Positions 1 through 36,876 of a stretch of DNA of 36,876 nucleotides are shown one piece after another. The first letter of the stretch is position 1, and each line of letters starts with the position of its first letter. Location: positions 1 through 36,876 of IMG/VR virus record IMGVR_UViG_3300005329_000019; one strand, given 5' to 3'. The translations under genes were made by a program, and so were the position numbers. The notes below the pieces were generated by a model that searched no databases, was not told the origin of the DNA, and was given only the letters and a program-made list of their open reading frames with translations. Source of the stretch: a virus.

Positions 1-50
1 CGGCCTGTTGCTGGGCCAGCTGCTTGGATTGCTCTATGGCCTGGTCAAAC
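1..50. repeat. Terminal direct repeat, left copy
   Basis: Bases 1-50 are identical to 36827-36876. It lies inside the portal reading frame, which stays open across the join, so it is best read as the overlap of a circular or circularly permuted assembly rather than a biological terminal repeat. It shows the genome is complete. Confidence 0.95.
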
Positions 51-1786
51 AGGCCCTCCATGGTGCTGCTGCCCTTGACGCCCGCCAGCAGCCACTGCGC
101 CACCTGGAGGACAAAGGGCATGACGCCTGCGCCCACCAGCTGCACCATGGGCACGACGGACTGGAAGAAGCCGCCCAGGGCCGTCAGCACCTCCATTCTC
201 TCTTGCTTGAGGGCCGCGTAGTCCGTGAGGGAGACGGCCTCCGGCTTCACCTCAATGCGCCAGGTACTCCACTTGGACTTGAGTAGCTGCACCGCGGGCG
301 CCGCCAGCTGCGCGTCCGCCGTATTCATGATGTTGCTGCGCTGGATGATGGTGGCGTCGTCAAAGTGCTTGCAGATGATTTCCGCCTTAATGCGCTGGGT
401 GTCGCTGACGAAGCGGGCGTTTTCATCCTGCATGCTTTGCACGCGCACGGAGGCAAACTTGGCCTTTATGGCCTGCTCCGTGGCGGTGGTTTGGGCCTGG
501 GCCTGGCCCCTCATAATGTCGGACATGCCCGTCACCTGAAACAGAAAGGACATTTTGTCCGTGAGGGCCTGCTTCAGCTGGGTAATGGCAACGGCAATTT
601 GGTCCAGCGGGTACCAGTCGATGACGCCCTTGAGGCCGCCCTTCTCCCCCAGCATGGCCCAGTTGGCCACGGCGTACAGCTTATTGCCCCTCTCCTCCAC
701 CATGCGCTTCAACTCGTCGCCCAACTCATTGGAGTACACGCCCTTCACCCCAATGGAGGACTCCAACTCACTGAGGCGGGCCACCAACTCGTCACACTGC
801 TGGTACAGCTGCTTGGCAATGGCGTAGTCCGTGGTGGGCAGGTACTTGTCCGTTGACATGACGCCCACGTGGGGCCGGGCGAAGGGCCAGAAGTTGTCCA
901 GGCCCAGCAAGTCGTCCTTCACATCCAGGATGCGGACGAAGCCCTCCACCCACCAGAAGACTTTCTTGTGCTCCTTGTCCCAAATTTCCCAGACGTCTGA
1001 CTTGGCCAGCGGGCTGTTGTCCTTCAAGTCCTCCCCGGCAGACTTGCCCGCGCGCTTGGTGTTGAGTGGCGTCAGCTTGCCCAAGTTGCCAAAGCGCGCC
1101 ACTTGCTCCTTGCGCGTCATGGGCTCTTTGAAGGCGCACCACCGCCACTCCTCAAACGTCCGCGCGGGACTCCAGAGGACGTCCTTCCAGTGGACGTGAA
1201 GCGTCTCCACGCACTCGTAGGTTTTGACGGTGTCCTGGAAGGCAGGGGCCAACTCGATAGGCTTGCCGGTGGCTTCGTCCACCACCGGCTGCCCCGCCTC
1301 GTCCGTCTTGTGCATGGCGGGGATGTCCTGCTTCTCCTCCTCCATGACGTAGCGCAGGCGCGCCATGGCGAAGCCCGCCACCAACCTGTCCTTGAGGGCA
1401 TTGCGCAACTCGGCGGTGCCGCCATGGGGGCCGTCCTCCATGTCCCCATTGAGGTTGCGCTCCATAATTTCCGCGCCCACCCGGGCCAAGTCGTCCATGG
1501 CGTCCCCAAACTTCCGGGAGACGTCCGTGTGCGGAGTGCGGCCAAAGAGAATGGCCTCCATGGTTTGGACGTTGGAAGTGAAGAGGCCCGTGGGCCGCAA
1601 GTCCAAGTCCTTGTTCTTCTCGCAGAGGAAGGCGCGGGTGGCCTCGGCTGCGTCCGCGTGCCAGGGCTTCACCTCCTTCATTGCCGCCTTCAACTCCAGC
1701 GTCCAATGCTTGGCCCAGTCCTCTGGGGTTTTCTCGTCCTTGTCCAGGAAGGACTCGTCCGCGGTGGCCGTGGCTTCCAATTCCAT
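1..1786 (-). CDS. Portal protein, N-terminal and central part (gene crosses the window ends)
   Basis: Leftward ORF starting at ATG 1786 and open to base 1. Because the window ends repeat, it continues at 36826 and stops at 36579, giving about 677 residues for the whole protein. Portal proteins form the dodecameric ring at the capsid vertex through which DNA is packed and ejected, and to which terminase and tail adaptor bind. The sequence is mixed alpha/beta with acidic N-terminus (MELEATATADESF), a Trp-rich central part (DVLWSPARTFEEWRW, VWEIWDKEHKKVFWW) and a helical stretch with FQVTGMSDIMRG, typical of large podoviral portals. It sits directly after the terminase genes, the usual place; the preceding stop is separated by one base. 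The family call rests on length, position and residue patterns; no search was run. Confidence 0.85.
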   Translation of the reverse strand, partial: MELEATATADESFLDKDEKTPEDWAKHWTLELKAAMKEVKPWHADAAEATRAFLCEKNKDLDLRPTGLFTSNVQTMEAILFGRTPHTDVSRKFGDAMDDLARVGAEIMERNLNGDMEDGPHGGTAELRNALKDRLVAGFAMARLRYVMEEEKQDIPAMHKTDEAGQPVVDEATGKPIELAPAFQDTVKTYECVETLHVHWKDVLWSPARTFEEWRWCAFKEPMTRKEQVARFGNLGKLTPLNTKRAGKSAGEDLKDNSPLAKSDVWEIWDKEHKKVFWWVEGFVRILDVKDDLLGLDNFWPFARPHVGVMSTDKYLPTTDYAIAKQLYQQCDELVARLSELESSIGVKGVYSNELGDELKRMVEERGNKLYAVANWAMLGEKGGLKGVIDWYPLDQIAVAITQLKQALTDKMSFLFQVTGMSDIMRGQAQAQTTATEQAIKAKFASVRVQSMQDENARFVSDTQRIKAEIICKHFDDATIIQRSNIMNTADAQLAAPAVQLLKSKWSTWRIEVKPEAVSLTDYAALKQERMEVLTALGGFFQSVVPMVQLVGAGVMPFVLQVAQWLLAGVKGSSTMEGLFDQAIEQSKQLAQQQA

Positions 1787-1787
1787 G

Positions 1788-2045
1788 TCAGTGCTCCGCA
1801 ACCTTCACGCGCGGGCCAGAGGGGCCCACCTGAAGCTTGGCCTCATGGGTTATGCGCTGGCGGTGGACGGGGCAGCGGCACATGTAGGGCGCCACCTCCC
1901 CGGCCTTCGCCAGCACCTGCCAGGTGTCATCCTCTGGCCTGAATTGGAGGCAGCCCATGGTGTTGAGGAAAAGCTTCACGGGCTGCGTGGCGGCGCAGTC
2001 CTTCTCCACGCACGTCATGCGGGCGGGCAGGTCCAGGACAATCAC
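1788..2045 (-). CDS. Small Cys-rich protein between terminase and portal
   Basis: 85 residues beginning with GTG at 2045, which overlaps the stop of the upstream 40-residue ORF (GTGA), and ending one base before the portal ATG. It contains two Cys groups, TCVEKDC near residue 12 and MCRCPVH near residue 55, compatible with a small zinc-binding fold. The function is not recognised. The tight coupling with terL and portal suggests production with the packaging genes. A longer form with an upstream start is possible, but it would overlap the upstream ORF deeply. Confidence 0.65.
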   Translation of the reverse strand: MIVLDLPARMTCVEKDCAATQPVKLFLNTMGCLQFRPEDDTWQVLAKAGEVAPYMCRCPVHRQRITHEAKLQVGPSGPRVKVAEH

Positions 2046-2164
2046 TTCATGCCTCGCCTGTACGTCCCCTGCCAACTCGAATACCAAAACACCCGCGAGG
2101 TGTGTGCTGCTTCGCGGCACCTACGCAGCTCGGCCTTTCGTGCTTCCCATTGCTCCTTCGTCAT
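2042..2164 (-). CDS. Micro-protein, 40 residues, downstream of terL
   Basis: ATG at 2164 overlaps the terL stop (ATGA) and its own stop overlaps the next GTG, so it fills the gap between the two exactly. The product is basic and Trp-containing (MTKEQWEARKAELRRC, then VFWYSSWQGTYRRG). No family is recognised. Support is only the coupling on both sides and the phage-like codon use. Confidence 0.5.
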   Translation of the reverse strand: MTKEQWEARKAELRRCREAAHTSRVFWYSSWQGTYRRGMK

Positions 2165-3573
2165 CTCCGCACCCTCCGCTTGGCGGCCATGTTGGCCTCC
2201 CAAATTTCCTGGAAATTCCAACCCTGCCCAATGGGCGCGGCGTACTGCTTGCCGGGCACCTCAGGCGGGGGCTTGCGTGTATTCAACTCCGCCGCCTTGA
2301 AGGCGCAGGCGAGGTAGCGGAAGGCGTCCGCGCCGTGGCTTGCCCAGTCGTGCACGGGCTTCTTGCCGAAAACCTTGGCGTCCTCGTCAAACTCGTAGCG
2401 GTAGGCGCGCAGGACGTCCAAGCCTTGCGCGCAGCCGGTGGCGTGGAAGCGGATGGGCTTCTCCAGCAGCCAGCGCGCGGCCTGGAGGCCATCCGCCAGA
2501 CTCAACCCCGGCGTGACTGAAACCTTGCCCGGGAAGCGCTTGTTGACTTGCTCTATGGTGGAGATGCCCGTCTGGAGGCTTCGCGCGCGCCCGTCATGGG
2601 GGAGAAACACGCGCGCGTAGGTGCACGGCCGCTTCTCCATTTCGTCCAGGTAGTGGCTTATGGGGAGGCCAGAGTTTTCGTAGTACTCCAGCACCTCGGG
2701 CCAGCGGTTTTGGCCCACGCGCCACCACCACATGGCCAGCTTGTCCGCAATGCCCAAGTCCATGGAGACAAACACCTCGTCTCCATTCCTCTCAAAGTCA
2801 TACACATTGCCGCGGGCCTCGAGGGCCTCCAGGAGGGCGCCAAACACGCTGCCCACGTCCTGGGCCGGGTAGCGCCCGTGCACGTAGCACTCAATGTACT
2901 CGGTGTCCTTCCCGTGGCAGAGGTCCGCGTAGTAGGCGTCCGGGAGGTTTTCCACATTCTCCGCCTCTGGTGAGAGGCCGGATGGCTGCTCATACAACTC
3001 GAAGCCCTGTGGGGGTGTGTTGCGCTTGAAGAGTTGGTGCAGCCAGTGGCGTTGGTGCCAGGGGTTGGAGTCAAACCAGAGGCCGCGCCATGAGGCCCCG
3101 CCCTGCGCTTTCGAGGGGTAGCGGCCAAGGCGGCCCTGTATGCCGTCGAATATGGCTTTGGGTATTTCCCTGCACTCGTTGATGTACGCCCCCGTCAACT
3201 CCAGGGACAGCAGCTTGTTGACGTGCTGGGGCCTGTCCAGCGCGCGGAATAGCACCTCACATTCAATGTCCCCGCGCTGAATGTAGAAGGTAAACTCCTC
3301 CTCGCCCCAGTGGCCCAACTCAGCCGGAATCCACTGCTCAAACGTCTTCCGGGTGGTGTCATTCAGCTGGCCGTAGGTGTTGCGGACGGCGCAGAAGCGG
3401 GTGCGCCGTATGCCATCCGTCCAGGGGGCCTGCTGGGCTGCGCGCTTCAGAAACTCCATGACGCAGCCGGAGGACTTGCCGCTGCCAAACGGGCCCACAA
3501 TGCCGCGCACACGAGCGTTGGACTCCATGAAGCGCCCCACCGTGGGCGGGGCGTCGTAGCGCACCACCGTCAC
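2161..3573 (-). CDS. terL: Terminase large subunit
   Basis: 470 residues; GTG start at 3573 overlaps the stop of the DUF5681 gene. TerL is the ATPase-nuclease motor that pumps DNA through the portal and cuts it. Visible motifs: Walker A GPFGSGKS at residues 27-34, a Walker B-like strand AYINE at 129-133, and a C-terminal RNaseH-like nuclease with acidic residues in SMDLGIAD (D272), LPHDG (D327) and HDWASHGADAF (D409, D416). The length is typical of podoviral terminases. It precedes portal in the leftward late block. Packaging type (headful or cohesive end) cannot be told from sequence alone; the circular assembly is compatible with headful permutation. Confidence 0.95.
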   Translation of the reverse strand: MTVVRYDAPPTVGRFMESNARVRGIVGPFGSGKSSGCVMEFLKRAAQQAPWTDGIRRTRFCAVRNTYGQLNDTTRKTFEQWIPAELGHWGEEEFTFYIQRGDIECEVLFRALDRPQHVNKLLSLELTGAYINECREIPKAIFDGIQGRLGRYPSKAQGGASWRGLWFDSNPWHQRHWLHQLFKRNTPPQGFELYEQPSGLSPEAENVENLPDAYYADLCHGKDTEYIECYVHGRYPAQDVGSVFGALLEALEARGNVYDFERNGDEVFVSMDLGIADKLAMWWWRVGQNRWPEVLEYYENSGLPISHYLDEMEKRPCTYARVFLPHDGRARSLQTGISTIEQVNKRFPGKVSVTPGLSLADGLQAARWLLEKPIRFHATGCAQGLDVLRAYRYEFDEDAKVFGKKPVHDWASHGADAFRYLACAFKAAELNTRKPPPEVPGKQYAAPIGQGWNFQEIWEANMAAKRRVRR

Positions 3574-3854
3574 TTGCCGCCCCTGGTGTTTATGACAATG
3601 GAGAGGGGAGAGCCGTCTGCATTCTCCAGGGGCTGGGTGGGCTTGCCCCAGCCAAACTCCAGAAGCACCCGAGCGGCCGCCACGGCGCTGTCCGGGTCTG
3701 TCAGCGCGGTGCGAAGTGCGGCCAGGGCCTCGTCCGTCGCCTCACGGCACTTGGCTTTGAATTCGGCGTACCCAGCCGGGCGCCCATTCGGGTTACCTGA
3801 TTGGCCCTTCTTCCAGCGGCCCTGGTTGGGCTTGTTACCAGGCGATTCCCCCAT
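3570..3854 (-). CDS. DUF5681-type protein, candidate terminase small subunit
   Basis: 94 residues starting at ATG 3854 and overlapping terL by four bases. The N-terminus carries the WKKGQSGNPNGRP signature of the DUF5681 family, which is often encoded beside phage terminases. The middle is helical (FKAKCREATDEALAALR) and could mediate oligomerisation or DNA binding. The small-terminase role is inferred from position only; no separate TerS gene is seen nearby. Confidence 0.65.
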   Translation of the reverse strand: MGESPGNKPNQGRWKKGQSGNPNGRPAGYAEFKAKCREATDEALAALRTALTDPDSAVAAARVLLEFGWGKPTQPLENADGSPLSIVINTRGGK

Positions 3855-3860
3855 CGCCTG

Positions 3861-4058
3861 TCACTCCCCGTCGGAGTCCATGTCGGGGACTTTGGCCGGT
3901 GGCTTTCGCTTACGTAGGGCGTGCGCCTGGGCCTTCATTCTGTCCGCGTCCACATACTCCTTGGCCACTGCCTTTGTGGGGCCCTTGCCGCTTGAGGGCT
4001 TACCCCCGTGCGCCACCATTTCCATGAGGTTGTGCTGTTTTTGGCTGACGCTTGGCAT
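3861..4058 (-). CDS. Small basic phage protein
   Basis: 65 residues from ATG 4058, with GGAGG five bases upstream. It starts MPSVSQKQHNLMEMVAHGG, a pattern seen in short proteins encoded before terminases in many podoviruses, and continues with a Lys/Arg-rich centre (AVAKEYVDADRMKAQA, LRKRKPP) and an acidic tail. The role is unknown. Position suggests a packaging or DNA-binding accessory. Confidence 0.7.
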   Translation of the reverse strand: MPSVSQKQHNLMEMVAHGGKPSSGKGPTKAVAKEYVDADRMKAQAHALRKRKPPAKVPDMDSDGE

Positions 4059-4109
4059 GGAGGCCTCCGAGGCGGGTGGCGCTGCTTTGCCTTCCCCCTG
4101 TCGGCCTCA

Positions 4110-4430
4110 CTATTTGCGCAGTTGTTCCAACTCGTTCAGTTGTGGACGTGGGTTGGTGTGGGGAGGACGCCAGCCCTTGGACTTCAACCAGCGCATGGCG
4201 GCCACGCGGAGGCGGTGCCAGGCCCTCTTGGTGTCCTCGGCGTCCGCGTAGGCCACAGCCGCTTCACGGAGGGCTTGGCTGGCTGTGGCGTGCTTGGTGG
4301 TGCGGCTGCCGAGGCGTGGGGGGCCGTCCATGGGCTTGCCGTGCTGGCGGCGCCAGTGGTGCATGCTGCAGAGGCCGCTGCGGGGCTTGGCTTTGTTGGG
4401 GCAGCCAGGCCAGGCGCAGTCCTCAGTCAT
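4110..4430 (-). CDS. Zinc-finger-like small protein
   Basis: 106 residues from ATG 4430, overlapping the upstream gene by 8 bases. The N-terminus has CAWPGC and GLCSMHH, a C-x4-C...C-x2-H arrangement like a small zinc finger found in phage HNH-related or ribosome-like proteins. The rest is helical and basic (RAWHRLRVAAMRWLKSKGW), ending QLNELEQLRK. A 17-base part of its 3' end also occurs at 21630-21646. Function is unknown. Confidence 0.65.
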   Translation of the reverse strand: MTEDCAWPGCPNKAKPRSGLCSMHHWRRQHGKPMDGPPRLGSRTTKHATASQALREAAVAYADAEDTKRAWHRLRVAAMRWLKSKGWRPPHTNPRPQLNELEQLRK

Positions 4431-5112
4431 GCTTCAGCCCCAGGGCGGCGCCGAGGTTGCCGAGCCAGGCCTGGGCCTGCTTGTAGGCATGGTCGCGATG
4501 GGGCTCGTCATGGGCAATGGCAAGGCAGCCGACATACTCCACCACGGACTCAAAGGCCTCCTGGACGTCCTCCACCGTGCGCGTCTCGGGGGCCGGCGGG
4601 GGGCAGATTTCCCTTACGTGTTGCGCCATCACTTCCGAGATTGACGGGTGGGCCGGGGGCGTGGCGAGGGCGGCGCGGATGCGCTCAATCGCCAGCACCA
4701 TGTTGTTGTGGTGCTCAGCCGGACAGTCGTTTGCGTCCACGGCGTGCTCCATCGTCGTCTCTGCACCCTCCAGCGCCTCTCGCAGTTTGGTGGCCTCAGC
4801 TCGGGCGGCGTCGCGCTCGTCCATTACGTTCAGGCCGGCCTTGCCGACGACCATCAATTCCAAGTCTCGCTTGCGAATCTCCGCCAGTGCCTCGTCCCGT
4901 TCCCTAGTCAGCCCCTCCACGTGCGCATAGGCCCACGACTTACACCCTTCTGCATTCTCCGCGCGTACCAGCGCTTCGGCCAGCTGCGCGCGGAGGGTGG
5001 CCAACTCAGACGCTGGCACGCAGTCGGGGTGTGGGTCGCACGTCACGTCCACATCGGCCGTGTGGGCACACTTGGGGCAGGTCAGATTTACAGTCCATCC
5101 GTGGTCACTCAT
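4423..5112 (-). CDS. Coiled-coil protein with N-terminal zinc motif
   Basis: 229 residues. ATG 5112 overlaps the upstream stop (ATGA) and is preferred over longer forms. Residues 1-35 carry CPKCAHTADVDVTC, a zinc-ribbon half followed by more Cys/His; residues 40-130 are heptad-rich coiled coil (LATLRAQLAEALVRAENAE and beyond); the C-terminus is helical (VQEAFESVVEYVGCLAIAHDE). No enzymatic motif is seen. It shares its zinc-plus-coil layout with the gene at 5790-6245. Confidence 0.65.
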   Translation of the reverse strand: MSDHGWTVNLTCPKCAHTADVDVTCDPHPDCVPASELATLRAQLAEALVRAENAEGCKSWAYAHVEGLTRERDEALAEIRKRDLELMVVGKAGLNVMDERDAARAEATKLREALEGAETTMEHAVDANDCPAEHHNNMVLAIERIRAALATPPAHPSISEVMAQHVREICPPPAPETRTVEDVQEAFESVVEYVGCLAIAHDEPHRDHAYKQAQAWLGNLGAALGLKHD

Positions 5113-5348
5113 GTCCCGCCCTCCGTCTCTGGGGTGGCGGTCCGGAACTCCGGCCAACACATGGCCATGTGGCGCTGCAGCCTCTGTGCGAAATCCGCTC
5201 TGAGTTTGCGCGCCTCATGCGCGGCCCATGCCTGTGGGTCTGGGCCTGTATCCTGTCCGCGCGGGTCGATTCGGTAACGCACCTCGAATTTCTTGCCGCA
5301 CGAGGGGCAGTCCACCTCGTGATGCTCCACCCTGACTTGACTCTCCAT
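5109..5348 (-). CDS. Small zinc-binding protein
   Basis: 79 residues from ATG 5348; the downstream gene overlaps it by four bases. It has CPSCGKKFEVRYRI, a typical zinc-ribbon knuckle, and a later His/Cys pair (RHMAMCWPEF). It is probably a small metal-binding accessory of the early region, but the function is not recognised. Confidence 0.6.
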   Translation of the reverse strand: MESQVRVEHHEVDCPSCGKKFEVRYRIDPRGQDTGPDPQAWAAHEARKLRADFAQRLQRHMAMCWPEFRTATPETEGGT

Positions 5349-5359
5349 GTTCCAAGAGT

Positions 5360-5635
5360 TCACTTGGGCGTCCCCGGGGTGACAGCCAGCTGCCGCACCG
5401 ACAGCCAGCGAATCAACGCCCACTCCATGTCGGGGTCTTCACGGGACGGCCACTTCCAACCTCGGATGACCGCCATGGCCTCGTGCGGACTCAGTCCGCC
5501 TCGCGCAGCCAACGTCTGAAGACTCTGGCCGTGATTTGCATGGGCCTGCGCTTCGTACAGCGCAATGGCTTCCCATGGGATTGCCTTAAGGAAGGTGCCC
5601 TGCATGATGGGGAACGTCTTCGGGCGCTCTTTCAC
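5360..5635 (-). CDS. Conserved phage protein of unknown function
   Basis: 91 residues starting GTG 5635, which overlaps the upstream stop (GTGA). It contains WEAIALYEAQAHANHGQSL and LAARGGLSPHEAMAVI, a pattern I recognise from small uncharacterised phage and prophage proteins. A putative helical fold is visible but no catalytic residues. The C-terminal half is Trp-rich (RGWKWPSREDPDMEW). Confidence 0.65.
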   Translation of the reverse strand: MKERPKTFPIMQGTFLKAIPWEAIALYEAQAHANHGQSLQTLAARGGLSPHEAMAVIRGWKWPSREDPDMEWALIRWLSVRQLAVTPGTPK

Positions 5636-5793
5636 CTCTCCCCCTCCTCTCCCGCCGGCTGGGGTGGGGCGACACAGGCCGGGCACGTCGGTGGCGGAGC
5701 AAGCTTCGGTGCGCCGTGTATGTACGGTCCGTGCGTTGGGCAGGTAATCAGATACACCGCCATAGTCGGGGCTGTGCTTTTGCGCTTGCTCAC
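5632..5793 (-). CDS. Micro-protein with CxxC/H motif
   Basis: 53 residues beginning GTG 5793, overlapping the upstream stop (GTGA) and the downstream start. It contains ITCPTHGPY and TCPACVAPP, two Cys pairs about 25 residues apart that could bind one zinc. The start could instead be the internal ATG (MAVYLIT). Unknown function. Confidence 0.5.
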   Translation of the reverse strand: MSKRKSTAPTMAVYLITCPTHGPYIHGAPKLAPPPTCPACVAPPQPAGEEGER

Positions 5794-6245
5794 TTCGTCT
5801 CCTCCTTCGCGGGTGCGGCGCCGGCCAGCCACCGGGCGTAACAGGCGTCACACTCCATGGCGCAAGTCTCCGGGTTGAAGCTGCATTCGGGGCACCGACG
5901 ATTCGAAAAGTCTGTCCACGGGTTTATGGGCGCGGGTGCGGCCGGGTCGGTAGCGGAGAGGGCGGCAACTACGGCGTCCTGCACATCGCACTTACGGCAC
6001 ACCAGCAGCCCGGGGTCGGTGGTCAGGTCATCACATGGGACACGCCCTAGTCGGTTCCACGCCAGCTTGAGCCCCTCCCTCGCCCGGGCCAGCGCTTTGT
6101 CCTTCTCCTCCAGCTGTCGCCTCAGCCCCAGCACCTCGCCCCGGAGGGCGTCCAGCTCCTGGTCCACCGCGTCCTCCTGGTTGTCCGTCCGGGCGTGGAA
6201 GGCGCACAGGCGGGTGGGGCTGTCGTTGCACTCCGGGCACGTCAT
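5790..6245 (-). CDS. Zinc-motif and coiled-coil protein
   Basis: 151 residues from ATG 6245 (ATGA overlap with the upstream stop). It opens with MTCPECNDSPTRLCAFH, continues with a coiled coil (DQELDALRGEVLGLRRQ...LARAREGL, residues 27-60), has a central VCRKCD pair, and ends with CPECSFNPETC and MECDACYARW. This is a high density of CxxC pairs for its size. It is possibly a DNA- or RNA-binding accessory; the family is not recognised. Confidence 0.6.
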   Translation of the reverse strand: MTCPECNDSPTRLCAFHARTDNQEDAVDQELDALRGEVLGLRRQLEEKDKALARAREGLKLAWNRLGRVPCDDLTTDPGLLVCRKCDVQDAVVAALSATDPAAPAPINPWTDFSNRRCPECSFNPETCAMECDACYARWLAGAAPAKEETK

Positions 6246-6481
6246 GGCGTCCCCTTCACGGCCTTCAAGGCCCATGCGACCAGCTCGAGAAACGGCAAGA
6301 CAAACCACCACCAGGCCTGGAACCTCGAGACTTGCGTTTTACCCAGACGGCCAAAGGCATTTAGGACCACCATCCCGGAGACGAAGTGGCCGCACCATCC
6401 ACACGCCCACCCGTCTCGGTTGACGGCTAGTCGCATGTCCAGGGCGCACGTCGGGCAAGGGAGGTTGAGGCTGTAGGTCAT
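6242..6481 (-). CDS. Small zinc-ribbon protein with membrane segment
   Basis: 79 residues from ATG 6481, overlapping the rusA stop (ATGA). Residues 8-35 hold CPTCALDM and CGWCGHF, a C-x2-C...C-x2-C ribbon. Residues 52-72 (FQAWWWFVLPFLELVAWALK) form one hydrophobic helix, so the protein is probably membrane-attached with the ribbon on one side. A zinc ribbon joined to a membrane anchor in an early gene is unusual; a role in host takeover or superinfection is only a guess. Confidence 0.6.
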   Translation of the reverse strand: MTYSLNLPCPTCALDMRLAVNRDGWACGWCGHFVSGMVVLNAFGRLGKTQVSRFQAWWWFVLPFLELVAWALKAVKGTP

Positions 6482-6831
6482 GGCCGGCCCTCCGGTGCCT
6501 CGCGGATTTCCACCTCCACCCGCGGGTTGTCCTTGTCGTCAAAGCGGTAGGCATGCAGCTCCACCACCTGGGAGTCATCCAGGTAGGCAATGCCTCGGAT
6601 GGAGTCCAAGAGGGCCTTGAGCGCGTTGTCCAGGTCCCCGGTCCGCCGGGGCCGGTAGAAGTGCAGCCACATGGCCACGTGCTTCTCCGTGGGCTTGAGG
6701 CCAGCTGCCCGGGCGGTGAGGGCGCTGCGCTCGCGGTATGCGCGGCCCTCCGCGGAGAGGAGAATGCGGCCCTTCCACGTGCGCCAAATGGAGTTGAGGC
6801 TGGGTGGGTACGGGAGGGTGAGGGCCTTCAA
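6478..6831 (-). CDS. rusA: RusA-type Holliday junction resolvase
   Basis: 117 residues with TTG start at 6831, overlapping the HNH stop (TTGA). RusA homodimers cut four-way junctions in recombining or replicating DNA before packaging. Visible signature: LPYPPSLNSIWR at the N-terminus, then RRTGDLDNALKALLDS with the conserved acidic pair, and GIAYLDDSQVVEL with a further acidic pair. Length matches the family (about 120). It stands among the replication genes, next to an HNH nuclease. Confidence 0.9.
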   Translation of the reverse strand: MKALTLPYPPSLNSIWRTWKGRILLSAEGRAYRERSALTARAAGLKPTEKHVAMWLHFYRPRRTGDLDNALKALLDSIRGIAYLDDSQVVELHAYRFDDKDNPRVEVEIREAPEGRP

Positions 6832-7307
6832 GCGGACACCAGCCTGGGCCGGAGCCCGCGCGTGCCGTGGATGATTTGGGAGACGTAGTTGGGTGTGATG
6901 CCGAATCGACGGGCGATGGCGCGGTTTGTCTCCCCCGCGGCCGACAGCGCTCGAATCTCGGCGAACTGCTTCGCGCCGAGCTTGTACCTGGCGCAGCGGT
7001 GCCCCTTTCGCGACTGGCGCCCCTTGGCCTTCTTGTCCGCCATGTTGTCGGCTTGCGTGCCGGCTCGAAGGTGCATCGGATGAACACACCGCGGCGTGTC
7101 GCATGTGTGCCTAACAACCTCGCCATGGACATGGCCGTACAACAGGAAGTGGGCGACCCGATGGGCGCTGTACGCTCGGCCGCCAATCCTGATTTGGCCA
7201 TAGCCGTCCTTGCGAAGCGTGCCGGTCCATAGCCAACACCCAGACTCAGCCTTCTGAATCTTGCCCCAGAAGCGCTCCACGTCCTTCGGCGATATGCCGG
7301 GAATCAT
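6828..7307 (-). CDS. HNH endonuclease with C-terminal HTH
   Basis: 159 residues from ATG 7307 (ATGA overlap). The N-terminal half follows the HNH_3 pattern: GCWLWTGTLRKDGYG, AHRVAHFLL, then VRHTCDTPRCVHPMHL with the metal and catalytic His residues. The C-terminal third (FAEIRALSAAGETNRAIARR...TPNYVSQI) is a helix-turn-helix, probably for target choice. It is a free-standing homing-type nuclease and a paralogue of the gene at 8375-8695. It sits in-line between coupled genes without breaking them. Confidence 0.85.
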   Translation of the reverse strand: MIPGISPKDVERFWGKIQKAESGCWLWTGTLRKDGYGQIRIGGRAYSAHRVAHFLLYGHVHGEVVRHTCDTPRCVHPMHLRAGTQADNMADKKAKGRQSRKGHRCARYKLGAKQFAEIRALSAAGETNRAIARRFGITPNYVSQIIHGTRGLRPRLVSA

Positions 7308-7561
7308 GCGGCCTCCTCTCGACGAAGGGTGAGGAAGGCGCGCCATTCAGCGGCCGTCGGCGCGCGCCGGATTTCCGCGCCCTGGAGGTTCCACCAATCC
7401 GCGAGACAGCAGTAGCACAGCACGTGGGCGTCCTCTCCATCCCCGAGCTGCGTCAGGGGCGGGTTGTTGCCCGTCTTGGCCCCAGTCACCTGGCAGCCGG
7501 GAATACAGCAGCGGAATTCGCCCTCTGTCGGCCTCTGGTCCTGCTTCTCACGCTCCAACAC
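7304..7561 (-). CDS. Small Cys-rich protein
   Basis: 85 residues beginning at GTG 7561 (or TTG 7558), overlapping the 3' end of the replication gene by 14 bases and the HNH start by four. Cys pairs FRCCIPGC and VLCYCCLADWW suggest zinc binding. The C-terminus (RAPTAAEWRAFLTLRREEA) is helical. Unrecognised family; position suggests a replication accessory. Confidence 0.6.
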   Translation of the reverse strand: MLEREKQDQRPTEGEFRCCIPGCQVTGAKTGNNPPLTQLGDGEDAHVLCYCCLADWWNLQGAEIRRAPTAAEWRAFLTLRREEAA

Positions 7562-8375
7562 GACGCACCTCCTCCTGGGGGACGTACTTGCTCCACTCGG
7601 ACTGGAAGCCATTCCATGGGTGGGGAGGCGAGACGCCTGGGCGCTCCCACCAGGGGTTTTGCCCGTACCGGTAGAAGGCTTCCTTGAGGCGCCCGACGGA
7701 CACCTTCGCCAGGAGGACGGCGCGCCAGAAGTCCCGAAGCTTCTCGTGCTTGGGCCACTTCTCCCCCACAAGCCCAGAGGCAATGCGCCGGGACTGCGCC
7801 CAGCGGAAGAAGTCCTCTCCGTCCCACTCGTCCTCGGGCTTGGTGGGCGGCTCGTAGACAAGGCCTTCCGGCTGCGGCGCGCCGCTATTCTTCTTCAAAG
7901 AAGAAGAATTGGATGTTGGCTGTTGGATGCTGGCTGTAAGAGCCGGTGTCGAGCCGGAGGTGGGTGCCCGGGTTGGTTCCGGCTCTACCTCCGGGTGGGT
8001 ACCGGGTAGACCCGGAGAGTCCTCCGGCTCCCCCTCCCGGTACTGCCTGAGGTTTCCGACGTGCCTTTTTCCGGCCTCCTGCTGCTTCTTGCGGATGCCT
8101 AGCCGTCTCTCCGCCCCCTTCACCCGGAAGTCCGGCCGGGAGGGTGGGGCCTCGAGGAAGCCACAGGCAGTCATGGCCGTGGTTAGCTTCTTCTCGTCCG
8201 CCCCTGGGAAGAAGGCCATGAGGCGCTCCTTGCCCACGTACTCGGTTTTCTGGCGCCAGCAGTCCCGCCACAGCTTGAGGCAGCCAAAGGCAATGTGGGC
8301 CGGCCCAGTCCCCACCAGGGCACCGGCCACCTCGAATTCCTCGAGCGCGTCTAAGTCGACTTGGAGGTAGGGCAT
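7548..8375 (-). CDS. O-like replication initiation protein (winged-helix organiser)
   Basis: 275 residues. ATG 8375 overlaps the HNH stop (TGATG). N-terminal residues 1-100 look like a winged helix found in phage replisome organisers (FEVAGALVGTG, AFGCLKLWRDCW, LTTAMTACGFLEA). Residues 110-175 are a Pro/Ser/Glu-rich linker, and the C-terminal domain (FFRWAQSRRIASGLVGEKW, then NPWWERPG) is a second globular part. This layout resembles lambda O, which binds iterons inside its own gene; an iteron-like array is present here in the linker DNA (7887-8007). No helicase loader or helicase gene is seen, so the host helicase would be recruited. Confidence 0.65.
   Translation of the reverse strand: MPYLQVDLDALEEFEVAGALVGTGPAHIAFGCLKLWRDCWRQKTEYVGKERLMAFFPGADEKKLTTAMTACGFLEAPPSRPDFRVKGAERRLGIRKKQQEAGKRHVGNLRQYREGEPEDSPGLPGTHPEVEPEPTRAPTSGSTPALTASIQQPTSNSSSLKKNSGAPQPEGLVYEPPTKPEDEWDGEDFFRWAQSRRIASGLVGEKWPKHEKLRDFWRAVLLAKVSVGRLKEAFYRYGQNPWWERPGVSPPHPWNGFQSEWSKYVPQEEVRRVGA
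7887..8007. other. Candidate replication origin inside the O-like gene
   Basis: A perfect 10-bp inverted repeat with 3-base loop (ATTCTTCTTC / GAAGAAGAAT, 7887-7909) is followed at once by two abutting 14-bp direct repeats at 7909-7922 and 7923-7936 (TTGGATGYTGGCTG, 13 of 14 identical). Two further related blocks follow at 7959-7973 and 7994-8007 (GGTGGGT then CCGGGT). The first part is clearly AT-richer than the surroundings. The arrangement mirrors origins lying inside lambda-type O genes. It could also be only low-complexity linker coding. Confidence 0.45.
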
Positions 8376-8695
8376 CAGCGAGCCCCCGCCGCCGGCCGCA
8401 TCCACTGGTTTCGACCCCGGCCCTTGGCTTTCATGTCAGCCATGTTCTCGGCATGCGTGCCAAGCCTGAGATGGTCCGGGCGAACACAGGCGGGATTGTC
8501 ACAACGATGCAGAACGCAAAATTCGCGTGGGATTTGTCCAAATTCCAATTCCCAGGCAACGCGATGCGCGCCGCGAACCAAGGCGCCACGACGCTCGGTG
8601 AATCTTCCATAGCCCTCGTAATCCAGGGCCCCGCGCCATGGCCAACATCCGTCGGTCTTCTCGACCTTTGACCAAAATCTCTCTTGGTAAGGCAT
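8375..8695 (-). CDS. HNH homing-type endonuclease
   Basis: 106 residues from ATG 8695 with GGAGGGGAAGG just upstream. HNH_3 features: GCWPWRGALDYEGYGRF, AHRVAWELEFG, CVLHRCDNPACVRPDHLRL with the conserved His/Asn/Cys residues, and GTHAENMADMKAKGRG. It is a paralogue of 6828-7307 but lacks the C-terminal HTH. Likely a free-standing mobile nuclease inserted next to the replication gene. Confidence 0.88.
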   Translation of the reverse strand: MPYQERFWSKVEKTDGCWPWRGALDYEGYGRFTERRGALVRGAHRVAWELEFGQIPREFCVLHRCDNPACVRPDHLRLGTHAENMADMKAKGRGRNQWMRPAAGAR

Positions 8696-8763
8696 GTCCT
8701 TCCCCTCCGGCGGACTGCGCGTGTTGCGTGGGGCCCGGGACTCTCTCGCGCCGGGCCAGGGCG

Positions 8764-9033
8764 TCAGCGCTTGGTGCCTTCCAGGGCGGCGGCGATGCGC
8801 TCCAGGGCCTTCACCTCGGCCTGGGCAATCTCGCTGTGCCTGCGGCGGTACTCCATGACGTCACGCACCTCGTTTTCATAGAGGGCCAGCCGGCGGTCTT
8901 CCTGTCGCAAGCGCTCCGTTTCGGTGGCCTTCCACGCCTCGAATTGCTCTCTCTGGGCCTGGCGCTGCTCTCCCCTCCAGGCCTCCCAGGCTTCGACTGG
9001 AGTTGCCCAAACGGTCGTCTGCTTTTCCTCCAT
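8764..9033 (-). CDS. Coiled-coil small protein
   Basis: 89 residues from ATG 9033; GGAGGG six bases upstream fixes this start. Sequence is Glu/Arg/Gln-rich and helical throughout (EAWRGEQRQAQREQFEAWK...RRHSEIAQAEVKALERIAA). No motif recognised. The 68 bases after it hold a 7-bp GC hairpin (8732-8757) before the HNH gene. Confidence 0.6.
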   Translation of the reverse strand: MEEKQTTVWATPVEAWEAWRGEQRQAQREQFEAWKATETERLRQEDRRLALYENEVRDVMEYRRRHSEIAQAEVKALERIAAALEGTKR

Positions 9034-9064
9034 GTGCTTCCCTCCGGTTGGTGCTGCGTTGAAT

Positions 9065-9202
9065 TCACTTCGAAACTGGGCGGCCCTTGCAGTCGAAGAG
9101 GTGGCCTTCCTTCCAGTGCAACCCATGGACGAAGGCACCCCCAATCCAGAGGCCTCCACAAGCGGGGCAGCGGACGAGAGGCCAGACGCGGCGCTCACTC
9201 AT
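9065..9202 (-). CDS. Micro zinc-finger protein, 45 residues
   Basis: ATG 9202 overlaps the preceding stop (ATGA). Contains RCPACGGLWIGGAFVHG and, 20 residues on, HLFDCKG: a C-x2-C...H...C zinc-knuckle pattern. Too short for most automatic calls. The coupling and the Cys spacing support it. Confidence 0.55.
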   Translation of the reverse strand: MSERRVWPLVRCPACGGLWIGGAFVHGLHWKEGHLFDCKGRPVSK

Positions 9203-9366
9203 TCGCCCCTCCTCCTCTTCCACCTCTTCAGGCAGTGGAAACAGGTGGGCTTCTCCCCACCAGCCACGAAGGTGGCGCCCTTGGCTGGACGGCCGCACCA
9301 GGTGTCCCCAGGGGAGTTGGGGTGGGGGGAGTGGGTGCGGCGGACGTCAGTGGCCCAGGCAGTCAT
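9199..9366 (-). CDS. Micro zinc-finger protein, 55 residues
   Basis: ATG 9366 overlaps the stop of the upstream gene (ATGA) and its own stop overlaps the next ATG. Residues include DTWCGRPAKG and PTCFHCLKRWKRRRGE: one Cys, then C-x2-C followed by a basic tail, which suits nucleic-acid binding. Function unknown. Confidence 0.6.
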   Translation of the reverse strand: MTAWATDVRRTHSPHPNSPGDTWCGRPAKGATFVAGGEKPTCFHCLKRWKRRRGE

Positions 9367-9584
9367 GGGGCACCCCCAGCGCGGGGCTGGAGTTGGGGTG
9401 ACTCCAGCTCAGCCCGGGCCTTGCGCTGGGGCTCGGCGTTGTAGCCGTGGCGCTCGGAGTGGGCGAGGAAGGCCCCGTCCAGCCCCGTGCCCATGGTGAA
9501 GCCGTGCTTCTCAAGGTGGAACTCAGCCTCGCAAAGCAGCTCGTAGGCGTGGGCCAACAGCGCCTTCGCGTCGGGCGCCCTCAA
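9363..9584 (-). CDS. Hypothetical small protein
   Basis: 73 residues, TTG start 9584 overlapping the upstream stop (TTGA). N-terminal helical part (DAKALLAHAYELLCEAEFHLEKHG), then GTGLDGAFLAHSERHGYN, then a Pro/Gln tail. No family recognised. Its place in the coupled chain supports reality. Confidence 0.55.
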   Translation of the reverse strand: MRAPDAKALLAHAYELLCEAEFHLEKHGFTMGTGLDGAFLAHSERHGYNAEPQRKARAELESPQLQPRAGGAP

Positions 9585-10099
9585 GCCTCGTCCTCCTCAT
9601 GGACGGACACCCCCTCGAAGGGGTCCCGTCCGCGGGGAGTGTCATAGGGGTCCAACTGTTCCACGCGCTTGGGCGGGCTGTGCGCCACCTCCGCCAGGGC
9701 CTCCTCGTCCAGGAGGCCAGGAGGGAGGGGGAGGGCCAGGGCGGCGCGGGCCTGCTCATAGGCGCCGTCCAGCGCCTCGGCGTCCTCTCGCTCCAGCCCC
9801 TCGCGAAGGAATTCCCCATACATCTCCTGCGAGGCGAACGCGGACCACAGCCTGACGAGGCCGGCCAGCGCCTCCCGGAGTTGCAGGGCGTAGTCATGCG
9901 CAGCCCCTAGCCGGGAGACGTACTCCGCGTTGCGGTCCATGGCCCGGGCCAGAGAGGCGCGCGACTCGTCCCGCTCCAGCGCTACCCGTCTCACCTTGGA
10001 GATGGTGCGAGCCAACTCCTCATGCAGATGGGCAGCCGACGGGAAGGTGTCCGCGGGCGGCCGGAGGTGGTGGCTGCCGTCCTCAATGGGGCCGCTCAT
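9581..10099 (-). CDS. Hypothetical helical protein, first gene left of attP
   Basis: 172 residues from ATG 10099. Predominantly helical (LHEELARTISKVRRVALERDE, YALQLREALAGLVRLWSAF), with an acidic C-terminus (YDTPRGRDPFEGVSVHEEDEA). No motif recognised. It is the first clear gene of the leftward lytic block after attP, so its promoter must lie in 10100-10296 or come by read-through from the integrase side in the circular genome. Confidence 0.6.
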   Translation of the reverse strand: MSGPIEDGSHHLRPPADTFPSAAHLHEELARTISKVRRVALERDESRASLARAMDRNAEYVSRLGAAHDYALQLREALAGLVRLWSAFASQEMYGEFLREGLEREDAEALDGAYEQARAALALPLPPGLLDEEALAEVAHSPPKRVEQLDPYDTPRGRDPFEGVSVHEEDEA

Positions 10100-10296
10100 C
10101 GAGCCACCCCGGGGCCAACTGCTACACTGCTACACCCGCCGGCAGGAGTGCCGGTTTCGGCCGCCAGCCTTGATTGCGAAAGTGGCTGAATTCCGGTCGA
10201 TTCACCTACGCCAACAGATACGAACCGACGTTCGGAGGGGCCTTCGATTCCCCCCGCCTCCATTCCTCTTTTGTAGACGTAAACTAGCGTTTTCAT
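10096..10296 (-). CDS. Doubtful 66-residue ORF spanning attP
   Basis: ATG 10296 directly follows the integrase stop (TGAATG) and its stop overlaps the ATG at 10099, so it is coupled on both sides. However, its codons differ from neighbours (GTT, CTA, TCA, CAA) and its translation around the tRNA-like core (MEAGGIEGPSE) is the kind of product seen when tRNA 3' ends are read as protein. Integration would cut it. I regard it as more likely non-coding. Confidence 0.25.
   Translation of the reverse strand: MKTLVYVYKRGMEAGGIEGPSERRFVSVGVGESTGIQPLSQSRLAAETGTPAGGCSSVAVGPGVAR
10120..10135 (+). repeat. Putative integrase arm-type sites, left arm
   Basis: Two abutting copies of TGCTACAC. The inverse sequence GTGTAGCA occurs on the other side of the core at 10324-10331, with a one-mismatch copy at 10335-10342. 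Paired inverted short repeats flanking a core are the expected layout of arm-type integrase sites. Confidence 0.55.
10243..10262 (+). other. attP: attP core: copy of a tRNA 3' end
   Basis: TTCGATTCCCCCCGCCTCCA matches tRNA positions 54-73 exactly in layout: T-loop TTCGATT, T-stem 3' half CCCCC, acceptor 3' half CGCCTCC, discriminator A. The bases before it (GGGCC) do not form the T-stem, so only the 3' end is carried, as expected when a phage integrates into a tRNA gene and restores its end. A CGAAC-N4-GTTCG inverted repeat (10221-10234) abuts on the left. The tRNA reads rightwards, opposite to the integrase. The isotype is uncertain; a GGAGGCG acceptor start would suit a serine tRNA if the final A is not part of the match. 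Confidence 0.7.
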
Positions 10297-11478
10297 TCAG
10301 TCATCCCCCTTCGCTTTTTGACGGTGTAGCAGCGGTGAAGCAGAAACCCTGAGACGGATGTTCAGTTTGGCCACCTCCCCACAGAGGGCTGCCCAGGGGA
10401 GGGTGGTGTAGAGGTCCATGACGTCCCCGGACGGGCCGTGGGACACCCAGCGGAGAATCTCCTTGCGGCCCCCATCGGCGAGGCCCAGGGAAATGAAGGT
10501 GCGCCGGGAGTCATGCGTGCGGCGGGCGCGAAGGCCCACGCGCTCGAGGTCGGCGAGAAGTTTGTTTCGCACGTGGTTGGAGGTGCGCTGGCGGCCGCCC
10601 ACGCCCCGGGAGTCAAAGCCGGTGGGGATGACGAGGTCCTCCACCCCGGGCGGCCGTCCCATCATCCGGGCCCAGCCCCCCAGCTTCCAGGAGGCCAGCA
10701 CCTTGGCCAGAACGGGGTGGACGGGCACCTCCCGGGCCACGCCCGTCTTGGGCGCCTTGGACACCCGCCGCTTGGTGTGGAAGCTGGTGTGGACGTGGAG
10801 GCAGCCCAGGGGCTCCCGAGCGGCGTCGTAGTCCCGCCAGCGCCTGTCCGCCAACTCCCCAATGCGGCAGCCGGTGAGGAAGAGGAGGGCGTACAGCGTC
10901 CGCCTGTCCTCCGGTATGCGTGCGTCCGAAATGAGCGCCTCCACCTCTTCCCGGGTGAAGACGGCGGTGGCGCGCCAGGCCGGGTTTTTGTCCTTCTTCC
11001 CGGGCAGCACGCCCTTGGGGAGGACGCAGGGGTTGGAGGGCACCACCTCGTCCACCTGGGCGTCCCGAAACATCTGCCGGAGGAGGAAGTACACGTGGCG
11101 AATGGTGCGCGGGGCCAGCTTCCCCTCTGCCTTGAGGCGCACCACCAAGTCCCGAAGGTGGCGGGGTTTCACCTCCACCATGTCCAGGGCGTCCAAGTCC
11201 CGGGCATGGAGAAGCCGGGAGACCTCATGGTCTACGTCCGCCACCCCGGCCTTGCGGCGCGCGTCCAGCCAACCCAGCTTGTAGCCCCGCACCGTCTTGC
11301 GCTTGGACGGCAGCAGGCCCAAGTCCCGCCGGGCCTTTACTTCGCGCTCCAACTCAACCTTGAGCGCCTGGGCCTTCTCCTTCTCGTGAAGAGGGAGCCC
11401 GGTGGAGCGGCTGTGGCGCTCTCTGTTTTCAAGCCAGGCCAGCCACCAGCGGCCTTTGCGCGGGTATAGAGAGGCCAT
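10297..11478 (-). CDS. int: Tyrosine recombinase (phage integrase)
   Basis: 393 residues from ATG 11478. Catalyses site-specific recombination between attP and the host attachment site. N-terminal residues 1-60 form a basic arm-binding part (SLYPRKGRWWLAWLENRER); 65-150 the SAM-like core-binding domain; 170-375 the catalytic domain with R205 (TGCRIGEL), H322 and R325 (HDSRRTF), H347 (SHG) and the nucleophile Y357 (MDLYTTL). The C-terminal tail is short and basic, and its DNA contains the right-arm repeats. It lies beside attP and is preceded three bases upstream by the excisionase-like gene. Confidence 0.96.
   Translation of the reverse strand: MASLYPRKGRWWLAWLENRERHSRSTGLPLHEKEKAQALKVELEREVKARRDLGLLPSKRKTVRGYKLGWLDARRKAGVADVDHEVSRLLHARDLDALDMVEVKPRHLRDLVVRLKAEGKLAPRTIRHVYFLLRQMFRDAQVDEVVPSNPCVLPKGVLPGKKDKNPAWRATAVFTREEVEALISDARIPEDRRTLYALLFLTGCRIGELADRRWRDYDAAREPLGCLHVHTSFHTKRRVSKAPKTGVAREVPVHPVLAKVLASWKLGGWARMMGRPPGVEDLVIPTGFDSRGVGGRQRTSNHVRNKLLADLERVGLRARRTHDSRRTFISLGLADGGRKEILRWVSHGPSGDVMDLYTTLPWAALCGEVAKLNIRLRVSASPLLHRQKAKGDD
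10324..10342 (-). repeat. Putative integrase arm-type sites, right arm, inside int
   Basis: GTGTAGCA (10324-10331) and GTGAAGCA (10335-10342), 11 bp apart, are inverse copies of the left-arm TGCTACAC pair. They lie in the last codons of the integrase gene, so the binding sites and protein sequence constrain each other. Confidence 0.5.
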
Positions 11479-11481
11479 GCC

Positions 11482-11793
11482 CTACCTGCCCTTTGGGGTG
11501 AGAAGCTGGAGAGCCAACTCCCGCGGGGACTTCTCCGCGGCTGGGCACTTGGGCTTGACGTTGAGCAGCTCGTCCCGGCGCACCCGCACCGCGTGGGCGC
11601 TGCCGTAACGGTTGAGGAGGCCCTCCTCCAGCCAGGCGCGAATGGTGTCGCGGCTGACGTTGGCCAGCGCGGCGGCCTGCTTCACGCTGAGGAGTTCCGC
11701 CTCCACCGCGCGGTAGGGTTTCGCTTCCTCCAGCGCCCGGCGCACCCCACGGGCAACCGCTGCCTCTATGGCTGCTTCCAAGTCAAAGGCCAT
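11482..11793 (-). CDS. HTH DNA-binding protein, excisionase-like
   Basis: 103 residues from ATG 11793, seven bases after the upstream stop; a longer start would overlap that gene. N-terminal helix (DLEAAIEAAVARGVRRAL), then a MerR/excisionase-type HTH (LLSVKQAAALANVSRDTIRAWLEEGLL) and a wing (VRVRRDELLNVKP). Its stop is followed three bases on by the integrase ATG. Could direct excision or control int. Confidence 0.75.
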   Translation of the reverse strand: MAFDLEAAIEAAVARGVRRALEEAKPYRAVEAELLSVKQAAALANVSRDTIRAWLEEGLLNRYGSAHAVRVRRDELLNVKPKCPAAEKSPRELALQLLTPKGR

Positions 11794-11800
11794 AGGCAAC

Positions 11801-12076
11801 TCAGCCCTTCGCGGACTTCTTGGGGGTGGGAGGGGCGACGGCGGGCGGCGGCGTCGGAAGCACAGACCAGTCCCCCGCCGCACAAGTCCGCTCCAGCCAC
11901 GTCACCAACTGGGACACCCGGAAGAAGGTGCGGCCGCCAATTTTCTGGCTGGGCACCTTCTTCTGGCGCGCCCACGCGTAAAGCGTGCCCTTTGTCACGG
12001 GGATTCCCATCGCACCGAGCTGCTTCATTGCTTGGTCAGCGCTCACCACCGGCTCCACCAGAAAGTCGCCCGACAT
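11801..12076 (-). CDS. HTH protein, AlpA/excisionase-like
   Basis: 91 residues. ATG 12076 is chosen because GGGGG lies seven bases upstream; the ATG at 12082 would touch it. HTH of the MerR/AlpA type: AMKQLGAMGIPVTKGTLYAWARQKKVPSQKIGG, then FFRVSQLVTWLERT. The Pro-rich tail ends KKSAKG. Together with the next gene it gives two recombination directionality or regulatory candidates in front of int. Confidence 0.7.
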   Translation of the reverse strand: MSGDFLVEPVVSADQAMKQLGAMGIPVTKGTLYAWARQKKVPSQKIGGRTFFRVSQLVTWLERTCAAGDWSVLPTPPPAVAPPTPKKSAKG

Positions 12077-12082
12077 TGCCAT

Positions 12083-12318
12083 CCCCCAACTTGAACAAAT
12101 GTTCAGCTATTTGACATGCACTCCTGGACATCTGCGCAAAATGGGAATTGTCCGGGAGTTCAACTTTTCACTGTGTACAGCGTCTGCCGCGCGATACTCA
12201 ACAGAAATCTAACTGCAAACTTGACAACTTCCGAGGTGTGTGAACAGGGCGCAACTCGACAGCATGCCAACGCAACTCAACAAACAAATTCGCACAAAGT
12301 GGCCAGGAATCGAGCCAC
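12083..12318. promoter_or_regulatory. AT-richer intergenic region upstream of the xis-int genes
   Basis: No gene is seen here. It holds a palindrome TGAAC-AAAT-GTTCA (12092-12105) next to the HTH gene start, likely an operator. The motif ACTCRACAR occurs three times (12196, 12254, 12275), two of them inside CGCAACTC repeats exactly 21 bp apart (12250, 12271). Two TTGACA boxes read rightwards (12111, 12221) but lack a convincing -10. A leftward promoter for the integration genes is expected here; I cannot place it precisely. Confidence 0.45.
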
Positions 12319-12786
12319 TCAAGGACCGGGCCCGGAGGCTGCCCATTGCTTGGAGAGCGTGGCCTCGAGGCCGGTAGTGCAGGTGCCGCCATCCACCGCG
12401 GCGTCGGACACCACGTCATGGAAGGCGCCCACCACTACAAGCCGCGGGCCGTCCCATGTGACGGTGGCCCGGGCGAGGGTTACCCAAAAGGTGACGCCGT
12501 CATCCTGAATGCGGCCGCAGTCCTTGGAGTCCACCAGGGCGGACGTCCCGTACACCACCGCGGACAGGGGGCTGCAGCCGCCGTTGGTGTCTATGCGGAG
12601 GACGTCTCCCTTTTGAGACACCGTCCAGTCCGCGGCGTAGGACTCGTCAACGGAACTGCCATCGCTGCATGTGCCGCGGACATTGAAGGGGCCATGGTAG
12701 GCGCCGGTGAAGTCCGCCGGTGGGCTGCCGCAGGCGGCGAGGATTACTGCTGCAGCGAGAGCACCCCAGAGGCGGTGACATTGCAG
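12319..12786 (-). CDS. Lipoprotein, second of a tandem related pair
   Basis: 155 residues if started at the CTG at 12786, giving a complete lipoprotein signal (MQCHRLWGALAAAVILAAC, Cys 19). No ATG, GTG or TTG lies in frame near the signal, so the start is unusual or translation is coupled, because the first 43 bases overlap the 3' end of the upstream lipoprotein gene. The mature part starts PPADFTGAYHG and contains CSDGSSV, GGCSPLS and later Cys residues, matching the upstream protein position for position in several blocks. Probably anchored in the cell envelope and expressed in the lysogen. Envelope lipoproteins beside phage control genes often block superinfection; that role is inference. 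Confidence 0.65.
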   Translation of the reverse strand: MQCHRLWGALAAAVILAACGSPPADFTGAYHGPFNVRGTCSDGSSVDESYAADWTVSQKGDVLRIDTNGGCSPLSAVVYGTSALVDSKDCGRIQDDGVTFWVTLARATVTWDGPRLVVVGAFHDVVSDAAVDGGTCTTGLEATLSKQWAASGPGP

Positions 12787-13169
12787 GTGGCTGAGCCGCC
12801 GGCAGAGGTGCCCACCAGCGTCGAGTGCATCACAAGGTCCAGGCTTGAGCCGTTGAGCGTCGCCCTGCCGTCGTTCAGGGTTTCCGCGAACGTCCAGGCC
12901 CCCGAGGCAGTTTGGGGGCAGGACTTTCCCTGAAGTGTCAGGACGCTCCCGGCTGCCATCCATGTCAGCGGACTGCACGCACCAGAAAAGGTGGCTGTCA
13001 CGGCGCTCCCAGCCTGGGTGGCCGCCCACGAACTGGTGGCCGTGGTGCTCACGCTGGAGCCATCCGTGCAAGGGCCCGCGTACGCCAGGGTTCCCGAGTA
13101 CGTTCCAGCGAAGTTGGGGCCGCACGCCACGACCAAGCAGCCCAGCACCACAGACAGCGGCTTCACCAT
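12744..13169 (-). CDS. Lipoprotein, first of a tandem related pair
   Basis: 141 residues from ATG 13169, with GGGGG five bases upstream. Signal MVKPLSVVLGCLVVAC with lipobox VVAC, Cys 16. The mature domain (PNFAGTYSGTL, CTDGSSV, GACSPLT, GKSC, TCNVT) is Ser/Thr/Gly-rich and looks like a small beta-sandwich held by disulphides. It is clearly related to the next gene, so a duplication is likely. Located between the putative repressor and the excisionase-like genes, in the region expected to be on in a lysogen. Confidence 0.8.
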   Translation of the reverse strand: MVKPLSVVLGCLVVACGPNFAGTYSGTLAYAGPCTDGSSVSTTATSSWAATQAGSAVTATFSGACSPLTWMAAGSVLTLQGKSCPQTASGAWTFAETLNDGRATLNGSSLDLVMHSTLVGTSAGGSATCNVTASGVLSLQQ

Positions 13170-13214
13170 ATAGACCCCCGGTTGCGAGATGAACCAAGGA
13201 TAGGTCGGAAGGCG

Positions 13215-13511
13215 CTACTTCCTCTTCTTCTCGGCCGCCATGGCCTCCAAAGCCAGTCGTCCGAGCACCTTCCCTATGGGCTGCTGGGCGATGTTGGCCC
13301 GCTTCTCCACCTCCCACCACTCCTCGCCCATGGTCTCCGCGCAGTCCTTCCCGACGTAAATCATCTTGAGAATCAAGCCCGTACGGTCGGGGGCCGCGTT
13401 CAGGTAGGCCATGACGTCGTCCGGGGCCCGGAAGGACACCATGTCCTTCCCCCCGGGCTTCCTCGTCTTTTTGGGCCCAACGGGCCTCATCCGCTTCGCC
13501 ACCTGCACCAC
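13215..13511 (-). CDS. Small basic DNA-binding candidate, possible repressor
   Basis: 98 residues with GTG at 13511 (or 13508); a perfect AGGAGG at 13517-13522 sets this start. N-terminus is very basic (KRMRPVGPKKTRKPGGK); it is followed by DMVSFRAPDDVMAYLNA and RTGLILKMI, the strand-helix-helix pattern of ribbon-helix-helix regulators; the C-terminus is basic (EAMAAEKKRK). It is the first leftward gene after the divergent control region, the usual site of the immunity repressor. The family call is tentative. Confidence 0.6.
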   Translation of the reverse strand: MVQVAKRMRPVGPKKTRKPGGKDMVSFRAPDDVMAYLNAAPDRTGLILKMIYVGKDCAETMGEEWWEVEKRANIAQQPIGKVLGRLALEAMAAEKKRK

Positions 13512-13573
13512 ATACACCTCCTGCGTAAGCCAGAGCACGACACTCCGTCAATGTTGTGTTCATTGCAAGTCAG

Positions 13574-13602
13574 AGTGTAACTCAGTGGTTCCCGGAAATC
13601 AA
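13574..13602 (-). promoter_or_regulatory. Leftward sigma-70-like promoter
   Basis: On the minus strand, TTGATT (13602-13597), a 17-base spacer and TACACT (13579-13574): four of six matches to consensus in each box and ideal spacing. It would drive the small regulator, the lipoproteins and possibly xis-int. Confidence 0.55.
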
Positions 13603-13607
13603 TGCCT

Positions 13608-13620
13608 GACATCGTATGTC
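13608..13620. promoter_or_regulatory. Operator candidate between divergent promoters
   Basis: Perfect inverted repeat GACAT-CGT-ATGTC lying between the -35 boxes of the leftward and rightward promoters, in a locally AT-rich stretch. A dimeric repressor bound here would touch both promoters. Confidence 0.5.
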
Positions 13621-13624
13621 GCAC

Positions 13625-13654
13625 TTGACTTTGTATTACGATTCTGGTTATTCT
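13625..13654 (+). promoter_or_regulatory. Rightward sigma-70-like promoter
   Basis: TTGACT (13625-13630), 18-base spacer, TATTCT (13649-13654), with a TG upstream of the -10. It would drive the recombination block starting at 13765. The leader of about 105 bases contains GAGAGGCC/GACTCTC, a weak hairpin. Confidence 0.5.
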
Positions 13655-13764
13655 GTTTTTCGTAGTGACGCAGCACCGGGCGGGCAGGGGTGGAGCGGGA
13701 GCTGAGAGGCCGACTCTCAGAGGTGCAGGGCAGGACGCAGTGGCAGTGAAAGGGGGACGCACTC

Positions 13765-14004
13765 ATGTTCATGGCGAATGAAGAGACGCTGAAGGAGATG
13801 GCCCAAGAGGTAGCGCAGGAGTTCCAGGCCATTGAGGTGGAGAGGGCGCAGCTGAGGAAGCGGGTGGCGGAGTTGGAGGCGAAGTTGGCCGAGGTGAAGG
13901 AAGAGGCCGCGGACCGCATGGACGTGGTGGACGGCGCAGACGGTACGCCCAGCCCGGATGCCTGGATGCGCCTCTATACGTCCATTGAGGAGGTGCTTCC
14001 GTGA
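13765..14004 (+). CDS. Small coiled-coil protein, first gene of the rightward block
   Basis: 79 residues from ATG 13765 with AGGGGGA seven bases upstream. Residues 5-48 form a strong heptad coil (LKEMAQEVAQEF, VERAQLRKRVAELEAKLAEV); the C-terminus is acidic. Its stop overlaps the next GTG. No family recognised. First-gene position downstream of the promoter suggests an early regulator or anti-host factor. Confidence 0.7.
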   Translation: MFMANEETLKEMAQEVAQEFQAIEVERAQLRKRVAELEAKLAEVKEEAADRMDVVDGADGTPSPDAWMRLYTSIEEVLP

Positions 14005-14423
14005 GCGCCCCCACCATTCACTGCGTTCACTCCCTAGAAGTCTACCGGGAGGAGGATGAGGCCTTCATGCGTGTCCACACCGTCACCGTGGAGGCGGACG
14101 TGGCTTGGGAGGACGAGGATGGGGCGGAGCCGGACTTCCTCAACCTTGAGGCCTGGTGTCCGTGCGGTGCGTGCGAGCGCTACCCGTTCAAGCTGGAGGA
14201 CTTCACCTCCTTGGAGCGGCAGCTGGCGGAGGACTTGCTGACAGACAAGTACGTCCTGGCGGTGGCGGAGCTGGTGACGTGCGTCTACTGCAATAGGCAG
14301 GTGGCGCTGGAGGATGCGTACCCATCTACCCCGGACGAGGGGCTTATCTGCGACCGTTGCCATGCCCGTGAGGTTGTCCGGGCGCTTCCTGTCGGCCATC
14401 CGTTGAGGGTGGTGCTGCCATGA
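14001..14423 (+). CDS. Zinc-ribbon protein of unknown function
   Basis: 140 residues, GTG start 14001 overlapping the previous stop (GTGA). Acidic N-terminal half, then WCPCGACERY near residue 51 and VTCVYCNRQ...LICDRCHAREV near 93-120, giving three Cys clusters. The second pair has classical C-x2-C...C-x2-C zinc-ribbon spacing. Coupled to the next gene by ATGA. Confidence 0.7.
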   Translation: MSAPTIHCVHSLEVYREEDEAFMRVHTVTVEADVAWEDEDGAEPDFLNLEAWCPCGACERYPFKLEDFTSLERQLAEDLLTDKYVLAVAELVTCVYCNRQVALEDAYPSTPDEGLICDRCHAREVVRALPVGHPLRVVLP

Positions 14424-14749
14424 GCACCAAGCACACCCCAGGGCCTTGGGCCATCGGCTACACCTCGGCTGAGAAGGACCCGTTCGTGGTCACCGCTGAC
14501 GACGGCACCAAGTACCACCGCCGCGTGATGGTGGCCGTGGCCGGTCCGAGCACTGGAGTTGGGGAGTACATGGCCCATGCCAATGCCGCCCTTATAGCCG
14601 CAGCGCCGGAGCTGCTGGAGGCGCTGGAGGAAATCGCCCGAGGCGTGGGGCCATTCTCTATGGACCGCCTGGAGCACGCGACCAACACAATCGAGGCAAT
14701 GAAGGGGTTGGCCCGCGCCGCCATCGCCAAGGCCCGAGGTGAGTCATGA
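14420..14749 (+). CDS. Conserved phage early protein of unknown function
   Basis: 109 residues, ATG 14420 (ATGA overlap). It begins TKHTPGPWAIG and has HANAALIAAAPELLEALEEIA, a combination I recognise from many phage early or recombination regions whose function is unknown. The C-terminus is helical and Ala-rich. Confidence 0.8.
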   Translation: MSTKHTPGPWAIGYTSAEKDPFVVTADDGTKYHRRVMVAVAGPSTGVGEYMAHANAALIAAAPELLEALEEIARGVGPFSMDRLEHATNTIEAMKGLARAAIAKARGES

Positions 14750-14943
14750 ACGACGCCCAAGCCGTCTTTGACGCCCTGGAGAAGGAAAACAAGGAGGACC
14801 TGGACTTGCTGCGCATCGCCGCTTCCATTTCCCCAAACAGCCTGGCCGCCCTCGCCAAGGTGTACCCCGCCTTCCTGGAGTACCTCTCCGAGAGGGCCAA
14901 CCGCAGCGCCCGGGCCCTGGACGTCGCCCGGGGCCTCAAATGA
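14746..14943 (+). CDS. Small helical protein
   Basis: 65 residues, ATG 14746 (ATGA overlap). Acidic helical N-terminus (AVFDALEKENKEDLDLLRI) and an amphipathic C-terminus (YLSERANRSARALDVA). No motif recognised. Immediately precedes the exonuclease. Confidence 0.65.
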   Translation: MNDAQAVFDALEKENKEDLDLLRIAASISPNSLAALAKVYPAFLEYLSERANRSARALDVARGLK

Positions 14944-14952
14944 GTCAGCCCC

Positions 14953-15579
14953 ATGCCTCATTCTCCTCTCATGCGGCGAATTGGCGGCAGTGACATTCCC
15001 AAGCTTCTGGGCGTCTCCAAGTACGGCAACGCCATGGACGTGTACCAGCGCATCGTCCTGGAGTTGGAAGAGGAGTGGAACCCGAGAATGGAGCGCGGTG
15101 CCGCAATGGAGCCGGTATTGCGCGCCCATGCCCAGCGGGTGCTTGGGGTGGAGCTGGAGGAGACGGAGTCAGACGTCCACTCCCACCCGGGCGTGGACTT
15201 TGCCTGGGCCCAGGTGGACGACTTGGCGCGGTGGCAGGGCATACCGGTGGCCGTGGACTACAAGAGCCAAACCGTGTGGCGAAAGGGCTGGGGCGCACCT
15301 GAAACGGACGAGGTGCCAGAGGACATTCGCGCCCAGGTGGCGTGGGAGTTGGCGTGCACGGACAGAGAGGTGGGCCTGTTGGTGGTTGGGTTTGGGGAGG
15401 ACGTGGACGGCCCGGAAATTTTCAACCTGCACACCGTGCAGCCCTACGTCGTCCAGAGGGAGCCGGTGTTTGAGTCGTACTGCTTGCAGGTAGCGCGCGA
15501 GTTTTGGACGCGGCACGTTCTCCCGAGGGTGCCACCCGAAGTCCAACCCATCGGGAAGAAGAAAAGGAAGGCGTCATGA
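14953..15579 (+). CDS. YqaJ/lambda-Exo-type recombination exonuclease
   Basis: 208 residues, ATG 14953. Resects double-strand ends so that the partner protein can anneal strands. Family signs: RIGGSDIPKLLGVSKYG at 9-25, RMERGAAMEPVLRAHA at 45-60 with Glu 53, VDFAWAQVDDLA with the metal-binding Asp near 89, then VDYKS (Asp 102, Lys 104), the D-x-K form of the usual E-x-K, and Q128 in the following helix. Stop overlaps the next ATG, as expected for an exonuclease-annealase pair. Confidence 0.9.
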   Translation: MPHSPLMRRIGGSDIPKLLGVSKYGNAMDVYQRIVLELEEEWNPRMERGAAMEPVLRAHAQRVLGVELEETESDVHSHPGVDFAWAQVDDLARWQGIPVAVDYKSQTVWRKGWGAPETDEVPEDIRAQVAWELACTDREVGLLVVGFGEDVDGPEIFNLHTVQPYVVQREPVFESYCLQVAREFWTRHVLPRVPPEVQPIGKKKRKAS

Positions 15580-16289
15580 GTGAGGCCGCGTTGGCGTTGG
15601 TGGAGCAACCGGGGGAGGCCAAGCCCTCTACCCTCATGAAGCGCGCAACGGACGTTGCCGCCGTCTGTGAGACGGTGGTGGCCAAGCTAGCGCTCGACTT
15701 GAAGGGCGACGGGAAGAAGTACATTCCGGTGGAGGGGTGGGCCACCATTGCCGCCGCCTACGGGTGCGCCCCGTCCATTCGAGAGGTGGTGGAGGAGGAC
15801 AGGGGCATTCGCGCCATTGCCGAGTTGAAGCGCGCGGACGGCACCGTGGTTGCCACGGCCGAGGGCTACTGCGGCCTAGACGAGCCCATGTGGGCCAACC
15901 GGGCGCTGTACGCCCGCCGGGGCATGGCGCAGACGCGGGCCATTTCGCGGGTGTGCCGCACGGCCTTCGCCTTCGTCGTCACCCTCATGAAGGACAAGTA
16001 CGAGACAACCCCGGCCGAGGAAATTCCGCGCGGCAAGGGGGCGGACGTGGTGGACGTCCAGGCGCAGCCCTCGGCGCCCGGCAAGCCACAGCCCGAGCGC
16101 ACCCAGGCAACCCGCGTGCGCTTCGGCAAGTCGAAGGGGAAGCACCTCTGTGACATTGAGGACGACGACTTGCAGTGGCAGTTGTCCGCCGCGCAGAAGT
16201 CTGTGGACGCGAACGACCCGAAGTGGGCAGACGCCAACCGCAAGTGGCTCGCCACCGTCCAGGCTGAGGTTGAGAGGAGGAAGGGGTAA
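15576..16289 (+). CDS. Probable single-strand annealing protein with C-terminal DUF3820-like domain
   Basis: 237 residues; ATG 15576 overlaps the exonuclease stop. Residues 17-155 carry KYIPVEGWATIAAAYGC, strand-rich middle with ATAEGYCG, and RRGMAQTRAISRVCRTAF ending TPAEEIP, a pattern of phage annealing-type proteins that I cannot assign firmly to RecT, Erf or Rad52. A linker rich in Pro/Gln follows, then VRFGKSKGKHLCDIEDDDLQW (180-201), like the small domain often called DUF3820 that also ends some nucleases. The exonuclease neighbour supports a recombination role. Confidence 0.7.
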   Translation: MSEAALALVEQPGEAKPSTLMKRATDVAAVCETVVAKLALDLKGDGKKYIPVEGWATIAAAYGCAPSIREVVEEDRGIRAIAELKRADGTVVATAEGYCGLDEPMWANRALYARRGMAQTRAISRVCRTAFAFVVTLMKDKYETTPAEEIPRGKGADVVDVQAQPSAPGKPQPERTQATRVRFGKSKGKHLCDIEDDDLQWQLSAAQKSVDANDPKWADANRKWLATVQAEVERRKG

Positions 16290-16627
16290 TGGACTCACTG
16301 AAGGCCTTCGCTATGGGCGAGGCAAACCGGGACAAGCCGCTCAAGGTTTTCGACTGGGACAGGGCCGCCCGGCTCATTCGCGAGCGCGGAGCACAAGAGG
16401 CCAGCGCTGGCCTCTCTGGCGACTGGGAGTGGACGGGCGGGGAAATTCTCACAGACGGGAAGCCCAACCACGAGGCGTACACCTACCTGGCCAGCACATG
16501 GGCAACCCCAATGCTGGAGATTGACGGCCACCGCGTGGAGTGCTTCCGCATGGAGTCGGAGGTGCCGGACTGGGGCTCTGGCACCAAGTGGCCACCTTCC
16601 GCGCTCGCCATTCTGGAGGCCCCTTGA
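16289..16627 (+). CDS. Hypothetical protein of the recombination block
   Basis: 112 residues, ATG 16289 sharing one base with the previous stop. Contains VFDWDRAARLIRERGAQEAS, a W-rich stretch GDWEWTGGEIL and CFRMESEVPDWG. It resembles small phage proteins of unknown function that modify or regulate nucleases; no firm assignment. Confidence 0.65.
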   Translation: MDSLKAFAMGEANRDKPLKVFDWDRAARLIRERGAQEASAGLSGDWEWTGGEILTDGKPNHEAYTYLASTWATPMLEIDGHRVECFRMESEVPDWGSGTKWPPSALAILEAP

Positions 16628-16836
16628 GCCGCTACACCCACAAAGGCCCCTCGTCCCCACAGCGGGACCCACCCATGGCCCCAGAAGAGAGGGCCCGCAT
16701 GGTGCGCCGGGCCCTCAGCGCCTACTTGGACAATGAGGTTTCGCTGACTGAGTGGTGTCGCCGGTTCCCTGGCCACATCCGTAGTGAGGCCATAGCCAAC
16801 ATTCCGCCCAGCATGAGGCGGCGTGGTACGACGTAG
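16624..16836 (+). CDS. Small basic protein before a terminator
   Basis: 70 residues with TTG 16624 overlapping the previous stop (TTGA); an internal ATG at 16675 is a possible alternative. Basic and helical (PEERARMVRRALSAYLDNEV, WCRRFPGHIRSEAI). It ends six bases before a strong hairpin. Confidence 0.55.
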   Translation: MSRYTHKGPSSPQRDPPMAPEERARMVRRALSAYLDNEVSLTEWCRRFPGHIRSEAIANIPPSMRRRGTT

Positions 16837-16841
16837 CAGCA

Positions 16842-16897
16842 CGGAGCCCCGGGCGAGGCGCAACCCCTCCCTCCTTGCCCGAGGCTCCGCATTTTTC
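16842..16897 (+). terminator. Intrinsic terminator inside the rightward block
   Basis: Stem arms 16842-16857 (CGGAGCCCCGGGCGAG) and 16874-16889 pair over about 15 positions with one mismatch and one G-T pair, followed by ATTTTTCT. It separates the recombination genes from the distal small genes, probably as a partial terminator because no clear new promoter is seen. Confidence 0.75.
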
Positions 16898-16910
16898 TAG
16901 GGGGTGTGAC

Positions 16911-17138
16911 ATGGCACGCATGGACGAGAAGACGTGGAAGGAGGCCGTTGACGACGCGCACGCCCGCCCGTGGTGGGCAGACGCGCTGATTGCGGAGGCC
17001 CGCCGCGCTCGCGAGTCCGAGGCGAGGTTGGCGAAGGTGCTGGCCGAGCACTTGGATTGGTACGACGGGGGACGTGTGGACGAGGGCAAGCTGATTGACG
17101 AGACCCGCGCCGCCCTCACGGCCCTGGAGGACACGTGA
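16911..17138 (+). CDS. Small helical protein
   Basis: 75 residues, ATG 16911 chosen because AGGGGG lies six bases upstream; the longer form would start inside the terminator. Contains RPWWADALIAEARRARESEARLAKVL, a helical Arg/Glu-rich stretch. Coupled to the next gene by GTGA. Confidence 0.6.
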   Translation: MARMDEKTWKEAVDDAHARPWWADALIAEARRARESEARLAKVLAEHLDWYDGGRVDEGKLIDETRAALTALEDT

Positions 17139-17308
17139 AGGCCAGCCCCAACCTTGAGCCCCTGGAGACACTGACGGCCAACGCCGTCAACCTCGTCCAC
17201 GCCTTGGTGCGCGAGGTGAAGAAGCTAAAGGCGGAGGTGGAGAAGCAGCGCCTCTTGGTTGAAGGTGCCCAGAGGGTTATGCGGGACCGCGACATGGAGG
17301 ACACGTGA
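17135..17308 (+). CDS. Coiled-coil micro-protein, 57 residues
   Basis: GTG 17135 overlaps the previous stop and its TGA overlaps the next GTG. The product is a nearly continuous coil (LETLTANAVNLVHALVREV, KLKAEVEKQRLLVEGAQRV). Both neighbours carry similar heptad stretches. Confidence 0.55.
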   Translation: MKASPNLEPLETLTANAVNLVHALVREVKKLKAEVEKQRLLVEGAQRVMRDRDMEDT

Positions 17309-17697
17309 CGGACGCCGAGCTGGAAACCATCGAGAAGGCCTGCGGGGAGGCGACTCTTGAAGGGGACTGCCAGTGTCCCGAGCGGGGGTATTTCTGGGTC
17401 CGTCATGAGCCGGGGTGTGTGCAGGCCCGCAGGACTGCGGCACAAGACGAGATTGACGAGAACGCTTTCGAGTGGGTGCCCGCCCTCGTGGCGGAGGTGA
17501 GGAGGTTGCGCGCGGAGTCGCTCAAGTGGCAGGGCGAGTGGTTCGCCCTCTCGAAGAGAGAGGAACGCTGGGAGAACGTCCGAGAGGACACCCTGGAGGA
17601 GGCGGCGAAGGCCGTCGAAGCAATTCCTGGCCAAGATGAGGGGCCGTACTTCACGCTAGCTGCCGCCGCCATCAGGGACCTGAAGGAGAAGCCGTGA
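17305..17697 (+). CDS. Hypothetical protein with one Cys/His cluster
   Basis: 130 residues, GTG 17305 (GTGA overlap). N-terminal third has CGEATLEGDCQCPERGYFWVRH and GCVQARR, four Cys and a His that might bind a metal. The rest is helical (VPALVAEVRRLRAESLKWQ), ending KEKP. A similar layout occurs in early proteins of unknown function in other phages. Confidence 0.6.
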   Translation: MTDAELETIEKACGEATLEGDCQCPERGYFWVRHEPGCVQARRTAAQDEIDENAFEWVPALVAEVRRLRAESLKWQGEWFALSKREERWENVREDTLEEAAKAVEAIPGQDEGPYFTLAAAAIRDLKEKP

Positions 17698-17792
17698 GGC
17701 TGGTGCTGGTGTTGCTTGGCACCGGCCTCTTCCTCAATCTGGCGGCCCTGGCGGAGTGGGCATGGGCGGCAGCGCTTCGGGCCCTCAAGTAG
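17694..17792 (+). CDS. Membrane micro-protein, 32 residues
   Basis: GTG 17694 overlaps the previous stop. The sequence is one hydrophobic helix (MRLVLVLLGTGLFLNLAALA then EWAWAAALRALK), so a single membrane-spanning peptide. Support is only the coupling and the composition. Confidence 0.4.
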   Translation: MRLVLVLLGTGLFLNLAALAEWAWAAALRALK

Positions 17793-17823
17793 GCGTGGCC
17801 CCCCCACGTGGTAGCCTGCCGGG

Positions 17824-18045
17824 GTGGACGAGCTTGCCGACATGCGGCAGCGCCTCGAGGCCATGCGCAGGCGCCTCCTCTACCAGGAGCGCGAGCTGGC
17901 CACGTGGAAGACGCGCGCCCTCTTCCCCCGCCTCGAAGGGGAGGAGAGAGTCCGCCAGGAGGAGAGGCTGGCCGTGGCTGAAACCTTGCGCCACGCGGCG
18001 GACATTGAGAGGCGCAGGCCCAGCCTGGCCGGGTACCTCCGGTAG
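17824..18045 (+). CDS. Small coiled-coil protein
   Basis: 73 residues from GTG 17824. Arg/Glu-rich coil (MRQRLEAMRRRLLYQEREL, RVRQEERLAVAETLRHAAD). Unknown function. The spacer from the previous gene is 31 bases. Confidence 0.55.
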   Translation: MDELADMRQRLEAMRRRLLYQERELATWKTRALFPRLEGEERVRQEERLAVAETLRHAADIERRRPSLAGYLR

Positions 18046-18074
18046 CTGGCCATGGACGTTGAAAGGGGTAGCCC

Positions 18075-18188
18075 GTGCGGGTCCTGAGGGTGGCCATCAT
18101 GCTCGCGTTCTTTGCCCTGGGCGTATTCCAGCTCTACCGGTTTCACGTGGAGGCGATGATGCGCTTCATGGGAGACGCGGGGCACTAG
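18075..18188 (+). CDS. Membrane micro-protein, 37 residues
   Basis: GTG 18075 with AAAGGGGT upstream. One hydrophobic helix (RVLRVAIMLAFFALGVFQLY) followed by an amphipathic tail (FHVEAMMRFMGDAGH). It ends convergently, overlapping the HNH gene stop by four bases. Confidence 0.4.
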   Translation: MRVLRVAIMLAFFALGVFQLYRFHVEAMMRFMGDAGH

Positions 18189-18571
18189 CCAGCCTGGCGG
18201 ATGGGCTCCCTCTCGTCCCGGGCCATCTGGGCAGCCTGCTTGGGCGTCAGGTGCCCGGCACGCAGGAGGCGGCAGATTTGCCTGACGCTCGGGACGTATT
18301 GCCTGAAGCTCGAGCCATGGCCATAGGCGAGATGACAGCCGCGCCAGGCGCAGAGAGTGAGGAGGTTGGTGGGGTCCAGCTCCCGGCTTGGGTCATGCTC
18401 AAAAGCTACGACATGGTGGACGTTGAGCAGCCTTGCGCCCCCGCAGGCCTGGCAGACGGGTTGCTCAAGTAGCCAGCGCTTCTCCAGCGCCCTCCACTGG
18501 GGGCTGCGCGTTGCGGCGGTAGCCCAGGCGTGCGCAACATGCCGGGCGAGGTTGACAGCCTGGGCAAGCAT
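18185..18571 (-). CDS. HNH endonuclease
   Basis: 128 residues from ATG 18571; an upstream part of the frame overlaps the peptidase gene and is rejected. HNH core: SPQWRALEKRWLLEQPVCQACGG, LLNVHHVVAFEHDP, DPTNLLTLCAWRGCHLAYGHG, giving the Cys pairs and the two catalytic His positions. Phage HNH proteins of this type assist terminase cutting or act as mobile nucleases. Here the gene lies at the far end of the late block rather than beside terL. C-terminus is helical and basic. Confidence 0.85.
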   Translation of the reverse strand: MLAQAVNLARHVAHAWATAATRSPQWRALEKRWLLEQPVCQACGGARLLNVHHVVAFEHDPSRELDPTNLLTLCAWRGCHLAYGHGSSFRQYVPSVRQICRLLRAGHLTPKQAAQMARDEREPIRQAG

Positions 18572-18625
18572 GGGGAGACTCTTTTCTGGTAAGCGTCGGT
18601 TCCTGTCTCCAGAGGGAATCCCGAG

Positions 18626-18653
18626 GGCCTCCGCTTTCTCCAGGGCGGAGGCC
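18626..18653. terminator. Hairpin between peptidase and HNH genes
   Basis: Perfect 9-bp stem GGCCTCCGC/GCGGAGGCC with a 10-base loop. Read rightwards it is followed by TTCGCCTTTT, a poor U-tract; read leftwards there is none. It may act as a weak terminator for the rightward block or as an RNA-processing site of the late transcript. Confidence 0.35.
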
Positions 18654-18662
18654 TTCGCCTTT

Positions 18663-19487
18663 TCAGGCAGCGGCCCAGCAGTCCCAGCCGGTGGCCTGGA
18701 GGTAGGCCGCGGAGACGTAGAAGTAGCCCCCGTCCCCCCAACCCGTGCTCCAGCTGTTGCGCACCTTGTAGAGGCCGTCCGCGCGCTTGCCGCAAATGAG
18801 GACGTCATGCCCGCCCAGGAGGCCCTCCCCACGCTTCAGGGGCGGCACCACCCCGTCCGGGCCCGTCTCTTCGAAGGACTCGTACACGGCAAAGCCCAGC
18901 ACCATGCACCGGACGGAGTACAGCACCGCGTCCAGGTGGGCCGCGTCCAGGGGCACCATGACGGCCTGGTGGATGCGGTACGGGGCCCCGGCGGCGTCGC
19001 ACTGGGCGTTGCCCGGCTGCATGGCCCCTGGCACGTAGGGCAGGAAGGATTCGGGGCAGGCGCCCACCCCTTGCGCCACGGCGCCCGCGGTGGCGTTGTC
19101 CGTCCCCTCGTCATTGGGCCAGACGCCTTCGGCCTTCAGGACGTTCCAGTAGAAGTGGGCGACGGACAGCCAGTCCCCCAGCTTCGGGAGGGTGGCCGGT
19201 AGCGGCTGCCCCGGCTGCCACCCGGACTGGAGGAGGGCCCAGCGGACGCAGTTGGCTTCCTTCAGCCCGCACCAGGCATGGGGCCCACAGCTGCCCTCCT
19301 GGCCCTGGTCTCTCACCGGGCGCAGCATGGACTCATAGTCACAGCTGAAGCCCGCGGGGGCGGCCGCGTGCGTGGCGCCTACCCGGGCGCGGAGGGCGCG
19401 CAGGAGGAAGGGGTGGCCGTCCGGGATGGGCCGCAGGCCGTACTTCTTCCCCAGCTTGGAGGTTGCTGGCTTGGGCAGCTCAATCAA
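18663..19487 (-). CDS. Papain-like (C1 family) cysteine peptidase
   Basis: 274 residues, ATG 19487 overlapping the upstream stop (ATGA). The papain triad is in place: Q61 and catalytic C67 in RDQGQEGSCGPHAWCG, H227 in LLGGHDVLICG, N244 in VRNSWSTGWGDGGYF. No signal peptide or propeptide is visible, so it either acts in the cytoplasm or is released at lysis. It follows endolysin and holin-like genes, which suggests cleavage of envelope, host or virion proteins late in infection. A complete papain fold is rare in phages. The fold is sure from motifs; the substrate is unknown. Confidence 0.88.
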   Translation of the reverse strand: MIELPKPATSKLGKKYGLRPIPDGHPFLLRALRARVGATHAAAPAGFSCDYESMLRPVRDQGQEGSCGPHAWCGLKEANCVRWALLQSGWQPGQPLPATLPKLGDWLSVAHFYWNVLKAEGVWPNDEGTDNATAGAVAQGVGACPESFLPYVPGAMQPGNAQCDAAGAPYRIHQAVMVPLDAAHLDAVLYSVRCMVLGFAVYESFEETGPDGVVPPLKRGEGLLGGHDVLICGKRADGLYKVRNSWSTGWGDGGYFYVSAAYLQATGWDCWAAA

Positions 19488-20260
19488 GGGCCACCAACTA
19501 GGTAGAGGGTATTGCCCCGTGGCAGGTGCCAGCTGGCCTTGTCAAAAAGGGCATTGCCTGAGGGCGCCGTGGGGGCCACCGCAAAGTTGAAGTTGAGGGC
19601 CAGCACCACAAAGTACCCGCCGTGCACGAGGGCGGAGTCCGGCGCCAAGAGGTGCTTGCCTACCCCCACGCTGATGAGGTTGGAGAGAAAGCCCACCGCC
19701 ACCGCGGCGGACAACTCCCCAAACTGCTGCCCGGAGGCAGGGGTGACGAGGGTGCCGAAGGCCATGCCCGTCAAGTCAACGGCGTCCCAGGCCTTGCCGC
19801 CCAAGTCCACCTTGAGGGCGTCATGGGTGACGGAGACTTGGAGGCCGGCCCCAGGGGCCACCTGGACGGGGGTGGCGCTGCCCCCCAACTCATAGGCGAG
19901 GAAAGGGAGGGTGGGCCCCACACTCCAGTCAAAGCCCTGTGCGCGCGCCGTGGAGGGCAAGAAGAGGCCCAAGGCCAGCACCACCACCGCGGCCTTTGCG
20001 GCGGCCTTGGCCTTCTTTGGGTTGACGGCCAGGGCATTGAAGAAGCCAGAGGAGGCCAGCGCGTCCAGCCAGGCGGCGAGGCCCACCAACTCGTCGTCCA
20101 CCCCCTTGAAGGCGTCAGGCCACTTGGTGGCGAGGAAGCCCGCCAGCTTCTCCGCGGCCTTCACCAGCACAGACGCGGCGGCAATTACGGCAGCCACGTA
20201 GGTGAGTAGCTGGGCCTTGTTGGCCCAAATCCACGTGAGGACGTCCGTCAGCTTCTGCAT
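19484..20260 (-). CDS. Holin candidate fused to an exported beta-rich domain
   Basis: 258 residues, ATG 20260 with AAGGAG upstream. Residues 17-43 are a hydrophobic helix (LLTYVAAVIAAASVLVKAAEKL) as in small holins. Residues 84-106 form a second, signal-like segment preceded by Lys (KKAKAAAKAAVVVLALGLF) and ending STARAQ, a good signal-peptidase site. The remaining 150 residues alternate hydrophobic/polar (WSVGPTLPFLAYELGG, GLQVSVTHDALKVDLG), like an outer-membrane barrel or sheath protein. It lies between endolysin and peptidase. It could combine inner-membrane and outer-membrane lysis steps; this is inference. Confidence 0.6.
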   Translation of the reverse strand: MQKLTDVLTWIWANKAQLLTYVAAVIAAASVLVKAAEKLAGFLATKWPDAFKGVDDELVGLAAWLDALASSGFFNALAVNPKKAKAAAKAAVVVLALGLFLPSTARAQGFDWSVGPTLPFLAYELGGSATPVQVAPGAGLQVSVTHDALKVDLGGKAWDAVDLTGMAFGTLVTPASGQQFGELSAAVAVGFLSNLISVGVGKHLLAPDSALVHGGYFVVLALNFNFAVAPTAPSGNALFDKASWHLPRGNTLYLVGGP

Positions 20261-20275
20261 GGGTGCTTCTCCTTG

Positions 20276-20770
20276 TCAGGCGTGGCCCCCGGCCCTCCCG
20301 TCCAGGTACTCCCAGACGGAGGACAGAGGGGCTTGAGGGTGGGCGAGGTAGACTTGGCGCAGGGGCTCCAACTCCCGGGCGTCCACATAGCCAGGCAGTT
20401 GGACGTGGGCTGCGTCCTTGAGGTGGTGGAAGGTGCCGCCCCAGGAGAGGCCGGCCTTGGCCGCCTCCTGGCCCAGGACGGCATAGTCACGGGCGTCGCG
20501 CAGGTAGCGGCCGGCCTCGAGGCGGGCAAAGTCCACCGCCAGGCCGTAGTTGTGGGCGGAGTAGCCGGGAAGCGCGTCCGTCACCACGGGCCCCGGAGTG
20601 GTGCGGCCCTGGTTGAAGAGGCGCTCCTGTTCCTCAAAGCTTCTGAAGCCCGCGCGCGCCTCGAAGTGGCAGCCGCGCGCCTTGCATGCCGCCGCCACGT
20701 CCAGCACCTTCTGCAGGAAGGGGAGGTACAGCTGGTCTAGCTGCAGCTGGTTGAAGAGGGAGTAGGGCAT
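20276..20770 (-). CDS. Endolysin, M15 family peptidase
   Basis: 164 residues, ATG 20770 with GGGAGG upstream. M15 peptidases of phages cut the L-Ala-D-Glu or D-Ala-D-Ala bonds of peptidoglycan. Zinc ligands and context: SAHNYGLAVDFA (H73, D80) and LKDAAHVQLP (H122), with the FRSFEEQERLF helix before them. No signal peptide, so export would need the holin. Length is typical for single-domain enzymes of this family. Confidence 0.92.
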   Translation of the reverse strand: MPYSLFNQLQLDQLYLPFLQKVLDVAAACKARGCHFEARAGFRSFEEQERLFNQGRTTPGPVVTDALPGYSAHNYGLAVDFARLEAGRYLRDARDYAVLGQEAAKAGLSWGGTFHHLKDAAHVQLPGYVDARELEPLRQVYLAHPQAPLSSVWEYLDGRAGGHA

Positions 20771-20773
20771 GGC

Positions 20774-20995
20774 CTAGCGCCTCCCGCCCTGGTCTGTAAT
20801 TACCTCCGCCGCCAACTCACCCAAGCCAAACGGAGGCGCGGGCGTGGTGGGCTCAATGAGGAGGTGGTCCTCAATGACGCGCACCCGCTTGTGGAGGTTT
20901 TTCAGGTGCCGCCGCACCAGTGGCAACATGACGGCGTTGGCCACGAGGACTTCCAGGAGGTGCTCTGTGTGCTGCCCCACCCAGGCCCAGTCCAT
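20774..20995 (-). CDS. Small membrane-associated protein of the lysis cassette
   Basis: 73 residues, ATG 20995. The N-terminal half is a moderately hydrophobic helix (HTEHLLEVLVANAVMLPLV) followed by basic residues (RRHLKNLHKRVRVIEDHLL) and a Pro-rich tail. Directly upstream of the endolysin in the transcript. It could be a holin partner or antiholin; the evidence is position and composition only. Confidence 0.5.
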   Translation of the reverse strand: MDWAWVGQHTEHLLEVLVANAVMLPLVRRHLKNLHKRVRVIEDHLLIEPTTPAPPFGLGELAAEVITDQGGRR

Positions 20996-21007
20996 GGAGG
21001 CGGGCCC

Positions 21008-21589
21008 CTAGCGCTTGCCGTAGAGGAAGACGCGGAGGCCCGGCGCCGTGAGTCCCGTGGGGCTGCCGGACACCTCCAGCTGCAGCTTCCCGAAGAGAGG
21101 CATGTAGCTGTAGGTGACGGGGTTGCCGTTTATGCCGGCCACGCCCGTATTGGTGGCCACGGTGGCCCCGGCTTCACCCATGAGAGTCATGGTGCCGCCG
21201 GAGGCAATCGTCTGCCCCGCCGTCTGGCCAACGGAGCCTGCCCCGCCCGCTACAGAGGTGGCGGCGTCCAGCGCCCACACCTGCGCGCCCGACTTAGGGC
21301 TGCTGCCGCCCGTAAGTCCCGCCAGGTAGACGTACAGGTAAAGCGAGCGGTAGGGGCGGAAGTCAAAGGCGGGCAGGCCTGTCTCTGTCGCCGCAATGCT
21401 GCCGTCCGCGCCTATAAAAACCTGGTTGTTGATGTCGGCAATGACGAAGTCCGTCTTGCTGAGAAGCAGGTCCGCCATGGCCAAATTCGGGCCGGCCCAT
21501 GACGAAAAGTTGGAGGCGCCTACGTGGGGCGGAATGCAGGCAGAGAGGGCGAGGGCCAAGAGGAGAGGAAGGACGGCGCGCAGGCGCAT
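21008..21589 (-). CDS. Lipoprotein of the tail-lysis junction
   Basis: 193 residues, ATG 21589 with GGAGG seven bases upstream. Signal MRLRAVLPLLLALALSAC with lipobox LSAC (Cys 18). The mature part is beta-rich (FVIADINNQVFIGADGS, YRSLYLYVYLAG, GKLQLEVSG) with Ser/Gly/Thr stretches, somewhat like structural or receptor-mimic domains. Lies between tailspike and lysis genes. Roles could be receptor masking at the cell surface or lysis; not recognised. Confidence 0.7.
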   Translation of the reverse strand: MRLRAVLPLLLALALSACIPPHVGASNFSSWAGPNLAMADLLLSKTDFVIADINNQVFIGADGSIAATETGLPAFDFRPYRSLYLYVYLAGLTGGSSPKSGAQVWALDAATSVAGGAGSVGQTAGQTIASGGTMTLMGEAGATVATNTGVAGINGNPVTYSYMPLFGKLQLEVSGSPTGLTAPGLRVFLYGKR

Positions 21590-21604
21590 GGGCAGCCTCC
21601 ATGT

Positions 21605-21659
21605 GTTGACAGAAGACTTTGGCGCTTCTGTTCCAACTCGTTCAGGCAAGACTCTTGCC
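21605..21659 (-). promoter_or_regulatory. Two hairpins between tailspike and lipoprotein genes
   Basis: Stem 1: GGCAAGA-C-TCTTGCC (21645-21659), a near-perfect palindrome. Stem 2: GTTGACAGAAG with CTTCTGT-TC-CAAC (21605-21637), 11 pairs with a two-base bulge. Neither has a U-run in the leftward direction. They could stabilise or process the mRNA between structural and lysis genes. A 17-base piece (21630-21646) is shared with 4122-4138. Confidence 0.4.
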
Positions 21660-21680
21660 CGCTTGCTGAAAACCGTTCCT

Positions 21681-23453
21681 TTACGCCGCGTAGACGAAGC
21701 GCTGCACGCCCTCGAGGTGCAGGACGAGGAAGAAGTAGCCGTTCGTCAGGGCGTTGAGGTTGGCGCCCGTAGACGTCAGCTTCACGTAAAAGGAAGTAGT
21801 GTTGGCAAAGTCGCCCACGTAGCCGCCCTGGGCGTACTTCGTGCCTGTGAAGTTGGTGCCACACTCGCTGGTGTCGGCGCCATACCAGTGGTTATTCACC
21901 CCGTGGACAGAGCAATCCAGAATGAATTCCTGGCCGCCTGAAGTGCTTCCCACGCGCGCCACCACGGCGGAAATGCTGGGGCCAACGAAGTCCTCGTATT
22001 GGTAGAGGTACATGTACTTGACGCGCGCGCCACGCGGCAAGTCCTGCACTTTCACGACGGCGGACGTGGCCGCCACCGCGAAGGCGCTGAATGTGACGGA
22101 CAGCATTGGCCTTCCCTCGTGCCCGGGGAAGTCGCTTCGGCTGAGGGAGACGCCTGTGGGGTAGCTAAAGGGAGTCTCATTGTTTGAGTTGAGAAACTCT
22201 ATTTGCTCCTTCGGGTTGTCGGAGGCGTCGGAGAAGAGGTTGTTGCGGACGATGAGGCCGCCCGTCTGCCAGCTGCTGGTGTCATACTGCACCGCAAGCG
22301 TGCCCACGGAGTTGGTTGTGCGCAGGAGGTTGCGCTCTATGCTGCCATGCACCTGCGGGTTGGCGCTGTTGACTTTTATGTATGGGACAGGGGCCGCGCT
22401 ACCGGCGAAAAAGTCATTGTCGCTGATGTCAAACGGCCCGCTGCCTGACAGGCGGATGAAGTCCGACGCGTGCGTGGAGATGGCGGAGACGTCCCAGCGA
22501 CAGCCACGGACAATGAGCGCCCTGCGCCCGGTGCCGGTGCCCGAGCCACCGTCAATGAAGCGGTAGCTTTGCTCGCTCTGTACGCCCTCAATGAGGACGG
22601 GGTCATTCGGGGGGCCCAGGCGAAAGTCCGCTTCGCTGTGGCTTGTGCAGTTGCCCCCGTGCCATTGAAACTGCCCGCCCTGGCCGCCCGCCCCTTGCGT
22701 CATGTCAATGCCGTACTTGCCACCATTGACGCCCTCCGTCACCCCAGCCCAGAGGCCATTGAGGTTGCACCCGTAGAAGTGGTGCGCCTTCTGCTGGGTG
22801 CCCTCGAGGGACACGCCCGCGTGCCGGTAGTGGGAAATGCTGAGGCCGAAGTAGCGCACCTCGGAGTTGTTGCCGTAGGCCCCAGAGAAGCGGATGCCGT
22901 AGTCAAAGGCGTTGAGGGCGCCGTCCTCTGCGGCAATTTGGACGCTTGAAATTTCTATGTCACTCGCCGCAAACACCACGGGCGAGTAATCAAAGAAAAG
23001 CATTTCACTGGGTGCGGCGGAGGACTTGGCGAATAGGCCAATGTGCTCCAGCGTCAGTCCCTGGCTGGAGTTGATGCGCACGAAAGTCTGCCCGGCCGTC
23101 CCGCGCCAAAGTAGTTGCGAGGCCCAACGGCCCTCGCCCACAATGCGAAGGCCCTGGCTGCCCTTGAAGACGAGCGGGTCGGAAATGAGGTATTTCCCAG
23201 CGGGAATGTAGAGGACGCGCCCCAGCGTGCCGCTGACGTCCCAACTCCACAGGGCGTCAATGGCCGCCAGAAATGCGTCTGTGTCGTCCGTCAGCCCCGT
23301 GCCCGTGGCATTGAATGGCGCAGCACGCACGTTGATAGGGATGTTGACGGCAGGGTCGAGCGCCGTGGCCATCTCCCTCAGGGCTTCGCGGTACTCGCGC
23401 TCCTGCGGGTTCCACTGTGGGTTGTTGACGTACGGCTTCCAGGAGAGTGCCAT
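21681..23453 (-). CDS. Tailspike, right-handed beta-helix (pectate-lyase-like)
   Basis: 590 residues, ATG 23453 with GAGGTGAAGCC before it. The N-terminal part (ALSWKPYVNNPQWNPQE) resembles virion-attachment segments; from residue 45 (FNATGTGLTDDTDAFLAAIDA) it matches the start of pectate-lyase-type beta-helices (VLYIPAGKYLISDPLVFKG), then many Asn-ended short strands (NNSEVRYFGLSISHYRHAG). The last 130 residues form a separate beta domain (VKYMYLYQYEDFV, HWYGADTSECGTNF) that may fold the trimer. Binds or degrades surface polysaccharide. Confidence 0.88.
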   Translation of the reverse strand: MALSWKPYVNNPQWNPQEREYREALREMATALDPAVNIPINVRAAPFNATGTGLTDDTDAFLAAIDALWSWDVSGTLGRVLYIPAGKYLISDPLVFKGSQGLRIVGEGRWASQLLWRGTAGQTFVRINSSQGLTLEHIGLFAKSSAAPSEMLFFDYSPVVFAASDIEISSVQIAAEDGALNAFDYGIRFSGAYGNNSEVRYFGLSISHYRHAGVSLEGTQQKAHHFYGCNLNGLWAGVTEGVNGGKYGIDMTQGAGGQGGQFQWHGGNCTSHSEADFRLGPPNDPVLIEGVQSEQSYRFIDGGSGTGTGRRALIVRGCRWDVSAISTHASDFIRLSGSGPFDISDNDFFAGSAAPVPYIKVNSANPQVHGSIERNLLRTTNSVGTLAVQYDTSSWQTGGLIVRNNLFSDASDNPKEQIEFLNSNNETPFSYPTGVSLSRSDFPGHEGRPMLSVTFSAFAVAATSAVVKVQDLPRGARVKYMYLYQYEDFVGPSISAVVARVGSTSGGQEFILDCSVHGVNNHWYGADTSECGTNFTGTKYAQGGYVGDFANTTSFYVKLTSTGANLNALTNGYFFLVLHLEGVQRFVYAA

Positions 23454-23462
23454 GGCTTCACC

Positions 23463-24458
23463 TCACTGCGCGCCGACAACCTGGTAGCTGACGGTACAGG
23501 CCAAGGTGGCGCAGTCCGTCTGGGTGGTGAAGTCTGAGTTGTAGACGTTGAAAGTCATGCTGCTTGTGCCCGCTGAGTTGACGTAGAAAACCTTGGGCCC
23601 ACTGCGTGAGGCGGTGCCGAAGACAGAGTAGTTGGTGTTTGCAAAGCTGCTGGCGAAGGTGACAGTCACGGTGCCGCCCGCGGCCACGCTGCAGCTGGTG
23701 AGGTTGAAGCCGTCCGCCACGCTGCAGGCGCCACTTCCATTGGTGGTGAGGAGGCCCCAGGCCTTCACCATGTTTTTTGGGGTGAGGCGGTTGGTGAAGC
23801 CCACGGTGCTGTTGGGGTTGGTGACGCCGCTGAAGCTGAGGTACCCGTTGGTGAGGGCAACCGCGTCCCTGGCCGTGGCCCCGGTTGCCGCCGTCCCATT
23901 GGCGAATGTGCCACCAGCGCCTCCGCCAGCGCCTGTGCCCGACACCCCAATGCCGTTGGTGCTGCCGCCGGTGAAGCTGCCGCCGAGGTTGTCTGAGCTG
24001 CCGCCTGTGGCCGTAATGGCCGCGCCGCTGCCGCTGTTGGTGGCCGTCAGCCCGTTGAGGGTGAAGCTGCCAGACGTCGTCCACTTGGCCGTGTCCGCCC
24101 CGTTGACGGACATACGCAAGTCATGGCTGCCCGCGCGGTAGAGGCCCGAGCTGGAGTCCGAGGCGAAGGAGAGGCCCGGGGCGGAGACGCTGCCGGAGTA
24201 GCTTTGCAGCTGCGCCAGCATGGCGCCGCGGCCGTTTCTGTCCAGGGAGTTGGTAACCTCGCTGGCAATGTCATTGAGGGTGTTGTTGGCCCAGCTGCTG
24301 CTTATGGTGCTGCCCGTGGTGACGGGGTTGCCGGGCGTGTAGAGACTCATGGTGCCGCTTGAGTTGCGGCTGGCGAGGGCAGCGCCACCGCACATGTTGA
24401 CGGCCCCGCCGAAGAAGGCGGCCAGGGTGAGGGCGGAGAAGAGGGCAAGGCGCTTCAT
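23463..24458 (-). CDS. Tail-fibre-like protein with N-terminal signal peptide
   Basis: 331 residues, ATG 24458 overlapping the upstream stop (ATGA), with GGAGACACC as ribosome site. Residues 1-29 are a Sec signal (MKRLALFSALTLAAFFGG, cleavage near ALA-S). The rest matches phage fibres: SLYTPGNPVTTGSTISSSW, GLSFASDSSSGLYRAG, DLRMSVNGADTAKWTT, then Gly/Ser/Thr repeats and a C-terminal beta domain with three Cys. Fibres normally lack export signals. A later start (Met 37) has no ribosome site. The protein may act in the envelope rather than, or as well as, on the virion. Confidence 0.8.
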   Translation of the reverse strand: MKRLALFSALTLAAFFGGAVNMCGGAALASRNSSGTMSLYTPGNPVTTGSTISSSWANNTLNDIASEVTNSLDRNGRGAMLAQLQSYSGSVSAPGLSFASDSSSGLYRAGSHDLRMSVNGADTAKWTTSGSFTLNGLTATNSGSGAAITATGGSSDNLGGSFTGGSTNGIGVSGTGAGGGAGGTFANGTAATGATARDAVALTNGYLSFSGVTNPNSTVGFTNRLTPKNMVKAWGLLTTNGSGACSVADGFNLTSCSVAAGGTVTVTFASSFANTNYSVFGTASRSGPKVFYVNSAGTSSMTFNVYNSDFTTQTDCATLACTVSYQVVGAQ

Positions 24459-25741
24459 GGTGTCTCCGGTGTCCAGGTGGAAAAGTCAGCGGAAGGCCTG
24501 CGTCGAAGCGCGGCTATTTGCGCGGCCACTTCGGGCGCCAACTCGAGCGAGGCGGGCACAATTGAGTGTCGCGCAGCAGGCGCCAGGGCGTTGTCCGTCA
24601 GCCCGCCCAGGGCACTCCAGAAGGCCGCGCGAGTGCCCGGGTGTTTCACCAGGTTGGCAAAGGCGGTGCCCGGGGCCCCCATGACGGCGCTTACCATGCC
24701 GCCCGCGGCCACTCCGGGCCAGCCGCCCACCTGGTGGCCCACCAGAAGAGGCAGGGCGCGCGTGGCGTACGTCTGCAGCTTGGGCAGCACCTGGCGGCGA
24801 ATGGGGTTGGCCATGGATTCGGCCGCTGCCTTCTCAATGGCCTCCGGGGCCCGGGCGGCGCGCGCCGTCTCCATGGCGGCTTTGGCGTTGAGGAGGCGCC
24901 CGCCCATTTGCTGCGCCGTCAAGTCCAGGTTTCCCTGCAGGGCATTCTGGTAGAGGCCCTGAAACTCGGGGCTTGCTAGCTGCGCTTCGGCGGCAGCCTT
25001 CTGCTCTGCAGTGGAGAGGTTTGAGGTAAGCGCATGCTCGAGCGACTTCGCCTTATTCAGGACGGCGGCCACCTCCCCGCCGTAGGCGCCAGTTGCGGCC
25101 CTGTCGGCCTTCTCCGCAAGGCGGGCAGTCTTTAGCGCCGAGTCCGCATTGGCCAGGCGCACCTCGTCAGCGGCCTTCTGCCCAAACTTGCCCAGGCGGT
25201 AGCCCAGGCCGGAGAAGGCCATGCCGGTGCCAACCCCTGCTGTGGTGTCCAGCGCCGCCTGCCCAACCTCCCCGCGCGTCAAGTCCGCGTTGCTACCCCC
25301 AAGGGCCGTGAGGCCGCCTTGCATGCCTCCCTTGAGGAGGGTGGTGGCCAGGCCTGCGCCCTTGGCTGGGGCGAGTAGGCGGCCCACGGGTGAAAGTGCG
25401 GCAACCAGCCCTCCGCCAACCTCGCTGGCGGTGTAATTGCCGGGGTTGTCGTCATGGGCCTGTTTGTTGAGGCCCCGGTAGAAGTCCCGGGCGTGGCGGT
25501 ACCTCTCCCCCAGCGTCTCCCCTTGGGCGGCCTCCCTGTCCAGGAAGGGCAGCGCGGCGGCAAGGCCCGCGGACAACTCGTCCCCATAGCCCGCCGTGAG
25601 GCCCTGGAAGGCCCCTCGGGCGCGTGACTCGCCCAGCGTGGCCTTGGGGTGGGCCGCTTCCGGGTGGGCCACCGGGTCAACCTCCCACCCAGTCTCCAGC
25701 GGACTGGGCTTGGGCGCTTCGTCTGGCTCCCAATCACCCAT
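24455..25741 (-). CDS. Internal virion (ejection) protein candidate
   Basis: 428 residues, ATG 25741, overlapping the upstream gene by 8 bases. Acidic N-terminus (WEPDEAPKPSPLETGWEVDP), then Gly/Ala-rich hydrophobic helices (GFAGLTAGY-type, VGRLLAPAKGAGLATTLL), long coils (LKTARLAEKADRAATGAYGG), and a Gly/Ala/Val segment (LLVGHQVGGWPGVAAGGMVS). This composition fits podoviral ejection proteins that cross the envelope during DNA delivery. Location between two tail proteins supports it. Confidence 0.6.
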   Translation of the reverse strand: MGDWEPDEAPKPSPLETGWEVDPVAHPEAAHPKATLGESRARGAFQGLTAGYGDELSAGLAAALPFLDREAAQGETLGERYRHARDFYRGLNKQAHDDNPGNYTASEVGGGLVAALSPVGRLLAPAKGAGLATTLLKGGMQGGLTALGGSNADLTRGEVGQAALDTTAGVGTGMAFSGLGYRLGKFGQKAADEVRLANADSALKTARLAEKADRAATGAYGGEVAAVLNKAKSLEHALTSNLSTAEQKAAAEAQLASPEFQGLYQNALQGNLDLTAQQMGGRLLNAKAAMETARAARAPEAIEKAAAESMANPIRRQVLPKLQTYATRALPLLVGHQVGGWPGVAAGGMVSAVMGAPGTAFANLVKHPGTRAAFWSALGGLTDNALAPAARHSIVPASLELAPEVAAQIAALRRRPSADFSTWTPETP

Positions 25742-27056
25742 TGGAGGCCACCGCCGGGGGCCTATAGTTGGGGTTGGGCTCTGACTTGGCCCCGGGCACA
25801 GGCGTCCAGCCGCCATTGCCGTCTGGCATGCCTAGGACGCGCGTTTTTCCGCCATCCTTTGTGCTGCGCAGCCATTTCGCACCGGGTGGTGCGTCTGGGG
25901 GGAGTGAGCTCGAGGGCGCGGTGTCCGTCGGAGTTGCCGTGGAGGCTTGTGCTTCTTGCTTCTTCCCGCTGGCGCGCCCGCGAATCTCCTCCAGCTGTCC
26001 ACGGTAGGCCGCGCGCCTGTTGGCCATGTCCTGGCGTAGTACCCGGGCCGCCTCAAGGAGCTGGGCAAGGGTGGCATTAGGGCCCATGAGGCCCTCCACC
26101 TCATGCCGGGCGCTGTCAGAGAGGGTGCCTCCGCCGGTGGCGCCGGAGAGTACCTTCCCAATTTCCGTTACGGCGGTTTGCCGGGCGGCATTGAAGGCGC
26201 CCATGTTGGGCTTGCCTGCCAATTCTGTGTCCAGCGCGCGCAATGGGCGGTTTAGAAGCGGGCTGCCGACGTCCGCAACCTTTCTGGCCTCCACCAGGAA
26301 GGTGTCCAGGTTTTTCCCGGCCGTCTTCTCGAATGCCTCCACGGAGTCCACCTGGCGCTGGAGTTGCTGCAGGGACTTTGCATCCGCCCCATAGCTGGCG
26401 TGGTTGCCGGCGAGGTTGTCGTCTGGGAAGAGTTCCGCGCGCCGGTTGGCAATGGCAACCTTGAGGGCTGCCCCCTGTGCCCCCATACCGAGGCCTGAGG
26501 GTAGCTGCCCTGTTTGGTGGAAGGCCGTGGCGAAGGCGTCCAGGGCCGCTGGCGTTAGGCCTCCTCCCCCGCCTGCGCCGCCGCCGCGTCCGCCTAGAAT
26601 GCCGCGGGCGGACTTTGGCGCCACCTTGCCCACCATATGGGTGGTAATGGCACCGGGTGCGGCGTCCTGGGACGTGTCTGGAGAGACTGCCACCACCTGG
26701 TCCCCGAGATTCACCATCTGGGGCCGCTTGGCGAAGGCGCCTATGCCCTTCTCCTGGTCCTCCAGTCGCCGGTTGCGCGCGTCAAGCTCTCCCTGGTGGA
26801 AGTCGCTGAGGCCGCCATACCGCTGTGCCAGGAGTTGGCGCTGCAGCGCCCTGTCCTGCGCCCCCTGCAGCATCTGCTGCTGGTGCTGGACGTTTTGGAC
26901 GAGGCTTGCCCCGGTGGGCGAAAGCACCGCGTCCCCCGTCAGCTGCCCCAAGAGGCCAAGGCCACGCTGGCGACGCAGGGCCGCCACCAGCGCCTGCTGC
27001 TTCTCCGCGTCTGTCGCGTCGTCCTCTGGAAGGAGGGCGGTGTTTGGGGCGTCCAT
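25734..27056 (-). CDS. Internal virion protein candidate, Gln-rich
   Basis: 440 residues; ATG 27056 follows the previous stop by four bases. Long helical Gln/Ala-rich stretches (HQQQMLQGAQDRALQRQLL, DAKSLQQLQRQVDSVEAFE), a Gly-rich hinge (RGILGGRGGGAGGGGG) and a Pro/Ser/Thr tail ending with a small WTPVPGAKSEPNPNY part. Typical of internal virion proteins encoded between nozzle and fibres in podoviruses. No lytic transglycosylase motif seen. Confidence 0.6.
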   Translation of the reverse strand: MDAPNTALLPEDDATDAEKQQALVAALRRQRGLGLLGQLTGDAVLSPTGASLVQNVQHQQQMLQGAQDRALQRQLLAQRYGGLSDFHQGELDARNRRLEDQEKGIGAFAKRPQMVNLGDQVVAVSPDTSQDAAPGAITTHMVGKVAPKSARGILGGRGGGAGGGGGLTPAALDAFATAFHQTGQLPSGLGMGAQGAALKVAIANRRAELFPDDNLAGNHASYGADAKSLQQLQRQVDSVEAFEKTAGKNLDTFLVEARKVADVGSPLLNRPLRALDTELAGKPNMGAFNAARQTAVTEIGKVLSGATGGGTLSDSARHEVEGLMGPNATLAQLLEAARVLRQDMANRRAAYRGQLEEIRGRASGKKQEAQASTATPTDTAPSSSLPPDAPPGAKWLRSTKDGGKTRVLGMPDGNGGWTPVPGAKSEPNPNYRPPAVASNG

Positions 27057-27060
27057 GGCT

Positions 27061-28359
27061 TTAGTACCCCCCTCCGCCACCGCCGTTGCGGAGGGCTGCG
27101 GCAAGGGCCATCTGCTGCTCTGGCCCGCCCCATAGGGTGCCGTCGCCGCCCTGGCGCCTCAGCAAGTCCGCATAGAGGCTGCGGCCCTCCAGCTGCTGCC
27201 GGCGCAACTCCGCCTCCATGTTGCGCCCATGGCCTGCGTTGAGGAGGTCCGCCATGCCCCCCAGGGCCGCGGCAATGCCGGTGCGGTGCTGGACGCCGCT
27301 GCTCGTTTGGAGGTGGTGGGCGTGCTCCATTTCGTCGGGCACGAGGCCCAGGGCCATGAGTTGGTGGACTTGTTCCGGCGTGGCCCCTCCAAACATGTCC
27401 GGCGGCGGCTTGTGGGCGGACATGCCGGGAATAGAGGGCACCTCGCCAGGGGCGGGGAGGCCCAGCGCGGCGTAGTCCACCATTTTGTAGCCGTCGGGGC
27501 CCTGTGCGACAGCGCCCGGGGCCACCTTCTCCACGTCCTGGGCAATGACGCCCAGGTGGCGCTTCTCGGGGTGGCCGGCGTAGTTGAAGGTGGCCAGCGG
27601 GACGCCTGGAATGGCCTCCATGGGCAGGTAGTCAATGTCCTCCTTGAGGCGCTCGTCCGATGTGCGGTAGGCGCTGCTGGCTGCCTGGGCCAGCTGCATG
27701 GCGGCGGCAATTTGGTCTGCCTGGTTGGATGCGGCCTGGCCCGCGGCATCGGCGTAGCCCGTAGCTGGGTTGAAAGCAGGCATGCCCATGAAGCCGGAGA
27801 GGCCTCCCAACTCCTGCATGGGGGCGTTGCGTGCGGACAGGTTGTCCATGAAGGCGGTGTGGCCCGCCAGCGTCCCCTGCTGAATGGCTGAGGCCATGGC
27901 AGAGGTGTAGGCGTCGTTTTTCTGGCGCCCGTAGTCCCCCATGGCGGTGCGGTAGGCCTCGGAGGTTGGGTCCAGCCCCTGGTTGGCCAGGCGGGAGGCC
28001 ATGAGCTGGTCCTGCTGGGCAAATTGTGGGTCCAGCCGGGAGGTGGCCTGGCCGTAGGCTGCGTTTATGGCCTGGTTTCTCGCCGCGCTGCCGTTGTCCA
28101 GGGGCTGGCCGTAGGCGTCCGCGGCCTGGTGCTGGAGAGTGTCCGCTACGCCCTGCATGCCGGGGGAGAGGCCGGCGTTGAGAGTCCAGTTGCCGTTGGC
28201 ATCCTTCGTCCACTGCTGCTGGGCGAAGGGGGTGTTTATGTTTGGGCGGTTGGCCTGCGTCTGGGCATTGATTGCGGCAATGGGGTCTGTCGCGTCGCCC
28301 TTGTAGCCGGGGTCCCCAGGCTTCGCCGCTGGCACCATTGACTTCTTGTCGTCTGCCAT
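27061..28359 (-). CDS. Virion protein with internal S74 chaperone domain
   Basis: 432 residues, ATG 28359, one base after the GNAT stop. Residues 40-225 are helical Gln/Ala/Asn-rich (FAQQQWTKDANGNWTLNAG, LMASRLANQGLDPTSEAYR), a pattern of podoviral proteins between nozzle and ejection genes. Residues 233-300 are an S74 intramolecular chaperone/peptidase (SDERLKEDIDYL, HLGVIAQDVEKVAP, DGYKMVDYAAL). S74 usually ends a fibre; here about 130 residues follow, ending in a Gly tail. Cleavage Ser is the S of TSDERLKE. Confidence 0.75.
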   Translation of the reverse strand: MADDKKSMVPAAKPGDPGYKGDATDPIAAINAQTQANRPNINTPFAQQQWTKDANGNWTLNAGLSPGMQGVADTLQHQAADAYGQPLDNGSAARNQAINAAYGQATSRLDPQFAQQDQLMASRLANQGLDPTSEAYRTAMGDYGRQKNDAYTSAMASAIQQGTLAGHTAFMDNLSARNAPMQELGGLSGFMGMPAFNPATGYADAAGQAASNQADQIAAAMQLAQAASSAYRTSDERLKEDIDYLPMEAIPGVPLATFNYAGHPEKRHLGVIAQDVEKVAPGAVAQGPDGYKMVDYAALGLPAPGEVPSIPGMSAHKPPPDMFGGATPEQVHQLMALGLVPDEMEHAHHLQTSSGVQHRTGIAAALGGMADLLNAGHGRNMEAELRRQQLEGRSLYADLLRRQGGDGTLWGGPEQQMALAAALRNGGGGGGY

Positions 28360-28360
28360 T

Positions 28361-28768
28361 TCAGGCCGCCTTTCTCACGCGGGAAAGCCAGCGGCATTCC
28401 TCGCGCCGCAATTCGAAAAAGAGGACGTCCTCGCCCACCTGGTAAGCGTCCCTAAGGCGGGCCACCTCGCGCATGCCGCACCCCCGGGCAAGCGCGAGGC
28501 TTGGGCCATTGCTGGCGCGCACGGAGGCATGCAGCACCCCGCGCCCGCGTACGTTGAAGGCAAAGTCAAAGGTGGCGAAGAGGAGGCCGCGGCAGAGGGC
28601 GGGCCTCTCCACTGCGACATGGGCCGTCACGGAGTTGGGCGTCCAGCCCTCGAAGCCCACCATGCCAGCCACCTGGCCCGCCTCGTCCACCGCCTCAATG
28701 GCCACAGTGGGGCTGCAGCCCACCCTCTCGCGCAGCCAGGCGTCAGAGGAAGCAATGCGCACCCTCAT
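28361..28768 (-). CDS. GNAT-like acetyltransferase
   Basis: 135 residues, ATG 28768 overlapping the nozzle stop (ATGA). Pattern of small phage GNAT proteins: VAIEAVDEAGQVAGMVGFEGW, AHVAVERPALCRGLLFATFDFAF, LHASVRASNGPSLALARGCGM with the acetyl-CoA-binding loop region weakly visible. These are regularly encoded inside podoviral tail clusters, where the function is unknown. Ends TGA one base before the next ATG. Confidence 0.65.
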   Translation of the reverse strand: MRVRIASSDAWLRERVGCSPTVAIEAVDEAGQVAGMVGFEGWTPNSVTAHVAVERPALCRGLLFATFDFAFNVRGRGVLHASVRASNGPSLALARGCGMREVARLRDAYQVGEDVLFFELRREECRWLSRVRKAA

Positions 28769-30525
28769 AGGAAGCCGCCCACCTGGAAGGAGACGTCCAC
28801 CCCAGCGTAAATGGTGCGGCTGTTGGCGAGGCCCTCCACGGCCACGGCCATGTGGCTGCCGGTGCCGGTGGCGCCAAAGACGGTTTGCGTGGTGGTGAAG
28901 TCTCCACCCCAGACGGCCGTGTCCCACAGTCCAGCGTCCCAACCCCCACTGGACGAGACGCTGCCGGAGACATTGCCCGGGGTGGAGACTTCGAAGTCCC
29001 AGCGCGCCTGCGCCTGGAGGGGCACGGTGCCGGACTGGGACAGCACTTTGGGCCGCAGCATGCCGCAGCGCTTTTGGCGGGGCGTGCCAAGGTTTTGGAA
29101 GGAGGTAATGAGGTGCCACTGGATGGCGGTTTGCGCGTTGGGGTCTGCCAGCGTCACCCCGTCCACATAGCCGTCATGCTTCACCACCTTGCCGTCCGCG
29201 GTGCCGTAGTACAGCACGCCATTCCAGGGCGCGGCGCAATTCATTGCGAGGCCCGAGTAGGGAAACCACCCGCGGGTGGACAGCGACATGGCAAGTTGGG
29301 TGTCCGGGCTGCCCGCCGTAATGGGCACCAACACCAGCAGCGCGTTGTCCTTGGGGTCCAGCACCAGTGCCCAGCCCGGGTTGGTGCCATAGAGGCCGGT
29401 GTAATAGTTGAAGAGGTTTTGCACCTTGGAAGTCAGGTACTGGCTTCTGTCGAAGGTGACGTTTCCCAGCACCAGCTTGGAGAGGGGGACGAGGCCCACC
29501 ATGGAGGCAATGAGGACGTCTCCGCCAAACTCGGTGGCAATGCGGCGGCCCTTGGGGAGGCTGCCCACCGTCCAAATGCCTTTGAGGCCAAAGGTGGTGG
29601 CGCTGGTTGGGTCCGTCCCCTGGTACACCACCACGTCTCCGGCGCCAGAGAGGGCGACAAGGAAGTCGTCCATGCCGGCGCCGCCGTCCGTCGTCCAATT
29701 CCAGAGGCCAACCAGGGGGCCGCCCACCCTGAATTGCCCGCCGAAGTTGAAGCTGGTGGCGGTGCCACCCACCGCGTTGACGTCCAGGTACCAGGCCTTG
29801 GCGGTGTCCCTTTGGGTAAACCAGAGGCGGTTTTTCCAGGCGGTGACGCTGACGAGGTTGATTGGGTCTACACCCGAGAGGCTCCAGTTGTAGTCCCAAG
29901 TGCAGGTGCCGTCCGCAATGGCGGTGCCGGTGCCGCTGGGGCCGCCTGCGCCAGCGGACGTGCCGGTATGGGTGCACAGGTAGACGTTGCCGCCGTTTTT
30001 CACGTACTGCCCGGCGGTGTACCCGGTGGTAATTGTCCAGGCGGCGGTGGTGTCAATGTCCTGCACTGCCTGCCAGGCGCCAGTGGACTCCCTGTACACC
30101 AGGTAGCCGTTGACTTCGTCGCAGTAGACAAGGAAGTGGCCGGCGGACGTCACCATAGTGTAGGCGACGCCCGTGCCCGCGCTGCCGGCGCTGCTGGCGA
30201 AGGCGTACACCTGTGTAGGGCTTGCGGTGGAGGCGCTGCAGTCCCAAATGCCAGTGGCGGTGGTGGCGAAGTACTTGTCATTGGCCCCGTTGGCCGCGGC
30301 GCCGTTGAAGGGAATGGTTGTGAGGACTGGCCCTCCAAGGCCCGTCACCCATTCCTCGCTGCCCAGGCGCACGCGGAGGCCAAACTCCGCGGGAATGAGG
30401 TTTTTGAGGGTGACGGCGTCCGTGGGCGGCATGTCCGCCACAGCGTCAAACGTGTTGAGGCCGCCCATGGGGGGCGGCATGAAGCCCTCAGCGGAGGACT
30501 TTGCCGTGGCGCGCGCAAAGCCCAT
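28765..30525 (-). CDS. Tail nozzle / tubular protein B-like with inserted domain
   Basis: 586 residues, ATG 30525. N-terminus (GFMPPPMGGLNTFDAVADMPPTD, TLKNLIPAEFGLRVR) is the hallmark of podoviral tail-tip nozzle proteins. A WD-like beta array follows (LTTIPFNG, FLVYCDEVNG). Residues 162-215 are a short inserted domain (YTAGQYVKNGGNVYLC, GTAIADGTCTWDYNW) also found in the preceding gene. C-terminal strands (LSTRGWFPYSGLAMNCAAPW) complete the propeller. Forms the hexameric nozzle below the adaptor. Confidence 0.82.
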   Translation of the reverse strand: MGFARATAKSSAEGFMPPPMGGLNTFDAVADMPPTDAVTLKNLIPAEFGLRVRLGSEEWVTGLGGPVLTTIPFNGAAANGANDKYFATTATGIWDCSASTASPTQVYAFASSAGSAGTGVAYTMVTSAGHFLVYCDEVNGYLVYRESTGAWQAVQDIDTTAAWTITTGYTAGQYVKNGGNVYLCTHTGTSAGAGGPSGTGTAIADGTCTWDYNWSLSGVDPINLVSVTAWKNRLWFTQRDTAKAWYLDVNAVGGTATSFNFGGQFRVGGPLVGLWNWTTDGGAGMDDFLVALSGAGDVVVYQGTDPTSATTFGLKGIWTVGSLPKGRRIATEFGGDVLIASMVGLVPLSKLVLGNVTFDRSQYLTSKVQNLFNYYTGLYGTNPGWALVLDPKDNALLVLVPITAGSPDTQLAMSLSTRGWFPYSGLAMNCAAPWNGVLYYGTADGKVVKHDGYVDGVTLADPNAQTAIQWHLITSFQNLGTPRQKRCGMLRPKVLSQSGTVPLQAQARWDFEVSTPGNVSGSVSSSGGWDAGLWDTAVWGGDFTTTQTVFGATGTGSHMAVAVEGLANSRTIYAGVDVSFQVGGFL

Positions 30526-30528
30526 GCG

Positions 30529-31425
30529 TCAACTCCCAAACCCAGAGTCAGGAATGTTGCGGTAGGAAAGAAGCGGCTGCCTCATGACGCTGGGGCCCGT
30601 CACGCGAAGGGTTGGCCCTTGCGAGTCGTCGTCAAAGCTGCCCGCCAGCGCCTGGTTGTAGTCCGCGGCTGCGGCGGTGGTGTCCAGGCCCTTCGCCTCC
30701 AGCCACGCAAGCTTGAGGCAGCGGGACATGAGGTTGGAGTCAAAGTTGACGGTGTCGCTGTTGGCCACTGGCGCGTCCGCGCCCGCCACGCCTACGTACG
30801 TCCAGTTGACTCCGCCGTCTGAAATGGTGCCGGTGGTGCCAATGGGCCCGTAGGTGCCGGAGGTGCCACCGGCCGCGGTGGTGTAAATGCGCCCGCCGTG
30901 TTCCACGGTGTCGCTGGCGGAGTACACGGTGCCGTTATTCCAGGTGCCGCGGGTGGCGGCCGTCACGCTGGCCAGGGACACCCAGAAGCTGGAGGTGTAC
31001 TCAAAGGCCACCACCCAGCTGCCTTGCGTGGTGTTGTCCGGGTACGCCTGGAAGTTGCCCTGCAACACCCGGAAGAGAATGTTGTACACCACCCCGCCAA
31101 TGCGGCCCTTCAGCGCCTCGAAGTCCTGGGGGGAAGTGTTGCCCACGGGGAGCCGGTTGCTGCGGTTCCACGTGGTGCCGGAAATGTACCGGCCATAGTC
31201 CAAGGGAAGCGCGTAGCGGCCCTGGTTGGTGGTGGTTTGGAAAACATACTGGCGCTGCAGCTGCTTCCAGGCCCTGGCCTTCTGGACTTTGCGGCCGCAG
31301 GACTTGAGGAGGCCGCGCAGCTGCACCACGTTTGCGTCCGTGCTGCCAAATGCGTCTGACACCGCGCCCAACCCCAACTCGGTGGAGGCGTCGCTGATGA
31401 TGGTGAGCGCGGTGTCAAACGCCAT
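30529..31425 (-). CDS. Tail adaptor / tubular protein A-like with inserted domain
   Basis: 298 residues, ATG 31425. N-terminal helical part (FDTALTIISDASTELGLG, GLLKSCGRKVQKARAWKQL) and strands (YVFQTTTNQGRYALPLDYGRY) match podoviral head-tail adaptors of the gp11/gp4 type. Residues 158-212 are an extra domain (GTVYSASDTVEHGGRIYTT, GTISDGGVNWTYVG) shared with the nozzle. The C-terminus is helical (LMSRCLKLAWLEAKGL). Three bases separate it from the nozzle gene. Confidence 0.78.
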   Translation of the reverse strand: MAFDTALTIISDASTELGLGAVSDAFGSTDANVVQLRGLLKSCGRKVQKARAWKQLQRQYVFQTTTNQGRYALPLDYGRYISGTTWNRSNRLPVGNTSPQDFEALKGRIGGVVYNILFRVLQGNFQAYPDNTTQGSWVVAFEYTSSFWVSLASVTAATRGTWNNGTVYSASDTVEHGGRIYTTAAGGTSGTYGPIGTTGTISDGGVNWTYVGVAGADAPVANSDTVNFDSNLMSRCLKLAWLEAKGLDTTAAAADYNQALAGSFDDDSQGPTLRVTGPSVMRQPLLSYRNIPDSGFGS

Positions 31426-31428
31426 GGC

Positions 31429-31707
31429 CTACTTCCCCTTGGCCTTCTTGGAGAAGTACTTCTCCACCTGGGCCGTCATGCTGACGGGCGCCGCTGCGGG
31501 CGCTGGTGCGGGTGGCGCGGGGGACAGCTCCGCCAGGAAGGCCGCGTACTCCATGGGGAAGGCGGCCTTGTCCGCCCCGGAGGCGCGGCGGGACACCACG
31601 TCACTGCGCCCCGCCTGGCTGTGCTCAATGTGGATGTACTCCACCGGGGCATACTCCTGCCCGTTGGCCTTCGGTGGTGGCTTATGGAGAAAGAAGATGA
31701 CTTTCAT
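31429..31707 (-). CDS. Small virion accessory protein
   Basis: 92 residues, ATG 31707 (ATGA overlap). Contains GQEYAPVEYIHIEHSQ and DVVSRRASGADKAAFPMEYAAFL, the latter matching a motif also in the preceding gene (ADRQEFSKQYGAF) and typical of phage proteins after the capsid genes. Pro/Ala-rich linker, Lys-rich end. Role unknown. Confidence 0.65.
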   Translation of the reverse strand: MKVIFFLHKPPPKANGQEYAPVEYIHIEHSQAGRSDVVSRRASGADKAAFPMEYAAFLAELSPAPPAPAPAAAPVSMTAQVEKYFSKKAKGK

Positions 31708-32378
31708 GTTGCCTCCGCGGCCTTGGGTGGCCGCCCACGCTTGCGCGGCGCCACCTCCGGCGCCGCCTTCTGGAAGGCCTCCGCGGCCTCCTCTGCCGTC
31801 ATGTCGCCTGCCTCGTCTCCCCAGGCCTTGGCCTTCGCCTTGGGCTTCTGGAGGCCCAGGAGGGCCGTCTCCAGTTGCTCCATGCGCTGGGTGAGGGCTG
31901 CCTTGTCCTGCCTCTCCTTCTCCAGCTCCGCCTGGAGGCGAAGCAGCGGGGCATTGCCCTTGGCCATCTCGAGGAAGTCCCTGCAGCGCTGCCTCTCTGT
32001 GCGGGAGTGGAGGCCTAGGGCCTGAATGTTGGAGTCTGAGACGGCGGCCAGTTGCTCCACCGTGCGGATGCGGAAGTGCGCCAACTCCTCTATGCGCTCT
32101 GGTGGCAGAAGCCCCGTGGCGGAGAGGAGGGTGCCGCTTGCGGTGTCCTGGTCCTTGTCGGCCCTGAAGGCGCCGTACTGCTTGGAAAACTCCTGCCTGT
32201 CGGCCTCCCGGACGGGCCTGTCCACAATGATGGACTTGTCCGCCGGTATCTCAATGGTGACGTACTCCTCCATTTTGAAAATGGGCCGGCCTGCCTCTTG
32301 AGTGGCCGCCTCGTCCTGCTTGGGGCGCATGTAAAACCGCACCCGCTTGCCGCCTGGCCGTCCGTCGTCAATCCACAC
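31704..32378 (-). CDS. Head-associated protein with coiled coil
   Basis: 224 residues, GTG start 32378. N-terminus strand-rich (KRVRFYMRPKQDEAA, YVTIEIPADKSIIVDRPV), then a helix-hairpin-helix-like piece (LAHFRIRTVEQLAAVSDSNIQALG), coiled coil (LQAELEKERQDKAALTQRME) and a basic tail with KRGRPPK, an AT-hook-like motif. A common type downstream of podoviral capsid genes. A 9-bp hairpin lies six bases before the start and may limit translation. Confidence 0.65.
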   Translation of the reverse strand: MWIDDGRPGGKRVRFYMRPKQDEAATQEAGRPIFKMEEYVTIEIPADKSIIVDRPVREADRQEFSKQYGAFRADKDQDTASGTLLSATGLLPPERIEELAHFRIRTVEQLAAVSDSNIQALGLHSRTERQRCRDFLEMAKGNAPLLRLQAELEKERQDKAALTQRMEQLETALLGLQKPKAKAKAWGDEAGDMTAEEAAEAFQKAAPEVAPRKRGRPPKAAEAT

Positions 32379-32384
32379 GTGTTT

Positions 32385-32416
32385 CCCCGCTTTGTCCTCC
32401 CCCCTTGAAAGCGGGG
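32385..32416 (-). promoter_or_regulatory. Hairpin overlapping the ribosome-site region of the next gene
   Basis: On the minus strand CCCCGCTTT pairs perfectly with AAAGCGGGG over a 14-base loop that contains GGGGGGAGGA. The stem ends six bases before the GTG at 32378. No U-run follows, so it is not a terminator. It could expose or mask ribosome binding and lower expression below the abundant capsid proteins. Confidence 0.5.
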
Positions 32417-32474
32417 CCGCGACAGGCGGGGGAATTGCCCGCCGCAGCCCCTGGCCGGAAAAGCACTCCCAGCC

Positions 32475-32975
32475 TTATGCGTTGTCCGTGTCGCCCGTCC
32501 GCGGGTAGTTAAGGGACGCCTTGCAGAAGCCGGTGTCATCCGCGGTAAGGGTGGTCAGCCCGTAAATGAGGTCGCCCGTCACCACCGCGTCGTCCACTGC
32601 GCCGGTGGTGCCGCAGAGGTAGCCCTGCTTGTGCGCAACCACCGTCGCGGACGTCACCTTGGCCAGACCGAATATCTGGAACCAGCCGAAGCTGGAGGCA
32701 GGAATGGCCGCCATCGCAACGGCGCCCGGGCCAACTGCCCGCGCCACACACCGCGCGGTGGTGCCGTCCGCCTCGTAGGTGCAGTAGTCCCCGGCTGCCA
32801 GGGAGGCCACGCCCTTGAGGTAAATAAACTCCGCGAAGCCGTAGTTGGTGGTGCCCGTGTCCTTGCAGCGGACGCGCTCACCAATGACGTGCTGCTGCGT
32901 GGTGCTGGTGGCGTCAATGGCCTGGTTGAGGCCAATCCTGTCAATAACCGCCCAAGTGCCTGCTGAAATAGCCAT
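32475..32975 (-). CDS. Capsid decoration protein candidate
   Basis: 166 residues, ATG 32975 with GAGGGA upstream. Beta-rich and Ala/Thr/Gly-rich throughout (VIGERVRCKDTGTTNYGFA, AAGDYCTYEADGTTARCVA, LIYGLTTLTADDTGF). Small stable proteins of this kind follow the major capsid gene in many podoviruses and sit on the outer shell. Four Cys are present. Function assigned by position and composition only. Confidence 0.6.
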   Translation of the reverse strand: MAISAGTWAVIDRIGLNQAIDATSTTQQHVIGERVRCKDTGTTNYGFAEFIYLKGVASLAAGDYCTYEADGTTARCVARAVGPGAVAMAAIPASSFGWFQIFGLAKVTSATVVAHKQGYLCGTTGAVDDAVVTGDLIYGLTTLTADDTGFCKASLNYPRTGDTDNA

Positions 32976-33017
32976 GGTAGTTTCCCTCTTTGGTTTTCTA
33001 GGTTGGCGGGTTGGGGG

Positions 33018-33983
33018 TTAGTCGCCCTTGAGGCGGCCCTGGAAGCGGCTGCCGGCGCAGGTAATGTTGCCGGCCCAGCCCAGCATGCGCACGGTGGCGT
33101 CCTGGTTGACGGCGTAGCGCTGCTCGGGGTCCAGACTGACGAAGTCGCAGTCCTTGTGCGGCCGCAGGCGCAGGTAGTCCGTATTCAGGAAGTACATGTC
33201 CGTGGCCGTGACGCCGGTGGTGTTGTCCATCACCACGTCCGCGTCCATGAACTTGATGGAGGGGAAACCCAGCTTGGCGGACTCGGGGTCCGTGAAGCGC
33301 TGAATGGCCTGCAGGCTGGACATGTACGTCGCCCAAATGGTGCTGCCGGCAATAATCAGCTTGGTCCTGTCCGCGCCGCGGGCGCAGGACGCCCACAAAA
33401 TATTCATGTACCCCTGAATTGTGGACGAGGTGGGCGTCGAGGACGGGTCATACAGCTGGCTGCGCCAGAAGGTGTTGGTGGAGGTGGCGCGGTTGATTCC
33501 GCCGTAGGTGCCCGTCGTCGGGTCCTGCGGCACCGCCAAGTCCAGGCCGGTGAGGTTCTTGCCCCCGTTGCCAGTGCCGTCGCTGTACGCGTCGGTGGCC
33601 ATGCTGTTTTTGAGGGAGGACTCCGCCACGTCCAGCTTGGAGTCCACCAAGTCAATAATGGCCTCCTTGCCGGAGTTGATGAGCCTGTCCCGGCCGGACA
33701 CCGCCACGGCCACCGCGTACTGCTTGAGGCCAAAGTTGGCGGAAGTCAGCTCGTCCGTTGCCGCCGTTGGGAGCTGGTCATACCCAGAGAAGCTGCCCAC
33801 GTTGGAGTTGGCCGCGTAGGAGATTTCCTCATAAATGTCCGTGCCGCCGGTGATGTACTTCACCTTGCCCGCCTTCTTCAGGTAGGCCAGCAGCGCGTTG
33901 TGGTTGAGGACGTTGTCCCGGATTTCTCCGGTGCGAGACTCAATGCCCACCGTAATGAGCATCGAAATGTTGGGGTTGGCCAT
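33018..33983 (-). CDS. Major capsid protein
   Basis: 321 residues, ATG 33983 with GGAGG upstream. Features of HK97-fold capsids of podoviruses: N-terminal helix (ISMLITVGIESRTGEIRDNV), E-loop-like region (YEEISYAANSNVGSFSGYDQ), spine helix (SGRDRLINSGKEAIIDLVDSK), P- and A-domain strands (DRTKLIIAGSTIWATYMSSL, ATDMYFLNTDYLRLRP). No protease gene is nearby, so maturation may not need cleavage. Encoded after scaffold, before decoration. Confidence 0.88.
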   Translation of the reverse strand: MANPNISMLITVGIESRTGEIRDNVLNHNALLAYLKKAGKVKYITGGTDIYEEISYAANSNVGSFSGYDQLPTAATDELTSANFGLKQYAVAVAVSGRDRLINSGKEAIIDLVDSKLDVAESSLKNSMATDAYSDGTGNGGKNLTGLDLAVPQDPTTGTYGGINRATSTNTFWRSQLYDPSSTPTSSTIQGYMNILWASCARGADRTKLIIAGSTIWATYMSSLQAIQRFTDPESAKLGFPSIKFMDADVVMDNTTGVTATDMYFLNTDYLRLRPHKDCDFVSLDPEQRYAVNQDATVRMLGWAGNITCAGSRFQGRLKGD

Positions 33984-34090
33984 GGTGGGCCCTCCGCGTC
34001 AAAAGCGTTGAAAGTCCGAATGGAGTGGACTGGCTTTCTGCGCGTGCGCGGCATGGAGGCCGCTCGCCACGCCCCGCCAGGACTCGGGGC

Positions 34091-34182
34091 CTTCAACTGC
34101 TTTTCACGGGATGGGCCGCTTTACAGCCGGGCTTCCACGTGGCTTCAACTTCAAACTGGATGGGCCCTTAAGCGGGCTTCCA
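34091..34182. repeat. Two imperfect direct repeats before the capsid gene
   Basis: Units 34091-34137 and 34143-34182 share CTTCAACT, GGATGGGCC and a GGGCTTCCA end in the same order. They fill the 203-base gap between scaffold and capsid genes; no gene is seen in this gap. May be a promoter or mRNA element for the capsid gene, or a remnant duplication. Confidence 0.5.
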
Positions 34183-34186
34183 GGTG

Positions 34187-35392
34187 CTACCGGGTTGCCG
34201 CCTCGTATGCAGCGGCAATGACGTCGCGCCGACTCTTGGGCTGGGCATTCTCCTCGCCCACGGCTGGGCTGCCCCTGACGCTGGAAGCAGCTGCCCGGCT
34301 CCGCTGGACTTTGGCTGCGTTTTCAGCCGCCAGCTTTGCCGCCTCGCGCTGCTTCAACACGGGCGCAATGTCCGGGTGAAGCATGCAAGCCCTGTTATAG
34401 GCCTCGTCCCTCGTCATTCTCAAGCCGCGCTTGGCCGCAACCTCGAGTATGTCCGCCATTTCCTCACGGACGTCGTCGAGAAACTCCTTGTCCTGCGCCC
34501 AGGACTCCAACTCCTGCGCCTCTCGCGCATAGAGGGCCTGCTGGCGCTCCTGCTGGAGGGTTTGGCGGACGCGCGCCTCCACCTGCTGGGCAAGTTGGCC
34601 CGCGTCCAACACCGGCTGGGAGGCCTGGCCCTGCGGCACGGGCTGCCCGTCCAGCGCCGCCGCTAGGGCGTTGAGTCCGTCCTGGGTGGCGAGGCCGTAG
34701 GACTTCATGAGGTGGGCCACGGTTTGCGCCTTGTGCGGCAACGCCCCATAGGCGAGCGTGTGCGCCACGCGCAGCATGCTGCCAACCACCTGCTGAGGTG
34801 GGGCGCCAGAGGAGGCCATGAGGGCCTGGTAGGGGGCCAGGGTTTGCCCCCAGGCCGCCTCCCGCTTCTCTGCCTCCGCCAACTTGGTAACCACCGCAGC
34901 GGCCTCCTTGTCGCGGCGGAGGGCCTCTTGCTGTACCTCGGGCGGCAGCTTGGGCCAGTGCTCGCGCGCGGTGGGCTTCCACCCCGGAGGTGGCTTCAGT
35001 GTGCTGGCGGCCTGCGCTGCCCCGGGTGGCGGGGTAGCGGCAGCAGCTGCCTCTGGCGCCGGAGGAGGCTTGGCGAGGGTGCCCGGGCCCTTGAGCGGCG
35101 CCTGGGTGGCGGTGGACCGTGGGGTGGGCTTGACGGTGGCCTTTACCGCTGGAGGGGCTTTCGCCTTTGCCTTCTCCTCCTTGGCAAAGCGTCCGGCCTC
35201 GTCCCGGGTGCGCTGGGCCTTCTCTTCGGCCGTCTCTGTGTTTGAGTCTGGGGCCTCTTCCTCAAACAAAGAGGGCTGCTCTGTCTCTGTGTTGGGGCTG
35301 GCCTCAACAGGCGCTGCTTCCGAGGCCTCTTCCGGGGCAGTCTCTGCCTCGTCCCAGGCTGCCGACATGGCCTCTACGCTTTTGACGCTCAT
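34187..35392 (-). CDS. Scaffolding protein
   Basis: 401 residues, ATG 35392 with GGGGGAGAC upstream. Very acidic start (EAMSAAWDEAETAPEEASEA), Pro/Ala/Lys linker, then the signature WKPTAREHWPKLPPEVQQEA seen in podoviral scaffold or head-assembly proteins, long helices (LAQQVEARVRQTLQQERQQA) and a basic C-terminus (SRRDVIAAAYEAATR) that would bind capsid subunits. Position directly before the capsid gene supports it. Confidence 0.82.
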   Translation of the reverse strand: MSVKSVEAMSAAWDEAETAPEEASEAAPVEASPNTETEQPSLFEEEAPDSNTETAEEKAQRTRDEAGRFAKEEKAKAKAPPAVKATVKPTPRSTATQAPLKGPGTLAKPPPAPEAAAAATPPPGAAQAASTLKPPPGWKPTAREHWPKLPPEVQQEALRRDKEAAAVVTKLAEAEKREAAWGQTLAPYQALMASSGAPPQQVVGSMLRVAHTLAYGALPHKAQTVAHLMKSYGLATQDGLNALAAALDGQPVPQGQASQPVLDAGQLAQQVEARVRQTLQQERQQALYAREAQELESWAQDKEFLDDVREEMADILEVAAKRGLRMTRDEAYNRACMLHPDIAPVLKQREAAKLAAENAAKVQRSRAAASSVRGSPAVGEENAQPKSRRDVIAAAYEAATR

Positions 35393-35401
35393 GTCTCCCC
35401 C

Positions 35402-35653
35402 TTACTTGGCACTGCGGTGTGCCTGCATGACGTCGCAGAGCCTGGAGTCCTCATGCTCGAGGCCGCCGTCTGTGGCCACGTCGCATCCGCCGTCTGGGTG
35501 CCAGCGGACCAGCACCTTCTCCTCCACCAGGTAAATGGTGCCGCCGTCCTTCTCAAACCAGGCACCGGAGCCCTTCTCATGGCTTTGCACGTGCGCGTCC
35601 TTCGCGCATGCCGCCGTCACAACCAACCCAACAACCAATACAACCCGTCTCAT
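35402..35653 (-). CDS. Small lipoprotein
   Basis: 83 residues, ATG 35653 with GGGGGAAG upstream. Signal MRRVVLVVGLVVTAAC, lipobox TAAC, Cys 16. Mature domain acidic with GCDVATDGG and SRLCDVMQ, two Cys possibly bridged. Found between small membrane and scaffold genes, an unexpected place for a lipoprotein. Could act in superinfection exclusion or lysis (o-spanin-like); unproven. Confidence 0.65.
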   Translation of the reverse strand: MRRVVLVVGLVVTAACAKDAHVQSHEKGSGAWFEKDGGTIYLVEEKVLVRWHPDGGCDVATDGGLEHEDSRLCDVMQAHRSAK

Positions 35654-35664
35654 AGCTTCCCCCG

Positions 35665-36006
35665 TCAGTACCGAATGAGTTTCTTGCGGTAGGCCTCTCG
35701 GCCTATGGCTTCGCGGTGCCGCCTCTTGTCCGCCTCACTCTTCTCTCCCCGGGAGGCGGCTTCCCGCTGCTTCTGCTGTGATTCCCACTGCCCCTTGAAG
35801 TCCCCGGCCAGCGCCAGGCCTGACTCCTTGAGATAGCGGTTTAGCTTCGTGCGGCTGGAAATGTCCGTGCCGTCTGGGGCGCGGGCGTTGTCGTACTCGA
35901 ATTTGCCCAAGTCCCCGGTGCTGCGCGGGGCATCGGAGTAGTCGTCCGACACCTCAATGGGTTCAGGCAACGGGCGCCCGCCTTCTGTGTACACCCAGCG
36001 CTTCAT
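35665..36006 (-). CDS. Hypothetical basic protein
   Basis: 113 residues, ATG 36006 overlapping the previous stop (ATGA). Begins KRWVYTEGGRPLPEPIEVSDDY, a pattern found in short phage proteins near portal genes; centre GTDISSRTKLNRYLKESGLALAGDF, C-terminus strongly basic (EADKRRHREAIGREAYRKK). Function unknown. Confidence 0.65.
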   Translation of the reverse strand: MKRWVYTEGGRPLPEPIEVSDDYSDAPRSTGDLGKFEYDNARAPDGTDISSRTKLNRYLKESGLALAGDFKGQWESQQKQREAASRGEKSEADKRRHREAIGREAYRKKLIRY

Positions 36007-36176
36007 TGCCCATACCTCCGCGTCTTGGAAAACTCCGTGGGCCCGTAAAACTCCTCCCACTGGTCCGCCAAGGCCTTCTGGCGCAGCTGAATGCCCCGCC
36101 ACTGGCCCACCCAGAAGCCCAGGGCACCGGAGAGGGCGGACAGCACCACCATGGCCACCCAGCCCTCTGGAGTCAT
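36003..36176 (-). CDS. Membrane micro-protein, 57 residues
   Basis: ATG 36176 overlaps the previous stop (ATGA), and the stop overlaps the next ATG. One membrane helix (EGWVAMVVLSALSGALGFWV) then a charged tail (QLRQKALADQWEEFYG). Reads like an i-spanin or small anchor, but lies near portal, not lysis genes. Confidence 0.55.
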   Translation of the reverse strand: MTPEGWVAMVVLSALSGALGFWVGQWRGIQLRQKALADQWEEFYGPTEFSKTRRYGQ

Positions 36177-36364
36177 GACGGCCTCTCGCGCGCGCAGGCC
36201 TGGTGCGCGTAGACGGTGGGCTTGGCACGGAAGGGCGGGTCGCTGGGCCTGACGTCATTTGGATGACGCGTCTCCCCCTCTTCTGGCTCCACAATGCGCA
36301 GCTGCCCGGGCACGTCCAGCACCGGGCGCGCACAGAAAATACAGGGGCCAAGCGTGGGCGTCAT
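36173..36364 (-). CDS. Small Cys-containing protein
   Basis: 63 residues, ATG 36364 (ATGA overlaps on both sides). Contains GPCIFCARPV and AHQACARER, so C-x2-C plus H-x2-C, a possible zinc site. Unrecognised function. Confidence 0.55.
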   Translation of the reverse strand: MTPTLGPCIFCARPVLDVPGQLRIVEPEEGETRHPNDVRPSDPPFRAKPTVYAHQACARERPS

Positions 36365-36582
36365 GGCGGCGCCCCCTTTCTCTCAAGCTCCTCCAGGCGT
36401 CTTAGGCCGCTGACGTGAATAGGGCCACTGCGCCAAGTGATGCGGTACGGCCAGCCGCACCACTCGCAGCGCAGGAAGCCCCTCGAGGTGCCCCAGCTGT
36501 GCCCTCGCCGCAGCCGGCACCGGAGGTTGAGCAGGTGTTGCCACAGGGAGAAGGAAGTGGCAGGCGGCGGCGGCTGGCTCAT
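36361..36582 (-). CDS. Small zinc-ribbon-like protein
   Basis: 73 residues, ATG 36582 overlapping the portal stop. Contains LNLRCRLRRGHSWG and FLRCEWCGWPYRI, a C...H...C-x2-C arrangement; the remainder is basic and helical. Similar short proteins appear downstream of portal genes in other podoviruses; function unknown. Confidence 0.6.
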   Translation of the reverse strand: MSQPPPPATSFSLWQHLLNLRCRLRRGHSWGTSRGFLRCEWCGWPYRITWRSGPIHVSGLRRLEELERKGAPP

Positions 36583-36876
36583 GCCGGCTGCCCTCCAGGC
36601 GTGTGCAGCTGCTGAATTTGGTGCATGGCCTTCATCCTCTCCTGGGCCTCCGCCTCCTTCACGTTGGTGAGGGCGTCGTGTTCCTTCACCTGCATTTGGG
36701 AGGCAGTTTCGGCCTTGGTGCGTGCCAAGTCCGCCTGCAGCTCCATCATGGTGTGCTGCTGCTGGGCCTGGGCCTTGAATTGCTCTGTCTGGAGGCGTGG
36801 GTCCGGCTTCTGCTGCTGGGGCTGTGCGGCCTGTTGCTGGGCCAGCTGCTTGGATTGCTCTATGGCCTGGTCAAAC
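36579..36876 (-). CDS. Portal protein, C-terminal part
   Basis: Continuation of the portal frame across the circular join; stop at 36579-36581. The last 80 residues are Gln-rich and helical (QQQKPDPRLQTEQFKAQAQ, MMELQADLARTKAETASQM), as in portal barrel or tail regions, ending TPGGQPA. The piece repeats the codons at 1-50 because the window ends overlap. Confidence 0.85.
   Translation of the reverse strand, partial: FDQAIEQSKQLAQQQAAQPQQQKPDPRLQTEQFKAQAQQQHTMMELQADLARTKAETASQMQVKEHDALTNVKEAEAQERMKAMHQIQQLHTPGGQPA
36827..36876. repeat. Terminal direct repeat, right copy
   Basis: Identical to bases 1-50. See the left copy; the genome closes into a circle here. Confidence 0.95.

Follow-up and report, generated by a model that had tools for sequence, protein, structure and literature searches.

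The stretch of DNA analysed here (36,876 nucleotides; hereafter the window) carries, in leftward order, a 107-aa gene, two lipoprotein genes, two HTH/excisionase-like genes, the integrase gene int, the phage attachment site attP and orf172, followed by packaging and virion genes (Table 1). An identical 50-bp sequence stands at both ends, so the record maps as a circle of about 36.8 kb. The order of the int, terminase, portal, capsid, tail and amidase genes is collinear with that of Myxococcus phage Mx8, at about 31–54% identity, and homologous int, terminase, portal, capsid and tail genes lie on one strand, as in Mx8-type (Myxoctovirus-like) phages. Judged by gene content and order, the window is the circular genome of a temperate, Mx8-like podophage of the myxobacterial Mx8/Mx9 type. 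A papain-family cysteine protease gene lies at the end of the virion and lysis block (18663–19487), close to the VanY peptidase gene.

No phage record matched the region from 8 to 20 kb at the DNA level, and single-protein pattern searches of viral contigs returned no close relatives of int or of the terminase large subunit (TerL). Relatives of the major capsid protein (MCP) were found in viral contigs, mostly in records without an integrase. Searches via TerL or MCP for integrated Mx8-like prophages in 361–379 Myxococcota genomes yielded a single, distant TerL match. The relatives of the integrase belong to elements whose fetched stretches showed no Mx8-like virion genes.

Table 1. Genes and sites of the window, with the positions of their ends and their strand.
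Feature	Position	Strand	Remarks
Portal protein	1–1801		runs on over the circle junction from 36579; minus strand
Terminase large subunit (TerL)	2161–3573	-	52% identical to Mx8
RusA Holliday-junction resolvase	6478–6831	-	PF05866, 6.1e-19
285-aa protein	7548–8405	-	in the position of a replication initiator; no family-model match
HNH endonuclease	8375–8695	-	PF13392, 1.8e-17; atypical composition
Short genes, mostly overlapping	8764–9584	-	zinc ribbons, 89-aa protein; part of the leftward series
orf172	9581–10099	-	first clear gene past attP; codon score +47
66-codon open frame	10096–10296	-	in the int frame, past the int TGA; crosses the core; 4-bp ATGA overlap with next gene
Tandem integrase arm-type sites (two)	10119–10136	-	GTGTAGCAG repeats, left of the core
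attP core, 20 bp	10243–10262	+	identical to 3' end of tmRNA gene (tmRNA sense is the + strand)
int, tyrosine integrase, 393 aa	10297–11478	-	phrog_1, phage-integrase family; 42% identical to Mx8 Int
Tandem arm-type sites (two)	10323–10343	+	right of the core, in opposite orientation
HTH/excisionase-like gene before int	11482–11793	-	matches Mx8 uoi
HTH/excisionase-like gene	11801–12082	-	HTH_17, phrog_66
AT-rich regulatory gap, 236 bp	12083–12318	-	49% GC, lowest 0.1% of genome windows
SOS-box-like palindrome	12090–12106	-	CTGAACATTTGTTCAAG; 7 bp ahead of the first HTH gene
Three operator-like repeats	12192–12282	-	TGTTGAGTTGCG at 12192, 12250 and 12271
Two lipoprotein genes	12319–13169	-	lipobox in translation; one resembles Mx8 p58
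107-aa gene	13215–13538	-	in the position of Mx8 imm
Leftward promoter candidate	13602–13574	-	TTGATT-17-TACACT, 8/12
Rightward promoter candidate	13625–13654	+	TTGACT-18-TATTCT, 9/12
Early block, rightward	13765–18472	+	YqaJ exonuclease 14971–15579; 15576–16289, product resembling an annealing protein
Virion and lysis block	18663–36364	-	MCP 33018–33983, amidase 28765–30525, tail fibres, VanY peptidase

The leftward gene chain was drawn with a codon model whose training set was the genes of Mx8; the HNH gene was added to it, as were two zinc-ribbon genes recognised from their translations. It runs from 12082 to 2161 with hardly a gap. The gap that holds attP (10100–10296, 197 bp) is the largest, and the next is 5636–5789; the latter and two further gaps in the lytic block (33984–34186 and 36365–36578) could hold promoters. 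The order of the series is HTH, HTH, int, attP, orf172, small genes, HNH, 285-aa gene, RusA, terminase, portal and then the virion and lysis genes as far as 18663. As originally predicted, int and the HTH genes point leftward at attP (10297–12082, minus strand). Replication, terminase and virion genes had been expected to continue leftward beyond it; the terminase, portal and virion genes do so, and replication is represented by RusA, the gene at 7548–8405 being without a family match. No homologue of orf172 was found in phages. The leftward series contains two genes for homing-type HNH endonucleases (the one in Table 1 and another at 6828–7307), and in Mx8 and Mx9 HNH genes likewise follow soon after int.

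The 20-bp core of attP occurs once in the window, and the same 20-mer terminates intact tmRNA genes in two other genomes (G111 and G150). Relatives of the integrase adjoin tmRNA or tRNA genes, and the core was present in 78 stretches of viral contigs. Paired 10-bp arm-type sites, GGTGTAGCAG, lie on both sides of the core, and four of the eight arm-type matches in the window fall within a stretch of at most 225 bp around it. The single copy, the identity with a tmRNA 3' end and the flanking paired arm sites make the predicted attP a sound assignment. The surrounding gap is moderately AT-rich (59% GC, 5th percentile), with a perfect palindrome, GAACCGACGTTC, at 10222–10233, 9 bp left of the core. 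Sites of the form GAACN4GTTC number two in the window against 0.23 expected; this palindrome is one, and the other lies in the gap ahead of the HTH and int genes. Another genome (G010:C145) carries this 20-bp tmRNA end twice, 7.4 kb apart (3880–3899 and 11287–11306), in a stretch that contains no intact tmRNA; the two copies may mark a small island or satellite that uses this site as well.

The int gene ends at an in-frame TGA (10297–10299), 12 codons short of the near edge of the core at 10262. The alignment with Mx8 Int extends beyond this TGA into the 66-codon frame, by a short and weak extension. The frame is not coding-like (codon score -12.5) and is probably the cut-off tail of int. A role as a translated link between int and orf172, by way of TGAATG and ATGA junctions, was rejected as unproven, as its codon usage is not coding-like. 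Of 19 relatives with an adjacent tRNA or tmRNA gene, 18 had an int frame without a stop between the catalytic domain and the far side of the core, where shuffled sequences gave an expectation of 4.9; none of 200,000 draws based on the shuffle probabilities gave so high a count. Reading through the core is therefore a feature of this integrase group. By this comparison the window is an exception within the group, its int tail cut off by a TGA that could be a sequencing error.

On the other side of int, a leftward promoter candidate had been predicted at 13.6 kb, which is probably not the promoter that drives int. The only 9/12 site there lies on the + strand and reads rightward, and the leftward candidate is weaker, of a quality matched by 32 minus-strand sites in the window. 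A promoter for int is likelier in the gap at 12083–12318, because it is the AT-richest gap and holds the TGTTGAGTTGCG repeats and the SOS-like box CTGAACATTTGTTCAAG; its -35/-10 matches are only weak. The box has one mismatch to CTRHAMRYBYGTTCAGS, with 0.09 such sites expected in the window, but this consensus is that of M. xanthus and may not be the host's. No SOS-like box was found ahead of int in relatives or in Mx8. Upstream of the gap, the 107-aa gene shows no similarity to Mx8 Imm at E 0.01, and no sequence-level homologue of Mx8 imm was found. The tandem lipoprotein genes, which may have lysogenic conversion or exclusion functions, lie between this putative regulator gene and the int genes; p58 is located elsewhere in Mx8.

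A consensus scan of little power detected no leftward sigma70-like -35/-10 pair of at least 8/12 in 8000–12199. Myxobacterial promoters often fit the consensus poorly, and an empty scan of 10100–10242 therefore says little. The original prediction also held that no intrinsic terminator separates int from 10099, and the scans agree with it. Terminator-like sites were at chance level (15, against 15.1 in shuffled sequences), the only one near attP is a weak 5-bp hairpin at 10234–10221, and RNA of 10100–10300 folds no better than shuffled sequence. A terminator scan of little power gave no convincing leftward site from int to 8 kb.

Comparison of gene maps indicates that the layout of int, attP and lytic genes is already present in the known phages Mx8 and Mx9, which share with the window the order repressor (a putative one in the window), int, attP, replication, terminase and virion genes on one strand. 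Both have a collinear genome with related capsid, portal and terminase genes; Mx8 also has a related int and, between this gene and its core, a similar tandem pair of arm-type sites (GTGACAGCGG, at 6370 and 6381). The window differs in size (36.8 kb, versus 50–53 kb in Mx8 and Mx9), in its attP, which matches the 3' end of a tmRNA gene rather than a tRNA gene, and in its int, which stops short of the core, whereas the coding sequence of Mx8 int contains attP. In Mx9, a tRNA-like stretch lies within int. Hence, in both phages the int mRNA must cross the attachment region. The next gene follows 47 bp after int in Mx8 and overlaps it by 4 bp in Mx9. The integrases of Mx8 and Mx9 are dissimilar, and the DNA shared downstream starts only about 40 bp ahead of the first lytic gene, which makes a conserved promoter just past attP unlikely. 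A low-GC gap precedes the int operon in all three phages; in Mx8 (ahead of uoi-int) and in Mx9 (ahead of int) it ranks among the lowest in GC of the genome. Mx8 also carries, at 6436–6407, a strong intrinsic terminator (13-bp stem and T tract) that is antisense to the int tail and directly adjoins the attP core. Once integrated, it would stop transcription of the host tRNA gene, as a replacement terminator supplied by the phage.

The excisionase-integrase genes stand in one leftward row with the lytic genes, interrupted by attP, and we consider it reasonably probable (about 0.6) that this row is read through in the circle and that integration breaks the read-through. Transcription through attP in the circle is likely in view of the gene order, the lack of other large gaps and the comparison with Mx8 and Mx9. 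In the circle, RNA would start mainly in the AT-rich gap at 12083–12318, possibly under SOS or repressor control, and would then pass the HTH genes, int and attP to reach orf172 and the replication and packaging genes. Integration at the host tmRNA gene necessarily leaves int and the lytic block at opposite ends of the prophage, so that the path from int to the lytic genes exists only after excision. The physical separation of these two parts by integration can be read straight off the map, and this part of the original prediction stands; the proposed off-switch is a hypothetical function of that separation. The rightward early block at 13765–18.5 kb has its own promoter side and is not cut off by integration. 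The cut may add to the silence of the lysogen, where it would most likely be secondary to control by a repressor. A role in prophage silence is possible, but integration is unlikely to be the main lytic off-switch.

Tn916 already offers a case of expression confined to the circle: genes needed after excision lie across the attachment site from their promoter and are read through that site, and the break there can be the main control (PMC11658703). Tn916 belongs to a family of conjugative elements (ICEs), whereas the window is a phage. Tn916 has an insulating terminator, T1, and the antiterminator canT, neither of which was seen in the window; no strong intrinsic terminator lies near attP, and none was found that would insulate the severed block. 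The original prediction had drawn its parallel from mycobacteriophages. In BPs, as in the proposal, integration itself shifts the expression of lysis-lysogeny genes; attP lies within the repressor gene and immunity depends on integration (PMC4557955). The parallel is nevertheless a poor one, since in BPs the protein is altered, whereas attP of the window lies after int, between int and orf172, and would alter transcription. Tn916 is the closer precedent.

The proposed reading has to be weighed against ordinary repressor control, in which the lytic block has its own promoter or promoters, in 10100–10242 or further in, and the position of attP is without regulatory role, inherited from an Mx8-type attP within int. 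We regard this as a credible explanation, though a less probable one. Mx8 has a dedicated immunity gene, imm (PMC6070905), and the window has the 107-aa gene in the same place; three operator-like repeats precede the HTH-int genes, and the attP gap is somewhat AT-rich with a palindrome beside the core. Against it, the low-power scan found no promoter-like site in 10100–10242, the gene following int in Mx9 overlaps int, and at the expected place of such a promoter Mx8 and Mx9 have no DNA in common. It is very unlikely, on the other hand, that the position of attP serves to alter the tail of Int on integration rather than lytic transcription. According to a review, our source for Mx8 biology, attP lies within int in that phage and integration alters the C-terminus of Int (PMC6070905), and the int frame crosses the core in 18 of the 19 relatives beside a tRNA or tmRNA gene. 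However, int of the window ends ahead of the core and the frame beyond is not coding-like, so that the integrase would be the same before and after integration. For this phage the TGA refutes tail alteration, unless the stop codon arose by a sequencing error or ribosomes read past it.

Two stronger versions of the switch were also considered. In a switch of the Tn916 kind proper, loss of the only promoter would be the main lytic off-switch, and SOS relief at the int promoter would trigger both excision and lytic expression. The gene layout, the SOS-like box so close to the first HTH gene and the precedent itself (PMC11658703) speak for this version, but it is improbable: the box is absent in relatives and was scored with a consensus that may not be that of the host LexA, the rightward recombination genes retain their promoter side, and no insulating terminator was seen at the lytic end. 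A circuit breaker common to the Mx8 type, in which the lytic block would lie promoterless at a prophage end and depend, once excised, wholly on the xis-int promoter, with excision and lytic expression as one event, likewise seems unlikely.

If a tailed phage could read its lytic genes solely across the joined attachment site, DNA topology would share with the repressor the task of maintaining lysogeny, much as in Tn916. Mx8 and Mx9 have this layout too and grow on laboratory Myxococcus xanthus, which makes the idea directly testable.
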